Of a DNA stretch of 64,000 nucleotides, positions 1 to 64,000 are shown in pieces. The notes below the pieces were generated by a model that did not search any database, was not told the DNA's origin, and worked only from the letters and a program-made list of their open reading frames with translations. Source of the DNA: Methanococcus maripaludis (lineage in GTDB: Archaea; AGJL01; Methanococci; Methanococcales; Methanococcaceae); assembly GCF_013760955.1 (NCBI RefSeq), contig NZ_JACDUL010000004.1, positions 124,001 through 188,000 of the forward strand, written 5' to 3'. Numbering within the stretch: the first letter of the stretch is position 1; every line of letters starts with the position of its first letter. Made by a program: the position numbers and the translations under genes.

Positions 1-4
1 CAAG

Positions 5-13
5 TATATATAA
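5..13 (+). promoter_or_regulatory. TATA box for candidate ncRNA
   Basis: A TATATATAA element lies about 26 bases upstream of a locally GC-richer segment with inverted repeats. No plus-strand reading frame follows until 1764, so if active it would drive a non-coding transcript starting near position 35. Placement is inferred from the usual archaeal TATA-to-start distance. Confidence 0.4.
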
Positions 14-34
14 TAAAAAATATAACATTACTTG

Positions 35-157
35 GCAGTTGATTTCGTGATACTGTCACTAGCAGTTCTACCTACAAGGCGGCCATCTTGAGTATCTGTT
101 GAGAGTCAATGAAAACATGGTTTTCCAAAGGTAGATACATTAATCCTGCTTTTTTGA
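35..157 (+). ncRNA. Candidate structured non-coding RNA
   Basis: From about 31 to 138 the sequence is roughly 43% GC, far above the surrounding AT-rich spacer, and codes for nothing evident. Several stems can be drawn: 67-73 with 129-135 (7 bp), 75-78 with 87-90, 111-116 with 120-125 (6 bp, 3-base loop), and 47-50 with 56-59. An alternative pairing of 49-54 with 91-96 is also perfect. An ACA trinucleotide at 137-139 follows the long stem by one base, as in H/ACA guide RNAs. A T-run at 150-155 could terminate it. I do not recognise a known family and the strand is inferred from the TATA box at 5-13. It could also be a 3' UTR structure of the minus-strand gene at 212-787. Confidence 0.4.
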
Positions 158-211
158 AAAATTTAAAAAAAGATTTAGACGATTTTAAAGATTATTTTAT
201 ATTTATTTGTA

Positions 212-787
212 TTATTCGTTGATTTTTTTTAAAAGCCACGCCATATTTTGGCCAAGTAGTTCCATTGTATGCAGTCCTTCAGCATCTTTTTGAACGTCTC
301 CAATATCGAGCCCCATTCCCAAATTCCAGTAGTCTGAACCAACAGTTACCATCTGGTTTATTGAAAAGAAGTGGTTTAATGTATCAAAAACATGCGTTCC
401 ACCAGCTCTCCTTACAGACACAACTGCGGCCCCCACCTTTCTTTTTAAAATATCATCGTTTGCTTTTGCCACAAAGCCTACCCGATCGATTAATGCTTTC
501 ATTTCAGCAGTAACGTCTGTAAAATATGTGGGCGACCCTAAAATTATTCCATCAGCTTCAACCATCTTTTCTATGCAGTTATTTATAATATCGCACTCGA
601 TTATGCATTTATTGTTCAGTTTTTCAAAACACTTGTAGCATGCGGTACACCCCCGAAGCTTTCCACCGGCAATATGCATGTGTTCCGTAGAAATTCCTTC
701 GTTTTTTAGCTCTTTTAACACCCTATCTATCAAAATAGACGTATTTCCATCCCTTCTCGGACTTCCGTTAAATGCAACTACCTTCAA
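212..787 (-). CDS. Iron-sulfur flavoprotein / NADPH-dependent FMN reductase family
   Basis: A 191-residue flavodoxin-like protein. The N-terminus carries the FMN phosphate-binding loop (FNGSPRRDGNT, residues 6-16). Cysteines 47, 50, 53 and 61 form the compact CX2CX2CX7C pattern of archaeal iron-sulfur flavoproteins (Isf), which bind a 4Fe-4S cluster next to FMN. GSPTYF near residue 85 is the typical second flavin loop. The likely role is cytoplasmic electron transfer between ferredoxin and an unidentified acceptor; the substrate cannot be told. The start is a TTG about four bases after GGGTGGGATA. It stands alone and convergent with the candidate RNA at 35-157. Confidence 0.85.
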   Translation of the reverse strand: MKVVAFNGSPRRDGNTSILIDRVLKELKNEGISTEHMHIAGGKLRGCTACYKCFEKLNNKCIIECDIINNCIEKMVEADGIILGSPTYFTDVTAEMKALIDRVGFVAKANDDILKRKVGAAVVSVRRAGGTHVFDTLNHFFSINQMVTVGSDYWNLGMGLDIGDVQKDAEGLHTMELLGQNMAWLLKKINE

Positions 788-883
788 TATCCCACCCTCA
801 AAAATAATCCATGTTTGATTTTATGGGTTTGAGAAATGATATATTTTTGCATTAATTTAATAAAAAAAGGTTTAAAAAAAGAT

Positions 884-1684
884 TTATTGTTTTTCTACGA
901 TTTTTAGGTCATTTTCAAGATCATCTGAAAATTCCATGCTATAAAATTCTCCAGAAGTTGGAAGAACCATATAAAATTCTGGCGTTGTATCAAATGAAGC
1001 TTCAACAGACTCTATTTCAAAATCAAGAATGTGTCCTCCAGCCAATTTATCATCAGTTATGAAATGTAAGTGGTATAAAGGAACATTTAACCCAGACATA
1101 AATTCAGGAACCCAAAACCCAACAACAGTTCCAGAAACATTTTCAAATTCAAATACTGACTGATTTTTCACAACATCTACAAGTTTTTCATAAGGTTTTT
1201 CTTGGGATGGAACACTTCTCGTTTTCATTTTTGAGAAATTTCCTGTCAATTTTACTGCATAAACCATGTTTTTCGACGGGAATTTCGATTCAAAATAGGA
1301 TTCAAATTCAGAAATATTCATATCATTTAAAAAATACGTTTCATCGCATTCAAATGAAGTAACCGTTGCAAACGGAGTAGTTACATTTTCAACCACATAT
1401 GCAACACCATCTGCTTTAACCTGATAGCATATTCCATCCAAAACAACCATTTCCCCATCGAGTTTGTCAAAAGTACCTATTCCAAAATCCCCGTGAGTTA
1501 CAAGTTCATCCACAGGAATAAATCCATCATATATGCTTTCCATCAATGCATTTATCGTAGATACTTGATATAAAACATCTGAAATCTGTTCTGACTTGAT
1601 TTCGGAATTAGAACCATCATTCGTAGAGATGCAACCGGAAAATAACACCATCATGATTACCAATAATTTTACAAATACATTCAT
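884..1684 (-). CDS. Alpha-acetolactate decarboxylase, predicted lipoprotein
   Basis: 266 residues. The body matches the acetolactate decarboxylase family (BudA/AlsD), which converts acetolactate to acetoin. Visible family blocks are HGDFGIGTFDKLDGEM (from about residue 64), TRSVP with the conserved arginine, VGFWVPEF, and the zinc site HLH (205, 207) plus GGH (218). All three zinc histidines are present, so activity is plausible. The N-terminus is a hydrophobic signal ending in the lipobox LFSGC (Cys18), implying anchoring outside the membrane. This is odd for an enzyme whose substrate is a cytoplasmic branched-chain amino acid intermediate. The start is the ATG at 1684, preceded by GGTGAATAAT; an in-frame GTG at 1693 overlaps that site. 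Single-gene unit. Confidence 0.85.
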   Translation of the reverse strand: MNVFVKLLVIMMVLFSGCISTNDGSNSEIKSEQISDVLYQVSTINALMESIYDGFIPVDELVTHGDFGIGTFDKLDGEMVVLDGICYQVKADGVAYVVENVTTPFATVTSFECDETYFLNDMNISEFESYFESKFPSKNMVYAVKLTGNFSKMKTRSVPSQEKPYEKLVDVVKNQSVFEFENVSGTVVGFWVPEFMSGLNVPLYHLHFITDDKLAGGHILDFEIESVEASFDTTPEFYMVLPTSGEFYSMEFSDDLENDLKIVEKQ

Positions 1685-1763
1685 ATTATTCACCTGTTTT
1701 AAATGAAAATACTTATAATTAAAAGGTTATAAATAATAAATGATTTGGTTTTAGGTGTAATTT

Positions 1764-1910
1764 ATGAAATGGCTTGAAGAATTGATAGATTTACTGGAGT
1801 GTCCGAATTGTAAGGGCGATTTAGAACTTTTGGGCAACAAAGTATGCTGTAAAAATTGTAAAAAAATTTATTCTATTAAAGATAAAATCCCAGTACTTCT
1901 TGATGAATAG
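1764..1910 (+). CDS. Trm112-like zinc-ribbon protein (UPF0434/Trm112p family)
   Basis: A 48-residue protein. It has the short Trm112 pattern: a CPNC knuckle at residues 13-16, a CKNC knuckle at 29-32 and the C-terminal YSIKDKIPVLL block. Archaeal Trm112 proteins bind and activate SAM methyltransferases that modify rRNA, tRNA or release factor. The start ATG follows AGGTGTAATTT. It ends eight bases before the RNA 2',3'-cyclic phosphodiesterase gene, so the two are probably cotranscribed. Family is confident; the partner methyltransferase is unknown. Confidence 0.75.
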   Translation: MKWLEELIDLLECPNCKGDLELLGNKVCCKNCKKIYSIKDKIPVLLDE

Positions 1911-1918
1911 GTGATTTT

Positions 1919-2443
1919 ATGAGATGTTTCCTTGCAATTGAATTAAAATCTGAATTAAAGGACATTTTGGAAAATTTAAAAAAACAATTTAATTTAAAAG
2001 GCATAAAAACAGTTGAAAAAGAGAATTTGCACATAACTGTAAAATTTTTAGGCGATGTTGACGATAAAAAACTTGAAGAAATACTTGAATCTGATTTAAA
2101 AATTGAAAAAGTTATTTCTGAAATAAAAGGAGTTGGAACGTTCCCAAATGAAGAATACATCCGGGTAATATGGGTTGGAACTACAAATCTTGAAGAAATA
2201 TTCAAAAATATTGATGAAAAACTCTTTAAATTGGGTTTTAAAAAAGAAAAAAGTTACGATCCACACATTACCCTTGGAAGGGTTAAATTTATCGAAAATG
2301 ATTCAAAAGAAACTTTAAAAAATTTAATTGAAAAGAATAAACACGTGGATTTTGGAAAAGTCGAAATAAATTCAATTTCTCTAATGAAAAGTACGCTGAC
2401 TAAAGAAGGCCCTGTTTATGAAACCGTTAAAAAGTGGGACTAA
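1919..2443 (+). CDS. thpR: RNA 2',3'-cyclic phosphodiesterase (ThpR/LigT family)
   Basis: 174 residues, the usual length of the 2H phosphoesterase family. Two HxT motifs are visible: HITV at residues 38-41 and HITL near 118. These two histidine/threonine pairs form the active site that opens 2',3'-cyclic phosphates to 2'-phosphates; some members also ligate tRNA halves in vitro. The start ATG follows AGGTGATTTT, and the gene sits eight bases after the Trm112-like gene. It ends one base before the convergent MBL gene. Confidence 0.88.
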   Translation: MRCFLAIELKSELKDILENLKKQFNLKGIKTVEKENLHITVKFLGDVDDKKLEEILESDLKIEKVISEIKGVGTFPNEEYIRVIWVGTTNLEEIFKNIDEKLFKLGFKKEKSYDPHITLGRVKFIENDSKETLKNLIEKNKHVDFGKVEINSISLMKSTLTKEGPVYETVKKWD

Positions 2444-2444
2444 A

Positions 2445-2987
2445 TTAAAGATATTCTGAAGTGTACAACATTCCATAATGCCCAGTTATAATATTCTTTT
2501 TTAGAGATACAATTTTTTGAATTGATTTTTTTGAAAGTTCAAGATCTATTGCAATTGGAAGATCCAAATTTTCTAAAACATTTTCCTTACGATGAACTGC
2601 AGCAGGTGCAACCACGTAATCGTCATACATTACAGAAATACTGTCGAAAGTGTGCCCCGGAGTCCATAGTATATCTATCTCCGGATCTTTGAATTCATTT
2701 ATGGATCCATCAGAATACCTAACAACTTTGGCATTTCTAAAAAGGTCGTTATTTCCATTGTGGTTGTTGTGATTATGCGAACTTATAACATAATCGATAT
2801 CCTTTAATTTAACGTCCAATTTATTCAAATTCGAGATTATAATCTTCTTCTTATCCCTTGAAGAAGTATCAACAATTATTTTATTCTCTGATGTTTCGAT
2901 ATATGTACAAGATGAACTCGGGCCCACAAACATGCCATTTTCCTCATCGAGATATGTAATCGAACCATCATAAAGTAGTTTTAACAA
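2445..2987 (-). CDS. MBL-fold (metallo-beta-lactamase superfamily) protein with altered metal motif
   Basis: 180 residues. The canonical HxHxDH metal motif appears as HNHNNH near residues 67-72, with Asn in place of the Asp that holds the second metal. TPGH near residue 110 and TGHYG near 169 look like later ligand positions. The likely activity is hydrolase or sulfur/oxygen chemistry on an unknown substrate, possibly with one metal. A TTG start follows AAGTGATTAC. It is close to the tgtA gene upstream on the same strand, but the 50-base gap is AT-rich and may hold its own promoter. Confidence 0.7.
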   Translation of the reverse strand: MLKLLYDGSITYLDEENGMFVGPSSSCTYIETSENKIIVDTSSRDKKKIIISNLNKLDVKLKDIDYVISSHNHNNHNGNNDLFRNAKVVRYSDGSINEFKDPEIDILWTPGHTFDSISVMYDDYVVAPAAVHRKENVLENLDLPIAIDLELSKKSIQKIVSLKKNIITGHYGMLYTSEYL

Positions 2988-3037
2988 GTAATCACTTCCA
3001 TAATATTAAAAGTAATTTAGATTTTAAGTTAATAAAG

Positions 3038-4987
3038 TTATTTTTTCAATCCACCACGAAGAGTTACCGCGACACCGTAATCGAATTCCATCAATTCACG
3101 ACCATTGAGTATTGTCGTACCGTATGCGAGTAACTCATCATCAGAATTTACAACCAATACTTCTTCAAATGGCCTTAATTCTGGATCGCAGTCTTTAACG
3201 AATTTTGAATAAACGGATTTTCCAGCTCTTGCATATTCTTCAACACTGCTGTCAATTACAATTCTGTACTTTGGAAACTCGAGTTTTTCATGTAAAAGTT
3301 CAGCACCGGATTTTGCAGGAATTAAGAAGTTATCGTTTGCTCTTAAGGTAAACAAAACCTCTTTTTCAAGTAAAAGATTTCTAATTCTTCCGGTATTTTT
3401 GCTTCTTCTTGTTTTTACTTTTTCCATTAACTCTTCGTCGAGTATTTTTGCTCCGTACTGGTATTCGAGCATTTTTCCAACTCTGAATACATCAGGATTA
3501 ATTTTATCGCACTCTTTTTTCTTACCGTAGTGATTTATGTAGTAATTGTATGTACTTATATCGAGTATTTTTTCAGAATGTTTTTCCTTAAATTCGCTTA
3601 CAAATTCATTGTTGTATTTTTTTTCAAAATCATACAAATCAGGCACTTCATTTTGAGCTAATGGATACATTGTATCTATATTTAATGGAACTAACCCAAA
3701 TACGCCATCTTTTATAAGTACGTCAACATCACAAGGAACATTACTTAAATTTTCATGATAAGGTTTTGAAGTGTTTTCAGAAACGCTTGTTACGTAGATT
3801 TTATCGTACTGAATTCTATCAAGCCTTTGTTTGTGCCTGTATATTTCAGGCCGATTCATGCTTTCATATCCTGTGTAGAAAAATCCTGACTTTTTAGAAA
3901 CAGGGTCGTGTTTTTCGATAAAATCCATGTATTTTGAAATAACTCTCAAACCATTCAAAAGTTTAGGGTGGCTTCTGCATCTCTCTTCAACGAGTTCCCA
4001 GAGGTTTCCTTCTTTTATTGCATTTTTAATTCTGTCAATTTCTTCAAAAGTAACGTAGAGATTGTGTTCTGCAAGTAATCTCGTTTTTTCCTTTTCTTCC
4101 AAGTTGTAGAGCTGTTTTGGAGTGTATTCACTACATACTTTACAGGTGCAAGGGAAACTTTTCAAATCCTTCATGTCTTCAAGGTGGAGTGTTCCATCTG
4201 CTGTTAAATATCTTCCATTTTTAGCGTAAAGAGCATATGCTGCACTATCAAATAAATCACATCCAAGAGCAACTGAAAGTGCAAATAACATCGGGTGTCC
4301 GCATCCAAATAAGTGAACAGGCTTGTTTGTTGGTAGATGCATTTTTGAATTTAAAATAACTTCTGCAACTTCTCGATACCTATAATCTTCCATTAAAGGA
4401 ACTACTGCGCCAATCGGGTAAATATCAAAGTCCATTTTACCCATAACTTCAGCACTTTTCTGCCTTAAATCCAAATATTTTGAACCCTGAATAGTTCCAT
4501 TAAGTGCGAGTTTGTATCCCATTTCTTTTCTTCTTTTAATCGAGTCTTCTGCTCTTTTAAAAGTTTCAATTAGATCGCTTTCAGCTTTTTCTCTTGAAAC
4601 ATCCGGACCAGTTGGGATATCAAGTATTGTTCCAACATCTACACCGATTTTTTCCTGAAAATCGATTATTTCCATTGGGCCGACATTTACGTCCCCATAA
4701 ACGCTCAACTGGAATGAACCGCTGTCAGTTACAACAACATTTTTAAAGTCTATTAATTCATGAATTCCTTTTGTTTCCGCAATTTCTCTAAGTTCGGGTG
4801 TCGTGTACGTTATATACGAATTTGTAATTACAACATCTGCCATTTTATTTATTAAATCCATTGAAACAGTCTGTTTTTTAGGATTTGGATGAATTACGGG
4901 CATAATCGTTGGAGTTTCAATTTTTTTTCCGTTTATCGTGATACTCCCGAGTCTACCCATTGCGTCACGAGCTTTTATTTCAAACAT
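3038..4987 (-). CDS. tgtA: tRNA-guanine(15) transglycosylase, archaeosine-type
   Basis: 649 residues. This enzyme exchanges guanine 15 in the D-loop of archaeal tRNAs for preQ0, the first tRNA-bound step to archaeosine. The TGT catalytic barrel fills residues 1-340: VTDSGSFQ near 87-94 holds the general acid Asp, DLFDSAAY near 244-251 the nucleophile region. Zinc ligands are Cys280, Cys282, Cys285 and His308 (CTCKVC...H). The C-terminal third contains the archaeal-specific domains, ending in a PUA domain (about 570-649) that grips the tRNA acceptor stem. Length matches archaeal rather than bacterial Tgt. Start ATG is preceded by GGTGGAAAC. Confidence 0.95.
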   Translation of the reverse strand: MFEIKARDAMGRLGSITINGKKIETPTIMPVIHPNPKKQTVSMDLINKMADVVITNSYITYTTPELREIAETKGIHELIDFKNVVVTDSGSFQLSVYGDVNVGPMEIIDFQEKIGVDVGTILDIPTGPDVSREKAESDLIETFKRAEDSIKRRKEMGYKLALNGTIQGSKYLDLRQKSAEVMGKMDFDIYPIGAVVPLMEDYRYREVAEVILNSKMHLPTNKPVHLFGCGHPMLFALSVALGCDLFDSAAYALYAKNGRYLTADGTLHLEDMKDLKSFPCTCKVCSEYTPKQLYNLEEKEKTRLLAEHNLYVTFEEIDRIKNAIKEGNLWELVEERCRSHPKLLNGLRVISKYMDFIEKHDPVSKKSGFFYTGYESMNRPEIYRHKQRLDRIQYDKIYVTSVSENTSKPYHENLSNVPCDVDVLIKDGVFGLVPLNIDTMYPLAQNEVPDLYDFEKKYNNEFVSEFKEKHSEKILDISTYNYYINHYGKKKECDKINPDVFRVGKMLEYQYGAKILDEELMEKVKTRRSKNTGRIRNLLLEKEVLFTLRANDNFLIPAKSGAELLHEKLEFPKYRIVIDSSVEEYARAGKSVYSKFVKDCDPELRPFEEVLVVNSDDELLAYGTTILNGRELMEFDYGVAVTLRGGLKK

Positions 4988-5133
4988 GTTTCCACCATAA
5001 ATTAAACTTCATAATCGTAAAAATCGATAATTTTCAATAATAATCCCAAATGTTAAAATAGCAATTAACTATTAGATATATTACTTCATATAAAAAGAGG
5101 TTCTTATTTAAAATATTTTTGGTTGGCGAGAAA

Positions 5134-5484
5134 ATGTATGAACAGGCTATTGTTATTCGAAATGATCTAAAAATGGGAAAGGGGAAAATGGCGGCTCAAG
5201 CCTGTCATGCATCGATTCAAGCTTTTTTACACGCTCAAAAAATAAGTTCATCTGCGGTTAGTGGCTGGATGAATGAAGGGCAGAAGAAAGTTGTTTTAAA
5301 AGTAAATTCTGAAAAGGAACTTTTAGAAATATTTAAAAACGTCAATATCGAAGGACTTCCATGCAGTTTGATAAGAGATGCTGGAAGAACCCAGGTTGAA
5401 CCCGGAAGTCTTACTGCTGTAGGAATTGGTCCTGAAAAAGAAGAAAAAATTTCAAAAGTTACAAAAGATTTAAAATTACTTTAA
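5134..5484 (+). CDS. pth2: Peptidyl-tRNA hydrolase, Pth2 type
   Basis: 116 residues. Pth2 cleaves the ester between peptide and tRNA on drop-off peptidyl-tRNAs. Family signatures are the N-terminal [20 protein letters not shown] block and the C-terminal [19 protein letters not shown] block. The ATG at 5134 gives the family-standard N-terminus. An in-frame TTG at 5119 would add five residues. The gene is divergent from tgtA across a 146-base AT-rich spacer holding promoters for both. Confidence 0.94.
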
Positions 5485-5619
5485 ATTTTAAATTTACAAG
5501 AGTTTTGAAAAATTTAAGCACTATTAATAAATATTTGAAAACAAAATAAATAACATACAAAATTTAAGTCTAATCGATTCTTTTATTCTTTAAGAGTTAA
5601 TTTTAATCTGGTGATAATT

Positions 5620-6855
5620 GTGGCTGTTAAAATTGCAGAGCTTACCTGCGGAGCAGAATACAGTGGTGTTCAAGCTGAAATTGAAAAAGCTGCGAAAGAA
5701 GTCGGTGGAGAAATTGTATATCCTGAAGTCGATTTAGAATATATCGATAAAGTTAACGACTATTTAGGATTTGAAGTCGCGTCTGCTAACTTAAAATTAA
5801 TGTTTGCAAGAGCAATGTCAATTATTGAAGGAAATACTGATGCAGAAGCAGTTTTTATTTCAACCTGCTTTAGATGTGCCGAAGGAGCCCTTGTAAGAAA
5901 TGAAGTTAGGAGATTGATACAGCAAAACACTGATTTACCGGTTGTTATGTATTCGTTTACCGAAAGAACGAAAGCTTCAGAGTTACTTACAAGAATGGAA
6001 GCACTTGTTACGATTGTTGATAAAAAAGCACTTCTTGCAAGGAAAAAACAAGATGGAGTAAGTTTAGGTCTTGATAGTGGTTCAACTACAACAAAAGCCG
6101 TTATTATGAAAGATAACGAGGTTATAGGAACCGGTTGGGTTTATACTAAAGATGTTATCGAATCTGCACAAGAAGCACTTGATGCTGCTTTGAAAGAATC
6201 CGGACTTAAAATGGAAGATATTGAAACAATTGGAACTACAGGTTATGGTAGACATACACTTGGAGACCACTTTAAAGCTGATTTAGTACAGGAAGAATTA
6301 ACTGTTAACTCAAAAGGAGCTGCATTTTTAGCAGGTGCCCAGAAAGGAGAAGCTACCGTGATTGATATTGGTGGAATGGATAACAAAGCAATTTCACTAA
6401 ATAATGCGATTCCCGATGGTTTTACAATGGGTGGAATCTGTGCAGGTGCAAGTGGTAGGTTCTTTGAAATCACTGCAAAAAGACTCGATGTTTCAATTCA
6501 GGAGCTTGGTGACATTGCAGCGACTGGCGACTGGCGAAATGTTATGATGAACAGCTATTGTATCGTATTTGGAATTCAGGATTTAGTAACTGGTCTTGCA
6601 GGAGGTGCTACACCAAATGACGTTGCCGCGGCTGCTGCCCACTCTGTTGCAGAACAGATTTACGAACAGCAACTTCAGGAAGTTGATGTACGGGATCCTT
6701 TAATTTTGGTTGGTGGAAGCAGTCTTTTAAAAGGAATGGTTCTTGCACTTGAAGAAATACTCGGTAAAAAAATAATAGTTCCAAAATATTCTCAATATAT
6801 CGGTGCAGTTGGTGCAGCATTGATCTCTTCAGGATATCGGAATCTCAAAAAATAA
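5620..6855 (+). CDS. Methanogenesis marker protein 15 (BadF/BadG/HgdC-type ATPase)
   Basis: About 411 residues. The C-terminal two thirds is an ASKHA-fold ATPase of the 2-hydroxyacyl-CoA dehydratase activator type: [13 protein letters not shown] (phosphate 1 loop), [33 protein letters not shown] with a cluster-type cysteine, and LVGGSSLL. Activators of this class couple ATP hydrolysis to electron transfer. The N-terminal ~140 residues are specific to this methanogen-restricted family, named methanogenesis marker 15; its role is unknown but its distribution tracks methane production. The GTG at 5620 lies four bases after GGTGAT; an earlier in-frame GTG at 5611 overlaps that site. It precedes nrpR by 36 bases. 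Confidence 0.85.
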
Positions 6856-6891
6856 CTTTTTTTGGTTAGTTAAGCTAATAGGTGTGGCTTT

Positions 6892-8502
6892 ATGGACAGT
6901 AATATCGATGTTGAAATATTATCTATACTATCAGAATCATCTGCCCCAGTCGGTGCAAAAATAATCGCAGATGCACTGAAAGACAGAGGTTATGATATAG
7001 GGGAACGGGCGGTTAGATATCACTTAAAAGTACTTGATGAAACCAGCCTTACTAAAAAATTGGGATATTCAGGAAGAGAAATCACTGAAAAAGGAATTGA
7101 AGAACTTGAAAAAGCAAATATTTCATTTAGGATTGGTTCAGTATTTTCACAAGTGATTGAAAAACTTTATTTATCAGATTTTCCTTCAAAAGTTCTTATA
7201 AATACTGCAAAATTTGAAGGGGACTATAAAACAATAAAAGAACTTGTCTTAAAATCATTTGAAGCCGGTTATTCTGTAGGAGATTACCTAAATATCAAGA
7301 AAAAAGGATATTCAGTATTCGTTGAAACACTTTGTAGTATCACATTCGATAATTTTCTATTGAAAAACGGAATAATTCCTACCCCTGAATACGGTGGAAT
7401 CGTTAAATTTGAAGACTACGAACCTGTAAATTTTGAAGGAGTAATTGAATTTAAAAGTACCTCAATTGACCCATTGGTTGCATTTATCATGCAGGGAAAA
7501 ACGGATGTAATTGGAGTAATTGAAAATGGAGAAGGTCTCGTTCCTGCAAACTTTAGGGTAATTCCAAAATCAAGTGAAAAACAGTTTGAAAATATTCTTA
7601 AAAAAGATATGTTAAATTCTGTTTTGGCATATGGCACTGAAAACGTACTTGGAATGAATTTAAATCCCGAACAGATTGGAGTAGTGTTGGTTGGTGGATT
7701 AACGCCGTTATGTATTCCACATGAATCAGGATATACTGCAGACATCAGTGCTGCCACACAACTTAAAGATATTTCTTCGATGGAGAAAAAAACAAAAGGA
7801 TTCCTTGAACCAAAGAAAAAGAAAGGAAAATTTAAGGTAACTCCAGTTTTATCAAAAATGCTTTCGAAAATGCAAGCCGTAAATTACGATATTGAAGATA
7901 AAAAAGGCAATGTAGTTGTAAATACTGCAAGAGTTCCGATTGAATACAAAGAAGAAGCAATAAACGCATTAAAAGACAGCTACGAAAATAAACTCGCAAT
8001 TTCAGATAGATTAAAAATAGAATATGACGGAGAATTCTTAAATGCATACACAATCTGTTCATTAACCGTTGATGGGGTATTCTTAAAGAATAAAATCCCC
8101 GTAATCCCCTACTACGGTGGAATTTTAGAAGTTAAAACAGATAAAAAACGGTTTATCGAAGCAATTGACTACGAAGGAACTTCTCTTGACCCTCACGAAG
8201 TATTTTTCAATAAAGCTGATGGTAAAAACTACATTTTAGCCGGTATTCGAAAAGTTCCGATGTCTGCAACCGAAAAATTAATCGAACTTAACGAAAAACT
8301 TGGCTGGAATTCGATAATTGAAATAGGGCGGCCAAATAACGACATTTGCGGCGTTCGTGTTGAAAAATGTATGTTTGGAATTACCACGATTGGTGGAACA
8401 AACCCATTTGCAAATATGCGCAAAAATAACATTCCAGTAGAAATGAAGACCCTTCACAGATCAATTGACTATTCAGAACTAACGCATTATGAAGATATTT
8501 AA
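6892..8502 (+). CDS. nrpR: Global nitrogen transcriptional repressor NrpR
   Basis: 536 residues. NrpR represses nitrogen fixation and ammonia assimilation genes in Methanococcus by binding GGAA-N6-TTCC operators; 2-oxoglutarate releases it. Residues 1-75 are a winged helix (VGAKIIADAL...AVRYHLKVL). Two tandem NrpR regulatory domains follow at about 85-305 and 320-536. Both carry matching YGGI and S(I/L)DP motifs (PEYGGIVKF...TSIDPLVAF and YYGGILEV...TSLDPHEVF). A lysine-rich linker separates them. Full length, single polypeptide form as in M. maripaludis. Start ATG follows GGTGTGGCTTT. I saw no obvious GGAA-N6-TTCC operator in its own leader. Confidence 0.95.
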   Translation: MDSNIDVEILSILSESSAPVGAKIIADALKDRGYDIGERAVRYHLKVLDETSLTKKLGYSGREITEKGIEELEKANISFRIGSVFSQVIEKLYLSDFPSKVLINTAKFEGDYKTIKELVLKSFEAGYSVGDYLNIKKKGYSVFVETLCSITFDNFLLKNGIIPTPEYGGIVKFEDYEPVNFEGVIEFKSTSIDPLVAFIMQGKTDVIGVIENGEGLVPANFRVIPKSSEKQFENILKKDMLNSVLAYGTENVLGMNLNPEQIGVVLVGGLTPLCIPHESGYTADISAATQLKDISSMEKKTKGFLEPKKKKGKFKVTPVLSKMLSKMQAVNYDIEDKKGNVVVNTARVPIEYKEEAINALKDSYENKLAISDRLKIEYDGEFLNAYTICSLTVDGVFLKNKIPVIPYYGGILEVKTDKKRFIEAIDYEGTSLDPHEVFFNKADGKNYILAGIRKVPMSATEKLIELNEKLGWNSIIEIGRPNNDICGVRVEKCMFGITTIGGTNPFANMRKNNIPVEMKTLHRSIDYSELTHYEDI

Positions 8503-8524
8503 ATTTTAATTTAAGGAGATATTT

Positions 8525-9301
8525 ATGGGAAAAAAGGACAAAAGATGGGTTCTTCAAAGGAAAAACGACCATTATTACAATCTAGCAAAAAAAAGAAATT
8601 ACAGGTCAAGAGCAACGTACAAACTATTCCAGTTGAATGAAAAATTCAATTTAATAAAGGAAAGAAACGTTGTTGTAGATTTAGGCTGTGCTCCAGGAGG
8701 ATGGCTTCAGGCTGCACGAGATATTGTGGGAGAGAAAGGGTTTATCGTTGGAATTGATTTACAGACTGTAAAGCCACTACCTTATGAAAATGTCATTGCA
8801 ATTAAAGGCGACATGACAAAAGAAGAAATTTTAAAACAGGCTAAGGACTTACTTCCAGAAAAACCTGACGTTATAATCTGCGATGCATCTCCAAACATCA
8901 GCGGGGTATGGGATGTAGACCATGCAAGGTCCCTTGAACTTACAACTATGGCACTCATGACTGCAACAAAAATGTTAAAAAAAGGCGGAAATTTTGTTGT
9001 AAAAGTATTTCAGGGCGATTTGTTCGAAAAATACGTTCAGCTCGTTTCAGAATACTTTGATAAAGCATTTACGACAAAACCAAGAGCTTCAAGAGACGAA
9101 AGTGCCGAAGTATATGTGATTGGAAAAAGATTTAACGGCAGAAAATTTGACATAAATTCAAAATCGCCAATCGTAAAACTGCTTGATACCAATCCAGAAG
9201 AAAAAGAAATTACGAGCCCAAGTTTAAGAAAAGAAATATCTAAAGAAGATAGCGGACTCATGATCAAAAGAATAAAGGAAATGAGATCCAAAAAAGAATA
9301 A
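8525..9301 (+). CDS. rlmE: Ribosomal RNA large subunit 2'-O-methyltransferase RlmE/FtsJ
   Basis: 258 residues. A Rossmann-fold SAM methyltransferase of the RrmJ family that methylates a ribose in the 23S rRNA A-loop. [14 protein letters not shown] is the SAM motif [10 protein letters not shown] holds the catalytic Asp, VVKVFQG the second catalytic Lys, and [11 protein letters not shown] the C-terminal Glu. The N-terminal [15 protein letters not shown] stretch holds the first catalytic Lys. About 50 C-terminal residues are charged and beyond the bacterial core. A strong AAGGAGATATTT site precedes the ATG. It follows nrpR by 22 bases and may be cotranscribed. Confidence 0.92.
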
Positions 9302-9359
9302 TTTTTGCATTAATATAAATTTAATACTTTTTTAACACTAAAAAAAATTAAAATAAATT

Positions 9360-9914
9360 TTATTTCCAGAGTCTAAGTTCACTTCTTTTGACATCCTGTC
9401 TGTGTCTTTCTAAAAATTTATACATTTTTGAGTGCGACGTTCCCCTTAAGAGCATTTCAATTGCATCTTTTGCAATCTTTGCAGTTTCGATTTCCCCGAT
9501 TATTGAAACGGTTTTTCCGTAAACTGAAATGTGCGTTGAAGTTAATTCTTCAATGTACCTTCTTGATTTTCCGCCACTCCCAATAATCCTTCCTTTTAAT
9601 CTTTGAAGAGCTTTATCGGAATTTCCGTATTCTGAAATATCTATTACTTCGAAGGCATATTCATCTGAAACCAGTTTTAAAGCTTTTTCAGGATTAAATC
9701 CTCTTCCAATAGCTTTTACAATATCTCTTGCTTTCCAGAGTGCCAAAGGGTCTTCTTGATCTTCAGTTGAATAAATACTAACTTCTCCTTCGGAATCGAT
9801 TTCTAGTTCAACTCCAAGCTCACTTTCAAGCTGTTTTCTAACTTCTCCGTGAGTTCCAATAAGGATACCGGTTCTCTCTTTTGGAATCTTCACTACTTCC
9901 ACATTCTCGTACAT
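9360..9914 (-). CDS. KH-domain ribosome assembly protein (archaeal Pno1/Dim2)
   Basis: 184 residues with two KH domains. The first holds GILIGTHGEVRKQLE (about 16-30); the second holds GRIIGSGGKSRRYIEE (about 109-124), each with the GxxG RNA-contact loop. Eukaryotic Pno1/Dim2 helps final 18S rRNA 3' processing next to Rio kinases and Nob1. The archaeal member is usually encoded with rio1 and aIF1A, exactly as here. Start ATG follows GGTGAGATATT. The gene is the last of the aIF1A-rio1-KH transcription unit. Confidence 0.88.
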   Translation of the reverse strand: MYENVEVVKIPKERTGILIGTHGEVRKQLESELGVELEIDSEGEVSIYSTEDQEDPLALWKARDIVKAIGRGFNPEKALKLVSDEYAFEVIDISEYGNSDKALQRLKGRIIGSGGKSRRYIEELTSTHISVYGKTVSIIGEIETAKIAKDAIEMLLRGTSHSKMYKFLERHRQDVKRSELRLWK

Positions 9915-9994
9915 AATATCTCACCAATTACGCAATTAAATTTCATTAAATATTATATAATCACTACTTAAAAAAAGATGTTGTAAAAAATTTT

Positions 9995-10816
9995 TTAATA
10001 CGTTTTTGCCATTTCTTCATCAATTAATTCCAGTTCTTCTCCTGAAACAAATTTATAGAACTCTTTGTAATCCGTATCAATTCCTTTTCGTTTAAAGAAA
10101 CTGCAGACATTTTTAACATCCCGAATAAGGAGAGTTTTCGAAAGAGGATGTTCTTTAACGACCCCTTGTGAAAAGTCAATGTATACGGGCTCATCTTCAT
10201 GAACTAAAATATTATATTCTGACAAATCCCCGTGAACTAACTGAGCATCATTATATAATACCTTCATATCTTCTCGTATCATTTCGTAGAATTCGGAATA
10301 ATCGACTTCGATATCTTTTAATCTTGGAGCTGGAACTCCATCTTCATGAACCATATCCATTAAAAGTATATTTTCCCGTTTTAATAGTGGTTCTGGCGTG
10401 TTTATATAATCTCCCGCTCTTAAAAGGTTTCTAAATTCTTTTTCCACCCATGCAGTTATAATCTGTCGAGTACTGCTTCTTCTAAGGTGAAATCTAGGGT
10501 CTCCCTGAATATACTTCCACATTGTTTTAAAATCACATGTAGAAACACGATAAACCTTCAGTGCGTAGAGTTCATCTTCTTTATTTGCAGAAAACACAAC
10601 AGCTTCCTTTCCAGAATTAACAACTCCAGAAATTTCATCGATATGTTTTGCAACAAGTAAATTATAGATATTTAGGAGAGTTCGTTGATCAAAAACTTCA
10701 TTTTCGGTTTTTAATTCTTCCAAAAACTTCTTTTTTCGCTCAACTATCTTTTTTTGAAATTCCCTATCAAGTTGTTTTTCTTTTTTATCTAAATCCATTT
10801 TAAGGACATCTTTCAT
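9995..10816 (-). CDS. rio1: Serine protein kinase RIO1
   Basis: 273 residues. RIO kinases are atypical ATP-binding kinases/ATPases of small-subunit maturation. NSGKEAVVFSA is the Rio nucleotide loop, HGDLSEYNIL the catalytic loop and YIDFSQGV the metal-binding segment. STRQIITAWVEKEFRNL is the Rio1-specific flexible region. The ATG at 10816 is chosen because the preceding in-frame TTG sits in the GGGATATTG site. It starts ten bases after the aIF1A stop, so the two are surely one operon. Confidence 0.93.
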   Translation of the reverse strand: MKDVLKMDLDKKEKQLDREFQKKIVERKKKFLEELKTENEVFDQRTLLNIYNLLVAKHIDEISGVVNSGKEAVVFSANKEDELYALKVYRVSTCDFKTMWKYIQGDPRFHLRRSSTRQIITAWVEKEFRNLLRAGDYINTPEPLLKRENILLMDMVHEDGVPAPRLKDIEVDYSEFYEMIREDMKVLYNDAQLVHGDLSEYNILVHEDEPVYIDFSQGVVKEHPLSKTLLIRDVKNVCSFFKRKGIDTDYKEFYKFVSGEELELIDEEMAKTY

Positions 10817-10825
10817 CAATATCCC

Positions 10826-11140
10826 TTATCTCATGAAGTCTAGGTATCCTTTTTTGTTCAACCAGTCAACCTGTCCTTTTGTGTATCTCCAGATTACATC
10901 GCATTTCTCATCGGACTGTACTTCCCAAGGAGTAACAATTACGACATCGTCTTCCCTTACCCAGATTTTTCTCTTCAATTTTCCGGGAATTCTACCCATT
11001 CTGAGCTTTCCATCCATACATCTTACTCTAACTCTGCTTGCACCGAGCATTTGTTCGATTACTCCAAGAACTTCATTTTCATTCTCTCTTGGGGTCCTTA
11101 CTCTTGTTGGTTGTTGTGGGGGTGCTTGTTGTCCTCGCAT
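10826..11140 (-). CDS. eif1A: Translation initiation factor aIF1A
   Basis: About 104 residues. An OB-fold S1-like domain ([42 protein letters not shown] in outline, about residues 25-68) identifies the homologue of bacterial IF1 and eukaryotic eIF1A, which occupies the ribosomal A site during initiation. Its N-terminus is a Q/P/R-rich tail. The ATG at 11140 follows GGTGAGAACT; an earlier in-frame GTG is inside that site. First gene of the aIF1A-rio1-KH cluster. Confidence 0.95.
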
Positions 11141-11299
11141 AGTTCTCACCTTTTTTTCGATAATTTTAAAAAATTAGTTAATCGATAGTTTTAAGAAATC
11201 AAAAGAAAAACGTAAAACGAAGATTATTCGTTTATTTTAAATCTTTTTATAGTAATGAAGTATTAATCATTTATATAGTTAATTATGTATGGTGAGAGT

Positions 11300-11938
11300 T
11301 TGGTAAAATTAATGCTTGCACTTGATGTAATGGATGAAAAAACGGCAGTTTTGATTGCTAAAGAAACTTCAGAGTACGTTGACTCCATAAAAATAGGATA
11401 TCCCTTAGTTTTGGCTACAGGATTAAATATAATCGACAAAATAAAAGAAGCCACCAACAAAGAAGTGATCTGTGATTTCAAAGTTGCAGACATCCCTTCA
11501 ACCAATGAAAAAATTGCAGAATTAACGCTAAATCATGCTGATGGGATAATTTGTCAGGGTTTTGTTGGTTCAGACAGCGTTTCTGCAATTTTAAACGTTG
11601 CAAGAGCGAAAAATAAAAAAGTAATAATGGTAACGGAAATGTCTCACCCCGGAGCTACAGAATACTTACAACATGTAGCTGAGGATATGGCAAAAATGGC
11701 TGACAAATTAAAAGTTGATGGAATAGTTGCACCATCAACTAGACCTGAAAGATTAAAAGAAATCAAATCAATTGCAAAAGATGCTTTTGTAATATCCCCT
11801 GGAGTTGGGGCCCAGGGTGGAAATTTAAGTGATGTTTTAAACGTTTTAAGCGAAAATGACTACGTAATTATTGGTAGAGCGATCTATGAAAATGAAAATC
11901 CCAAAGAAAGCGCTAAAAATTATAAAATACAGATGTAA
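11300..11938 (+). CDS. pyrF: Orotidine 5'-phosphate decarboxylase
   Basis: About 212 residues, a TIM-barrel enzyme that makes UMP from OMP, the last step of de novo pyrimidine synthesis. LALDVMD (strand 1 Asp), CDFKVADIPSTN with the catalytic Asp-Lys-Asp network, HPGATEY and ISPGVGAQGG (phosphate loop) are visible. The TTG at 11300 is taken as start because GGTGAG lies three bases upstream. An ATG at 11285 would place that binding site inside the gene. Two TATA-like elements (11244-11252 and 11270-11278) precede it. Divergent from aIF1A. Confidence 0.93.
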   Translation: MVKLMLALDVMDEKTAVLIAKETSEYVDSIKIGYPLVLATGLNIIDKIKEATNKEVICDFKVADIPSTNEKIAELTLNHADGIICQGFVGSDSVSAILNVARAKNKKVIMVTEMSHPGATEYLQHVAEDMAKMADKLKVDGIVAPSTRPERLKEIKSIAKDAFVISPGVGAQGGNLSDVLNVLSENDYVIIGRAIYENENPKESAKNYKIQM

Positions 11939-12059
11939 AGCCCAAATTAAAAATTTTATAAGGTCATCAAAACGTATTTATAATTTTAATGAGTATATGT
12001 TAATAAATTTAATTTATTAAATATTTTAACTACCAAATTGATATTGTTAGGCGATAGTT

Positions 12060-12734
12060 ATGATATTAAATTCAAAAAAAGGACAGCTTTCAATAGAAAT
12101 GGTTATACTGATTCTTGCAATTTTGTTATCTGGAACAATATTTGCTACATATATGACTAAAAATACTGGAAGCAGTGACGAAATTTCAGATGTTAAAAAA
12201 CAGGTTTTTAGTGGAACCTCATCATCATTAGTTACAATAAGCCACTCTAATGGACATTTTGATCCAATAGCTACTGAAGATGAAGAACCTGACGAAGGTG
12301 GAGAAGAACCTGAAGAAGAGAATAATTTTGATAAAATATATGCTAAAGTATTAAACATAAACCCGACTTCATCAGATGAGAATAATAAATTTGAAGCCAC
12401 CATATATGGTGGAGGCACTATTGAATTAAAAAAGAAAGGTAATCCCAAAGGAGTTACTGCCAATGGCGTATTTTATAATCTGGAAAATAGCCAAATGGAA
12501 TTCAATGTAACTAAAGTTATTTTACGAATAAAAGGTGATTCTACAATAATAATTAATGATAGTATAGTATTTGATAAAAATAACAAAAAGTTCACCATCG
12601 AATGTGTTGAAGGTGGAACCTGCCCGATACCCGTAACAATTGGAATGGAAAATGGTGCTGGGTCATACTGGCTTGAACTAGATGTAGATGATGTCAAAGT
12701 AACTTCTGAAAGTAGTGGCTCTAGAAAAAATTAA
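12060..12734 (+). CDS. Class III signal peptide protein (type IV pilin-like)
   Basis: 224 residues. The N-terminus has a short charged leader ending in KKG, then [17 protein letters not shown]. This is the archaeal class III signal peptide, cut between Gly and Gln by a prepilin-type peptidase (EppA in Methanococcus), with Glu at +5 and a hydrophobic polymerisation helix. The mature part has an acidic stretch near residues 76-90 and a beta-rich C-terminus with several potential N-glycosylation sequons. Likely a minor pilin or other surface filament subunit. Start ATG follows GGCGATAGTT. A related gene at 12855 follows in tandem. Confidence 0.82.
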
Positions 12735-12854
12735 AAAATTAATAATTTAAAATTAATCATTCTTTTTTTTTCAACTTTTTAATTAATTATTTATTCTAAA
12801 AAATTCTATTTTTATATATGATTATATTATTTTGTCAATTGGGGCGTGGTATAT

Positions 12855-13526
12855 ATGACAAAATTTTCAAAAGGCCAGATTTCAATAGAATTAATACTTT
12901 TAGTAATGGCCGTACTTCTTGCAGGTATTTTGGTATCATTTCACATGACAAAGTTTACTTTCGAAGGAGATATTCTATCAGATGTTCGGCATGGTGCATT
13001 TCAGGTATTTGGATTGAGCACCAATCCAACAATAATAATTTATTCATTGAATTTTTCTGACGTAAAAATAAGCCCTTCAACAAATTTAGATAATGCATGG
13101 CTTCAAATAAATGATACTGGAAACGAAACATATCTCTGGTACTATGGCGATGGAACATTCAAAGGTCTGGCAAACACAAGCGATCCTACTGAAAGTATTA
13201 CTGAAGACAATCTAGTAATATTACCTCATGGAGGATATGCATCAAATATAATATTCAGATCAGATGTTCCAACAGATATGAACTGGGAGGGCATACCCTT
13301 TACTTTTACAGACATTAAAAAATTTGAAATAATTGCAAATAACCCAGACATACCGATAAAATATAACATATCTCATGAAGGATCACCAGAACAGTCAAAC
13401 CAGGCTTATTTAGATATTGAAGCCGATGATGTAACCATAATTGTTACAAAAGCCAATAATAAAGTTTTTGAATTGATCGCAAATACAACTAGTGGAACTA
13501 TAGAACTGTTAGCATATGAACCATAA
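12855..13526 (+). CDS. Class III signal peptide protein (type IV pilin-like)
   Basis: 223 residues from the ATG at 12855; an in-frame GTG at 12846 would add three. The leader MTKFSKG is followed by QISIELILLVMAVLLAG, the same Gly/Gln cleavage site and +5 Glu as in the preceding gene. The rest is beta-rich, with many Asn-X-Thr/Ser sequons suited to the N-glycosylation known for Methanococcus pilins and archaellins. The two tandem genes share only the N-terminal region clearly. A 120-base spacer with its own TATA-like sequence separates them, so separate promoters are possible. Confidence 0.8.
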   Translation: MTKFSKGQISIELILLVMAVLLAGILVSFHMTKFTFEGDILSDVRHGAFQVFGLSTNPTIIIYSLNFSDVKISPSTNLDNAWLQINDTGNETYLWYYGDGTFKGLANTSDPTESITEDNLVILPHGGYASNIIFRSDVPTDMNWEGIPFTFTDIKKFEIIANNPDIPIKYNISHEGSPEQSNQAYLDIEADDVTIIVTKANNKVFELIANTTSGTIELLAYEP

Positions 13527-13561
13527 TTATATAATTATTATTTTTTAAAAATCGTGAAAAC

Positions 13562-14308
13562 ATGAACATATGGATTCGTGGCGGAACTAGTGACGCAAAC
13601 AAAATTTCAGAAGAAATTAAGAAAAATTTTAAGGACTCTTTTTTAATTTTAACCACTACAACGGAATTTGGTGGAAAAATTGCAGAAAAGTATTCTGATC
13701 TGGTTATTTCAGAAAAAATGAGCTATGAAAATTTAAAAAAAACACTTCTTGATAAAAAAATAGATGTTTTTATTGATGCAACTCACCCTTTTGCAACCCA
13801 TGCAAGTGAAACAGGCATAAAAATTTCAAAAGAATTGAATATTCCATATATCCGGTATGAAAGGCCGATTAAAGAGTTTAAAGATGCTTTTTACGTTGAA
13901 ACTTTTGAAGAAGCTGCTAACCTAGCTTTAAAAATTTCTAAAAAAAATATATTTTACATGTCAGGAATAAAAAATTTAAAAACCGTTTCTGAAATTATCC
14001 CTATCGAAAAATTAATTGTAAGAATACTTCCAACTTCAGTCTCAGAAGCTCTAAAAATACTTCCTTCAAAAAATATTGTTGCAATGCAAGGGCTATTTTC
14101 AGAAAATTTAAATAAACATTTAATAATTGATTACGATTGTGATGTAATCATTACAAAAGATAGTGGAAAAAGTGGAGGCCTTTATGAAAAGGTTTCATCT
14201 GCAATTTTAGCAGGTGCAAAACCAATAATCATTAAGCGACCGGAAATAAATTATCCATTAAAATTTGAAAAAATAGTTGAATTGATAAGTTATTTAAAGA
14301 CTATGTAA
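13562..14308 (+). CDS. cbiJ: Cobalt-precorrin-6A reductase
   Basis: 248 residues. CbiJ/CobK reduces cobalt-precorrin-6A with NAD(P)H in the anaerobic corrin ring pathway, needed for the corrinoid methyltransferases of methanogenesis. Family marks are WIRGGTSDANKI at the N-terminus, FIDATHPFATHAS near residue 74, YIRYERP near 98 and the C-terminal ITKDSGKSGG near 198. Start ATG follows CGTGAAAAC. Other corrin genes are not in the window. It is convergent with the gene at 14314, five bases away. Confidence 0.9.
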   Translation: MNIWIRGGTSDANKISEEIKKNFKDSFLILTTTTEFGGKIAEKYSDLVISEKMSYENLKKTLLDKKIDVFIDATHPFATHASETGIKISKELNIPYIRYERPIKEFKDAFYVETFEEAANLALKISKKNIFYMSGIKNLKTVSEIIPIEKLIVRILPTSVSEALKILPSKNIVAMQGLFSENLNKHLIIDYDCDVIITKDSGKSGGLYEKVSSAILAGAKPIIIKRPEINYPLKFEKIVELISYLKTM

Positions 14309-14313
14309 ATTAA

Positions 14314-15600
14314 TTACTTCAAATGTTCGAGATCCTCGTCTGCAGGAATATACTCCAGTAAATACCCGCCAGGCCTTAAACCGTAAAGTAATGCCCTATT
14401 CATATAATTTAAAATTAAATTCAATACTTCGTCATGCCCAATTCTTAAGGGGCCCATATAACAGTTTTTTTCAGAAAATTCCATGATACAGTCTTTTCTA
14501 ACATTTTTTCCACTTACCATTATGACATAATCTTCCCCTGAATTCACAAGGTTGCCTATTGCAGGATAAAGCCCATTTGCGCTAATTACAATAAGTGTAT
14601 CCTCCAAATCAGTGAGTTTTTCAAGACATGCATCTATCTTTTCTATATACTTTACTTTTTCAACAGGATCTTTAATTTGATACTGGGGAATATCTGAAAT
14701 GGGCACGTGAACTAAATCATAGTGATCCAGATATTTAATTGAAGAATTTATTGAATCTTCAAAATCTTTTGATAAGATATAATCTACTTTTATAAACTTT
14801 GAAAATCCTTTTGCAATCCCACATGATGCAATAGATAATGTTTTTAAGCCGTATTTTTCCGAAAATGAGGGTACTTCGAAATATTTACCAGGAAATCTTG
14901 TTATAAGAAAGTTTATAGGATATTTTCCTTTTCTTTTTCTTTTGATATTTATTTCATGATTTTCCAAAATTTTATTGCATCGCAGTAAAAATTCATTTAA
15001 AGCATCTGAAGTATTTTTTGCACGTTTGCATTCTCCAGAAGAACCACAGAGTTCATAAACTGGCAGTACCTTATTTACATGCCTTCCAGGATAATAAGGA
15101 TCAGAATCGGAAATTTTATCAGAAATCCAACCGTTTTTATCAGTCATTACTAAAACACAGCCGCAATCAGCACAATTTTTCAGCGTAAATTCGTAACCGC
15201 CATAATTTGCAGGGATACTCTTCATTAGCTGGTTTAAGTCATTATCCATTATATCGCATGTTGTTCTATCTATAACCCTGTGACCGTAATTGTCCTCAAT
15301 TGTTGTAACAAACATGCATTCGAAATATACCGAGTTGTCATTAAGTTCTACGTCTTCCCCAAGTGCCTTTAAAACACTTATCCCTGGAAATTCTTCCACG
15401 GGATATCCTGCCATTATAAATAAATCATTTATAGACTGCATTGGCACGCCTCTTTTGTAAGGTGCCAATAATCCGCAAGAACCATTTTGAACCAATTTAT
15501 CAAAATTAGGAGTATTCGCATATTCTAAAGGGGTTTTATTGTCCAAAATTTCATAGGGGTTATCCAAAAGTCCGTCGAAATAGAAAATAAGCGTCTTCAT
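14314..15600 (-). CDS. Degenerate archaeal phosphoglycerate mutase (ApgM) homologue
   Basis: 428 residues aligning end to end with archaeal cofactor-independent phosphoglycerate mutases. The N-terminal metal Asp (FYFDG), the TPLEYANTPNFDKL block and the C-terminal RALLYGLRPG block are kept. A serine (GVPMQS) sits near the nucleophile position. The histidine-rich metal motifs are not: where the family has D-x3-H after HxK, this has ISDIPQYQIKD; DHS(T)P reads ANGLYP; HSGE reads NSGE. Loss of these ligands argues against mutase activity, so it may be a pseudoenzyme with a regulatory or structural role. Start ATG follows a GGTGG site. An inverted repeat at 15677-15694 and TATATA near 15660 lie upstream. 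Confidence 0.75.
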   Translation of the reverse strand: MKTLIFYFDGLLDNPYEILDNKTPLEYANTPNFDKLVQNGSCGLLAPYKRGVPMQSINDLFIMAGYPVEEFPGISVLKALGEDVELNDNSVYFECMFVTTIEDNYGHRVIDRTTCDIMDNDLNQLMKSIPANYGGYEFTLKNCADCGCVLVMTDKNGWISDKISDSDPYYPGRHVNKVLPVYELCGSSGECKRAKNTSDALNEFLLRCNKILENHEINIKRKRKGKYPINFLITRFPGKYFEVPSFSEKYGLKTLSIASCGIAKGFSKFIKVDYILSKDFEDSINSSIKYLDHYDLVHVPISDIPQYQIKDPVEKVKYIEKIDACLEKLTDLEDTLIVISANGLYPAIGNLVNSGEDYVIMVSGKNVRKDCIMEFSEKNCYMGPLRIGHDEVLNLILNYMNRALLYGLRPGGYLLEYIPADEDLEHLK

Positions 15601-15676
15601 AAACCACCGCCCTGTAAAATAAACGTATTAATTCATATTAATTATATAATGACGTCTATATAAAGTTAAAAATACG

Positions 15677-15694
15677 AACTAATTTCGATTAGTT
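15677..15694. promoter_or_regulatory. Inverted repeat upstream of the ApgM-like gene
   Basis: AACTAAT, four bases TTCG, then ATTAGTT: a perfect 7-bp inverted repeat. It lies between the fibrillarin 3' end and the ApgM-like start, just upstream (on the minus strand) of a TTTATATAG box near 15656-15664. It could be an operator for the ApgM-like gene or a small RNA hairpin at the end of the fibrillarin message. Confidence 0.35.
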
Positions 15695-15702
15695 TATATT
15701 GT

Positions 15703-15714
15703 ATAAAAAAGAAA
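15703..15714 (-). terminator. Oligo-T terminator after fibrillarin
   Basis: On the minus strand a run of six T after TTTC follows the fibrillarin stop by about 40 bases. Archaeal RNA polymerase terminates at such T-tracts without needing a hairpin. Likely end of the nop5-flpA message. Confidence 0.4.
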
Positions 15715-15749
15715 TATTTAAGTTTATTGAAAAATTAAACTGTAAATAA

Positions 15750-16448
15750 TTAATATTTAGTTTCATTCCAGATTCCAACCATCATCATGTGATCTTTTTC
15801 GAAAGGTTCTATATTTATTTCATCAACAATTTCAAATCCGCCTTCGATCAATATTTTTTTCTGTTCAGCAAATATTTCTCTTGGATTTTTTGTAACGTCG
15901 ACACTTCTTGCTTTTATGGATATCATTGCGTATCCATTTTCTTTTAAAAACCATCTTGCATTCTTTACAAGGATTTCTGCTTGATTTGGCTGTGCAACAT
16001 CTTCAAAAATAACGTCAACTTTTTCAACGATATTTGAATAGTCCTGAGGCCTGTTTGCATCCCCTAAAACAGGAATTAAATTTTTTCTTTCATTGCATGA
16101 ATCGATAAATTCTCTCATGATTCTTGGCGCAAATTCAAGAGCATAAACTAGGGAATTTTCTGCAATATCTGCAACGTGTGAAGGAGTAGTTCCAGCAGAA
16201 GCTCCAAGATAAAGAACTTTCGTTCCTTTTTTGATAGGCATCTTTTTTAAGCCGTTTATAATTGCAGCACCGAGTTTACTCTTGTTTGGATTCCATACTC
16301 TGTATTCGATACTATCAGAGTATACTAACTTTTCACCGTAAACTCTTTTTCCAGGAACTAATGATTTTGTAGCAATTCTTTTAAGTCCGTCTCCAAAATC
16401 TACTGAATAAACGTTGTTAAAAATTTCTTTTACCTTAATTTTTTCCAT
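15750..16448 (-). CDS. flpA: Fibrillarin-like rRNA/tRNA 2'-O-methyltransferase
   Basis: 232 residues. Fibrillarin is the catalytic subunit of archaeal C/D box RNPs, methylating ribose positions selected by guide sRNAs. VLYLGASAGTTPSHVAD is the SAM motif I; the ALEFAPR, VIFEDVAQPNQ and ISIKARSVDVTK blocks are family typical. Start ATG follows GGTGAGTTAA, 17 bases after the nop5 stop, forming the usual nop5-fibrillarin operon. The two C/D box sRNAs found in this window would be its guides. Confidence 0.95.
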   Translation of the reverse strand: MEKIKVKEIFNNVYSVDFGDGLKRIATKSLVPGKRVYGEKLVYSDSIEYRVWNPNKSKLGAAIINGLKKMPIKKGTKVLYLGASAGTTPSHVADIAENSLVYALEFAPRIMREFIDSCNERKNLIPVLGDANRPQDYSNIVEKVDVIFEDVAQPNQAEILVKNARWFLKENGYAMISIKARSVDVTKNPREIFAEQKKILIEGGFEIVDEINIEPFEKDHMMMVGIWNETKY

Positions 16449-16465
16449 TTAACTCACCATAGGGA

Positions 16466-17923
16466 TTAATTCTGTGAAGAAGTTTTTCCAATTACTTTTC
16501 TTTCAGCTTTAACTTTTTTTGTTGAATCTCTTCTTTTTTCGCCAGATCTTTCCTTTGGAGGCTGGTTTCCACTACCTTTTGGCTTTCCACCAAATGGTTT
16601 TTTATCACTTTTTCTGTCGTCCCTTCTGTCATCTCTTCTGTCGTCCCGTCCAGCAGGTTTTTTACCAAATGGTTTTCCACCTTTTTTAGAGTCTCCTTTT
16701 CTAGGCTCACCTTTCTTGTCGAATGGTTTTCTGTCACCTTGTGACCTTCTATCTCTATCTTGGCCGCCCTTATTACCGAAACTTCTCGTATCAGGTCTTG
16801 GTCTTCTTTTTCTCGTTGGTTCAGGAAATTTTTCTTTTATTTCAGCTACTTTTTTGTTCATGTCTTCAACTAACATGTCTGAAATATCATTTCCAAAAGC
16901 ATCTGCCCTTATCGCAATTGAAATTTTACAGGAAATTGCCCTTGCAATTTTTCCGTGTAACCACCAGGGATTTCCCTGAATGAGCGGGTGCTGGAAGATT
17001 ACACCGTGTTTTGGAGGTAATGCTCTTTCTCTTAAGTGTGCAAATAATGCTTTTTCTGCACCTATAACCTGAATTGTTGATGCAGGAAGTCTTAAAAGTC
17101 TTTCAATTCCACCAGCAAGGCTTATCAATCTTGCACCAAGTGATGCACCTGCAACTTTCGTCAAATTTGGAGCAATCTCTTTCATTGAAGTCTCCAAATA
17201 TTCTTGCAATTTTTCTCTGTATTCATACATACTTTTTATTTCATTTGCAAGGTTTTTCATGATTTCTAAATCAAATTCAGATACATCTGCACCCATCGAT
17301 TCTTTTGCAGCAAGTGAAATCGTTCTCGCAACATTTGAAGGCATTGTTTTTTTGAGTTTCGTTCTTGTATACTCTTCCCTATCCCCGTATTCGGAAACTA
17401 AACCCACGTAGATATCGTGTTTCTTAATCAAATTATCCATTTCTGGGAAGTATAATGAATACCATTCTCTAAGTCTTTCTGAAAACAAATTTAAGGTTTC
17501 ATCAAGGTTATCAAGGGCATTTACAGTCTGAACTATCAATTTATCTTTCTGTTCTGATGACTTTTTCATCATCAATTTTGTGAAAGAAGTTGCCCAAGCG
17601 TTCATTTTTGAAACAAAATCAGTTTCGTTTTCAAAAACTTCGTATTTTTGACCTAATTCATATAAATTATTTCGAATAAGTTCTCCAAGCGGATTTTTGG
17701 AAGTTGTGTATTCAAAACTAACGCTTTCTTCCTCAATTTCCCATTCGTTTTTCAATTCATTGATTATTTCAAAATTTCCCTGTCTCAATTCATACATTAC
17801 TTTTGGAACATCCTCGTTTTCAAATATTTTGTAATATTTGATGTCTTCTAAGGAATATTCGCCGTTTTTCGAGTTTGCTTCAAGTGCAAATGCTCCAAAT
17901 GGTGCAAAGGCAATGAATAACAT
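16466..17923 (-). CDS. C/D box RNP scaffold protein Nop5 (Nop56/58-like)
   Basis: 485 residues. Nop5 bridges L7Ae-bound sRNA and fibrillarin. The N-terminal fibrillarin-binding domain (about 1-120) is followed by a coiled coil and the Nop domain with GASLGARLISLAGGIERL, ASTIQVIGAEKALF and HGVIFQHPLI. Beyond residue 370 comes an unusually long tail of about 115 residues, made of K/R/D/G repeats including tandem RDD units and repeated KPFG motifs. Such a tail is probably disordered and RNA-binding, and longer than in most archaeal Nop5. Start ATG follows AGGTGATTTT. Cotranscribed with flpA. Confidence 0.93.
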   Translation of the reverse strand: MLFIAFAPFGAFALEANSKNGEYSLEDIKYYKIFENEDVPKVMYELRQGNFEIINELKNEWEIEEESVSFEYTTSKNPLGELIRNNLYELGQKYEVFENETDFVSKMNAWATSFTKLMMKKSSEQKDKLIVQTVNALDNLDETLNLFSERLREWYSLYFPEMDNLIKKHDIYVGLVSEYGDREEYTRTKLKKTMPSNVARTISLAAKESMGADVSEFDLEIMKNLANEIKSMYEYREKLQEYLETSMKEIAPNLTKVAGASLGARLISLAGGIERLLRLPASTIQVIGAEKALFAHLRERALPPKHGVIFQHPLIQGNPWWLHGKIARAISCKISIAIRADAFGNDISDMLVEDMNKKVAEIKEKFPEPTRKRRPRPDTRSFGNKGGQDRDRRSQGDRKPFDKKGEPRKGDSKKGGKPFGKKPAGRDDRRDDRRDDRKSDKKPFGGKPKGSGNQPPKERSGEKRRDSTKKVKAERKVIGKTSSQN

Positions 17924-18116
17924 AAAATCACCTAAAAATTTATAAATCCATGAAAAATGTATTCTTAACTTCTAATCAATCTAGAACTATTTAATCATTC
18001 GGGTATTTAATACTACGTAAACCCAGATAAAAAAGATTATAAATAATCGCGATTAAATAAATTTAAACGGATTTCATTAAATATAATGGATATTTTAATT
18101 TTATCAACGTGATATA

Positions 18117-19427
18117 ATGCTCGATTTTAACATTGAAGGGTTAATTCCAAAAAATATGGAAAAAAGGGGAGAATTAGTACTTAACGAATATTTAAAAGAA
18201 ATTGAAGATGTGTTTAATCATCGAAAAATTCCAGAAAACGGAATTAATGACGAAAAGATAAAGCTTTTTTTAAAATTTCTCTCGATGATGGACACAGATA
18301 AAGATCCAAAATCTGTAAGAATCGGGGAAAGGGAAGCAAGAATTTATTCTAAAATTCACGACGAACTATCTTCAGGATTTTGTCACGGAATTGGAAGAAG
18401 TGGAAATTTAGTTGATCCCCAACCAAAAGCGTCTGGTGCGAGTATCATGTATGCACTGACAAACAAGATTCTTGAGAGCTTCTTTAAAACTCTCGGACTA
18501 AATGTTCACGCAATTGCAACTCCCGTGTCAACAGGAATGTCCATATCACTGTGTTTAAGTGCTGCAAGAAAAAAATACGGATCAAATGTTGTAATCTATC
18601 CATATGCATCCCATAAAAGCCCTATAAAAGCAGTTTCATTTGTTGGAATGGATATGAGACTTGTTGAAACGGTTTTAGATGGCGACCGAGTATACGTTCC
18701 AGTTGAAGACATCGAAGATGCGATAAAAAAAGAAATTGAGCTTGGAAATAAGCCTTGTGTTTTGAGCACGCTTACATTTTTTCCCCCAAGAAACAGCGAC
18801 GATATAGTAGAAATTGCAAAAATTTGTGAAATTTACGATATTCCCCATATAATTAATGGAGCTTATGCAGTTCAAAACAATTATTACCTTGAAAAGTTAA
18901 AAAAAGCATTTAAATATCGAGTAAATGCAGTTGTAAGTTCAAGCGATAAAAATTTACTCACACCCATCGGCGGGGGAATAATATATTCGACAAACAACGA
19001 TTTTATAAGGGAAATATCCCTTTCATACCCAGGAAGGGCGAGTGCAACGCCTGTTGTGAATACATTGGTATCCCTTTTATCAATTGGATCTAAAAATTAC
19101 TTAGAATTGATGAAAAATCAGAAAAGCAGTAAAAAACTGCTCGATGAACTTCTAACGGATTTATCCAAAAAAACAGGTGGAAAATTTTTAGATGTTGAAA
19201 GCCCGATTGCATCCTGCATTTCAGTAAATTCAGATCCTGTTGAAATTGCTGCAAAACTCTACAATTTAAGAGTAACGGGTCCAAGAGGAATTAAAAAAAC
19301 TGACAATTTTGGAAACTGCTACATGGGGAATTATCCTCATGATTATATCGTAATGAATGCCGCGATTGGCGTTAGAACTGAAGATATTTTAAATTCGGTA
19401 TCCAAACTTGAAAATATTATTTTATAA
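18117..19427 (+). CDS. spcS: O-phosphoseryl-tRNA(Sec) selenium transferase (SepSecS)
   Basis: 436 residues. This PLP enzyme converts phosphoseryl-tRNA(Sec) to selenocysteinyl-tRNA(Sec) with selenophosphate, the final step of archaeal selenocysteine synthesis. GRSGNLVDPQPKASGAS holds the substrate phosphate contacts; SSSDKNLLTPIGGG contains the PLP lysine; PGRASATPV follows. The length equals the Methanococcus enzyme of known structure. Start ATG follows CGTGATATA. No selenoprotein gene with an in-frame TGA was noticed in the window. A short uncharacterised gene follows at 19444 and is probably cotranscribed. Confidence 0.95.
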   Translation: MLDFNIEGLIPKNMEKRGELVLNEYLKEIEDVFNHRKIPENGINDEKIKLFLKFLSMMDTDKDPKSVRIGEREARIYSKIHDELSSGFCHGIGRSGNLVDPQPKASGASIMYALTNKILESFFKTLGLNVHAIATPVSTGMSISLCLSAARKKYGSNVVIYPYASHKSPIKAVSFVGMDMRLVETVLDGDRVYVPVEDIEDAIKKEIELGNKPCVLSTLTFFPPRNSDDIVEIAKICEIYDIPHIINGAYAVQNNYYLEKLKKAFKYRVNAVVSSSDKNLLTPIGGGIIYSTNNDFIREISLSYPGRASATPVVNTLVSLLSIGSKNYLELMKNQKSSKKLLDELLTDLSKKTGGKFLDVESPIASCISVNSDPVEIAAKLYNLRVTGPRGIKKTDNFGNCYMGNYPHDYIVMNAAIGVRTEDILNSVSKLENIIL

Positions 19428-19443
19428 TTTATTAGGTGCTTTT

Positions 19444-20010
19444 ATGATAGGCGTTTCTAAAATGTATTCTGAAATCATGGAACTTTGTGGAATTAAAGAT
19501 TTTGAAATTGTAAACCCGTACAAAAATTCCTGTAACTGTGATTATTTACTCATTTCAAAAGGATACTTTGAGAAAGTCCACAAACTAAACCCCAATTCTA
19601 AAATAATCGAAATAAATTCTGCTACTTTTTTAGATCTGATTAAAAGTCTTGAAAGCTTAAAAAAAGAAAATATTGGAGATAATGAATCCATAGGTCAATC
19701 GATTGAAAAATTAAAAAAACTCGATTTTAAAATAAAAAACGATAATCTTGAATTTGTAAAAAATTTCAAATACAACATCGACTCCGATTCAAAATTTATA
19801 AAAAAAATACTTTATGATCTAGGATTTAAAAATAAAATTTGTAGAACTATTAAAATAATTCCCGATTATAATTTAATAGAAAATTCAGATTTAAATGACA
19901 TTATTGTTTTAAAAACCCACAGATACGATCTCAACCTTATCGAAAGAATTGAAGACAGGTATCTGTCGATACTAAATTCGTTAAATAATATAATCCTAAA
20001 GAAAACATAA
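19444..20010 (+). CDS. Uncharacterised protein downstream of SepSecS
   Basis: 188 residues, not recognised. The ATG at 19444 follows AGGTGCTTTT; an earlier in-frame codon overlaps the SepSecS 3' end and lacks a binding site. Cysteines 15, 30 and 32 cluster near the N-terminus (ELCG, SCNCDY). No signal peptide or membrane segment. The middle (about 75-110) is lysine-rich and probably helical. Only 16 bases separate it from SepSecS, so an accessory function in selenium or phosphoseryl-tRNA metabolism is possible but is inference from position only. Confidence 0.7.
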   Translation: MIGVSKMYSEIMELCGIKDFEIVNPYKNSCNCDYLLISKGYFEKVHKLNPNSKIIEINSATFLDLIKSLESLKKENIGDNESIGQSIEKLKKLDFKIKNDNLEFVKNFKYNIDSDSKFIKKILYDLGFKNKICRTIKIIPDYNLIENSDLNDIIVLKTHRYDLNLIERIEDRYLSILNSLNNIILKKT

Positions 20011-20014
20011 AAAA

Positions 20015-20024
20015 GTTATATACT
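20015..20024 (+). promoter_or_regulatory. TATA box for the minD operon
   Basis: GTTATATACT lies about 70 bases before the minD ATG, predicting a start near 20042 and a leader of about 45 bases containing the GTGAGAAC ribosome site. Confidence 0.45.
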
Positions 20025-20087
20025 ATTTCACTCATATTCTAGTAAGATATAATAAGGCAATTAAAATATCGAAAAGGTTGTGAGAAC

Positions 20088-20873
20088 ATGGCTATAACAA
20101 TTGCAGTAGCTTCCGGTAAGGGCGGCACTGGAAAGACAACAACCTGTGCGAACTTGGCGGTTGCACTATCTCAATTCGGTAAAGAAGTAACGGTAATCGA
20201 TGCAGATATTGCAATGGCTAATCTCGAACTTATCATGGGGATTGAGGGAAAACCAATTACATTAAACGACGTGTTATCGGGAAATGCAGATATTAAAAGC
20301 GCGATTTATGAAGGCCCTGCGGGTGTAAAGGTGGTTCCAGCAGGTGTTTCACTCGATAGCTTTAAAAAAGCAAGACCTGAAAGACTTCTTGAAATATTAA
20401 CAAAACTTGATGAACAGAGCGAAGTTTTACTTATCGACTGTCCTGCAGGAATTGGTAAAGAGGCACTTACCGCAATTTCAGCTGCAGAACATTTGTTAGT
20501 TGTTGTAAACCCTGAAATATCCTCAATATCTGATGCATTGAAAGTTGTATCCATTGCAAACCGGGTTGAAACAAATGTACTCGGTGCAATCATTAACCGG
20601 GTTACAGAAGACAGTTCTGAATTAAGTTCAAGATCTATTGAGACTATTTTAGAAATCCCAATTGTTGGAATTGTACCTGAAGATCCAAATGTTAGAAGAA
20701 GTTCTGCTTTTGGTGTTCCCATTGTTTTAAAACATAATGAATCCCCAGCTTCGCAGGCAATAATGGAACTTGCTGCAAAATTGGTGGGTAAAAAGTACAT
20801 CCCTAAAGAAATCAAAAAAGATTCTTTCGTTAAAAAATTCTTTAAAGGAGTATTTGGGGGTAAGAAAAAATGA
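20088..20873 (+). CDS. minD: MinD/ParA-family ATPase
   Basis: 261 residues. GKGGTGKTTTCANLA is the deviant Walker A motif with the signature lysine; VIDADIAMANLEL and LLIDCPAGIG are the A' and Walker B segments. The extreme C-terminus (FVKKFFKGVFGGKKK) is a basic amphipathic helix like the membrane-targeting sequence of MinD. Archaeal MinD proteins position surface or chemotaxis machinery in some species; MinC and MinE are absent. Its stop overlaps the start of the 61-residue membrane protein (ATGA). The following surface protein gene is also close, so all three probably form one operon. Confidence 0.88.
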   Translation: MAITIAVASGKGGTGKTTTCANLAVALSQFGKEVTVIDADIAMANLELIMGIEGKPITLNDVLSGNADIKSAIYEGPAGVKVVPAGVSLDSFKKARPERLLEILTKLDEQSEVLLIDCPAGIGKEALTAISAAEHLLVVVNPEISSISDALKVVSIANRVETNVLGAIINRVTEDSSELSSRSIETILEIPIVGIVPEDPNVRRSSAFGVPIVLKHNESPASQAIMELAAKLVGKKYIPKEIKKDSFVKKFFKGVFGGKKK

Positions 20874-21055
20874 TAAATCTGGATCCAAGTGTACTTACAA
20901 TTTTAGTTCTTATAAGTATTGTTTTGAACGTATTTTTATTTATGAAACTCGTTGTTCTAAAAGGTGAACTTGAAGGTATTAAACAGTCCACAAGACTCAC
21001 GAACGATGAAGTCAACAAATTACAGGAACGAATAAAAAGCATTAAATTGAGGTAG
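20870..21055 (+). CDS. Small membrane protein, minD operon
   Basis: 61 residues. A single transmembrane segment (about residues 8-29, VLTILVLISIVLNVFLFMKLVV) is followed by a charged helical tail, probably coiled coil (LEGIKQSTRLTNDEVNKLQERIKSI). The ATG overlaps the minD stop codon as ATGA, so translation is coupled. Not recognised as a named family. The layout (ATPase, one-pass coiled-coil protein, surface protein) suggests a membrane adaptor for MinD. Confidence 0.75.
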   Translation: MINLDPSVLTILVLISIVLNVFLFMKLVVLKGELEGIKQSTRLTNDEVNKLQERIKSIKLR

Positions 21056-21066
21056 GGTGAAAACTT

Positions 21067-21714
21067 ATGAAAAAAATGTATTATCTGTTTTTTTTAAGTT
21101 TACTACTTATCCCCGCGATTAATGCTACTGAACTTGCTCCTGACACAGTTAGGGTTAATGACAGCATTTACTTGGTATTTGACTGGATAGCACCAGAAAA
21201 CATTGAAAATTTTAGTTTAGTAATAGATGCGGACGATAGTATTGTTTTTGATGAATACGAATATAACGTAAGTAAAATTAAAGCAGGTACATCAGTATTT
21301 AAAATGTTCAAAGGAACTGCTACTGAAATTGGAAATTACAAAATTAAGCTTTTAAAAAGATACTTTCAGAATGGAAGCTTGATTGGATCTGTTGAATTCT
21401 TCGAACTTTCAGTGGTTCCAGATGCAGGCGTTAGAATTGTTGAAAAAATAGTTACTACAGAAAATTACGAACCTCTAGAAGAATTAGAAACTGAAGATGT
21501 TTCTGAAGAAAGTTCAAATAGCTATGAAAATGTTTCAGTTTTGGAAAATGAAACTTCAAACGAACCCGAATTAATTGTTAAAGCTGAAGAATCATCAGAA
21601 ACTCCATCAAAAGTTAATGAAAGTTTAATTGGTCCTGGCGGTATCTATTATATACTAGGAGGACTCATCTTAGGTATATTACTCGGTGCAATTATTGCAT
21701 ACGCAAAAGAATAA
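21067..21714 (+). CDS. Secreted membrane-anchored protein, minD operon
   Basis: 215 residues. A signal peptide (MKKMYYLFFLSLLLIPAINA) precedes an extracellular beta-rich domain of about 110 residues. An acidic Ser/Glu-rich stalk (about 130-185) follows, then a C-terminal transmembrane helix (about 190-211) with a short charged end. The stalk and several Asn-X-Ser/Thr sites suggest a glycosylated cell-surface protein. Start ATG follows AGGGTGAAAACTT, eleven bases after the previous gene. No family recognised. Confidence 0.75.
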   Translation: MKKMYYLFFLSLLLIPAINATELAPDTVRVNDSIYLVFDWIAPENIENFSLVIDADDSIVFDEYEYNVSKIKAGTSVFKMFKGTATEIGNYKIKLLKRYFQNGSLIGSVEFFELSVVPDAGVRIVEKIVTTENYEPLEELETEDVSEESSNSYENVSVLENETSNEPELIVKAEESSETPSKVNESLIGPGGIYYILGGLILGILLGAIIAYAKE

Positions 21715-21748
21715 AAAAAATCACTTTTACTTTTTTTAATGTGATACG

Positions 21749-22444
21749 ATGATTGCGGTCATTCCGGCATACAATGAAGAAAAAAACATTATCTCTGTTT
21801 TAAAGGACTTGAGCGATATAAATATTGACGTAATCGTGGTAGATGACGGAAGTACCGATAAAACAAAAACGATAATTACAGAATTCTTGGAAAAAAACGA
21901 ATTTAAAAACAAAATATTTCCAATTTTCAAGGAAAAAAATGAAGGAAAATCAAAAGCACTTGAAGATGGCACAAGATATGCAATAAATTTAAATTACGAT
22001 GCTATTGCATATCTTGACGGAGATTATCAGCACAAACCTTCTGACATTATACCGATGTACGAAAAAATGAAATCTGAGAATGCAGATGCGGTTTTTGGAA
22101 TTAGAAAATACAAACACATCCCATTTCACAGGCAGTTTTCAAACTTTCTTGCAAGTGTTATAATGTCAATTACGGTTTCAATATTCTCTGGAAATTTCCA
22201 CATCTTTAGAGACATTCAGTGCGGATTTAGAATAATAAAATCTGAATTTTTAAAGGATTCATATTTTGGTGATGGATACAGTGTTGAACATTTGATTGCA
22301 CTTCAGTTAGCGAAAAAAAATGCAAAAATAACCGAAGAATACGTGACAATTGAATACCACAACGATGCAATTTCGTATATTACTACAAAAAAGATACTGG
22401 ATGTTGTAAAAGAAGTTGCAAAATATGTTCTATCTAAAAATTAA
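21749..22444 (+). CDS. Family 2 glycosyltransferase (dolichol-phosphate mannosyltransferase-like)
   Basis: 231 residues. GT-A fold motifs: IPAYNEEKNI at the N-terminus, VVDDGSTDKT near residue 30 and the metal-binding YLDGDYQHKP near 90. RDIQCGFRII near 150 is typical of DPM1/undecaprenyl-phosphate transferases. No transmembrane helices at the C-terminus, so it resembles soluble DPM1 that loads a sugar on a lipid carrier at the cytoplasmic face. A role in N-glycan or surface polysaccharide synthesis is likely. Start ATG follows GTGATACG. It ends three bases before the convergent radical SAM gene. Confidence 0.85.
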   Translation: MIAVIPAYNEEKNIISVLKDLSDINIDVIVVDDGSTDKTKTIITEFLEKNEFKNKIFPIFKEKNEGKSKALEDGTRYAINLNYDAIAYLDGDYQHKPSDIIPMYEKMKSENADAVFGIRKYKHIPFHRQFSNFLASVIMSITVSIFSGNFHIFRDIQCGFRIIKSEFLKDSYFGDGYSVEHLIALQLAKKNAKITEEYVTIEYHNDAISYITTKKILDVVKEVAKYVLSKN

Positions 22445-22447
22445 TTT

Positions 22448-23980
22448 TTATTTTGCTATTTTTCCAGTTATAGATCTTCTCCCATAGCCCGTTACTTTTA
22501 TATCAACAAATTTTCCAATTTCAACGTTTTTTTCGGCAATTCCAATCAATATCGGGTAGCTTCCAAACTGCCTTCCAAAATAAAGATCATTTTTCTCTTT
22601 AAATTCGACTAACACGTCCTTTAATATCGTTTCTGTTGGAAGCATCCTTTTTAACATTGGATTATCTATTTCAGTTCTTATTTTCTCTTTAAATTTCAAA
22701 AATAAATTTTTCCGTTTTTTTGCTTTTTCAACGTCTTTGACAGTTATATCCGTTCCAAAAAATGGAACTACCTGCCTTATATTTATCCTTCTAATCATAT
22801 TTCCTGAATCATATATCTCTTTTAAATAATCGTAATTTATCTCAAAAGTATCATTTGATTCTCCTTTTAAGCCGGAAAGCAGATTTATTCCGGGAAGAAG
22901 ATAGGGCATTCCATTTTCTCCCCTTTTTCCACCAATTTCATTTAAAATATCAACTGCTTTTAAAACGTCTTCTGGTTCGGTTAAAAGACAGTTTTTTGAA
23001 ATTACTTTTTCATCGAAACTTTCAACTCCAAAAGCCGCAACATTTCCCGGAGTACAGTATTTTACAAGTATCTTTGCAATTTCTCGCCCCTCTTTTTCAT
23101 GCCTTGCGATAACTGACGGGTTTGCATTGTCAATATGCAAAACATTTGGTTTTGAAACTGAAGTTATTCCTTTAAAGAGTTTTTCTATCTCTGAAACGTT
23201 TGGTACTGGAACATCTGTTGTTTCTACATCTTTTGCAAGGTATGAAAACATGCACGGCTGCCTTCCGATTCTAAAATACTTAATCCCATTTTCATAGAGA
23301 TTTCTTACTTCTTCGATTATATCTATCGAATTTCTAAATTTGGGGTAACCATATCGTCTTGGTTCCGTACAAAAACTACATCCACCACTAAATGCTCTTG
23401 CACAGCCACGATACGTTTCAATTTCTGCAATGATATTTGGATAGCTTGGATGAAGTTTTACAATTTTTGCGCCAATTCTCGCAAATTCATCGAGTTCATC
23501 GTAAGTTCTAAGCTTTGTTCCATCCACACTTTCAAGCTTTAAATTGTTTTTTAAAATATCATGTAAAACAGCATCTAAATCGCCTTCGGAAATCACATCA
23601 AAGAAGTATTTCAAATTTGATTCATCTTTTATTTTTCCGCCTTCAGGGGATGAACCAAATTTAGTCGCGACAGGACCTCCAAGAATTTTTAAGCCCTTAA
23701 AATTATACAAAATCGATACAAATTCCCTCAATGTTGCAGGATTTGCATTTAAATACTTTCCAGGGGTGTGAAATCCACATATCGCAATTACAGCATCAAA
23801 TTTATTAAAATCATATCCTTTTTTAAGTTCTTCTCTTAATTTATCAATTGTTATGTAATCAACGTCGTGTTTAAACTTGTAAAGAACTCCTGCGGCATAT
23901 CTTGGATACATTCCAATATATGGCGGAACTCCAAGTCCTGCTGGCTCATCAGTATACCCATCAAGAATTAAAAATTTCAT
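22448..23980 (-). CDS. B12-binding-domain radical SAM protein, MJ0865 family
   Basis: 510 residues. The N-terminal ~150 residues form a B12-binding-like Rossmann domain (LILDGYTDEPAGLGVPPYIGMYPR...). The radical SAM core has an unusual cluster motif: Cys193, Cys201 and Cys204, CX7CX2C rather than CX3CX2C. The C-terminus (about 455-510) looks like a TRAM RNA-binding domain (YPILIGIAEK...GRRSITGKI), as in methylthiotransferases. This combination fits the methanogen family named after MJ0865, of unknown substrate; RNA is plausible because of the TRAM domain. Start ATG follows AGGGGTTATT. Single gene. Confidence 0.82.
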   Translation of the reverse strand: MKFLILDGYTDEPAGLGVPPYIGMYPRYAAGVLYKFKHDVDYITIDKLREELKKGYDFNKFDAVIAICGFHTPGKYLNANPATLREFVSILYNFKGLKILGGPVATKFGSSPEGGKIKDESNLKYFFDVISEGDLDAVLHDILKNNLKLESVDGTKLRTYDELDEFARIGAKIVKLHPSYPNIIAEIETYRGCARAFSGGCSFCTEPRRYGYPKFRNSIDIIEEVRNLYENGIKYFRIGRQPCMFSYLAKDVETTDVPVPNVSEIEKLFKGITSVSKPNVLHIDNANPSVIARHEKEGREIAKILVKYCTPGNVAAFGVESFDEKVISKNCLLTEPEDVLKAVDILNEIGGKRGENGMPYLLPGINLLSGLKGESNDTFEINYDYLKEIYDSGNMIRRINIRQVVPFFGTDITVKDVEKAKKRKNLFLKFKEKIRTEIDNPMLKRMLPTETILKDVLVEFKEKNDLYFGRQFGSYPILIGIAEKNVEIGKFVDIKVTGYGRRSITGKIAK

Positions 23981-24033
23981 AATAACCCCTAGAAAAATTG
24001 AGATTTGGTTTATAATGCATATGTTTAAATTAG

Positions 24034-24043
24034 ATATATAAAA
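24034..24043 (+). promoter_or_regulatory. TATA box for C/D box sRNA
   Basis: ATATATAAAA lies about 40 bases before the C box of the sRNA at 24073-24150, predicting transcription from near 24064 followed by end trimming. Confidence 0.4.
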
Positions 24044-24072
24044 GATGTTTAAAAAATTCTTTTTTAAGTTTT

Positions 24073-24150
24073 CCAGTCGGTGATGAAAATAACCAGCTCT
24101 GAATTAAACTCAGGTTTAATAATGAAGAACCGTATGAGCTCTGAGACGGA
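24073..24150 (+). ncRNA. C/D box guide sRNA
   Basis: All four boxes of an archaeal dual-guide C/D sRNA are present in order: C box GTGATGA (24080-24086), D' box CTGA (24099-24102), C' box ATAATGA (24119-24125, one deviation) and D box CTGA (24141-24144). The flanks pair weakly as GTC/GAC. The D' guide (24087-24098) ends in AACCAGCT and is complementary to AGCUGGUU, a conserved string in 23S rRNA domain II; the N+5 rule would target its second G (AGCUG). The D guide (24126-24140) ends in CCGTATGAGCT with an unassigned target. A TATA box lies upstream at 24034. Nop5 and fibrillarin, encoded in this window, would be the protein partners. Confidence 0.78.
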
Positions 24151-24243
24151 ATATCTTTTATTTTTTTATTATCACTTTTTTAAAAAAACAGTTATTTTTA
24201 TTAACTTTAAAAATTAAAAAATTAAATATACGGGGTGGGAGCT

Positions 24244-24444
24244 GTGGTAGATGATACTAAAATCATATATTTGCTAATGATTGGATTTACAGTTATGGGA
24301 GTCGGATTATCATTTAAATATTATTTAAGCCTAGATTCTGGGGTCAGATATATTATGCACGTAGTTTACGTTTTTGCACTGATCACTGCAGCTTACTTAC
24401 TTGCAAAGTCGTCAATGCCCGTAAATCCGTGCAAAGAAGCTTAA
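24244..24444 (+). CDS. Small two-helix membrane protein
   Basis: About 66 residues. Two hydrophobic helices (IIYLLMIGFTVMGVGLSF and IMHVVYVFALITAAYLLA) joined by a short loop, then a polar tail ending CKEA. The start is the GTG at 24244, seven bases after GGGGTGGG; an earlier GTG at 24235 overlaps that site. No family recognised. It is convergent with dphB, seven bases away, and lies 93 bases after the C/D box sRNA. Confidence 0.65.
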   Translation: MVDDTKIIYLLMIGFTVMGVGLSFKYYLSLDSGVRYIMHVVYVFALITAAYLLAKSSMPVNPCKEA

Positions 24445-24451
24445 AAATTTT

Positions 24452-25219
24452 TTAAATATTTTCAAATAAATATTTTAAAGCGTCTTCTTCCATGAAATGC
24501 AGTTTTCCAGGAATTATCACGCAGTGAAGTGGAGTTCCAAAATCATAATTTATTAGGTCTTTTATTTTTCCATAATATAATCCAGGTTTAATGCTTCCAG
24601 CTCTTGCAACAACTGCGGCATAAGTTTCTCCAGAAATTACGTTTTCATTTCTTTTTTCTTCGATTTTTAAAAGGGCATCAAGACCTTCGTTTGCAGTCAT
24701 AAATCTTTCTTTATCTGCCTGAATATCTAAAAGACATAGTGTGTGGTATCCCAGTTTTAAATTGTCTTTTATTACATCATAAGGAGTTTCTGGAAAGTAA
24801 TTTGGTTCAGGAAATACTACTGACGTTGTTTTTCCAAATTTGTAGAGTTGAAGTCCAGTAATCCCAATTGCAGAATAAATTGAAGGTGCATTTATAATTA
24901 CAACTTCTATTCCTTTTTTTCGAGCTTCAACTGCAATATCCACGTGGGTTGTTGCAACCATCGGGTCTCCTGCAGTTAAAAACATGATATCTTTATCTAC
25001 TGCTTCTTCAATTAATTTATTCGTTTCGTACTCTACTTTTTCCCGATCTAACACAGTTATTGGTTTTTGAAGAGTGTTTTCAATTTTTTCCATTGATGTT
25101 CCAGTGAGAATTGCCGTATAAAATTCAGCGTAAATTTTATCAACCTTTTTTGCGAAATCGAGAGTTTTTAGTGTAACATCTCTTTCATCGTAAAGTCCTA
25201 ATCCTGCCATAACAAGCAT
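24452..25219 (-). CDS. dphB: Diphthine synthase
   Basis: 255 residues. This SAM-dependent tetrapyrrole-methylase-fold enzyme (Dph5) trimethylates the modified histidine of elongation factor 2 in diphthamide synthesis. MAGLGLYDERDVTLK, FLTAGDPMVATTHVD and VVINAPSIYSAIGITGLQLYKFG are diagnostic. The ATG at 25219 follows GGGTGAAAC and gives the standard N-terminus; nine further in-frame residues upstream are probably untranslated. Confidence 0.94.
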   Translation of the reverse strand: MLVMAGLGLYDERDVTLKTLDFAKKVDKIYAEFYTAILTGTSMEKIENTLQKPITVLDREKVEYETNKLIEEAVDKDIMFLTAGDPMVATTHVDIAVEARKKGIEVVIINAPSIYSAIGITGLQLYKFGKTTSVVFPEPNYFPETPYDVIKDNLKLGYHTLCLLDIQADKERFMTANEGLDALLKIEEKRNENVISGETYAAVVARAGSIKPGLYYGKIKDLINYDFGTPLHCVIIPGKLHFMEEDALKYLFENI

Positions 25220-25299
25220 GTGTTTCACCCATTTTGATAAATACAAATATAACTCATAAAGCTTAATTATAAAATACTTAAGTGCTAACGGTGTAATAA

Positions 25300-26463
25300 A
25301 TGGATAGCTATTTTTTATTTTTTATTATTCTAACATCAATTTTCATTGTGCCCCAAATACTCAAAAGATTCAACGTTCCAACAATTACTGCGACAATGCT
25401 TGCTGGAATAATTATCGGGCCTTTTGGATTAAATTTACTTCAAACAAGCTCAACACTTGACACTTTCGCATCATTTGGAGTTATATTTTTAATGTTTTTG
25501 GCGGGAATGGAAGTTGACAACGAAACACTCAAAGATGAATTTAAAAAATCCCTAGTTTTAAGTTTATTTTCAATGCTTATCCCATCAATTGGCGGATTCT
25601 TAATCGGACAGTATTTTGGACTTGATTTTATAGGTTCACTACTTTACGCAGTCATATTTTCTTCACACTCCGTTGGAATAGTCTATGCACTTATGGATGA
25701 ACTTGGACTTATCAAATCTCGATTTGGAACAACGGTAATCAGCGCATCTGTTGTAATCGACCTTATAAGTTTAATAGTTATTTCAATATTAATAAAAATG
25801 GGCGGAAGCGGGATAAATGCAGATATTATTCCATTTATAGTCCTTATTGCAGCATACATCATCGCACTTCTCATAATAATTCCATTAATTTCAAAATTGA
25901 TATTAAATGAGCTTCAAAAGTTCCACGTCCAAAAAATTCACTTTATTCTCCTGATAATATTAATTTCAATTATCGTTGGAGAACATATTGGAATTCACCC
26001 GATAATTGGAGCATTTATTATAGGAATTGCAGTTTCGGAAGAACTTACAAAAGAAGAACATGATAAAATATTAAATGAAAACCTAAATGCAATTGGTTAC
26101 GGAATATTCATTCCATTATTTTTCTTAAATTTAGGAATGACTACAGATATTAGTGTAATTTTTAATTTTGACAATTTAAGCCTAATACTTGTATCAGTTA
26201 TAAGTTTAATAAGTCTTAAAATTATTTCTGGATATTTTTCACTCAGAATTTTAAATTATAACAAGCTGAAAAGCTTTTGCGGAGGGCTTTTGACTGTCCC
26301 ATCCCTTACTGCATCGTTAGTTGGTGCAACACTTGGAAGGGATCTTGGAATACTTCCAGAAAAATTCTTTGTTGCAGTTGTCGTTATTGCACTTTTAACT
26401 TCAACAGTTGCTCCGATATACGTTAAAAACCTGGTTTCTAAAAGTTATACTGTATTAAAATGA
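25300..26463 (+). CDS. Na+/H+ antiporter, CPA2 (Kef/NapA) family
   Basis: 387 residues, nearly all hydrophobic, with about 12-13 predicted transmembrane helices. PQILKRFNVPTITATMLAGIIIGP at the N-terminus and LMFLAGMEVD are family marks. The ion-binding aspartate region is the TVISASVVIDLISL helix near residue 150. There is no C-terminal nucleotide-binding (RCK) domain, unlike Kef proteins. It likely exchanges Na+ or K+ for protons at the cytoplasmic membrane. Start ATG follows CGGTGTAATAA. Divergent from dphB. Confidence 0.85.
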   Translation: MDSYFLFFIILTSIFIVPQILKRFNVPTITATMLAGIIIGPFGLNLLQTSSTLDTFASFGVIFLMFLAGMEVDNETLKDEFKKSLVLSLFSMLIPSIGGFLIGQYFGLDFIGSLLYAVIFSSHSVGIVYALMDELGLIKSRFGTTVISASVVIDLISLIVISILIKMGGSGINADIIPFIVLIAAYIIALLIIIPLISKLILNELQKFHVQKIHFILLIILISIIVGEHIGIHPIIGAFIIGIAVSEELTKEEHDKILNENLNAIGYGIFIPLFFLNLGMTTDISVIFNFDNLSLILVSVISLISLKIISGYFSLRILNYNKLKSFCGGLLTVPSLTASLVGATLGRDLGILPEKFFVAVVVIALLTSTVAPIYVKNLVSKSYTVLK

Positions 26464-26495
26464 AATTAGAATAAAAATCAAAACTAAGGGAAAAT

Positions 26496-27194
26496 ATGGA
26501 ATATAAAGAAATTTTACAGATTATTTACGACTATTTATTCGAGTTGTACGGCCCACAAGGTTGGTGGCCACTTTTAGAAGTAAATGGATGTAACCCTACA
26601 AAAACAGGTTGTGTAAACGGATACCACCCAAAGAATTATGAATATCCAAAAACAAAAAATCAGTGTTTTGAAATCTGTATAGGTGCAATTTTAACTCAAA
26701 ATACATCGTGGCCGTCTGTTGAAAAATCATTGAAAAATTTAAGAAATTTAATAGAAATAACTCCCGAAAATGTAATTGAGTTAGATATTAAACTTTTAAA
26801 AGAAGCAATTAAACCAAGCGGATATTTCAATCAAAAATCGGAACGTTTGAAAGGGTTTTCAGAGTATTTTATCAAATTAAAAAATACTCCGACAAGAGAA
26901 GAACTGCTAAAATTAAAAGGGGTCGGTCCAGAAACTGCTGATTCGATGCTTCTTTATGCATTTAAAGTTCCTAGTTTTGTAGTTGATTCATACACCAAAC
27001 GAATACTTTTTAATTTAAATTTAATTGAAAATGACGAAAAATACGATAAAATTAAAGAACTATTCGAAGAAAATATCGAAAAAAACCTTGAAATGTATCA
27101 AGAATACCATGCACTTTTGGTTGAACATGCTAAAAATTACTACCGAAAAAAAGAAAATTATTGCAAATGTCCACTTCTAAAAATAATAAAATAA
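26496..27194 (+). CDS. Endonuclease III-related DNA glycosylase (HhH-GPD, MagIII/MpgII type)
   Basis: 232 residues. The helix-hairpin-helix LKLKGVGPETADSMLLY and the catalytic aspartate of VVDSYTKR are visible. The lysine that gives endonuclease III its lyase activity is Glu here (GPET), so the enzyme should be a monofunctional glycosylase, as in 3-methyladenine glycosylases of the MagIII class. The C-terminal 4Fe-4S cysteine set is not complete (only CKC). The N-terminal GPQGWWPL block is typical of this subgroup. Start ATG follows AGGGAAAAT; convergent with uspA. Confidence 0.85.
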   Translation: MEYKEILQIIYDYLFELYGPQGWWPLLEVNGCNPTKTGCVNGYHPKNYEYPKTKNQCFEICIGAILTQNTSWPSVEKSLKNLRNLIEITPENVIELDIKLLKEAIKPSGYFNQKSERLKGFSEYFIKLKNTPTREELLKLKGVGPETADSMLLYAFKVPSFVVDSYTKRILFNLNLIENDEKYDKIKELFEENIEKNLEMYQEYHALLVEHAKNYYRKKENYCKCPLLKIIK

Positions 27195-27199
27195 TTTAT

Positions 27200-27637
27200 T
27201 TATTCAGAAGATTTTACTAAGAGTACCGGACAGTGCGACTTTTTCAAAACTCTCTCTGCAACACTTCCGAGTAATAGTTTATCGAGTCCTGTTTTTCCAG
27301 TTGTACCCATAACAATCAAATCTGCCTTTTTTGATTCAGCATATTCGACAATTTCTTTTGAAGGAGTTCCTTCCAAAATTTCGGTCTTTATTTCTACACC
27401 TTTTTCTTTTGCAATGTCGGTTAAAGTTCTAAGTGCAGTATGACCTTCTTTTTCCAAAACTTCCTTCATACTTTCCCAAAGTCCTTCAGTTGGAAGACCT
27501 ACAAATGGAACTATGTCAATTACATAAACTCCGTAAACTCTCCCGCCAGTAGCCTTTGCTAATTCCATTGCCTGCTCTGCAGCTTCGATTGAGATTTTTG
27601 ATCCGTCTGTGGGCATAATAATTTTTTTATAAACCAT
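27200..27637 (-). CDS. Universal stress protein, UspA family
   Basis: 145 residues, one Usp domain. IIMPTDGSKIS at the N-terminus and GTTGKTGLDKLLLGSVAERVL near the C-terminus match the ATP-binding Usp pattern (G-2x-G-9x-G-S). It resembles the M. jannaschii ATP-binding UspA protein of known structure. The role is unspecified stress or energy sensing. Start ATG follows GGGGTGAATTC. Confidence 0.9.
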   Translation of the reverse strand: MVYKKIIMPTDGSKISIEAAEQAMELAKATGGRVYGVYVIDIVPFVGLPTEGLWESMKEVLEKEGHTALRTLTDIAKEKGVEIKTEILEGTPSKEIVEYAESKKADLIVMGTTGKTGLDKLLLGSVAERVLKKSHCPVLLVKSSE

Positions 27638-27805
27638 GAATTCACCCCGTTCTAATTAATTTAATATTAATTTTTAAAATATATATTACTATTTATTTAA
27701 ATCGATTAAAACAGCCAAAATAAGATATTTTGACTAATGTAATACAATTTAGCATTTAACCAAAAACTAATATAGAAACAATATTTAAATAGGTTAAATA
27801 AACCA

Positions 27806-27814
27806 TTTATATAT
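27806..27814 (+). promoter_or_regulatory. TATA box for C/D box sRNA
   Basis: TTTATATAT, centred about 25 bases before the terminal stem of the sRNA at 27834, a well-spaced archaeal promoter. Confidence 0.55.
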
Positions 27815-27833
27815 CCTATAGATATTATTTAAG

Positions 27834-27900
27834 AACGGATGATGATGAAAAGAGGGTTATCTGATAATCGTGATGATATCTTTCAGAAGCTGAATCTGTT
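27834..27900 (+). ncRNA. C/D box guide sRNA
   Basis: A complete 67-base dual-guide sRNA: terminal stem AACGGAT (27834-27840) pairs with ATCTGTT (27894-27900) over 7 bp with one G-U. Boxes are C ATGATGA (27842-27848), D' CTGA (27861-27864), C' GTGATGA (27870-27876) and D CTGA (27890-27893). Guides are 12 bases (AAAGAGGGTTAT, D') and 13 bases (TATCTTTCAGAAG, D). By the N+5 rule they would methylate a C in AUAACCCUCUUU and the second-last-cited U in CUUCU of CUUCUGAAAGAUA; the target RNAs are not identified. The remaining 147 bases up to valS hold only AT-rich leader. Confidence 0.88.
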
Positions 27901-28048
27901 ATTTTTTATTATTACCTGCATTACAAATATAAATTTAAAAACACAAGTTCATGATGATTATATCAATATTATGTTAGATTATGTTGAAAATTTCTTATAA
28001 AATTCTTATCGATTTTAAACGTTGATTTACCGCAATTTGAGGGAAATA

Positions 28049-30709
28049 ATGGAAATAAAAGAAGAATATTCAATAGAACTTGAAAAAAAAGTTCAGGAAA
28101 AATGGGAAGATGAAAAAACATTCAAATTTTTAGAAGATGAAAAAAGGCCCCCATATATTATAGACACACCTCCACCATATCCAACGGGTAGAATGCACCT
28201 TGGACACGGTCTTAACTGGACATATATGGACATTATTGCGAGATTTAAAAGAATGAATGGATATGATGTGCTTTTCCCCCAAGGCTGGGACTGCCACGGA
28301 CTTCCAACCGAAGTTAAAGTTGAAGAATTAAACAATATCACAAAGTCCGATATTGACAGACACGAATTTAGAAGACTCTGTGTAGAATTAACCGATGAAA
28401 ACGTAGAAAAAATGAGAAACCAGGTTAAATCCCTTGGAATCTCGATCGATTGGGATAGGGAATATATTACAATGAATCCCGACTACGTTAGAAAATCACA
28501 GACTGCATTTTTAAAAATGTACGAAAAAGGACTGATTTACAGGGGGAAACACCCAGTAAACTGGTGCCCAAGATGTGAAACTGCGATTGCATTTGCAGAA
28601 GTAGAATATCAAGAAAGAACTTCCAAATTAAACTACATAAAATTCCCTTACGCTGAAAATGCTGAAAAATACCTTGAAATTGCAACATCAAGACCCGAAT
28701 TAATGGCTGCCTGTGTTGGAATTGTTGTACATCCTGAAGATGAAAGGTACAGCGATGTTATTGGAAAAACAGTTAAAGTTCCATTATTTAATCAGGAAGT
28801 TACAGTTTACCCTGATTCCGATGTAGAACAAGACTTTGGTACCGGAGTTGTAATGGTATGTACTTTTGGTGACAAAACCGATGTTACATGGGTAAATAGG
28901 CATAAATTAGAAGTTAAAAAAGCAATTAACGAAAAAGGACAGCTTACAGAAATCTGTGGAAAATACGCAGGTCAAAAATCAGACGATGCACGAAAAGAAA
29001 TTATTTCAGACTTAATATCCGAAGACTACATGATAAAACAAGACCCCCTTGAACAGAACGTTGGTTCATGCTGGAGATGTAAAACCCCTATCGAGATTAT
29101 TGTTGGAGATCAGTGGTTTGTAAACGTTACAAAGTTATTAAAAGAAGTAGAAAACGCTGCAAACGAAATTTCATGGGTTCCAGAGCATATGAAAGCACGA
29201 CTTTTAAAATGGGTCGAAGATATGGGCTGGGACTGGTGTATTTCAAGGCAGAGATTGTTTGCAACCCCAATTCCAGTATGGTACTGTAAAGACTGTGGGG
29301 AAATTATTGTAGCTAAACCTGAAGATTTACCAATAGACCCAACAAAAGAAAGCCCGTACACCTGTAAATGTGGAAACTCAAAGCTTGTTGCAGAAACCGA
29401 TGTTTTGGACACTTGGATGGATTCATCAATTACTCCACTCGTTATAGCAGGATGGCTCGAAGATGAAGAATTCTTCAAAAAACACTACCCTGTTCAATTA
29501 AGACCTCAAGGTCATGATATCATCAGAACATGGGCTTTTTACACAATTGTTAGATCACTTGCAATCACCGGCGAAAAACCATGGGATGAAATCGTAATTA
29601 ACGGAATGGTTTTCGGCGAAGATGGCTTTAAGATGAGTAAAAGTAGAGGAAACGTTGTTGAACCCGGAGAAATTACCAAAACTTACGGTGCAGATGCTTT
29701 AAGGCTATGGGCTTCAAACAGCACCATTGGAAAGGACGTTCCATTCGCTTGGAAAGAAGTAGAATACGGTGGAAGGTTTTTGCGAAAAATATGGAATGCA
29801 TGTAAATTTGCAAAAATGAACATTTCTGATGAAGTAATTTCTGAATTGAAAACCATAAACACCATTGAAATTGAAAATCCTGTTGATTTGTGGATTTTGA
29901 GTAAATTAAATGATCTAATTTCAAAAGTTTCAAAAGATCTTGGAAATTACAAGATAAATACAGTTGTAGAAATTCAAAAATTCTTATGGCATGAATTCTG
30001 TGATAACTACATCGAAATGGTAAAACACAGACTTTACAGCAAAGAAGAATCTGAAAGCGCTCAAAAAGAAAAATTAATGGCACAATACACCCTTTATAAA
30101 GTAATTACAGAATCTGTAAAATTACTTACGCCATTTACCCCGCACTTTGCAGAAATTGTCGGACAAATCTACGAAATTGATAATTTGCATACCTCATGGC
30201 CAGTTGCGGATGAAAGCTTGATAAGTTTAGAAAACGAATTTGTCGGAGAAGTTGCAAAAAATACGGTTGCGTCAATTCGAAGATATAAATCAAACAAAGG
30301 AATGCCACTTAATGCAGAATTAAATAAAGTTGAAATGTACGTAAGCGATGAAAAAGATTTCAATGCTCTTTCAAAAGTTTCAAAAGATATTGAAAAATCT
30401 TTGAAAATTAAAGAATTAGAAATAAATCTTGGAAAACCACTTCTAGAACAGAAGATTGCAGAAGTGACTCCGAACAAGTCCAAAATCGGTCCAGAATTTA
30501 AAAAAGATGCTGGAAAAGTAACTGCATTTATCAAAGAAGCTGATGCAGAAACGATTGAAAAAATCCTTTCAGAAGGAATTGAAACCGAATTTGGCGTTTT
30601 AAACAAAGAACACATCAAAGAAGTAAAAAGAGCAATATATAACAAAGGAGAAATTGTTGAAACTGCAGATATTGACAATTTGATCGATACAATTGCAATA
30701 ATCCAATAA
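28049..30709 (+). CDS. valS: Valyl-tRNA synthetase
   Basis: 886 residues, class I synthetase. [17 protein letters not shown] holds the HIGH-type motif (HLGH); [10 protein letters not shown] is the KMSKS loop. The editing domain (CP1) lies at about 190-340 ([19 protein letters not shown]). Two zinc knuckles appear (CPRC; CKDC...CKCG). It charges tRNA(Val) in the cytoplasm. The ATG at 28049 follows GAGGGAAATA; an in-frame TTG at 28022 lacks a binding site. The long 411-base gap to uspA upstream contains an sRNA gene. Confidence 0.95.
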
Positions 30710-30766
30710 TTTTTCAAATATTCTTTTTTAAATATTTTTAAAACTTTATTTTTCCAATTTTTAAAA

Positions 30767-31075
30767 TTAAATCATCACGTGCACAATGTATGCGCCAATT
30801 ATTCCCCCAAATACCACGATTATCACGTTTAATCGATAGTATGCCAGGATTAAAGAAACAATTCCCCCGAATATGGCTGAATAGATGTTTCCTGTCGAAT
30901 AAATTATTCCTGGAAATATTAAAGATGCGAGTGCCGCATATGGAATATAGCTAAAAAATGCCCTCCAAAAATGAGAAAGTTTTGCATCCTTGAGCATTAC
31001 AATTGGAAGCATTCTTGGAATATACGTTACAATGGCCATGAATATTACTAATAATACCATTTCTTCCCTAGTCAT
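30767..31075 (-). CDS. azlD: Branched-chain amino acid export protein AzlD-like
   Basis: About 102 residues with four hydrophobic helices (LLVIFMAIVTYIPRMLPIV at the N-terminus is typical). AzlD is the small partner of AzlC in branched-chain amino acid export. The ATG at 31075 lies four bases after GGTGAT; in-frame starts upstream overlap that site. It overlaps the end of azlC by 8 bases, so the pair is translationally coupled. Confidence 0.87.
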   Translation of the reverse strand: MTREEMVLLVIFMAIVTYIPRMLPIVMLKDAKLSHFWRAFFSYIPYAALASLIFPGIIYSTGNIYSAIFGGIVSLILAYYRLNVIIVVFGGIIGAYIVHVMI

Positions 31076-31784
31076 CGCCATCACCATGCATAAACTTAGC
31101 TCCGATAAATGATGCCAAAATTGTCGTAATAATTATAATCCACCCTGTAGATATAAAATTAAACAAAGGAACCCATGTTAAAAGCGAACTGATGAATATG
31201 GCAACCATTACTATTTTTAAAACTTTATTTGAGCGCCTAATTGCAGGAATTAAAAGACCAATAAACATTACATAAAGCGAAATTCCCATACTGCTCTGTA
31301 TTTCTTTTGGAATGCTTTCTGCCAAAAAAATTCCAAGAAAAGTTCCCAAATTCCATGCAAAAAATGCAGTGAAATTCAATCCAAATAAAAATTCAGGACT
31401 TAGTTTGGGCTCATTTTTTAACGAAGCTACGGCAAAAGTTTCGTCAGTTACTCCAAAAGAAATTAAACTCAAAAACTTTTTAGATTTTGTGTATTCGATC
31501 CTCTGTGAAAGTGACGAAGACATTAAAAAGTGCCTTAAATTTAATATAAACGTTGTTAAAACTATTTCAAAAGATGATGTTCCAATAGCAATCAAATTAA
31601 CCCCTACAAACTGGCTTGCACCTGCAAATATAATTAAAGACATTAAAATTGAAATTTCGTAAGGAATTCCCATTGATTTTGCCAAAATCCCAAAAGCTAT
31701 CCCGATCGGAAGGTAACCTATGGATATAGGAATTGCATCTTTTATACCCTCAAAATACAGTTTATTAAATGATAACTGTTTCAT
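31068..31784 (-). CDS. azlC: Branched-chain amino acid export protein AzlC-like
   Basis: 238 residues with about seven to eight membrane helices. GIKDAIPISIGYLPIGIAFGILAKSMG, LIIFAGASQFVGVNLIAIG and RHFLMSSSLSQR are AzlC family blocks. With AzlD it should export branched-chain amino acids or analogues. The ATG at 31784 follows TTTGGAGAAATT; the 30 further in-frame residues upstream have no start signal and unlikely composition. Confidence 0.88.
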   Translation of the reverse strand: MKQLSFNKLYFEGIKDAIPISIGYLPIGIAFGILAKSMGIPYEISILMSLIIFAGASQFVGVNLIAIGTSSFEIVLTTFILNLRHFLMSSSLSQRIEYTKSKKFLSLISFGVTDETFAVASLKNEPKLSPEFLFGLNFTAFFAWNLGTFLGIFLAESIPKEIQSSMGISLYVMFIGLLIPAIRRSNKVLKIVMVAIFISSLLTWVPLFNFISTGWIIIITTILASFIGAKFMHGDGDD

Positions 31785-31925
31785 AATTTCTCCAAATTTA
31801 TAATTAATTTTTAAATTATTTAAAATTCGATTATAAAAAATTAAAGATTCTTCAATAATATACCCTTTCAACACATAATACCTTTTGTATTACATATGAT
31901 AGCCCAAATCAAAAAAATAAAATTT

Positions 31926-32708
31926 TTAAATTTCAAAAACACTTCCAACGTGTCCAAATTTAAATCCTGCCATATCACTCAATTCTTTTGTCGCATTAAA
32001 TCCAGTACAATGCATTGGTGAAATTAATCTAAAGTTTTGGGTTTTCAAATAGTCTTTAACTTGATTTATGTAGTTTTCAGATGCGATTCCCATGTGAAAA
32101 CCACCAATGATCCCGTTTACTTCATTTAGTGTTTTTGCATATTCAACGCAGTTAATTACTCCACTGTGGGTACATCCGCTAAGTATTATGTCTTTTACAA
32201 TAACAAACATGTCATCAATTATGATATCGTCTGTTTTTTGACCATTTTCTACTTTTTCAAAATCTTCCCTTTCGTAAAAATTATTTCTTGGAATAGTACC
32301 CGAAATTATTAAGTTTTCCGAAATTTTAACGGGATCTTCAACAAGTTTTAGATTTTTATAACTTTTTAAAAAATTCCTTATGTTTTCATCAATTCCAATG
32401 TATCTATCCCCATGATACCTATCAACAAATGCAGATTTGTGAATATAAATTGGAATATCTAGATTTTCCCCGTATTTTTCAATAAAATAAGTAAATCCAT
32501 CTGTATGGTCATAGTGACCGTGACTAAAGATTACTGCATCAAAATCATCTTCTTCATTCATTAATTTTAGATTATTTTCTAACACATAATCGTTTTGACC
32601 ACAATCAAACAGGACTTTCGAGTCTTCGTCTTTAATAATTGCCGAAAATCCTGACTGTGCTAAAAACTTTCCTTTTGCAGTATTGTCCACAAGTATTTTT
32701 ATTTCCAT
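31926..32708 (-). CDS. MBL-fold protein of the MJ0301 type (pterin-related)
   Basis: 260 residues. The metal motif SHGHYDHTDG (HxHxDH, about residues 63-72) is intact, and later ligands occur in SGCTHSG, GGFHMG and PMHCTG. The sequence matches the COG1237 family, whose M. jannaschii member MJ0301 was assigned as a 7,8-dihydropterin-6-methyl-(ribofuranosyl)aminobenzene phosphate synthase, a step toward methanopterin. That assignment is by family only. mptE is nearby at 33523, which favours a pterin role. Start ATG follows AAGGTGGTTTTTC. Confidence 0.75.
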   Translation of the reverse strand: MEIKILVDNTAKGKFLAQSGFSAIIKDEDSKVLFDCGQNDYVLENNLKLMNEEDDFDAVIFSHGHYDHTDGFTYFIEKYGENLDIPIYIHKSAFVDRYHGDRYIGIDENIRNFLKSYKNLKLVEDPVKISENLIISGTIPRNNFYEREDFEKVENGQKTDDIIIDDMFVIVKDIILSGCTHSGVINCVEYAKTLNEVNGIIGGFHMGIASENYINQVKDYLKTQNFRLISPMHCTGFNATKELSDMAGFKFGHVGSVFEI

Positions 32709-32802
32709 GAAAAACCACCTTAATAAATATTTAAATCATCTATTTTTATATATTATAGGATTAACTGTTTTATATAAAACACATATGGGCACTGGTGAAA
32801 TT

Positions 32803-33513
32803 TTGAAAATATCTGGAATCGTAGACCTCTCAACAATTGATTATCCAAATCATGCATCTGCTATTGTTTTTTTATCAGGATGCAATATGAAATGTGGTTA
32901 CTGCCAAAATTATGAAACTATTACCACAAATATATCTGAAATGACTGCTGAAGAAGTTTTTAACAGCATGGATTTGATGTTTGCTGAATCACTTGTGATA
33001 AGCGGTGGAGAACCAACCCTTCAGCCAGAAGCAGTTTTAGAACTTGCAAAACTTGCAAAAGAAAAAGGTTTTCCAGTTAAACTTGATACCAACGGAACAA
33101 ACCCTGATTTAGTTGAAAAACTTATTTCAGATAAATTACTGGATTACATTGCAATAGATGTAAAAGCAGGATTTGATAATTACGAGAAAATTACAGGATA
33201 CAAAAAAGAAATTAAAGAAAATATCTTAAAAATAATAGATACCTGTAAAAAAGCAGGAGTAACTGTAGAATGCAGAACTACATTTATTCCCGAATTAATG
33301 GATGAGTCAGACATTGAAGAAATTGCAAAAACAGTTAAAGACTGTGATTTATATACTATCCAGCAGTTTGACGAAGAACACTCCTACGATGAAGAATTGA
33401 CTAAACTAAAATCAATTACTGAAGATGAATTAATTGCATTAGGAAAACTTGCAAAACAGTACATTGAAAATGTGAAGATAAAAACTCTCTCAAGTGAAAT
33501 ACCAATCAATTAG
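32803..33513 (+). CDS. nrdG: Anaerobic ribonucleotide reductase activating protein-like radical SAM enzyme
   Basis: About 236 residues. The cluster motif CNMKCGYCQN (CX3CX2C) is near residue 27; SGGEPTLQ and KLDTNGTNP are the SAM-contact strands. The N-terminal ISGIVDLSTIDYPNHAS block is characteristic of the NrdG2 group, which generates the glycyl radical on class III ribonucleotide reductase. The TTG at 32803 lies three bases after GGTGAA; an in-frame ATG at 32785 would place that site inside the gene. The reductase itself is not in the window. Divergent from the MBL gene. Confidence 0.85.
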   Translation: MKISGIVDLSTIDYPNHASAIVFLSGCNMKCGYCQNYETITTNISEMTAEEVFNSMDLMFAESLVISGGEPTLQPEAVLELAKLAKEKGFPVKLDTNGTNPDLVEKLISDKLLDYIAIDVKAGFDNYEKITGYKKEIKENILKIIDTCKKAGVTVECRTTFIPELMDESDIEEIAKTVKDCDLYTIQQFDEEHSYDEELTKLKSITEDELIALGKLAKQYIENVKIKTLSSEIPIN

Positions 33514-33522
33514 AGCGATAAC

Positions 33523-34239
33523 ATGGATTTAAAAACATGGGAATCCTTTTACAATCAGATACTCGATGATTTTGGATACGGTAGTGCTGAAGACTTAAGA
33601 AGTGCAGAAATTCTTGAAGAAATGATTAAAAAATTCAAAAATAATGTAGATTTAAGCGAAATTTCCGAAAAAATCTTTGAAAAAGAAGTCTATATCTTTG
33701 GTGCGGGACCATCACTTAAAAAACATGTTTTAAAATTGAAAGAAACCATCAATCAAGACATTGCAATTATTGCAGCAGATGGCGCTACCAAAGCACTTTT
33801 AGAAGAAAATATAGTTCCAGATATTATTGTTTCGGATTTAGATGGAGATATTGATTCAATTTTAAAGAGTAACGATCTCGGTTCAATTGTTGTAGCCCAT
33901 GCTCATGGCGATAATATTGATAAACTTGAAAAATACATTAAATTACTAAAAAACATTGTAGGAAGTACGCAATTCCCGAAAAAATTTGATTTGCTTGTGA
34001 ATTATGGCGGATTTACTGACGGGGATAGATGTTGTTTTTTAGCAGAAGAATTCGGCGCTAAAAAAATGATACTCTGCGGAATGGACTTTGGAATCTATGT
34101 AACAAAATATTCTCGCCCAAATATCGAAAATGACGTTGAACTTGCCGATGAAGTAAAAGTGAAAAAATTAAAATATGCGGAAATGTTTGTAAATTGGCTT
34201 GTTAACAATGGAAAAAGCCCCATTGAGTTCATGGCCTAA
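33523..34239 (+). CDS. mptE: 6-hydroxymethyl-7,8-dihydropterin pyrophosphokinase MptE
   Basis: 238 residues. MptE (MJ1634 family, DUF115) is the archaeal, non-homologous replacement for FolK: it transfers pyrophosphate from ATP to 6-hydroxymethyldihydropterin in tetrahydromethanopterin synthesis. Diagnostic motifs are YIFGAGPSLKKH, IIAADGATKALL, IIVSDLDGD, VAHAHGDN and FTDGDRCCFLA. Start ATG follows GAGCGATAAC, nine bases after the nrdG stop, so the two are probably cotranscribed. Confidence 0.9.
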   Translation: MDLKTWESFYNQILDDFGYGSAEDLRSAEILEEMIKKFKNNVDLSEISEKIFEKEVYIFGAGPSLKKHVLKLKETINQDIAIIAADGATKALLEENIVPDIIVSDLDGDIDSILKSNDLGSIVVAHAHGDNIDKLEKYIKLLKNIVGSTQFPKKFDLLVNYGGFTDGDRCCFLAEEFGAKKMILCGMDFGIYVTKYSRPNIENDVELADEVKVKKLKYAEMFVNWLVNNGKSPIEFMA

Positions 34240-34339
34240 GTTTATTTCTTAGATGTTTTAAAAAACCATAGTTAAGTTTAAATAATATATATTTCAATAC
34301 TTTTTCTGATAATTCTATTTATTGCTCGTGGAGATATTT

Positions 34340-34630
34340 ATGTCAAATTCTTCGGAAAAAAGACTCGAAGAAATTAGAAAGCGAATTAACGAAATTGACG
34401 AACAGTTAATCGAATTGATTGCTGAAAGAACCAGTTTCGCACCTGAAATTGCTACACTTAAAAAGTCACTTGGAACCTGTGTCTTCGACCCAAAAAGAGA
34501 AGAATCAATCTGCGAAAAAACACGTTTGATGTGTGAAAAACACCATATAGAACCCGAAGTGGCCTTAAAAGTTATGAAAATTCTTATGGATTATAATAAA
34601 GAAGTCCAAAAAGACAGCATCGTAAGGTAA
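34340..34630 (+). CDS. Chorismate mutase, AroQ type
   Basis: 96 residues, all-helical. RLEEIRKRINEIDEQLIELIAERTSFA is the first AroQ helix with its catalytic arginine, and FDPKREESI carries the second Arg/Lys set. It converts chorismate to prephenate for Phe and Tyr synthesis. The ATG at 34340 follows GTGGAGATATTT. It stands between mptE and eS17 with promoter-length gaps on both sides. Confidence 0.88.
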   Translation: MSNSSEKRLEEIRKRINEIDEQLIELIAERTSFAPEIATLKKSLGTCVFDPKREESICEKTRLMCEKHHIEPEVALKVMKILMDYNKEVQKDSIVR

Positions 34631-34710
34631 ACTTAGCTAAATATATAAATTATAATTACAAATGTAATATGAAATGAAACAAGATTTATCCAACTCACAT
34701 AGGTGATAAC

Positions 34711-34902
34711 TTGGGAAGAATAAGACAAACATTCATCAAAAGAACCGGCGAAGAACTCATCGAGAAATTTGCAGATAAGTTCACAAGCGATTTTGAAGAA
34801 AACAAAAAAGCTGTTGAAGAAGTTGCAATGATCTCGACAAAAACATTGAGAAACAGAGTTGCAGGCTACGTTACTGCTAAAGTAAAAAAAATGAACGCAT
34901 AA
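34711..34902 (+). CDS. rps17e: Small ribosomal subunit protein eS17
   Basis: 63 residues with the eS17 pattern (GRIRQTFIKRTGEELIEKF, then VAGYVTAKVKK). A TTG start follows AGGTGATAAC. It lies ten bases before dapA, an arrangement I recall from other Methanococcales (MJ0244/MJ0245), so it is likely cotranscribed with it. Confidence 0.95.
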   Translation: MGRIRQTFIKRTGEELIEKFADKFTSDFEENKKAVEEVAMISTKTLRNRVAGYVTAKVKKMNA

Positions 34903-34912
34903 GGGTGTAATT

Positions 34913-35782
34913 ATGCAAGGTGTATATCCTGCGATTATTACTCCATTTAAAGACGGTAAAGTAGACTATGACGGCCTACAATCAAACCTTGACTTTCTAA
35001 TTGAAAATGGAGTTAGTGGAGTTATTCCTGTTGGAACGACTGGTGAATCACCAACCTTAACTCCATTAGAGCATGAACAGGTCATTGAAAAAGTTGTTGA
35101 ATTTGTAGACGGTCGTGTTGAAGTAATTGCAGGTACCGGTTCTAATTCAACTTCAGAAGCGCTAGAATTTTCTCAATATGCAGAAGATGTCGGCGTTGAT
35201 GGAGTGTTATTGATAACTCCATACTACAATAAACCAAGTCAGGAAGGCTTGAAAAGGCACTTTGGAGAAATCGCAAATTCAATAAACGTGCCTATCGTTC
35301 TATACAACGTTCCTTCACGAACTGCGCTAAACATAGAACCATATACTATTAAATACTTATTTGAAGAATACAGTAATATAACAGCCATAAAAGAAGCTAA
35401 TCCAAATTTATCTCAGGTTTCTGAGGTACTGGATTCGTGCAACATTGACGTACTGTCTGGAAATGATGAATTAACTTTGCCAATCATATCCCTTGGAGGA
35501 AAGGGTGTTGTCAGCGTTGTTGCAAATATTGCACCAAAAGAATTCGTTCAAATGGTTGATTTTGCAAATGCCGGCAAATTTGACAAAGCAAAAGAAATTC
35601 ACTATAAGTTGTTTCCACTAATGAAATTGATGTTTATCGAAACAAATCCAATACCGATTAAAACTGCGATGAACATGCTTGGAATGCCTTCAGGCGAGTT
35701 AAGGTTACCACTTTGCGAAATGGCGGAAAGCAATAAATCAAAATTGCAAAATGCACTTAACAACTTGGGCCTATTAAAATAA
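34913..35782 (+). CDS. dapA: 4-hydroxy-tetrahydrodipicolinate synthase
   Basis: 289 residues, TIM barrel of the DHDPS family. GTTGESPTLT binds pyruvate, LYNVPSRTALNI carries the proton-relay Tyr and the Schiff-base Lys is in TAIKEANPN. It condenses pyruvate with aspartate semialdehyde for lysine synthesis. Start ATG follows GGGTGTAATT. Part of the eS17-dapA-GatC-like gene string. Confidence 0.95.
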   Translation: MQGVYPAIITPFKDGKVDYDGLQSNLDFLIENGVSGVIPVGTTGESPTLTPLEHEQVIEKVVEFVDGRVEVIAGTGSNSTSEALEFSQYAEDVGVDGVLLITPYYNKPSQEGLKRHFGEIANSINVPIVLYNVPSRTALNIEPYTIKYLFEEYSNITAIKEANPNLSQVSEVLDSCNIDVLSGNDELTLPIISLGGKGVVSVVANIAPKEFVQMVDFANAGKFDKAKEIHYKLFPLMKLMFIETNPIPIKTAMNMLGMPSGELRLPLCEMAESNKSKLQNALNNLGLLK

Positions 35783-35799
35783 TCATAGTTCGTGATATT

Positions 35800-36039
35800 A
35801 TGATTAATGTTGAAAAAATTCAAAAACAAGCTGATGAAATCGTTGCTCAACTTTCAGAAGTTTTAGAAAACTTCGATCTCGAAACTGAGGAAGAGTATCA
35901 CATTCTCGAAACAAAAAATGTTCTCAGGGATGACGATGAAGCTTTTCTTGATGAATCATTCAAAAATGATGCATTAAATGTGGCGCCTAAAGTAAAAGAC
36001 GGATCAATTGTCGTTGAAAAAAGTAAATGGAGCCAATAA
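35800..36039 (+). CDS. GatC-like small protein
   Basis: 79 residues. The C-terminal half (NVLRDDDEAFLDE...ALNVAPKVKDGSIVVEK) follows the GatC pattern of LR-D(E/D) and N-AP-x-DG, seen in the small subunit of Asp/Glu-tRNA amidotransferases. The N-terminal helix is shorter than in bacterial GatC. If correct it stabilises GatA in Asp-tRNA(Asn) amidation. The gatA and gatB genes are not in the window. Start ATG follows CGTGATATT, 17 bases after dapA. Confidence 0.6.
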   Translation: MINVEKIQKQADEIVAQLSEVLENFDLETEEEYHILETKNVLRDDDEAFLDESFKNDALNVAPKVKDGSIVVEKSKWSQ

Positions 36040-36055
36040 TTATAATAACTAAAAA

Positions 36056-36175
36056 ATGGAGCGTGAGACTATAAAAAGAAGCTCAAGAAGATGGAAAAAG
36101 AAAGGACAAATGAGATGGAAACACTACAAAAAAAGAATTAGAAGAATGAAAAGAGAAAAAAGAGAAAATAAATAA
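36056..36175 (+). CDS. rpl41e: Large ribosomal subunit protein eL41
   Basis: A 39-codon gene, extremely basic, with the archaeal eL41 core IKRSSRRWKKKG...MRWKHYKKRIRRMKREKR. eL41 is the smallest ribosomal protein, a single helix at the subunit interface. The ATG at 36056 has no clear binding site. The conserved part begins only at codon 6, and a GTGAG stretch at 36063-36067 lies just before it (ATA at 36071), so the real start is uncertain. A T-run at 36196-36201 probably terminates the eS17-dapA-gatC-eL41 string. Confidence 0.8.
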   Translation: MERETIKRSSRRWKKKGQMRWKHYKKRIRRMKREKRENK

Positions 36176-36929
36176 TTAAGTAAATAATTATACTATTTTT
36201 TATGTTTTAAATTTTAATTTTTGTTAATTGTGAGAACTAGCTTTTTTTGATTTGTTAAAAAATAATTTATAAAAAAAGTTTTGGGGAGAATTTCTAATTT
36301 TTAGTTAGTAGTTTATTAGGGGGATTTTAGTGTATTACTATGGACTTTAAATTATATTTGGTAAATGATGTTATCGTTGGTTTAAGCTACACTCTCTATC
36401 GACCAGGGACACCACCCCTTTATCGACATATTACTCTTCTTTTTGGTTTATATTTATTCTTTTCCCCAAATAAACGTTAATAATAGCCATCTATATTTTC
36501 AATGGGTATTTATTTTAAATATTCAAAAAGTGAGTTCAAAAAAATTAATTGAGTTAAATTTACAACCATTAAAAAAATTTACAGATCAAAATATACATTT
36601 TTAAGATTTAAAATTAATTTACTGCCCAGAATAATTATCTCACATACTTTTGAATTCAATATACTTATTCTACATTACTTCGTAAAACTTTTTTAAAATT
36701 TAACCTGTGATCATCAACTTAAAAAAATCACTAAAAATACGCCCATCTTTTTTACAATTTTCAACATCATATTCATTCAAAAATAAATTTAATATTTAAT
36801 GGTAATCTAATTAGATTGCAGTTTATAAAAAAAAGTAACTGTTATATATTATTTAATTTTAAAGGGATATTATTTAAAATAGTCAAAATTGTGATTTTCA
36901 TAAATACTAAAACTAATCGGAGGCCAATC
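36176..36929 (+). other. Long non-coding spacer before the methyltransferase/radical SAM cassette
   Basis: A 754-base AT-rich spacer, long for this compact genome. It holds a T-run terminator near 36196, a TTTATAAAA promoter-like box near 36266, a GC-richer patch at about 36380-36425, a perfect palindrome at 36804-36817 and two TATA-like boxes (36822-36830, 36841-36850) for the downstream cassette. A 46-codon frame with ATG at 36340 and stop at 36480 overlaps the GC patch, but its ribosome site is too far away. I see no tRNA, C/D sRNA or insertion sequence end in it. Confidence 0.6.
36804..36817. promoter_or_regulatory. Perfect palindrome, candidate operator
   Basis: AATCTAATTAGATT is a perfect 14-base palindrome placed directly upstream of TTTATAAAA (36822) and GTTATATATT (36841). 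At that distance from a TATA box it would suit a dimeric regulator acting on the methyltransferase/radical SAM cassette. The AT-rich context raises the chance of coincidence. Confidence 0.4.
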
Positions 36930-37586
36930 ATGTCTGAAAACAGGAAAAAATTCGACAAAAAAGGTGCCAATAACATGGATGAGATTTCAAAAACACTATT
37001 TGCACCAATATACCCTGTGATCGCAGAAAATATTATTAACCGTTTTAAAATAACCAACGGCACCTGCGTAGACATTGGAAGTGGTCCCGGAGCGCTATCA
37101 ATTGCGTTAGCAAAGCAGACCGATCTTTCGATAATAGCTTTGGACTTTTCTAAACACATGAACGAAATAGCCTCGAAAAATATTGAAGATGCTAACCTAA
37201 ACGATCGAATCCAAATTGTTCAAGGGGATGTACACAATATCCCAATTGATAACGATTATGCGGATTTAATCGTTAGCAGAGGTTCAGTATTCTTTTGGAA
37301 TGATATTGCCACATCATTTAGAGAAATTTATCGAATTCTCAAGCCAGGTGGAAAAACTTACATTGGTGGAGGATTTGGCAACAAAGAATTGCGTGATTCA
37401 ATTTCAGCCGAGATGATACGCAAAAACCCAGATTGGAAAGAATTCAACCGAAAAAACATATCCCAAGAGAACGTTGAACGGTTCCAAAATGTGCTTGATG
37501 AAATAGGTATTCAATCTTACGAAATTATCCTTGAAGACGAAGGATTCTGGATTATAATCTCAAAAACCGGTCGAGGGGAGATCTAA
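36930..37586 (+). CDS. Class I SAM-dependent methyltransferase
   Basis: 218 residues. VDIGSGPGALSIALAKQ is SAM motif I, IALDFSKHMNEIA motif post-I and DYADLIVSRGSVFFW the motif II region; RILKPGGKTYIGGG is motif III. The fold is a small-molecule (UbiE-like) methyltransferase. The ATG at 36930 follows CGGAGGCCAATC; in-frame codons upstream belong to the leader. Arginine is largely CGT/CGA/CGC/CGG here, unlike neighbours. The stop and the start of the radical SAM gene overlap as TAATG, so the two products are translationally coupled and probably act on the same compound. Confidence 0.85.
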   Translation: MSENRKKFDKKGANNMDEISKTLFAPIYPVIAENIINRFKITNGTCVDIGSGPGALSIALAKQTDLSIIALDFSKHMNEIASKNIEDANLNDRIQIVQGDVHNIPIDNDYADLIVSRGSVFFWNDIATSFREIYRILKPGGKTYIGGGFGNKELRDSISAEMIRKNPDWKEFNRKNISQENVERFQNVLDEIGIQSYEIILEDEGFWIIISKTGRGEI

Positions 37587-39349
37587 TGAAATGTACAGTA
37601 TGTGAAATCGGGTGTGATATCCCAGAAGGGCGTTACGGTCGATGTAATATGTATACAAATCAAAACAGTAAGATAATCGAGAGGTTTCCTGAATCTTACC
37701 TTACAGTACTCCCCATTACAATTGAAACGATGCCCATGGTTCATTTTGCACCAAAAAATAAATTTTTACAGGTGAACACTGTTGGATGTAACTTTAAGTG
37801 TCAAGGATGTATCTCAGAAACTTTAACTTCAAATGTTGATGCATTAGCTGGTGCCCTCACTAAAGCTTCAGCCGCAGATATCGTACATCGTGCAAAAACT
37901 GAAGAATGCCAAGGTATTGTTTTTTGTCTTAATGATCCTGCTGCATCATATTATACATTTTTAGCCCTGGCAAAAGAAACGAAATCGGCTAATCTTTGGG
38001 TTGGATGTTCAACAAACGGTTATTTCACTGAAAAAGCCCTCACCACAATAATCCCATATCTTGATTTTGTCAATATTGGCTTGAAAGGTTCATCAGATGC
38101 ACGTTATAAAGAATGCGGTGCAAAATCTGCAGCTCCCGTGTTTCGAAATATTCGCATGCTTCACGAAGCAGGAATACACGTGGAAACCTCTGCAATGTAT
38201 ATAAATGGCAATGATGAAGAGATATTAAAAGCCGCAAAGGAAGTGGCATCTGTTTCAAAAGATATACCATTACAGGTGATGCGTTTTGTACCTTTTGGAG
38301 AAGCAAAACCTGAACTAGAACCCACCATAAATAAATCCGAACAAATTGTAGGCCAGTTACGCTCCATTCTAAACTACGTCTACCTTTTTAATTCACCAGG
38401 AACTGAATATTTAACAACTGCCTGCCCAATCTGTGGGAATGAAATCATTAAACGTGAATTCTACGGGCCTATGGGATGCCGCACAACTGATTCTTGCGAA
38501 AACGGTAAGTGTTCCTGTGGATGGCTGGCGCCAGTAAAAGGGCCCATCAATAGTGAACAGTTTACTGAATACGGTATGCTTGGAGGATACCGGACTACAC
38601 GTGCTATTGAAATGGCCCATGCCATTCTGATCACACTCGGAATCCGGGATAATGAAGAACTTGGAGAGATTCTTGGGGATATCATTAAAGAAGACTTCAT
38701 TCGAGGGTTGCATGACCGTATTCAACAGATCAATTCTTGGATCGGACTTATCAACGATCTCGCTATGCGAACTGGGCGGGAAAAAGAAGGTAGTGAACTT
38801 ATCACATTCATTCAAGAGCGTGTTGATAAGATATCTGAAGGTAGCAAACTGGTAAAATCACGTCCTTCTGTTTACTATTCAATGGGTTATCCATTATTTG
38901 CTTTGAATGCCGAGCGATTCGAAACCAATCTTGTAGAATCTGTTGGAGGCATTTGCGTTAATAAAAGTCTTACACGCAAAGGTAAACCTGGTGTTAATAT
39001 CTCGGTAAATGAAATAAATGAACTCGGCCCTGATATAATGTTTATATCAGGATTTCTCTCTTCACCGGCTTCTGACTATATTCAATACTGTAGCAGGCAC
39101 GGAATAGATAATAAAGCCGTTCAGATGGGAAATATATTTAATGTGCCTGCAGGGTGGGATTTTGGAAGTCCCAGGTGGATACTCGGATTCATGTTCCTTG
39201 CAAACGCCATTCATCCAGAAATATTCTCTTTCGACTTGGAAACTGAACAAAAAGAGTTCTATAAACGTTTTTATGGCATTGATGCAGAGAACGTTGTTAC
39301 AAACCGTGACTTTTCAAGACCGGCATTAACTACCCCAAAAGAAATATAA
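37586..39349 (+). CDS. Radical SAM enzyme fused to a chelate-binding-protein fold
   Basis: 587 residues. Residues 1-315 resemble AmmeMemoRadiSam/PflA-type radical SAM enzymes: an N-terminal cysteine cluster (C3, C6, C10, C20), the CX3CX2C motif at C68, C72, C75, and a C-terminal knuckle region (C280, C283, C298, C304, C309, C311). Residues about 325-587 look like the class III substrate-binding fold of siderophore/B12-type ABC transporters: a long linker helix, then RPSVYYSMGYPLF, VESVGGICVN, LGPDIMFISG and a final LETEQKEFYKRFYG helix. There is no signal peptide, so this domain is cytoplasmic. Codon use (many CGT/CGC) suggests acquisition. Substrate unknown; a metal chelate or tetrapyrrole is inferred from the fold. 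Confidence 0.75.
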   Translation: MKCTVCEIGCDIPEGRYGRCNMYTNQNSKIIERFPESYLTVLPITIETMPMVHFAPKNKFLQVNTVGCNFKCQGCISETLTSNVDALAGALTKASAADIVHRAKTEECQGIVFCLNDPAASYYTFLALAKETKSANLWVGCSTNGYFTEKALTTIIPYLDFVNIGLKGSSDARYKECGAKSAAPVFRNIRMLHEAGIHVETSAMYINGNDEEILKAAKEVASVSKDIPLQVMRFVPFGEAKPELEPTINKSEQIVGQLRSILNYVYLFNSPGTEYLTTACPICGNEIIKREFYGPMGCRTTDSCENGKCSCGWLAPVKGPINSEQFTEYGMLGGYRTTRAIEMAHAILITLGIRDNEELGEILGDIIKEDFIRGLHDRIQQINSWIGLINDLAMRTGREKEGSELITFIQERVDKISEGSKLVKSRPSVYYSMGYPLFALNAERFETNLVESVGGICVNKSLTRKGKPGVNISVNEINELGPDIMFISGFLSSPASDYIQYCSRHGIDNKAVQMGNIFNVPAGWDFGSPRWILGFMFLANAIHPEIFSFDLETEQKEFYKRFYGIDAENVVTNRDFSRPALTTPKEI

Positions 39350-39456
39350 TTCCAAATTATCTTTTTTTTAAATAACGCTGTTTAAACCAAATATTAAAGT
39401 CAATTTAAAACAATAAATACAACTAAAAAAGACAGTACGGTAAATTATTAAAAAAT

Positions 39457-40101
39457 TCATCTATCAAAGCATGCATTTTCAAGTTCTGCCAATGTATTTA
39501 GGTTTATAAATATATTGCATGATTCATCGATTTTTTCAGCATCCACGTACAATGGATTCAATTCATCTATCAAACGCCTTATAGGAAATGATCTATTCTT
39601 TTCAAGCATTTCTTCGACGATTGTTCCAAGTACATTTACGGATGAAATGTGATATAGTGAAAAAAGTGGCTCAATGAACCCATTTTTATGTTTTGGAACT
39701 ATACAATCATTCCCATTTAATTCTGCTTCTTTTATGCAGTCAAGTATGTTTACGATAGATTCTTCGGTAATAAACGGCATGTCACATGGAACCAAAAAAA
39801 CCCACTGTGAAGTAGTATTTAACATTCCAGAAAGCATTCCAATCAATGGACCCATTTCTGGGACAAAATCCCAAGTAATCGTTTGATGGTACTTTTTATA
39901 ATAATAAAGCTGTTTTTCAATTTCGCTTTCAGATTTTTCCATAAATCTAGGGTTTCTAAATACTGTAACAAATGGAATCTCCATATCCAATAGCATATCC
40001 GCAATATTTTCTATCAAATATTTATTGCCAGACTTTCTAAAGGATTTTTCGCCACCCATACGTTCTGCTTTTCCGCCAGATAATATAATCGCTGATATCA
40101 T
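39457..40101 (-). CDS. mobA: Molybdenum cofactor guanylyltransferase MobA-like
   Basis: 214 residues. SAIILSGGKAERMGGEKS is the nucleotide loop; PCDMPFI and PLIGMLSGML are family blocks. MobA attaches GMP to molybdopterin to make the guanine dinucleotide cofactor used by formate dehydrogenase and formylmethanofuran dehydrogenase. The ATG at 40101 follows GGGACACTT; a longer in-frame extension would overlap the promoter and leader of the FKBP gene. moaA lies 0.9 kb away and moeA at 61674. Confidence 0.88.
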   Translation of the reverse strand: MISAIILSGGKAERMGGEKSFRKSGNKYLIENIADMLLDMEIPFVTVFRNPRFMEKSESEIEKQLYYYKKYHQTITWDFVPEMGPLIGMLSGMLNTTSQWVFLVPCDMPFITEESIVNILDCIKEAELNGNDCIVPKHKNGFIEPLFSLYHISSVNVLGTIVEEMLEKNRSFPIRRLIDELNPLYVDAEKIDESCNIFINLNTLAELENACFDR

Positions 40102-40137
40102 AAGTGTCCCGATTTTTAAAACATGATTTTGACAAGA

Positions 40138-40146
40138 TTTATATAC
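40138..40146 (+). promoter_or_regulatory. TATA box for the FKBP gene
   Basis: TTTATATAC, about 70 bases before the ATG at 40211, predicts a transcript start near 40168 and thus supports the later start codon. Confidence 0.5.
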
Positions 40147-40210
40147 TCTTTTATTTATACTTGTTGTGATAATCGTTGCGATTGGATTTATTGAAACAAA
40201 TGGTGAAATA

Positions 40211-40888
40211 ATGGAAAAAGGAAAACTCGTAAAAATTTCATACGACGGATATGTTGAAGAAAACTTGTTTGATACAACAAACGAAGAAACAGCTAAAGAA
40301 CAAGGAATTTTCAATCCAAACATGGTTTACGGTACAGTTACCGTATCCGCTGGCGAAAAAATGTTAATCCCTGGACTCGACAACGCTATAATGGAAATGA
40401 ACGTTGGAGAAGAAAGAGAACTTGATTTAGCTGCTGAAGAAGCTTTTGGTAAAAGAGACCCTTCACAAGTAAAAATCGTTCCAATGAAAGAATTCAAAAA
40501 ACACAACGTAAACCCAATCCCAGGAATGCCTGTAAACATAGACAACAAAATCGGAAAAGTTGTTAGCGCAAACGGTGGAAGAATATTGGTTGACTTCAAC
40601 CACGAACTTGCAGGAAAAGCTTTAAAATACAAATTAAAAATCGAAGAACTTGTAGAAGCTCCTGAAGCTATTGCTTTAGAAGTTGCAAAATTATTCATTC
40701 CAAGAATTTCAGAAGAAAACTTAAAAATAACCATTGACGGCGAAAACGTAACATTGGACCTCCCTGAAAACACGGCATTCATGCAAAACCTCCAAATGGT
40801 TAAAATGGGAATTGCAAACGAATTAATCAAAAGATTAGAAGCTAAAAAAGTTTCATTCATTGACAACTTCGTTAAAAAAACAGAATAA
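40211..40888 (+). CDS. FKBP-type peptidyl-prolyl isomerase, long archaeal form
   Basis: 225 residues. GKLVKISYDGYVEE...DTT opens the FKBP domain and IPGLDNAIMEMNVGEERELDLAAEEAFGKRDP is its core, with the inserted IF chaperone flap of SlyD-like proteins (about 85-140). A C-terminal domain of about 80 residues marks the long archaeal FKBP. It catalyses proline isomerisation and acts as a folding chaperone. The codon choice (AAC, GAA, GTT) looks like a highly expressed gene. Start ATG follows GGTGAAATA. Confidence 0.92.
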   Translation: MEKGKLVKISYDGYVEENLFDTTNEETAKEQGIFNPNMVYGTVTVSAGEKMLIPGLDNAIMEMNVGEERELDLAAEEAFGKRDPSQVKIVPMKEFKKHNVNPIPGMPVNIDNKIGKVVSANGGRILVDFNHELAGKALKYKLKIEELVEAPEAIALEVAKLFIPRISEENLKITIDGENVTLDLPENTAFMQNLQMVKMGIANELIKRLEAKKVSFIDNFVKKTE

Positions 40889-41017
40889 TTAAAATTAAAT
40901 AATCTTCTCTTTTTCACGTTTTATTCGGGTCATTTTAAATAGTAACTTTTTTAAATTACATGATACATAGTTAGTGTAAACACTACCCCTTAACCCCTAT
41001 TGCACACTGTGATAACC

Positions 41018-41911
41018 ATGGAAGACCGATATGGAAGAGAAATCCGTTCTTTTAGACTTTCGATAACTCCAAAATGTAATTTAAAATGCTTTTACTGCCA
41101 TAAAGAAGGTAGAAATGAGGAGCACGGCAAATTAATGAGTGCTGATGAAATTGGAAAAATTGTAAAATCTTCATTAGAATTTGGAGTTAGAAAAATTAAG
41201 ATTTCTGGTGGAGAACCACTTTTAAGAACTGATTTACCAGAAATTATTGAAAATATTAAAGATGACCAGATTAAAGATATTTCACTAACTACAAATGGGA
41301 TATTGCTTGAAAAATATGCACAAAAATTAAAAGATGCCGGACTTGATAGAGTAAACGTGAGTTTAGATACGCTAGATCCTGAACAGTACAAACAAATTAC
41401 TGCTGGCGGAAACATTGAAAGCGTAAAAAAAGGAATTGAAAAAGCTATCGAAGTCGGTTTAACACCATTGAAAGTTAATTTTTTGGCAATGGACTGTACA
41501 ATAAACCAACTTCCAGCTATCATGGATTACTGCAGAAAAATTGGTGCAATACTTCAGGTAATTGAATTTATTCCAATGGAAGAGGAGTTAAAACATCACC
41601 ACATAGATGTCGTTCCAATTGAAGAAGAAATTGGGAAAAAAGCAGATCAGGTATTTACGAGAAAATTCATGCAAAATCGGAAAAAATATATTGTTGATGG
41701 ATTAGAAGTTGAATTTGTTCGGCCAATGGACAATACCGAATTTTGCGGACACTGTACAAGAATAAGACTTACTTACGATGGTTATTTAAAACCTTGTCTT
41801 TTAAGAGACGATAATTTAGTGGATGTCGCAAATCCGCTTAGAAATGGAGAAGATATTAGAAAATACTTCATAAAATGTATCGAAGAAAGAGAACCTTTCT
41901 GTAAAGCTCAG
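41018..41911 (+). CDS. moaA: GTP 3',8-cyclase MoaA
   Basis: 298 residues. The N-terminal CNLKCFYCHKEG is the radical SAM CX3CX2C site; the C-terminal CGHCTRIRLTYDGYLKPCL binds the second 4Fe-4S cluster (CX2CX13C). ISGGEPLLR and SLDTLDPEQY are SAM contacts. It makes the first intermediate of molybdopterin from GTP. The ATG at 41018 follows GTGATAACC. The stop codon follows at 41912-41914. A cupin gene follows four bases later. Confidence 0.94.
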
Positions 41912-41918
41912 TGAAATA

Positions 41919-42419
41919 ATGAAAACTGCAGAATATTTCATTAAAAAGCTTGGTTTAGAAAAACATCCTGAAGGGGGCTTTTATAAACGGATATATCAAT
42001 CTGACGAAGTAATTTCAAAAGATAAGTTGCCAGAACGATACAATTCAGACCGGTTCTATTCTACTTCGATATATTATCTTTTAAATGGAAATGATGTTTC
42101 AAAATTCCATCGTTTAAAATCTGATGAAATATGGCATTACTATTTTGGAAGTCCTGCGATTATTCATATTATTGATGATCTTGGAAATTATTCTTTAAAA
42201 AAATTAGGGCCCAATCTCGAAAAAAGTGAAAATTTTCAGGTGATTATCCCTAAAAATTCATGTTTTGCTGCAGAAGTTGTTGAAAAAAATTCTTTTGTAA
42301 TTGTTGGATGTACTGTATCCCCGGGTTTTGATTTTGAAGATTTCAGACTTGCTTCAAAAGATGAACTATTAAAAAAATATTCTGAGCATGTTAATTTAAT
42401 TAAAAAATTCTCTGATTAA
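41919..42419 (+). CDS. Cupin superfamily protein, DUF985
   Basis: 166 residues, a single cupin (YML079w-like). KLGLEKHPEGGFYKRIYQS, STSIYYLLNGNDVSKFHRLKSDEIWHYYFG and GCTVSPGFDFEDF are the family blocks; FHRLKSDEIWHYY carries the putative ligand-site histidines and Glu. Function is unknown; yeast and plant relatives bind small molecules. It is four bases after moaA and probably cotranscribed. Start ATG follows GTGAAATA. Confidence 0.87.
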   Translation: MKTAEYFIKKLGLEKHPEGGFYKRIYQSDEVISKDKLPERYNSDRFYSTSIYYLLNGNDVSKFHRLKSDEIWHYYFGSPAIIHIIDDLGNYSLKKLGPNLEKSENFQVIIPKNSCFAAEVVEKNSFVIVGCTVSPGFDFEDFRLASKDELLKKYSEHVNLIKKFSD

Positions 42420-42490
42420 TTTTAATAAGATTACAGTAGTATCTATCATTCAGATAAAAAATATTCTTAACTAGGCGAATGGGTGAAAGT

Positions 42491-44077
42491 TTGAAATCGG
42501 TTCTAAAAAAAATAGGATGTATCCTATTTGGAAGTACACTATTATCTACGTCCTTTATGGCAGTTTATGCCCTCGAAAAATACGGGAATGTAAATGACTT
42601 TTTAGATGATGATTTGGTAAAGAACGGAAACCCCGACGTTTATATCGTAGTTGGAGAAAATTCTGCTGCACTGGATGTAACTTCAGCAAATCAAATCTCT
42701 GCAAAAATTGGAACTCTTACTTACTCTGAAATAGTTATTGAAGAGGAATCTACCGTAGAATACCAAATTATTGGGAAATCTGAAAGTATTAATTTACTGG
42801 ATGGGACTGACAAATTAGATAGTACCGGTACCGAAAAATCCTGGATTTTAGTTACTGCAGCCGATGATAGTTATTCTAACTATTTTAACAATGATGAAGG
42901 AAATTCTTTTTCATATTCTGGATTTTCAGAAGCAGATCAGACAAAATCGCTTGGAGAATTTGGATATTTACTTGAATTGGATGATATGGATCCAGAAAAT
43001 CATTTTGAATCTGATGATGATGCTACAGAAATAATATTTACAAGAATTATTGATTCAAACAAAAATGTAAATTCTCAAACGTTTGATATTGGAAAAGACA
43101 TGGTTTACGCATCAATAATTTATCCAAATCAGGTTTCGGCATTTAAATTATCAAAAGAACTAAAAGAAGGTTATGAAATTCCATTTTTAGGTGACAGATA
43201 CCGTATTGTAAAAATTGATGAAAATGAGGGTATAATCTACCTTGGAACCCCTTCATACGATGGAACTATTGAACAGAACGAATACATAAGTTTGGGGGAG
43301 TATCAAGTAGTTTTGGGTGAAATTTTAGAAAGCGAAGATAAATATAGCGTTCAAATTTCAGTATTAAGAAATGGTAAAATAATTAAAGAACATACTGAGA
43401 TTTTAAGTTCAGATAAATCATTTTCATTTATTGCTGGCGGTATTGGAGTTACAGTTCATGATGTATGGTTAAATAGTGCAGCAGATACTGGTTATGCAGA
43501 TATCACGATATGTAAATCCATACTTGAATTAGAACTTGGGGAAGAATACATTGATGACTGGGAAGTAAGAACTGTTAACAATAACGGCGGAACTATTGAC
43601 TTTTTAAAAACTTATGAAGACAGTGCAGTTGGAATTGCTCTTGTGTACACTGGAAGTGACGTTGAAAGAATAAAGGATGGGGACAAGCTTGAAATTGCAG
43701 ATTACGTAAAGTTAGTATTTGACGATGAAGACGATCTTGATAAAATGATTGCCCAATATAAAGCTGAAAGAACAGTAACTACCGGATCTACTGGTGGAAC
43801 CGTCATTACACAATCCGGAAAAGTTCCGGAAGTGATTCTCGATATTGAAATCGAACTTGATGAAGCGGATAAAAATTTAATCCTCATTGGTGGCCCTGTT
43901 GCAAACAAACTGACAGAAGAGTTGCAAAATGATGGAAAAATCAATATTGACAATGAAAGCCCGGCAACCGCAATATTGGTCGAAGGTGCTGCAAATGGAA
44001 ACGACGTCCTTGTAGTTGCAGGAGGAGATAGATACAGTACAGAAAGTGCAGTACTATCCATCATAAATCTCATTTAA
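42491..44077 (+). CDS. S-layer family protein (paralogue)
   Basis: About 528 residues. A signal peptide (KSVLKKIGCILFGSTLLSTSFMAVYA) is followed by the Methanococcus S-layer N-domain (DVYIVVGENSAALDVTSANQISAKIGTL). It ends with the S-layer C-domain (NLILIGGPVANKLTEEL...VLVVAGGDRYSTESAV). The protein is acidic and wholly extracellular. The TTG at 42491 is preceded by GGGTGAAAGT; an ATG at 42479 would contain that site. It is not the abundant S-layer gene by context; it may be a minor or condition-specific wall protein. Single gene with AT-rich flanks. Confidence 0.85.
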   Translation: MKSVLKKIGCILFGSTLLSTSFMAVYALEKYGNVNDFLDDDLVKNGNPDVYIVVGENSAALDVTSANQISAKIGTLTYSEIVIEEESTVEYQIIGKSESINLLDGTDKLDSTGTEKSWILVTAADDSYSNYFNNDEGNSFSYSGFSEADQTKSLGEFGYLLELDDMDPENHFESDDDATEIIFTRIIDSNKNVNSQTFDIGKDMVYASIIYPNQVSAFKLSKELKEGYEIPFLGDRYRIVKIDENEGIIYLGTPSYDGTIEQNEYISLGEYQVVLGEILESEDKYSVQISVLRNGKIIKEHTEILSSDKSFSFIAGGIGVTVHDVWLNSAADTGYADITICKSILELELGEEYIDDWEVRTVNNNGGTIDFLKTYEDSAVGIALVYTGSDVERIKDGDKLEIADYVKLVFDDEDDLDKMIAQYKAERTVTTGSTGGTVITQSGKVPEVILDIEIELDEADKNLILIGGPVANKLTEELQNDGKINIDNESPATAILVEGAANGNDVLVVAGGDRYSTESAVLSIINLI

Positions 44078-44169
44078 TGTCATTTTAAATTATTTCTTTT
44101 TTCAAATTTGTTCGAAATATCGTGTTCAACAGATAATTTTTTAAAACTTAAAACCATATTCATAGTGAA

Positions 44170-44194
44170 AAGTATGGCCGTAATACCTATACTT
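44170..44194. promoter_or_regulatory. Inverted repeat upstream of XRE-cupin regulator
   Basis: AAGTAT, 13 bases, ATACTT, starting 54 bases before the regulator ATG. Its location fits an autoregulatory operator for the XRE-cupin protein that heads the acyl-CoA ligase operon. Evidence is only symmetry and position. Confidence 0.35.
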
Positions 44195-44223
44195 CTTAAA
44201 AAACTGGAAATTAGAGGATAAAA

Positions 44224-44802
44224 ATGGCTGAAAAAAACCACGTCGGTATTAAAATTAAACAGACACGAGAAAGACAGAATATGTCCATCGAAGAACTTGC
44301 AAAAGCAAGTAACAGCAGTGTAAATCTTATCGAAAGCTTGGAAAATGGAGATTTAGTTCCGTCATTAACCCCTCTTTTTAAAATTGCAAGAGCCCTTGGC
44401 GTTAGACTCGGTACATTTTTAGACGATGCTCCTCAGAGCGGCCCTGTAGTAACCAAATCTGGAAGCTCAGAAAGTATTGTCAGATTTTCAGGAAAAATTG
44501 ATGGAAGTAAAGACAGTAAATTGGATTTTTACGCACTTGCCAGTGAAAAACAGGACAGGCATATGGAACCATTCATAATAGACGTTTATCCAATTGAATC
44601 TGAAGAATATAAGCTCTCTTCACATGAAGGAGAAGAATTCATCTATGTAATGGGTGGAGAAATTGAAGTATTGTACGGAAAAGAAAAATACCTTCTTAAA
44701 CAAGGAGACAGCATATACTACGATTCAATCGTTCCACATGACTTGCATGCATTTGGAAAAGATGTTGCAAAAATTCTTGCAGTAATATACTCACCATTTT
44801 AA
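44224..44802 (+). CDS. XRE-family regulator with cupin sensor domain
   Basis: 192 residues. Residues 8-62 are a helix-turn-helix of the XRE type ([32 protein letters not shown]). Residues about 110-190 form a cupin ([21 protein letters not shown]...[21 protein letters not shown]) with metal-type His/Glu. Such proteins sense a small ligand and control the adjacent genes. It heads an operon with the thioesterase and acyl-CoA ligase. Start ATG follows GAGGATAAAA. An inverted repeat lies in its leader at 44170. Confidence 0.88.
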
Positions 44803-44823
44803 TCCTTATAAATCGTGATAATA

Positions 44824-45231
44824 ATGTTTAAAACAACCGTAACCCCCCGATTTGGCGATGTTGATGGATTAAAACATGTAAACAACATCGTACCTGCAAT
44901 TTGGTTTGAACAGGCCAGAAATCCATTATTCGAAATATTTGTACCAGACTTTGATTTAAGCTACGAAAAATGGAATTTGATAATGGTAAGAACGGAATTT
45001 GACTTCGTAGGCCAGATGTATCTTGGAATGGATGTTGAAATTAGATCATATATCTCAAAAATTGGAAACTCATCATTTACAATGTACCAGGAAGCATGGC
45101 AAAACGGCAAATTGGCAGTAAAAGGAAAAGCAGTTGCTGTTCACTATGATTTTATAAATCAAAAGTCAGTTCCAATACCGGATTCCATTAAAGAAAAGTT
45201 AAAAGAACACTTTATCGAAGGAATCGATTAA
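44824..45231 (+). CDS. Acyl-CoA thioesterase, hotdog fold
   Basis: 135 residues, a 4-hydroxybenzoyl-CoA thioesterase-type hotdog domain. RFGDVDGLKHVNNIVPAIWFEQARNPLF is the catalytic helix with the Asp-His pair. It would hydrolyse acyl-CoA to acid and CoA. The ATG at 44824 follows CGTGATAATA. It sits between the regulator and the acyl-CoA ligase and runs counter to the ligase, so the two may set the acyl-CoA level. Confidence 0.85.
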   Translation: MFKTTVTPRFGDVDGLKHVNNIVPAIWFEQARNPLFEIFVPDFDLSYEKWNLIMVRTEFDFVGQMYLGMDVEIRSYISKIGNSSFTMYQEAWQNGKLAVKGKAVAVHYDFINQKSVPIPDSIKEKLKEHFIEGID

Positions 45232-45252
45232 TACCACAATTAGAGGTACATT

Positions 45253-46902
45253 ATGCTTTTTACAAACGATACTATTGGAGCACTCTTTGAAAAGCAGGTT
45301 CGAAAAGACCCTGAAAGAGAATTCATGGTATATCCAGATAGAAATCTTAGATTAACATATAAAGAATTTGACGATAGAGTAAATATGCTCGCAAAAGGTC
45401 TTCTTGAAATTGGTATAACCAAAGGAGACCATGTTGGAATATGGGCTAAAAACGTTCCAGACTGGCTCACATTCATGTTTGCTACTGCAAAAATCGGAGC
45501 AGTTTTGGTTACCGTAAACACTGCATACAAAAGCCACGAACTTGCGTATGTCCTTAAACAGTCAGACATGAAAGCTCTTGCAATTATTGACGGATTTAGG
45601 GATACAAATTATATCGATATTTTGTATGAACTCGTTCCAGAATTAAAAACATGCCAGAGAGGCTGTTTAAACAGTTCGGAGTTTCCATTCCTAAAAAGCG
45701 TAATTTACGTTGGACAGGAAAAACACCGTGGAATGTACAACACGAACGAATTAATGCTTCTTGGAAAACACAACCCTGATGACGAACTCTTAAGGATTAA
45801 AAAAGAGTTAAATTGTGATGATGTAATCAACATGCAGTACACTTCAGGAACTACAGGCTTTCCAAAAGGAGTTATGTTAACACATAAAAACATCTTGAAT
45901 AACGGGTTTTACATTGGCGATAGGCAGAAATTTACTGAAGAAGACCGTTTATGTATCACTGTACCGCTTTTCCATTGTTTTGGTATTGTTCTTGCGGTTA
46001 TGGCAATTTTAACCCACGGGGGAACAATGGTAATGGTGGAGCTTTTTGACCCGCTTTTGGTTCTTGCAGCAGTTCAAAAAGAAAAGTGTACTGCCCTTTA
46101 TGGGGTACCAACCATGTTTATTGCAGAATACAGCCACCCGATGTTTGAAATGTTTGATCTTTCAAGTCTTCGTACTGGAATTATGGCAGGATCCACACCA
46201 CCAATAGAAGTCATGAAAAAAGTGGTTAAAGACATGTATATGACTGGAATAACGAGTGTATACGGTCTAACAGAAGGATCCCCAGGATTTACCCAAACCA
46301 GTATTGATGACTCGTTAGAAAAAAGAGTAAAAACTGTTGGAAGGAAATTACCCGAATGTGAAGTAAAACTTGTAGACCCTGAAACTGGCGAAACATTAGG
46401 CCCTGGAGAAATTGGGGAAATATGCTGTAAAGGCTACAATGTCATGAAAGGATACTATAAAATGCCTGAAAAGACTAAAGAAGTAATCGATGAAGATGGC
46501 TGGCTCCACAGTGGTGATTTAGCTACGGTAGATGAAGAAGGATACTATTCAATTGTGGGCCGTATCAAAGAAATGATTATACGTGGTGGGGAAAATATCT
46601 ACCCGCGAGAAATTGAAGAATTTTTATACACCATGCCCGGAATTAATGATGCACAAGTAATTGGAATTCCTGATGAAAAATACGGAGAAATTGTTGGTGC
46701 ATTTGTAATCCCTAAAGAAGGTTATGACATTAGAGAAGAAGACGTTAGAGACTTTGCACTTGATAAAATTGCAAGGTATAAAGTTCCAAAACATGTATTT
46801 GTAGTAAAAGAATTCCCTATGACTGCAAGCGGAAAAATACAGAAGTTTAAATTAACTGAACTTGCAGTTGAACTCTTAAAAAAAGAGAATGAAATATTAT
46901 AA
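45253..46902 (+). CDS. AMP-forming acyl-CoA synthetase
   Basis: 549 residues of the ANL superfamily. [18 protein letters not shown] is the P-loop (A3), YGLTEGSPG motif A5, [41 protein letters not shown] in outline A7-A8, and the A10 lysine is in [10 protein letters not shown]. The sequence is closest in character to medium/long-chain fatty acyl-CoA ligases. Archaeal membranes lack fatty acids, so the substrate may be an exogenous or branched-chain acid. Start ATG follows AGAGGTACATT. Last gene of the three-gene operon. Confidence 0.9.
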
Positions 46903-46938
46903 TACCTTTTTTATAATTTTTAGATTTATGGTAAAATT

Positions 46939-47862
46939 ATGCAGTATATCGATAAATCAAAAGAAGAATTTTTATCCGAAATTTACAGAATAGTTGAAAA
47001 AATAAGATTAAAAATTGGCCTCAATAAGTCAGAAATTACAATTTCGGATTTTGAATTTAAAATTGATGCCGAAAATAAAGATAATCTAATTTTAATGTTT
47101 TATACGCCTACAAGAACTGACAAATCGCTATTAATCGGGCCTGGTGGATGGGTAATCGGAAAATTAAGAGAAAAATTAAATGATAATTTCAAAGAAAATT
47201 TGATTATTCGCGTAGAAAGTTATATCGATAGAAAAAAGGAACTTGAAACCATTGAAAATTCAGTTTTCCAGTTGAAAAAGAATGGATTAGACATATCTTC
47301 TAAAAAAGATGCTTTAGTAGTTATACAGTGTGAAAACGATCTTTCATCAATTGATTTTATAAAAAAATATTTTAACCCGTTTTGCATAACGTTCGACCTT
47401 GGAACTGCGATGCTACCCCATAAAAACAGGAACAGGATTGAACAAGTTTTGAACGACAAAAATATAAATTACGAAATTTTAAGTCCCTATTTATTAAATA
47501 ATAAGCAGATTATTGACGCCATATCAAAAAACCCCTGTGAAATCGTTTGTAATACATTAATTTCTGAAATGATAACTTATGCAGAAGATAAAAACTTTGA
47601 AATAATAATTTTCAACCATTTTAACAAAGATTATGAATTAATAAATGGAATTCACATAATAAATTTCTTAAAAATGTTTCCAGTTAAGTTGAACTCATTG
47701 ATACATAAGGGCAGAAGTTTAGATTGCCCACTGTTCATACAATCCTGCAAAAGAAACAAAATAACGAAAACATTCAAAGTGAAACAGATCGTTTCAGAAG
47801 TCTACAGCGGTCTCGTAGAACCTACTGAAGGTGCAGAAGAAATTATGAAATATTTAAAATAA
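46939..47862 (+). CDS. KH-domain protein with PP-loop-like ATPase region
   Basis: 307 residues. Residues about 40-95 resemble a KH domain with the GPGGWVIG loop. The following 200 residues have the strand-helix order of PP-loop ATP pyrophosphatases (DALVVIQCENDLSSIDFIKKYF, TFDLGTAMLP, PCEIVC, IIIFNHFN), but the SGGxDS loop reads CENDLSS, so ATP binding may be lost or altered. PCEIVC could hold a metal or persulfide. It suggests tRNA thiolation-type ancestry. Next to mfnD, 18 bases on, and probably cotranscribed. Function unknown. Confidence 0.6.
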   Translation: MQYIDKSKEEFLSEIYRIVEKIRLKIGLNKSEITISDFEFKIDAENKDNLILMFYTPTRTDKSLLIGPGGWVIGKLREKLNDNFKENLIIRVESYIDRKKELETIENSVFQLKKNGLDISSKKDALVVIQCENDLSSIDFIKKYFNPFCITFDLGTAMLPHKNRNRIEQVLNDKNINYEILSPYLLNNKQIIDAISKNPCEIVCNTLISEMITYAEDKNFEIIIFNHFNKDYELINGIHIINFLKMFPVKLNSLIHKGRSLDCPLFIQSCKRNKITKTFKVKQIVSEVYSGLVEPTEGAEEIMKYLK

Positions 47863-47880
47863 ATTTTAAAGAGTGAAAAC

Positions 47881-48789
47881 TTGAATGGCAAAAAAATATT
47901 TCTTTTTGAATTTACGGTTGGGACAGGACTCGTTCCCGATGAACTCCTTGCTGAAGGAAAATTAATGTTTGATATATTGCTAAATCAATTTTTAGATGAA
48001 AATTATACTGTTAAAACCGTAATTTGTGAAAAAATAGTTAAAAAATATCCAGAATATGCCAAAATAGAAAATTTAGAGGTAACAGTATCTGATAATTACA
48101 TAAATTCAGTTAAAGGGTGTTTAAAGGATTCAAATTTTGCACTTGTAATTGCTCCTGAAGAAGATATGATATTATACGACTTAACCGAACTTATCGAAGA
48201 AAGCGGCTGTTTAAATTTAGGCTGTGAAAAATTGGGCGTAAAAATTGCAGGAGATAAATTTTTAACATATGAGGCGATTAAAAATGTCGTAAATACTCCA
48301 AAAACGTTTCCCCTAAAGAGATACGTTGTAAAAAACAGGCTCGGCTGTGACAGCACTCACGATATGTTTGATGAAAACTACATTGTTCAGGAGTTTATTG
48401 AAGGAGAACCTTATTCCATTATTTTTATTGCGAAAAATAAAAAATTCTATCCGCTCTGCATGAACAAACAGTATATTGAAGAAAGATACTGCGGTGGGGA
48501 AATAAATATTGACCATCCGTTAAAAGAAAAGGCAATTTTAGAATGTAAAAAAACTCTTGAACAAATCGATGGAATTAACGGTTACGTTGGAGTAGATTTC
48601 ATGATTGATAGGGAAGAAATATCGATTTTAGAGGTAAATCCGAGAATTACAACTTCTATTTGTGGAATTAAATCAAAACCATCCGTTGGAAAGCTTTTGA
48701 TCGATAATGTACTCAAAAAAGAGATAAATTTTGAAGTTGAACCTGGTTTAAAATTTAAAAGAAATGAGTCAGGATTTGAATTTTTATAA
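47881..48789 (+). CDS. mfnD: Tyramine--L-glutamate ligase MfnD (ATP-grasp)
   Basis: 302 residues. MfnD joins tyramine and glutamate in methanofuran synthesis, the C1 carrier of the first step of methanogenesis. It is an ATP-grasp enzyme: KIAGDKFLTYEAIK, YIVQEFIEGEPYSIIFIAK, GYVGVDFMIDREEISILEVNPRITTS in outline (metal-binding Glu and Asn). The N-terminal LFEFTVGTGLVPDELLAEGKLM is typical of this family. A TTG start follows GAGTGAAAAC. Cotranscription with the KH/PP-loop-like gene is likely. Confidence 0.85.
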   Translation: MNGKKIFLFEFTVGTGLVPDELLAEGKLMFDILLNQFLDENYTVKTVICEKIVKKYPEYAKIENLEVTVSDNYINSVKGCLKDSNFALVIAPEEDMILYDLTELIEESGCLNLGCEKLGVKIAGDKFLTYEAIKNVVNTPKTFPLKRYVVKNRLGCDSTHDMFDENYIVQEFIEGEPYSIIFIAKNKKFYPLCMNKQYIEERYCGGEINIDHPLKEKAILECKKTLEQIDGINGYVGVDFMIDREEISILEVNPRITTSICGIKSKPSVGKLLIDNVLKKEINFEVEPGLKFKRNESGFEFL

Positions 48790-48854
48790 GATTTATTTTA
48801 AATTCTAAAAATTTAACTATTTTAAAATACAGATATTGCTACGAGGGATAAACC

Positions 48855-49337
48855 ATGGACTTCGTAAAATCTGGAAAATGTCTTTCATTTTTTGTTGAAG
48901 AATTTAAATCCGAAGTTGAATCTAAAAACGCTAAAAAAGTAGTTTATATCGGTTCAAAAGGGGTTTGCTTTTCAATGGCCCAGCTTTTTGGATATTCGAT
49001 TAGAAATACTGTTGAAAATCAATATTTCGTTCCTGATGGAGAAATTGAAAATTCTGTAGAATATGAACTTACCGATATTGGATACCGTTTTTTTGGACTT
49101 GAAAATAAAAAAAATCTGATAAATCCTGATATTTTAGTTATTATGGGTGGAATTGCAACGAAACATTCAAAAGCTACGCCTGATGAAATAAATAATGTAA
49201 TAAAACGTTTGAATCCTAAAAAAATTATTGGAATAAGCATTTGTGATGTGATTAAAGAAGCCGGATGGTTAAGAAAAATTGATTTTGATCTAATAATTGA
49301 TGGAACATTGGATCCCGTAAATTTATGGAAAAAATAG
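48855..49337 (+). CDS. DUF2124 family protein
   Basis: 160 residues, alpha/beta, with KKVVYIGSKGVCFSMAQLFGYSIR near the N-terminus, DILVIMGGIATKHSKATPDE in the middle and IIGISICDVIKEAGWL near the end. These fit DUF2124, a methanogen family of unknown function with solved structures. No membrane segments. Start ATG follows AGGGATAAACC. It lies 65 bases after mfnD. Confidence 0.8.
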   Translation: MDFVKSGKCLSFFVEEFKSEVESKNAKKVVYIGSKGVCFSMAQLFGYSIRNTVENQYFVPDGEIENSVEYELTDIGYRFFGLENKKNLINPDILVIMGGIATKHSKATPDEINNVIKRLNPKKIIGISICDVIKEAGWLRKIDFDLIIDGTLDPVNLWKK

Positions 49338-49482
49338 ATTTAAAATATTTATCGCCGATATAACCTTTTTTAGTAAATTGCCCCAACAAAACTGTTCTTT
49401 TTTTAAATATTCCCGCAATGTGTATATATTATTGAAAAAAGATAATTATACGTTGAAATTAAAATTATATTTTGGGGTAATT

Positions 49483-49773
49483 ATGGGGGCACTTACAGAA
49501 TATTTAGAATTAAAAGATGAAGCATACCAGATAAAAGAAGAAGTTTCAAGGATAATGATCGATAGAAATAGAACCACATCTGAAAGACGGGAAATTGTAG
49601 AAAGCTTGCAAAAGAAATTGAGATCAAAAAATCAAAAAATTAGAATATTACATGACAAAATAATAACATACTACCTCTTTCCAGGAATGCTCATTATCGT
49701 AGCGGCTTTAGCATTTCAATATTCGGAATCTTTTAAGGAAATGATGATTGAAATGGTGATGAAGTTTATTTAA
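49483..49773 (+). CDS. Coiled-coil membrane protein
   Basis: About 96 residues. A charged helical region (5-60; EYLELKDEAYQIKEEVSRIM...) likely forms a coiled coil. One transmembrane segment follows (YYLFPGMLIIVAALAFQY). The ATG at 49483 follows TTGGGGTAATT; the 35 upstream in-frame residues look like leader. Similar in plan to archaeal two-part membrane assembly factors but not recognised. Confidence 0.65.
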   Translation: MGALTEYLELKDEAYQIKEEVSRIMIDRNRTTSERREIVESLQKKLRSKNQKIRILHDKIITYYLFPGMLIIVAALAFQYSESFKEMMIEMVMKFI

Positions 49774-49868
49774 ATGCTCTTTTTTGTTTTTAAATTATTT
49801 TCGATTCCTATTTAACGGAAAAATACATTATACAATTTTATTAGTTTTTAAAAGATTACGGTGTAACT

Positions 49869-50303
49869 ATGGATGAAAACGAATCATTTTCTGATGAAAA
49901 ATTATCTGAATTAATGGAAATTGTTAAAAAAAGATATGGGAAAATCCCATACATTATTGAAAAAATGAAAAACAATCTAAAGCTTTTGGAATCAAAAATC
50001 AACTACGATGAAGCTGTTGTTGATGATTACAAACATATTGACCCAAAAACTGCTGAATTAATTTCTATTGCAGTTGTTTCTGCTCTAGGGTGTGACCACT
50101 GCATCGAATTTCATATCGAAGCTGCGAAAAAAATGGGAATTACTGAAGAACAAATCATGACTGCTGTTTTGATTGCAGGATCGCTCTCAAATGCAGCAGT
50201 TCTTTCAAAGTCAACCCGTGCAATCCAAAAAGTAAACAATACGCTAAAATACAATGAAAACAGCATCAGCTGTCCAGAATGCAATATTTCTGGAATAAAA
50301 TAA
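49869..50303 (+). CDS. Carboxymuconolactone decarboxylase (AhpD-like) family protein
   Basis: 144 residues. The CMD core holds ALGCDHCIEFHIEAAKKMGITEEQI, with the redox CxxC and His of AhpD-like peroxidases. An extra C-terminal CPEC motif ends the protein. It is probably a thiol oxidoreductase or peroxide defence protein. Start ATG follows CGGTGTAACT. Convergent with taw2. Confidence 0.87.
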   Translation: MDENESFSDEKLSELMEIVKKRYGKIPYIIEKMKNNLKLLESKINYDEAVVDDYKHIDPKTAELISIAVVSALGCDHCIEFHIEAAKKMGITEEQIMTAVLIAGSLSNAAVLSKSTRAIQKVNNTLKYNENSISCPECNISGIK

Positions 50304-50315
50304 GTTTTTACTTTT

Positions 50316-51077
50316 TTAAATTTTTGAAAATTTTGCATCAACTACGATATGCCAAACTCCGGGAGAATACTTCTTTATTTTATTAATTTTATATTCATCC
50401 ATTTTATAGCCGTTTTTCTCTGCATGATATTTTAAACGCTCAATCGGGCGAGCGTCCAGTATATTTTCATGAACTGTTTCGTGGTAGTGGATTATCCCAC
50501 CATCTTCATGAAGTATTTCAAAAGCTTTATCCAAAAATTTGTGGGTTTTTAAAACATAGCCCATCGAAATCCTGTTTGCAATGTTTTTTAGTGGAAAGTC
50601 CCTATTGTCGCCCCAAATTGGAGTTACATTTTCGAGTTTATTTAATTTTATATTTTCAGAAAGGTAATAATAGGAATCAGGGTTTAATTCAAGAGCATAA
50701 ATCATTTTAGGATTTGAATATTTTGCGATAGGAATTGTAAAGTACCCAATTCCTGCAAACATGTCAACAACAGTTTCATTGCTGTTTGAAAGAATACTTA
50801 TTCGTTTTCGCTCTTCTAAATTTCCCATGCTCCACATTACTTTTGATACATCGATTTTAAAAAAACATCCGTGTTCTTTGTGTATCGTTTCTGTTTCATT
50901 TCCGTAGATCAATTTTATTTTTGGAGTTCTCAAGTCTCCCGTGATATAAGTATTGTATTTTACAATAGTTTTACATTTTGTCTTATTTACCAAGTAATCG
51001 ATTTCAATATCGTTTAAATTCTTTTTAACGATTAAAATGTCGCCTATTTTTTGATATTTTGGTGTTTTAAATTCCAT
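50316..51077 (-). CDS. taw2: tRNA(Phe) 4-demethylwyosine aminocarboxypropyltransferase Taw2
   Basis: 253 residues. Taw2 transfers the 3-amino-3-carboxypropyl group of SAM to imG-14 at position 37 of tRNA(Phe) in wyosine synthesis. VDMFAGIGYFTIPIAK is motif I and ALELNPDSYYYLSENIKLN motif II. At motif IV it has GYVLKTHKFL and HYHETV rather than the NLP motif of Trm5, which favours Taw2 over m1G37 methyltransferase. The ATG at 51077 follows CGTGAATAGT. Confidence 0.8.
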   Translation of the reverse strand: MEFKTPKYQKIGDILIVKKNLNDIEIDYLVNKTKCKTIVKYNTYITGDLRTPKIKLIYGNETETIHKEHGCFFKIDVSKVMWSMGNLEERKRISILSNSNETVVDMFAGIGYFTIPIAKYSNPKMIYALELNPDSYYYLSENIKLNKLENVTPIWGDNRDFPLKNIANRISMGYVLKTHKFLDKAFEILHEDGGIIHYHETVHENILDARPIERLKYHAEKNGYKMDEYKINKIKKYSPGVWHIVVDAKFSKI

Positions 51078-51140
51078 ACTATTCACGTAAATTTTAATTA
51101 AGATTAATCTCGATTTATAAAATTTAAAAAAAAGAAATTC

Positions 51141-51656
51141 TTATTTTCCAAGCGCTTCTGCAATTTTTAATCCAAATTCTTTTGCAGCATCGGGGTTTCT
51201 TCCAGTAATTACTTTTCCATCGACAATTACAGCTTCATCAAGGTAAATCGCCCCATTCTGTTGCAGAACTGAAATAGATTCGTCATCAGGATATACTGTT
51301 GCTTTTTTACCAGTTAAAAGTCCTGCTTGTGCAAGAACTGCTGGTGAAATACATATTGCAGCAGTAATCTTCCCTTGTTTGTTAAATTCTTTTAAAAGTT
51401 CAAGTAATTTTTCGTTATTCCATAGAAAATCTCTTGAACCTCCTCCTCCAACAATAACTATCGCATCGAAATCATTTGGATTTATTTCTTCAATTGTTTT
51501 TGTTGTGGTCATTACTTTGCCCATAACTCCCTTGTGCTGTCCAATTTTAGTTGAAACTACCTGTGTAGCGATATTTTTACTCTGAAATACCTGTAAAGGT
51601 TCAAAAAGCTCTTCATCCCTAAATTTTTCTGGTGCAATTACCATTACTATAGCCAC
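51141..51656 (-). CDS. DJ-1/PfpI family protein
   Basis: 171 residues. PEKFRDEELFEPLQVF holds the conserved Glu, IVIVGGGGSRDF the nucleophile-elbow partner strand, and AAICISPAVLAQAGLLTGKKAT the reactive Cys. PfpI-type proteins act as proteases, glyoxalase III or deglycases; which is not clear. The GTG at 51656 follows GGAGGGATTTTC; the frame stays open upstream to 52043 but that part overlaps the plus-strand gene at 51778 and lacks protein character. Divergent promoters occupy 51657-51777. Confidence 0.88.
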   Translation of the reverse strand: MAIVMVIAPEKFRDEELFEPLQVFQSKNIATQVVSTKIGQHKGVMGKVMTTTKTIEEINPNDFDAIVIVGGGGSRDFLWNNEKLLELLKEFNKQGKITAAICISPAVLAQAGLLTGKKATVYPDDESISVLQQNGAIYLDEAVIVDGKVITGRNPDAAKEFGLKIAEALGK

Positions 51657-51777
51657 GAAAATCCCTCCTTCTTCGCTTTCGATATTTAAACATATATATC
51701 TTAATTTATAAAAACGTAAATAATGTAAATACAATTTAACTATTAAAAAGTACAATATTTGAACCATTCGTGAAAAA

Positions 51778-52074
51778 ATGAACATTAATTCGATAAAACC
51801 CGATTTCAAAAAATTAATAATTTCTATTGCCCTAGATATCGTTGGTATGACCACATATTTAATTCCAGGACTTGGAGAATCTGGAGATTTAGTATGGGCG
51901 CCAGTATACGCATTAATTATTAGAAATTTATACCATTCCTCACTTTTAGGAATTTTTGGTGGAGTTGAAGAAATTTTAATTGGAACAGATGCAATTCCTT
52001 CAGCAACAATATTTTGGATACTTGAAACGCTTGGAATTATCAAAAATAAAGAATTTCAGGAACTTTACAAATAA
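51778..52074 (+). CDS. Small membrane protein, unknown
   Basis: 98 residues. Two hydrophobic stretches: LIISIALDIVGMTTYLIPGLGESGDLVWAPVYALII in outline (12-48) and the C-terminal ATIFWILETLGII. The GLGESGDLVWAP motif recalls small archaeal and algal integral membrane proteins of unknown role. Start ATG follows CGTGAAAAA. Twelve bases precede the UPF0146 gene, so it probably starts a three-gene operon ending at 53343. Confidence 0.65.
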   Translation: MNINSIKPDFKKLIISIALDIVGMTTYLIPGLGESGDLVWAPVYALIIRNLYHSSLLGIFGGVEEILIGTDAIPSATIFWILETLGIIKNKEFQELYK

Positions 52075-52085
52075 AGGGATAATTA

Positions 52086-52499
52086 ATGGATACAATTTGT
52101 AAATATATCGATGAAAATTATAGCGATATTAAAAATAAAGAGTTAAAAATCGCAGAACTTGGAATTGGCTTTTATTTCGATAACGCTAAAAAGTTAAAAG
52201 ATTCCGGCTTTGATGTGATTGTTATTGATATAAACAAAAATGCAGTTTTAGATGCAGAAAAAAACGGCCTAAATGCATTTTATGATGATTTATTTAACCC
52301 AAATTTTGAAATTTATAAAAATGTTGGACTAATTTACTCGTTTAGGCCCCCAAGGGACCTCCAACCATTTATTTTAGAAATTGCAAAAAAAATAAACTGT
52401 GATTTGATTGTAAAAGCACTCAGTGGCGAAGAGCCTATTGAAAAATTAAAACTCGTAAATTACAATGGAAAACCAATTTACGTGTGGAAAAGGGATTAA
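52086..52499 (+). CDS. UPF0146 family protein (methyltransferase-like fold)
   Basis: 137 residues. IAELGIGFYFDNAKKLKDSGFDVIVIDINKNAV resembles the SAM-binding half of a Rossmann methyltransferase; SFRPPRDLQPFI replaces the catalytic motif. UPF0146 is an archaeal family without assigned function. Start ATG follows AGGGATAATTA. It ends one base before the next gene. Confidence 0.82.
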   Translation: MDTICKYIDENYSDIKNKELKIAELGIGFYFDNAKKLKDSGFDVIVIDINKNAVLDAEKNGLNAFYDDLFNPNFEIYKNVGLIYSFRPPRDLQPFILEIAKKINCDLIVKALSGEEPIEKLKLVNYNGKPIYVWKRD

Positions 52500-52500
52500 A

Positions 52501-53343
52501 ATGGATATTTTAAAAGAACTTCCAATAACCGACAATCACATCCATATCGACCCAGTAAATGGACTCGGTCCTGAAAAAGTTACAAAGACTTTTAAAAATG
52601 CAGGCGGAAAGGTGATGATTATACCAAATAAACCTGCATTTAGCACCAATTTGACTAAACCAATGGATGAAATGGTTTCAATAATCGAAAAAGTAAGGGA
52701 AAATGGAGTAATCGCATTTGGAATTTTAGGAGTTCACCCTGCAGAATTAACGGTAATGATTAAAAATGGAATCGAACTTGAAACTGCAAAAAATTACATG
52801 ACAAACGCACTTGATTACGCGAAAAATTTGGTTTTAGAAAATGACAATTTAATCGGAATTGGCGAAGTTGGAAGGCCACATTATGAAGTTGAAGAAAAAA
52901 TATGGGATGTTTCAAATGAAATTCTGACTTATTCAATGGAAATTGCAAAAGATATTGATTGTGCAGTGCAGATACATGCGGAAAGTTGCTCAAGAGAACA
53001 GTTTAAGGAATTTTCAGAAATGACAAAATCTGTGAAACTTTCTCCAGAAAAAGTTATAAAACATCACTCATCAGACATGGTTTTAGAAGGTGAAGAATTT
53101 GGAATTTTTCCGTCAATCGTTGCTTCAAAACCGGTTGATACTGCAATTGAAAAATCTACCCGTTTTTTGATGGAAACTGACTATATCGATGACTTAAAAA
53201 GACCTGGAGTTGTTCTTGGAATAAAAACGGTTCCAAGAAAAACCAGACAGTTGCTTGAAAATGAAATAATTGATGAAGAAAAGTGCTTTAAAATTCATAA
53301 AGAAAACGTAGAAAAAGTGTATGGAATTGAAATCGAATTTTAG
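52501..53343 (+). CDS. TatD-related metal-dependent hydrolase
   Basis: 280 residues, TIM-barrel amidohydrolase type. DNHIHIDP gives the first metal HxH pair, GVHPAE and [10 protein letters not shown] hold the Glu ligand, and QIHAES and KHHSSD further ligands. It resembles TatD deoxyribonuclease relatives in archaea (COG1099), but substrate is unknown. The ATG at 52501 directly follows the UPF0146 stop. Its 3' end touches the convergent flaK stop (4-base overlap). Confidence 0.85.
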
Positions 53344-54032
53344 AATGGAATTATAAGATCGAGTATTCTGTCCCCGATTATTGGAGTTACTAAATATGAA
53401 AGCGTTATTGGAATTATAAGCGGAATCTGTGGAGTAACCCATAATTCTTCTTCATCGACATATTTTGAAAAATCTTCGTCATCTGATGCTGGGAAAAAAT
53501 TTATCTTGTTGTTTTGACCCATTATCAGTCTTTTTTGCTCTTTTGCAACATTTACTTTCATTTTTTCTCCAAAAAACATTAAAATAAATTCTTTACCAGT
53601 TTTTGGTTTTATGCCGTTTAAAATATTTCTAAATAATATAACAAACGGCAAAAATACCATGAAAAATATTCCATTTATAAAAACCATTATCGGAAAAGTG
53701 GGCATGTAATTTAAGTTTAAAAGTGTTCCAAGGGACGTGTAAATTGGCATCTGGAATTTTGGAACTAATGCACCAAGTCCGATTAGCATTTTTCCATCTC
53801 CGCCACCAATTCCTGATAAAAACATCATATATCCCAAAATAAAGCAGATTACAAACCCCGAAATTGAATTTATCAAAATTGAATAATCTGAAAAAGTAAT
53901 TGATGCATAAATCGCAAATAAAACCCCAAATACTGCTAAAAAAATCCAAATGTAGTCTTCAATTTCTCGACTTCTGAAATCCATAACTGATGCCATAATT
54001 AATCCCAGTGCTCCGATAACGTATTCTATCAA
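53340..54032 (-). CDS. flaK: Preflagellin (archaellin) peptidase FlaK
   Basis: 230 residues with six hydrophobic segments. FlaK removes class III signal peptides from archaellins before filament assembly. Catalytic aspartates are Asp18 ([15 protein letters not shown]) and the GxGD motif Asp ([15 protein letters not shown], near residue 79). It matches the M. maripaludis enzyme whose crystal structure is known. A TTG start follows GGGCGATAGT. It is not adjacent to fla genes here. The two class III signal proteins at 12060 and 12855 have pilin-type Gly/Gln sites more likely cut by EppA. Confidence 0.95.
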
Positions 54033-54073
54033 ACTATCGCCCCTTAATTTAATAAATATAAATTATGTTAAAA

Positions 54074-54676
54074 CTATTCTTTATCTGTTTTTAATGATTT
54101 TAAAACCCTGTATCCGCCAGATATTGTGACTGTTTCAACATTTCCATAAATTTCTTCCATAAATTTGGTAAGTGATTTTGCACCATGCTTTGTTTGGATA
54201 ACTACCCAGATCGATCCGTTTTCATTTAAAAGATCGTGTCCTTCAGAAATAATTTTGTGAATTAACTCTTTTCCTGCTTTTATCGGTGGATTTGAAATAA
54301 TTAAACTGTATTTTTTATTTTTTACTTTTTCATACAAGTCCCCTTGGAAAACTTCGATGTTTTTCTCGGATTTTCCATTTAATTTTACATTTTTTCTTGT
54401 GAGGCTAACAGAACGGTTGTTTACATCAGTCATTGTAACTGAATTAACTTCGTCGACAATTGAAATTCCAATAACTCCGTATCCGCATCCAACATCTAAA
54501 ACATCGTCTGATTTTGAAAGTTCCAATTCCTCGACAAGTATTATGGTTCCCTTATCGATTTTTTTTGGAGAGAAAACTCCTCTGTCTGTATTAAATGAAA
54601 ATTTTTTTCCACGAAGTATACCTGAAACTGTGGATTCGTCATGTTTTGAATCCGGATTTTCTGAAAAGTAGTGCAT
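54074..54676 (-). CDS. Class I SAM methyltransferase, RsmC-like
   Basis: 200 residues. [16 protein letters not shown] is motif [13 protein letters not shown] motif II, and [15 protein letters not shown] the NPP(I) motif of amino-group N-methyltransferases acting on rRNA guanine. [15 protein letters not shown] is typical of the RsmC/MJ0882-type family. A ribosomal RNA m2G target is likely. It is followed by flaK on the same strand and divergent from argF. Confidence 0.85.
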
Positions 54677-54796
54677 GACATTTCAACTCTTGATTGTACG
54701 TACCTAATATTTAGGAATATTTTAAATATAAGATGTATATTAAATTTTATCTTCAATTGTATTTTTGATTGTTTTAATGTTTTTAGTGGTGGTACT

Positions 54797-55711
54797 ATGG
54801 ATTTATTAACACTTTGGAATTTAGAGCGAGAAGAAGTTTTAAAAATTATTGAAAACGCCGAATACTTTAAGAAAAATAGATACGGTCATGATATCTTGAA
54901 AAACAAGAGTATTGCCTTGATTTTTGAGAGCCCGTCTACAAGAACCAGAATGAGTTTTGACCTTGCAGTACATGAACTTGGAGGGCACTCCTTGATGATG
55001 AATGAAGGAGAAATCCACCTTGGAAAAAAAGAAAGCATTGCTGATACCGCAAGAGTTATGAGCAGATTTGTTGATGCAATCGTTGCTAGAGTCAAAAGCC
55101 ACAAAACACTTGAAGATCTTGCAGAGTACGGCAGTGTTCCAGTAATCAATGCACTTTGCGATCTTGCACACCCTTGCCAGATTTTAGCAGACTTACTTAC
55201 GATGAAAGAAAACGGAAAAAACTTCAAAGGACTTAAATTAGCTTACTTTGGAGATGGAAACAACGTGTCAAACTCATTAATGATTGCGGGTGCAATTTTA
55301 GGAATGGATGTTGTTATTGCAACCCCTAGAAGCTATGAACCAAGCGGACTTTTCGTTAAAAAAGCCCTCGAAATAATTGCAAAGTACGGGGAAGGAAGTT
55401 TAACTTTAACTGACGATCCAGAAATCGCTGCAAAAGATGCAGATGTACTTTATACGGACGTATGGATCAGTATGAGTGACAAAAATAAAAATTTGGATGA
55501 AATCTTAAAAATATTCCCTAAATTCCAGATAAATGCTGAACTTTTATCAAAAGCAAAAGAAGATGCAATAGTACTCCACTGCCTTCCTGCAAATAGAGGA
55601 TTGGAAATTACTGATGAAGTAATTGATGGAAAACAGTCCAAAGTGTTCGATCAAGCTGAAAACAGATTACATGCTCAAAAAGCAGTTTTAAAATACATTT
55701 TTGAACACTAA
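54797..55711 (+). CDS. argF: Ornithine carbamoyltransferase
   Basis: 304 residues. [11 protein letters not shown] binds carbamoyl phosphate, HPCQILADL and the C-terminal [12 protein letters not shown] bind ornithine. It makes citrulline in arginine synthesis. The ATG at 54797 follows GTGGTGGTACT; upstream in-frame codons overlap the divergent methyltransferase promoter. Single gene. Confidence 0.95.
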
Positions 55712-55729
55712 ATCATTTTCTTTTATTTT

Positions 55730-56620
55730 TTAATTTTCAATAGATTTAGGAAATTTACTTTTTTCGACTGTAACGATTATTACAGACATTAGAATTAAAA
55801 TACTCCCAAACCCAATTTTAACGCTCATTAATTCATTTAATAAAATTATACCAAGTATTATACTTACAATTGGTTCTAATGTGCTCAATATTGCCGTATT
55901 TGATGGGCCTATCAATTTTATTCCTTCTAAAAATGCAATTAATGCTAAAACTGTGCAAAATATAGAAATAATCCCTATTGATGCATAGCTTGAAAATGCC
56001 ATATTTAATGTTAAAGTGTTCGTAAATATGCCATAAATGAAAAGTAAAACTGATGAAAGAATTGATAAGTAAAATATGGTCACATACGAATCTATTTTCG
56101 AATATTTACATTTTCCAGCAGAAACGATGTATCCTGCATAAACCAAGCCGGATCCTGCTGCAAGCAATACCCCATAAATATCAAAACCTGCACAGTTTCC
56201 ACCAACTAAACAGTACATTCCTAAAAATGAAAAAATAAGTGCAAATGCCTTGTTTATTCCCATTTTTTCTTTAAAAATGCTTATCATTAATAATGTAACG
56301 GTTACGGGATAGATAAAGTGTAATGTTGTTGCAACTCCTGTAGGTATAGAATTATACGCTTCGTAAAGGAATACTGTGTTTAAAGCGTACAAAAATGCAC
56401 CGTAAAATAAAATTTCTACAAAATTATGTTTTGAAATTTTTAAGCTTATTTTTTTAAATTTTAAAAATACATATAAAATTAATCCTGCAATCAAAAAACG
56501 AAGCATTAATGTGGTAACTGCATTTGCCCCACCATCATATGCATATTTAGTTAAAAAAGGCATTATACCAAATGCAACGGATGAATACATTGTATATGCA
56601 GTTCCTTTTACTTTGTTCAT
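55730..56620 (-). CDS. EamA/DMT-family transporter
   Basis: About 296 residues with ten predicted transmembrane helices and two EamA repeats (first about 10-145, second 155-290). LMLRFLIAGLILYVF and LSTLEPIVSIILGIILLNE are typical. It probably exports amino acids or other metabolites. The ATG at 56620 is preceded by a weak GCGAGTTATACA site, so the start is less sure. Confidence 0.85.
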   Translation of the reverse strand: MNKVKGTAYTMYSSVAFGIMPFLTKYAYDGGANAVTTLMLRFLIAGLILYVFLKFKKISLKISKHNFVEILFYGAFLYALNTVFLYEAYNSIPTGVATTLHFIYPVTVTLLMISIFKEKMGINKAFALIFSFLGMYCLVGGNCAGFDIYGVLLAAGSGLVYAGYIVSAGKCKYSKIDSYVTIFYLSILSSVLLFIYGIFTNTLTLNMAFSSYASIGIISIFCTVLALIAFLEGIKLIGPSNTAILSTLEPIVSIILGIILLNELMSVKIGFGSILILMSVIIVTVEKSKFPKSIEN

Positions 56621-56695
56621 TGTATAACTCGCGAATATCATTTGAAACTAGTGATAAATCGCTTTAGGTATATAAATATTGCTAAGTTACATAAA

Positions 56696-57355
56696 TTATC
56701 GTTCAAATGCGCCATTTAACTTTTTTTCAATTTTCCACGAGATTATCGAGATTATTGACACCAATACCAAATATATGAGCCCGATTGTTAAATATATTTC
56801 AAAAGGTCTCGATGTTTTTGTGTAGATGAGCTGTCCTATCCTCGTAAGTTCAGTAATCGCAAGAACCGATATCAACGAACTTTCTTTTAGAATTGCTGAA
56901 AATGAATTTACGAGTGGGGGAATAGTTATTCTAAAAGCTTGTGGAAGTACAATATATATCATACTTTCAATTTTACTCATTCCAAGTGATTCTGCAGCCT
57001 CAAACTGCCCTACTGGAACGGATTGTATCGCAGCTCGTATTATTTCTGAAATATATGCCCCGCCATTTAGTGAAAGTCCAAGAACTGCTGCAAACGTACT
57101 TGACATTACAATTCCAATTGATGGCAGACCATAATATATGAAAAAAAGCTGAATTAAAAGAGGAGTTCCCCTAAAAACTTCAATGTATGCCATTAAAATC
57201 AGATTTAAAGTTTTTGAAAAATTCATTGCACGTATAGAACCAACTAAAACCGCGATAACAACGGCCAATAAAAACGACATTATTGTTATTTTAAGAGTAA
57301 CAAAAACAGCATCGATAATGAAAGGAATATTGTTATAAACAATGTAAAATTTCAT
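56696..57355 (-). CDS. Amino acid ABC transporter permease, HisM/GlnP type
   Basis: 219 residues with five hydrophobic segments. GTPLLIQLFFIYYGLP at 80-95 and EAAESLGMSKIESMIYIVLPQAFRITIPPL, the EAA cytoplasmic loop, identify a polar amino acid permease. Start ATG follows TTTGGTGTTTTT, 34 bases after the binding-protein gene. No ATPase gene is in the operon or anywhere in the window. Confidence 0.92.
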   Translation of the reverse strand: MKFYIVYNNIPFIIDAVFVTLKITIMSFLLAVVIAVLVGSIRAMNFSKTLNLILMAYIEVFRGTPLLIQLFFIYYGLPSIGIVMSSTFAAVLGLSLNGGAYISEIIRAAIQSVPVGQFEAAESLGMSKIESMIYIVLPQAFRITIPPLVNSFSAILKESSLISVLAITELTRIGQLIYTKTSRPFEIYLTIGLIYLVLVSIISIISWKIEKKLNGAFER

Positions 57356-57389
57356 AAAAACACCAAAATTAGTTTAAAAGTTTAGAAAA

Positions 57390-58184
57390 TTATTCTAAAC
57401 TTAACCATTTGTCTTGGATTTCATCGTACTTTCCATTTTCTTTTATGTTTGAAAGTGCTTCGTTTAATTTAGCAGTCAGTTCTTCAGCACCTTCTTTTTG
57501 AACCATTACAATTTCTGCAGAAGCTACTGGGGTATCGAGAACTTTTAAATCAGGATATTTTGAAATTTCAGATAATGCGTATGTGTATCCCACAACAACT
57601 GCGTCAGACCTATTATTTTGAAGATCAATCATTGCTTCAGGATTGTAATTATATCTTTTTATTTCTTGTATTCCTGAAAGTGCATCAACTGCCTGTTCAC
57701 TACCTGAACCAAGCTGTACACCAACTATTTTTCCAGATAAATCTGAAACACTGTTAATTTCATTGTTATCATTTCTTACAACAATTACATCGTTTAATTC
57801 GTAGTAAACGTCACTCATTTCTACATTTTCGACAGATGCTTCTTTTTTGGACATACAAGTGATTAACGTATCGTAATCTCCTTTTGAAAGCCCGCCTAAA
57901 AGTGCTTGCCATTCAGCATCGATAATTTCAACTTCAACACCCAATTCTTCACCGAGTGCTTTTGCGAGATCTACATCAAAACCTTCGATTTCACCAGTTG
58001 TTTCATTTCTTGATTCGAATGGCGGCCAAGCAGCACAAAGACCTACTTTTAATACGCCATTTTCTTCAACATTTTTCCATGAAATGTCATCTGTAGTTTG
58101 AGCTTCAGAACTGGAAATACAGCCTGAAGACATTAAAACTGTTCCAATAATTCCGATAATAAGGATTAAAAGTTTGTTATTCAT
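57390..58184 (-). CDS. Amino acid ABC transporter substrate-binding lipoprotein
   Basis: 264 residues. A signal peptide ends in the lipobox (LMSSGC), so the mature protein is lipid anchored outside. VGLCAAWPPFESRNETTGEIEGFDVDLAKALGEELG in outline is the SBP family 3 start, and a tail VKLNEAL/KYDEIQDKWL follows. It captures polar amino acids for the permease at 56696. The ATG at 58184 follows GGAGTGGATTAC. Confidence 0.92.
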   Translation of the reverse strand: MNNKLLILIIGIIGTVLMSSGCISSSEAQTTDDISWKNVEENGVLKVGLCAAWPPFESRNETTGEIEGFDVDLAKALGEELGVEVEIIDAEWQALLGGLSKGDYDTLITCMSKKEASVENVEMSDVYYELNDVIVVRNDNNEINSVSDLSGKIVGVQLGSGSEQAVDALSGIQEIKRYNYNPEAMIDLQNNRSDAVVVGYTYALSEISKYPDLKVLDTPVASAEIVMVQKEGAEELTAKLNEALSNIKENGKYDEIQDKWLSLE

Positions 58185-58353
58185 GTAATCCACTCCAAAT
58201 ATTCAGTTTAGAAATATTCACTTTAATATAGATATTAAAATATATATTAGTTGTTGAAAGATTATCTAATAGTTAAAGTATATTATAAATTTATTAATAA
58301 CAAATAAAATAAAAAAATACGGATTGATAAAATTTAAAAAAGTAAAAATAAGA

Positions 58354-58902
58354 TTAAATAAATTTTTTTAAGTGTTTAAGAGAATCTTCAATATTTTCTT
58401 CATCTATTGCAGTACAGTTAATTACTATTTCATTTTCTTTGAGGATTTTTAGGATTTCATCCATAAATATTCCTTTTTCGGGAACCATTTCTAATTTTTC
58501 AAGTTTTTCGGCCATGTTTCCATTGCTAGAATATCCGCCCCATTCTTTTGAAGAACATGTTTCGTTTATTCCACAACTGGGGCTTTTGTCAATCCCCACC
58601 AAAAGAGATACTTCGTATCCGTTTTTTACATAATCAAGAACCTGTTCTAAAATCGGTTGAACTAGTTTTCTAGTTACATTTCTAAAATGAGGGGTATCAA
58701 ACTGCTCTTTAACATGTCCCCATCTTTTTATACCGTAAATTGCCATTTCAGGACAGGGTAACTGGATAATTCCAAAACCTTCGTCCATCAGGTAACATAT
58801 AACTTCCCTTAAGGCACCGCCATACTCAGAAAGACCTTCAACTTTTGAATTGCAGTTTAAAATACAGTGTGCAACAAGTGCTATTTTCTTGTTCCTATCC
58901 AT
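58354..58902 (-). CDS. TudS-related putative desulfidase (DUF523-like)
   Basis: 182 residues. Three conserved cysteine regions resemble TudS thiouracil desulfidases, which use a 4Fe-4S cluster: ALVAHCILNCNSKV (C13, C17), QLPCPE and KSPSCGINETCSS. The KRWGH and PSCG motifs match the CD3072-type branch. It may remove sulfur from thiolated nucleobases or another substrate. Start ATG follows GTTGATATA, nine bases after hisB on the other side of the operon direction (hisB lies downstream). Confidence 0.75.
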   Translation of the reverse strand: MDRNKKIALVAHCILNCNSKVEGLSEYGGALREVICYLMDEGFGIIQLPCPEMAIYGIKRWGHVKEQFDTPHFRNVTRKLVQPILEQVLDYVKNGYEVSLLVGIDKSPSCGINETCSSKEWGGYSSNGNMAEKLEKLEMVPEKGIFMDEILKILKENEIVINCTAIDEENIEDSLKHLKKFI

Positions 58903-58911
58903 TATATCAAC

Positions 58912-59484
58912 TTAAATTACGCCTTTTGTACTAACAATTCCTTTTCTTTCGTCTATCTGTGTTGCCATGTCCATTGCAACCCCGAATGCTTTAAAGAGAG
59001 CTTCGACTTTGTGGTGTTCGTTTTCACCAGTAACTTCAAAGTGTAAGTTTATTTTTGCATTGTTTGAGAACGATTCAAAGAAGTGTACTACATTTTCAGT
59101 TGAAAAATTACCTATTTTTTCAGTGCTTGGAGTGTAATCCCCAACAACATAAGGTCTTCCACCAATATCAACGGATACTGATGCTTTTGCTTCGTCCATT
59201 GGAATTATTGCCCAACCAAATCTTTTGATGTTCTTTTTTTCCATGTTTTCAAAAGCTTTTCCAAGAACAATTCCAACATCTTCTACGGTGTGGTGATCAT
59301 CAATTTCCAAATCTCCTAAAACATCCAATTTTAAATCGAATGCTCCGTGTTTTGCAAATGAAGATAAAACATGGTCAAAAAAGGCAATCCCTGTCGTTAT
59401 TGCATATTTTCCGGTTCCGTCAATATTGAGTTCAAGGTGTATTTTCGTTTCGTTTGTATCCCTTGTTACTTTGAAGGCTCTCAT
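58912..59484 (-). CDS. hisB: Imidazoleglycerol-phosphate dehydratase
   Basis: 190 residues, monofunctional. [17 protein letters not shown] and [14 protein letters not shown] supply the two manganese His clusters; [15 protein letters not shown] supplies the third. It catalyses the sixth step of histidine synthesis. Start ATG follows AGGGGATATT. It lies nine bases upstream of the TudS-like gene on the same strand, so both are probably in one message. Confidence 0.95.
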
Positions 59485-59602
59485 AATATCCCCTGATTTT
59501 TTGGCTAATAATATATTACGTCGCGTTATTTATATTTTAATCATTATTCTTACTTTTAAATGTTGCAGATTTTTTCTAAATTATTAAATATTTTAAGTAA
59601 AT

Positions 59603-60898
59603 TTACCGTTTTAACTGTTTACCGACAATTTCATCAACTTTTTCCAAAAATTCATTTAAATAATTTTTCTGTATCGCTGCACCTGATGCAATGTTGTGTC
59701 CGCCACCATCTCCACCAAATTCTCTTGAAATTGCCATTGCTTCTGAAAGAGTTAGTCCGCACTCGACAAGTTCCTTGCTCCCTCTTGAAGAAACCTTATA
59801 AATTTCGCCCTGTTCATTAAATCCAAGCACGGGCTTATCTTTTACCATTAATGCTGCAATTATTCCAGTTTTTCCCTTTTCCCCGATAAAGTATTCAATA
59901 TTATCCATTGAATTTAATTTTACGTTTTTTAACTCTTCAATTAGTTCTTCTTTGTATTCAACGTACAGTTTTTCACCATGTTTGATGCATTCGTCATCTC
60001 CAAGCAAAATTCCAATTCCAACTGCAGTCATCTCTTTTCTGCCGCAAGCATTCAAAACTTCTGAGAGGTAAAATGCATCATTTATCTTATTATTTATTTC
60101 GTACCTATCAACCATTAATTCGTCATTTTTGTTAAATTTTTCAAAACATTTGAGCAAATTTTCTGCTTCATTTACACTCATTCCTTTTTTTTCAGGATTT
60201 AATTCTAATCCCTCAAGAATCTCTTTTATTTTATCAATACTGCTTAATTCTCGAATATATGGTTGAGTTGAATAGTATATGGACCTTGAAATTGGTAAAT
60301 TATAGCAATTGTAAACGATATCTTTTATAACGCTTAAATAACGGTATTTTCTTGCTTCATTTAGTATATACTTATTCAATCCTATAAACGGCAAGTGCTG
60401 CATGTCTCCAATTGCTCCAACAATTGCAATAGGCGCTAAATCATAATATTCAAACAATCTTGCAATTAAATAACATACTCCGCTTGCAGAAATCTCTTTT
60501 GCACCATTTGCTCCAAAAATGTGTGGATTTAACTGTAAAATATTTCCAATTTCAGTTTCTGCAATTTCTGGAGGATGGTGGTCAAGAATTACGGCGTTAA
60601 ATCCAAGTTTATCCATCAAATCAATCTGGCCACTCCCCATATCACAAAATATAAACATTTTATCGTTTTCTTTTGCAAGCTCTTCGATAGATTCTTTTGA
60701 TAAATGCTCCAAGATAGTCATGTGTGCATTTTTATTTAACCTAATAAGTGTTTTTAGCACAATTGCACCAGATGTAAGCCCGTCTGGATCGTGATGGGTG
60801 ACAACTCTTATCAGTCCATCACAATTTTCAATTTTTTCTTTTATTTTTCCAGTAATCTGATTAAATTTAGAAATATCTTCAATAGGCAGTATATCCAT
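59603..60898 (-). CDS. RecJ-like DHH-family single-strand exonuclease/phosphoesterase
   Basis: 431 residues. THHDPDGLTSGAIVL is motif I, FCDMGSG motif II, ILDHHPPE the DHH motif and GAIGDM motif IV. The C-terminal DHHA1 domain ends in GGDGGGHNIASGAAI. Archaeal RecJ-like proteins (GAN/RecJ family, related to Cdc45) act on single-stranded DNA or RNA with the replisome. The ATG at 60898 follows GTGATTTTC. Single gene. Confidence 0.9.
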   Translation of the reverse strand: MDILPIEDISKFNQITGKIKEKIENCDGLIRVVTHHDPDGLTSGAIVLKTLIRLNKNAHMTILEHLSKESIEELAKENDKMFIFCDMGSGQIDLMDKLGFNAVILDHHPPEIAETEIGNILQLNPHIFGANGAKEISASGVCYLIARLFEYYDLAPIAIVGAIGDMQHLPFIGLNKYILNEARKYRYLSVIKDIVYNCYNLPISRSIYYSTQPYIRELSSIDKIKEILEGLELNPEKKGMSVNEAENLLKCFEKFNKNDELMVDRYEINNKINDAFYLSEVLNACGRKEMTAVGIGILLGDDECIKHGEKLYVEYKEELIEELKNVKLNSMDNIEYFIGEKGKTGIIAALMVKDKPVLGFNEQGEIYKVSSRGSKELVECGLTLSEAMAISREFGGDGGGHNIASGAAIQKNYLNEFLEKVDEIVGKQLKR

Positions 60899-60958
60899 GA
60901 AAATCACATTAAAACAGTTTTACATTTAATATATTTTCCAAAATTAAAAAAGTATGGG

Positions 60959-61570
60959 TTAACATCCGGTATATGTTGATTTTTCAACAACTGGACCACC
61001 AGGTATAAGCTCTTCGAACACTTGTGCCTGAAAAGACTTTATTTTAACGTCGTAATCAATCCATGCCGTTACAGGAAGTCCTGCTTTTAAACAGAGGTTC
61101 GATAAAAACTGTTTTGTATCCCAGTTATATTCTGTAGCCACCTGCGGAAGTAGTAGCCCCCGGTAAGGTCCAAATTCAATAATAAGCCCATCTCTTCCAA
61201 CCTTTAGTTTTTCCAAATATTCCATTGGATCTTGAACTTCAACGTCTTCAGGAGTCGTTAAAACGCTAACTTCAATTATCGTGTTTTTAAGTTCTGCATG
61301 CTTCAAAGGTTGAAATCTTGGGTCATGGACTGCAGCACTTATCGATGTTTCCTTTATTGCATCTATAAGTGACATTATAGGCTCAGGAATTCCAATGCAT
61401 CCCCTTAAATCATGTTCTGGATGCGTATGTAGTGATACAAAAATTCCTAAAACATTGTTAAATTTATCGGGATACTTTTGAATATCCGGCTCTTCACCTT
61501 TTAAATATTGTTCGAGCATATTTCGAGCATATTTAATTATTAAAGTCCCCTCTTCAAGATTTAATTTCAA
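60959..61570 (-). CDS. AMMECR1-family protein
   Basis: About 203 residues. LRGCIGIPEPIMSLIDAI holds the strictly conserved RGCIG motif. Blocks typical of the family are HDPRFQPL, IEVSVLTTPE and RGLLLPQVATEYNWDTKQFL. It belongs to the AmmeMemoRadiSam module, whose Radical SAM member begins at the window end (63552). The reaction is unknown. The TTG at 61570 follows GGAGGGGTCTAAA; an earlier TTG at 61585 precedes that site. Confidence 0.88.
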   Translation of the reverse strand: MKLNLEEGTLIIKYARNMLEQYLKGEEPDIQKYPDKFNNVLGIFVSLHTHPEHDLRGCIGIPEPIMSLIDAIKETSISAAVHDPRFQPLKHAELKNTIIEVSVLTTPEDVEVQDPMEYLEKLKVGRDGLIIEFGPYRGLLLPQVATEYNWDTKQFLSNLCLKAGLPVTAWIDYDVKIKSFQAQVFEELIPGGPVVEKSTYTGC

Positions 61571-61673
61571 TTTAGACCCCTCCAAATAATAATCCCAAAA
61601 ATGATAAATTCCATTAATTAATTTATTTAATTGATAATTTTTAAATATATCTAAAATCTTAAAAAAATAAAAA

Positions 61674-63524
61674 TTAGCATTCGTAAATGATTTTTCCAGT
61701 ATCTTTTGACTTTTTAAACGGAAGTTCTTCTTTTTTGAGTGTTTCTATGAATTTAATTATATCTTCGTCGTATAATTTTTCTTTAGGAATTAAAAGGTCG
61801 TAATTTTCATCCGCAATTGGGAGAAATTCTAAACCATAATGGTCAGAAATCGTACTTATTCCAAGGCCGATCTGGGCCTTACCCATTGAAACTGCTGCGC
61901 CAACTGCGGAATGAGTTTTTGCTTCGATATCGTACCCATTTAATGAATTTTTATCGATATTATTTTCTTTTAAAAATTTATCAAAGAGTATTCTTGTTCC
62001 AGAACCTTTATTTCGATTAATTATTTTATAATCCCGAATTTTTTCGATCAAATCTTCCATTGAGTTTATTCCAAGCTCCTTTTTAAACATGAAACCCTGT
62101 TCACGAACATAACCTCTGACTAAAACAGCATCAGTTACATTGTATTTTTTTAGATATGAAATATTATATTCTCCAGTATTGTCTAACAGGTGAATTCCGG
62201 CAAGATCTGCTTCTTTTCTTTTTACTGCCATTATTCCACCAAGAGATCCAGTATTTACAGTTCTTGCAAGAATTTGACCTTTTCGTAAAATCCTATCGAT
62301 TCCAACACAGTGGCTTCCAATAATATTAAGTCCAATTCGAATATCACCAAACATATGAACATCAAATATCTCATCTTCAACAATTTCCCTGTTTTCTGGA
62401 ATTATAATATATCCATCAGCATATGCAAGTGATGTTATTGCCTCACTTCCTTTTAAAACAGGATATGCGCCGTAACCATCTTTTCCCCGAATTATCGAAA
62501 CTGGAAGGTATTCTTCCCTTCCTTTAGCAGACATATATCTATTATAAACTTGTGCCCGCATTGTTTTTCCTTTTTCATTGAATAATACATCAAAAATAGT
62601 TAAACATGATGTTGGGTAGCCTGGAAGGCCTACAACCAATTTTTTACCAATTCTTCCGATAATTGTTGGTTTTCCGGGCTTTATTTTTATTCCATGTACC
62701 AAAATTTCCCCGCCAAGCTCTTCGATTGCAGTGCTCGTTAAATCACCGACCCCTGCAGAAGTCCCACCACTTAAAAGAATTACATCTTCATTCATTGCTT
62801 TCTTTAGTTTTTCCATTAAATCTTCTTTATTATCTCGCACAATTCCATAAAAATTAAAATTCCAGCCTTTTTCTAAAATGGATGATGCTATCGTATAGGT
62901 ATTCACGTCGTAAATTTTGTATGGTTCTAATTCATCTTCTGGACTTATCAATTCATTTCCAGTTGATAAAAGCCCAATACTTGGATTTTTAAATACTTTC
63001 AACTTGTTTTTACCTACTGCGGATATTGCACCGATATCTCTTGGAGAAATAACCGTATTTTTTCTCATTATGAGTTCTCCAACCATTATATCGTTTCCAC
63101 ATGGCTGAATATTTTCATGAGGAGAAACTGCTTTGTAGAGTTTTACAGAATTTTCTTCAATTTCTGCAAATTCAACCATAACTACCGCATCTGCACCTTT
63201 CGGAAGAGGGGCTCCTGTCGCAATCTCCATACACTGCCCTGAAACTAATTCTAATTCAGAATTTCCTCCTGCACGTATTTTATCAATTATTTCAAGCGTT
63301 ACGGGCTTATCTTCTTCTGCCTCATAAGTATCTTTTGCTCTTACCGCATAGCCATCCATCCTTGAACGATCAAATGGAGGAACGTCTACATTTGAAACTA
63401 TATCTTCTGCAAGTATTCTTCCAGGAAGTTCAAAAAGACTTACTTCTTCCGTGCTTAATTCATCTAAAAGAGTTTTTACAACTTCTTTGGCATGCTCAAT
63501 TGTGCAAAGTTCTAGGTATCTCAA
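61674..63524 (-). CDS. moeA: Molybdopterin molybdenumtransferase MoeA with C-terminal PBP-like domain
   Basis: 616 residues. Residues 1-400 are Moe[56 protein letters not shown] and [16 protein letters not shown]. It inserts Mo/W into molybdopterin-AMP. Residues 410-616 form a periplasmic-binding-protein-like domain ([53 protein letters not shown]), as in many archaeal MoeA fusions; it probably binds molybdate, tungstate or a ligand. A TTG start follows GGTGATATT. Complements mobA and moaA elsewhere in the window. Confidence 0.92.
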
Positions 63525-63551
63525 AATATCACCTAAATAATTAAAAATAAT

Positions 63552-64000
63552 TTAAAGTATTAAATCTAAGTCTCTACCACATTTTGGACATTTTGGTGTT
63601 TTTGATGATGTATCAATATGTAATTCTGGTTTTTGATATCCAAAACGGTCTACAACAATAGATTTGCATTCCGGACAGTAAGTGTTGTATCCTGCACCAA
63701 ATGGAACGTTTCCCGCATAAACATAATGCAATCCTGCATTTAACGCCATGTCTCTTGATTTTTTAATTGTATCCATGCTGGTAGATGGTACAGATGTTAG
63801 TTTGTAGTGTGGATAAAATGCAGTAAAATGAAGTGGAGTTTCTACCCCAAGTTCATCTTTTACAAAATTAATTATGAATTCAATATCTTTTGGATTATCA
63901 TTATATGTTGGAACGATTAAATTTGTAATTTCAACGTGTATTCCGAGTTTTTTTGCTAAAATACACGTTTCAAGAACAGGTTCCAATTCTGCAAGGCATA
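63552..64000 (-). CDS. AmmeMemoRadiSam system radical SAM enzyme, 5' end beyond window
   Basis: Only the C-terminal ~149 residues are in the window; the frame runs open past 64000. Visible parts are PLHFTAFYPHYKLTSVPST, GLHYVYAGNVP, then the C-terminal knuckles YCPECKSIVVDRFGY and PKCPKCGRDL. These match the PflA-like radical SAM enzymes that pair with AMMECR1 and Memo. The CX3CX2C site lies outside. AMMECR1 is at 60959 with moeA between them. Confidence 0.87.
   Translation of the reverse strand, partial: CLAELEPVLETCILAKKLGIHVEITNLIVPTYNDNPKDIEFIINFVKDELGVETPLHFTAFYPHYKLTSVPSTSMDTIKKSRDMALNAGLHYVYAGNVPFGAGYNTYCPECKSIVVDRFGYQKPELHIDTSSKTPKCPKCGRDLDLIL

Follow-up and report, generated by a model that had tools for sequence, protein, structure and literature searches.

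A methyltransferase and a radical SAM/half-binding-protein fusion associated with metal-chelate importers in methanogens

The window, a 64,000-nucleotide stretch of a Methanococcus maripaludis contig, carries a two-gene cassette in which a class I methyltransferase is followed by a protein joining a radical SAM module to half of a substrate-binding protein (SBP) (Table 1). The initial annotation had placed both genes correctly: the methyltransferase stop and the fusion start overlap by one base in TAATG, the A being common to both, which supports translational coupling. The ATG start of the methyltransferase agrees with the N-terminus of a crystallised homologue (MSENKKKFDKK), and a longer TTG open reading frame from 36816 is therefore spurious. 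When the window genome (G000) is compared with a close, M. maripaludis-like relative (G004), dN/dS is 0.059/0.42 and 0.071/0.57 for the two genes, and both are under purifying selection.

Table 1 Features of the cassette and its surroundings, in window coordinates.
Feature	Position	Strand	Description
Inserted segment	36606..39454	.	~2.85 kb; site empty in G001 and G004; boundaries approximate; blastn synteny
Upstream region	36649..36929	+	Also found upstream of the pair in G004; presumed promoter region
Near-palindrome	36802..36819	.	GTAATCTAATTAGATTGC, one mismatch; possible regulator site; in G004 as GTAATCCATTTAGATTGC
Methyltransferase (MTase)	36930..37586	+	Class I SAM-dependent methyltransferase, 218 aa, ATG 36930 to TAA 37586
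Fusion	37586..39349	+	Radical SAM/half-binding-protein, 587 aa, ATG 37586 to TAA 39349
Radical SAM module, ~residues 1-320	37586..38545	+	Cys conservation in 16 homologues; TIGR04337 match 1-310
Half class III SBP, ~residues 381-577	38726..39316	+	Linking helices and C-terminal lobe; hhalign, Foldseek
MobA-like NTP transferase	39460..40137	-	Native neighbour downstream of the insert; PF12804 8.5e-26
moaA	41000..41914	+	Native neighbour; TIGR02668 419.6 bits, cutoff 325

Blastn synteny showed that window positions 36605 and 39455 are adjacent in genome G001 and nearly so in G004. The flanks (34001-36605 and 39455-46000) likewise join without a break in G001 and almost without one in G004, and the pair is therefore an insert of about 2.85 kb. 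It came with upstream DNA of its own, as window positions 36649-39368 align with positions 10846-8092 of the G004 locus at 84.5% identity over 2.76 kb, including about 280 bp upstream of the pair. The 754-base spacer first noted in front of the cassette is real, but native intergenic DNA, also present in a relative, makes up only its 5′ part (to about 36605); the DNA from about 36649 accompanied the pair. The near-palindrome in this region was rejected as a genome-wide operator, since it showed no enrichment over the control in the genome. On the other side of the insert, the MobA-like protein has its best NCBIfam matches to MobA, below cutoff. The place of the pair beside mobA and moaA is that of an insertion and may be a coincidence.

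Codon usage also sets the pair apart. Its arginine codons are 31 CGN to 7 AGR (23/4 in the fusion, 8/3 in the methyltransferase) versus 123/432 in the other open reading frames of the window (Fisher p=1.4e-13). The GC contents of the two genes are 0.400 and 0.378 against a mean of 0.334, and their GC3 values are 0.31 and 0.35 against 0.25. The initial annotation had described the neighbours as using almost only AGA/AGG, which is overstated for this comparison set of mechanically called reading frames, spurious ones included (78% AGR), but true of clear genes such as those of the genome's own importer operon, most of which contain 0-1 CGN codons. The G004 pair is biased likewise (30 CGN/6 AGR) amid AGR-using importer neighbours, and the pair of a more distant genome, G009, has 2 CGN/30 AGR, the same AGR preference as its surroundings. 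The foreign codons and the insertion into an otherwise syntenic site bear out the laterally acquired look of the cassette.

The methyltransferase has an ordinary class I fold. It matches PF08241 (1.8e-21, 77 bits, cutoff 21.2) and is well conserved among 12 homologues; its predicted model (pLDDT 91.3) superposes on PDB 3dlc with a TM score of 0.96 in Foldseek. 3dlc is MMP1179 of M. maripaludis, a structural-genomics entry for an unnamed methyltransferase without assigned function. It is 89% identical to the window protein and identical at 217/218 residues to the G004 one, which is thus the same protein.

The N-terminal module of the fusion belongs to the radical SAM superfamily, with a CX3CX2C motif (Cys68/72/75) that is invariant in 16 homologues and a PF04055 match of 1e-14 (55.5 bits, cutoff 29.5). 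Further cysteines are located at the N-terminus (Cys3/6/10/20) and near the end of the module (Cys280/283/309/311). The radical SAM enzyme of the AmmeMemoRadiSam system (TIGR04337, COG1180-like) shows full-length homology to residues 1-310, with the same N-terminal cysteine pattern and CX3CX2C motif. The fusion differs from it in scoring below the family cutoff of 220 bits (window protein, 107.5 bits; Methanohalophilus homologue, 116.4 bits), in its half-SBP C-terminus and in its importer neighbourhood. MEMO and AMMECR1 partners were not recognised among the identified neighbours. The minus strand at 63393-64000 encodes a radical SAM paralogue that runs off the window end; it lacks the binding-protein lobe and shares 29% identity with the N-terminal part of the fusion.

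The C-terminal half resembles the class III SBPs of chelate importers (Peripla_BP_2; 4hn9, 4pag, MolA/HI_1472 3psa, CeuE 4ino), by profile and by fold, in the C-terminal lobe and the linking helices. Aligned with the SBPs of the importer operons, it covers SBP positions 156-354 of 382 (hhalign 99.9%); Foldseek returned 4hn9 and 4ovk (TMt ~0.5), and the solved relatives agree. Unlike these SBPs, however, the fusion lacks the N-lobe sheet, is joined to an enzyme and has no evident signal peptide, its N-terminus (MKCTVCEIGC) showing no signal-like stretch by eye. The model (pLDDT 89.4, pTM 0.89) contains no strands in residues 304-427, where this sheet is expected, and the PF01497 score (17.5) lies below the gathering threshold of 27.5. 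The protein was correctly annotated as a radical SAM/chelate-binding fusion, but profile, fold and missing strands limit its chelate-binding part to the linking helices and C-terminal lobe of the two-lobed class III SBP. The radical SAM domain may stand in for the missing N-lobe.

No known operon of this composition had come to mind in the initial annotation; in fact, the composition recurs widely. In G004, the same pair (87-89% identity), with its own upstream region, lies inside a FecB/FecCD-type chelate-importer operon ordered OMT-SBP-SBP-[MTase-fusion]-SBP-SBP-FecCD-ATPase. In G009, it sits between two importers, and in Methanosarcinaceae a five-gene order, SBP-MTase-fusion-FecCD-ATPase, is nearly invariant. 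The gene-neighbourhood search thus recovered a conserved pair with a linked chelate importer, yet in the window genome the corresponding importer operon, with two OMT genes, five SBP genes, FecCD and ATPase, is on another contig (G000:C1:242-10802) and does not contain the pair. The operon is also present in G001 and G003, with the pair not within it. Since the pair is inside the operon in G004 and outside it in G000, it has moved relative to the importer. Judged by gene order, the window copy represents a portion of the SBP-MTase-fusion-importer arrangement that stands apart from the rest, and that the pair belongs to an importer system is well supported.

Some variations were seen around these operons. 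Four Methanococcus genomes (L075, L076, L077, L033) all have the OMT-SBP array-FecCD-ATPase arrangement, with three to five SBP genes depending on the species. At the G009 locus, a DUF2119 gene (L034:8458-9177) lies between the fusion and the second importer, and its called reading frame overlaps the fusion end. A ModA-like protein near this locus was discarded as strong evidence, as only Pfam SBP_bac_11 matched, with no NCBIfam model. Related proteins of ~390-440 aa without a Pfam match occur in two importer loci (L043:5148-6329 and L050:4569-5882), the L043 one also having no NCBIfam or PDB match. A Methanospirillum MAG contig (L051) carries two fusion genes (1083-2837 and 4518-6197) separated by about 1.7 kb, of which the second has diverged strongly.

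Full-length homologues of the fusion were found at more than 40 loci. They are present in 3/36 genomes of the phylum search and in 35/238 genomes of the class around G104, 34 of these in one family. A scan of genome contigs gave 18 loci with an alignment as query and nothing with a single sequence. Among the named loci are those of Methanohalophilus, Methanosarcina, Methanolinea, Methanospirillum, Methanolliviera, Desulfobacterota, a Deferribacteraceae MAG and Thiobaca, with Methanomicrobiales among the members. Near some bacterial fusions the methyltransferase is missing; TonB-dependent receptors adjoin the fusion in L055 and L047, while the L050 locus has an esterase (PF00756) and DUF364. 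In the phylogeny, the closest grouping of the Methanococcus pair is with that of Methanolinea (98/93), where an OMT gene is likewise part of the locus. A topology uniting the Methanococcales in one clade is not rejected (p-AU 0.156), which leaves separate acquisitions unproven; lateral spread of the pair is likely. Neither the operon nor the fusion has a name or description in the literature searched (most subscription journals being outside its scope), and a proteomics study of M. voltae growing on pyrite discusses other radical SAM proteins without mentioning the operon. The fold types are known, while the fusion and the operon are apparently undescribed.

The link to a particular metal comes from Methanosarcina. 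A palindrome, TTATGTT-N6-AACATAA, precedes the operon there, directly following a TATA-like stretch and about 53 bp before the SBP gene; it is exact in four loci and has one mismatch in a fifth. Six Methanosarcina genomes contain 22 such operator sites, against 2 for the reversed control, assigned to fusion genes (6), fmdE/fwdF operons (7), anf/vnf operons (3) and other FecB/FecCD-type genes (5), with 1 unassigned. The modABC genes adjoin some sites, though not in a clearly downstream position. In addition, six genomes have a second fusion copy, in 6/6 cases divergent from nifH-like and VNFD genes (V-nitrogenase), and each intergenic region contains the operator with at most one mismatch, a result reached by 3/1000 shuffles. 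These six copies, which have no recognisable methyltransferase partner nearby, are one inherited arrangement and not six events. Across L145-L155 and L157-L161 (Methanosarcina genomes G535-G565), the operator ties fmdE/fwdF, anf/vnf and FecB/FecCD-type genes into a candidate Mo-related regulon.

Because this operator is common to Mo-related and V-nitrogenase genes, the pair probably helps cells to use chelated Mo, W or V. The same metals are indicated by DUF364, whose neighbourhoods reportedly contain transport genes for Mo, W and V as well as iron (PMC2954201). The operator was found neither at the window pair nor at non-Methanosarcina loci, and the metal of the window pair is thus assigned by homology only; carried over from the relatives, Mo, W or V is the likely one.

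Importers of the FecBCD and BtuFCD types are known with linked chelate-processing enzymes, such as ferric-siderophore reductases or esterases and those of anaerobic heme degradation. In the present system, too, an importer is encoded together with an enzyme whose substrate would be the chelate taken up. Here, however, the enzyme is a radical SAM/half-SBP fusion together with a class I methyltransferase, and no such enzyme appears in the literature searched. We tentatively favour, at somewhat less than even confidence, a role of the pair as the cytoplasmic enzymes of metal-chelate import that attack the ligand and release the metal, most likely Mo, W or V. The ABC importer, made up of a FecB-like binding protein, a FecCD permease and an ATPase, would take up the metal complexed with a small organic ligand. 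In the cytoplasm, this chelate would be held by the half-SBP lobe of the fusion and faced by the radical SAM domain, which would replace the missing N-lobe in the cradle. Radical chemistry and methylation, with the ligand as the methyltransferase target, would then destroy the affinity for the metal and free it. In the window genome, the pair would probably act in trans with the importer on the other contig. This model is favoured by the conserved operon, the homology of the fusion C-terminus to the operon SBPs, the TonB-dependent receptors of bacterial members, the esterase and DUF364 of L050, and the Methanosarcina operator and V-nitrogenase linkage; the fusions with no MTase nearby and the hints of iron and nickel given below weigh against it. 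A bolder proposal, which we regard as doubtful, is that the fusion represents a new intracellular chelate-processing class, a radical SAM enzyme with a borrowed importer SBP lobe that sandwiches a Mo, W or V chelate between lobe and radical site and belongs to a so far undescribed molybdophore/vanadophore pathway of anaerobes, one also serving the Methanosarcina V-nitrogenase.

To our knowledge, how strict anaerobes acquire Mo, W and V, where sulfide makes these metals scarce, is poorly understood, and no archaeal molybdophore pathway was found in the literature searched. Given the conserved operon, the known structure of the methyltransferase and two genetically tractable hosts (M. maripaludis, M. 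acetivorans), the question can be addressed directly by experiment. The operator seen in Methanosarcina would in addition define a metal regulon comprising alternative nitrogenases, formylmethanofuran dehydrogenase and chelate transport.

The main rival gives the same two enzymes a role in ligand synthesis: they would build or finish a secreted metallophore that the linked ABC importer takes up again, the half-SBP lobe holding an intermediate. The extra methyltransferases of some loci (OMT in Methanococcus and Methanolinea, a second MTase in G009) and the DUF364 genes agree with such a pathway. However, most operons contain two enzymes only, and the mapped neighbourhoods yielded no recognisable precursor-peptide gene or exporter; we therefore judge biosynthesis unlikely, if the most serious competitor.

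Import and release of iron on a siderophore-like ligand, in place of Mo, W or V, is less likely and has a low probability in our estimate. It would fit the FecB/FecCD family membership, the esterase and TonB receptors of the bacterial loci, and the annotation of MMP1176, numbered near MMP1179, as a putative iron transporter subunit (PMC2723118). Against it, the Methanosarcina regulon joins alternative nitrogenases with formylmethanofuran dehydrogenase, and a Fur box search gave nothing convincing.

Lower still we place a role in modifying a corrinoid, heme or nickel chelate after import. The best-scoring models for the permease and ATPase are BtuC/corrinoid and F420-0 ones, though below cutoff, with the B12 transporter models far below (BtuC 239 bits, cutoff 461); CeuE (Ni) and heme-binding proteins are among the fold matches, and a possible hint of nickel is the NikR gene (L046:10067-10489) that follows one Methanosarcina operon at a distance of about 2.4 kb. 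The regulon, in turn, indicates Mo, W or V, no cobalamin riboswitch was found in the loci, and no heme-degradation radical SAM model occurs among NCBIfam matches up to E 0.1. Of the roles initially proposed, handling of a tetrapyrrole, metallophore or other cofactor, the metal-chelate link and the metallophore are supported, with Mo, W or V as the best-supported metal, while nothing positive was found for the tetrapyrrole.

That the window pair is a non-functional relic moved off its operon, as its foreign codons, its insertion away from the importer and its rarity in the phylum search might suggest, is very improbable given the low dN/dS against G004, the intact frames, catalytic motifs and upstream region, and a same-type importer elsewhere in the genome. 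An anti-phage reading, raised by mads and viperin matches, was rejected as generic methyltransferase and radical SAM similarity.

Finally, near operator sites in L148 (716-3158), and similarly in L151, L153 and L154, a CpaM-like methyltransferase lies beside a NikA/CntA-like binding protein (matches below cutoffs), forming another methyltransferase-transporter pairing.
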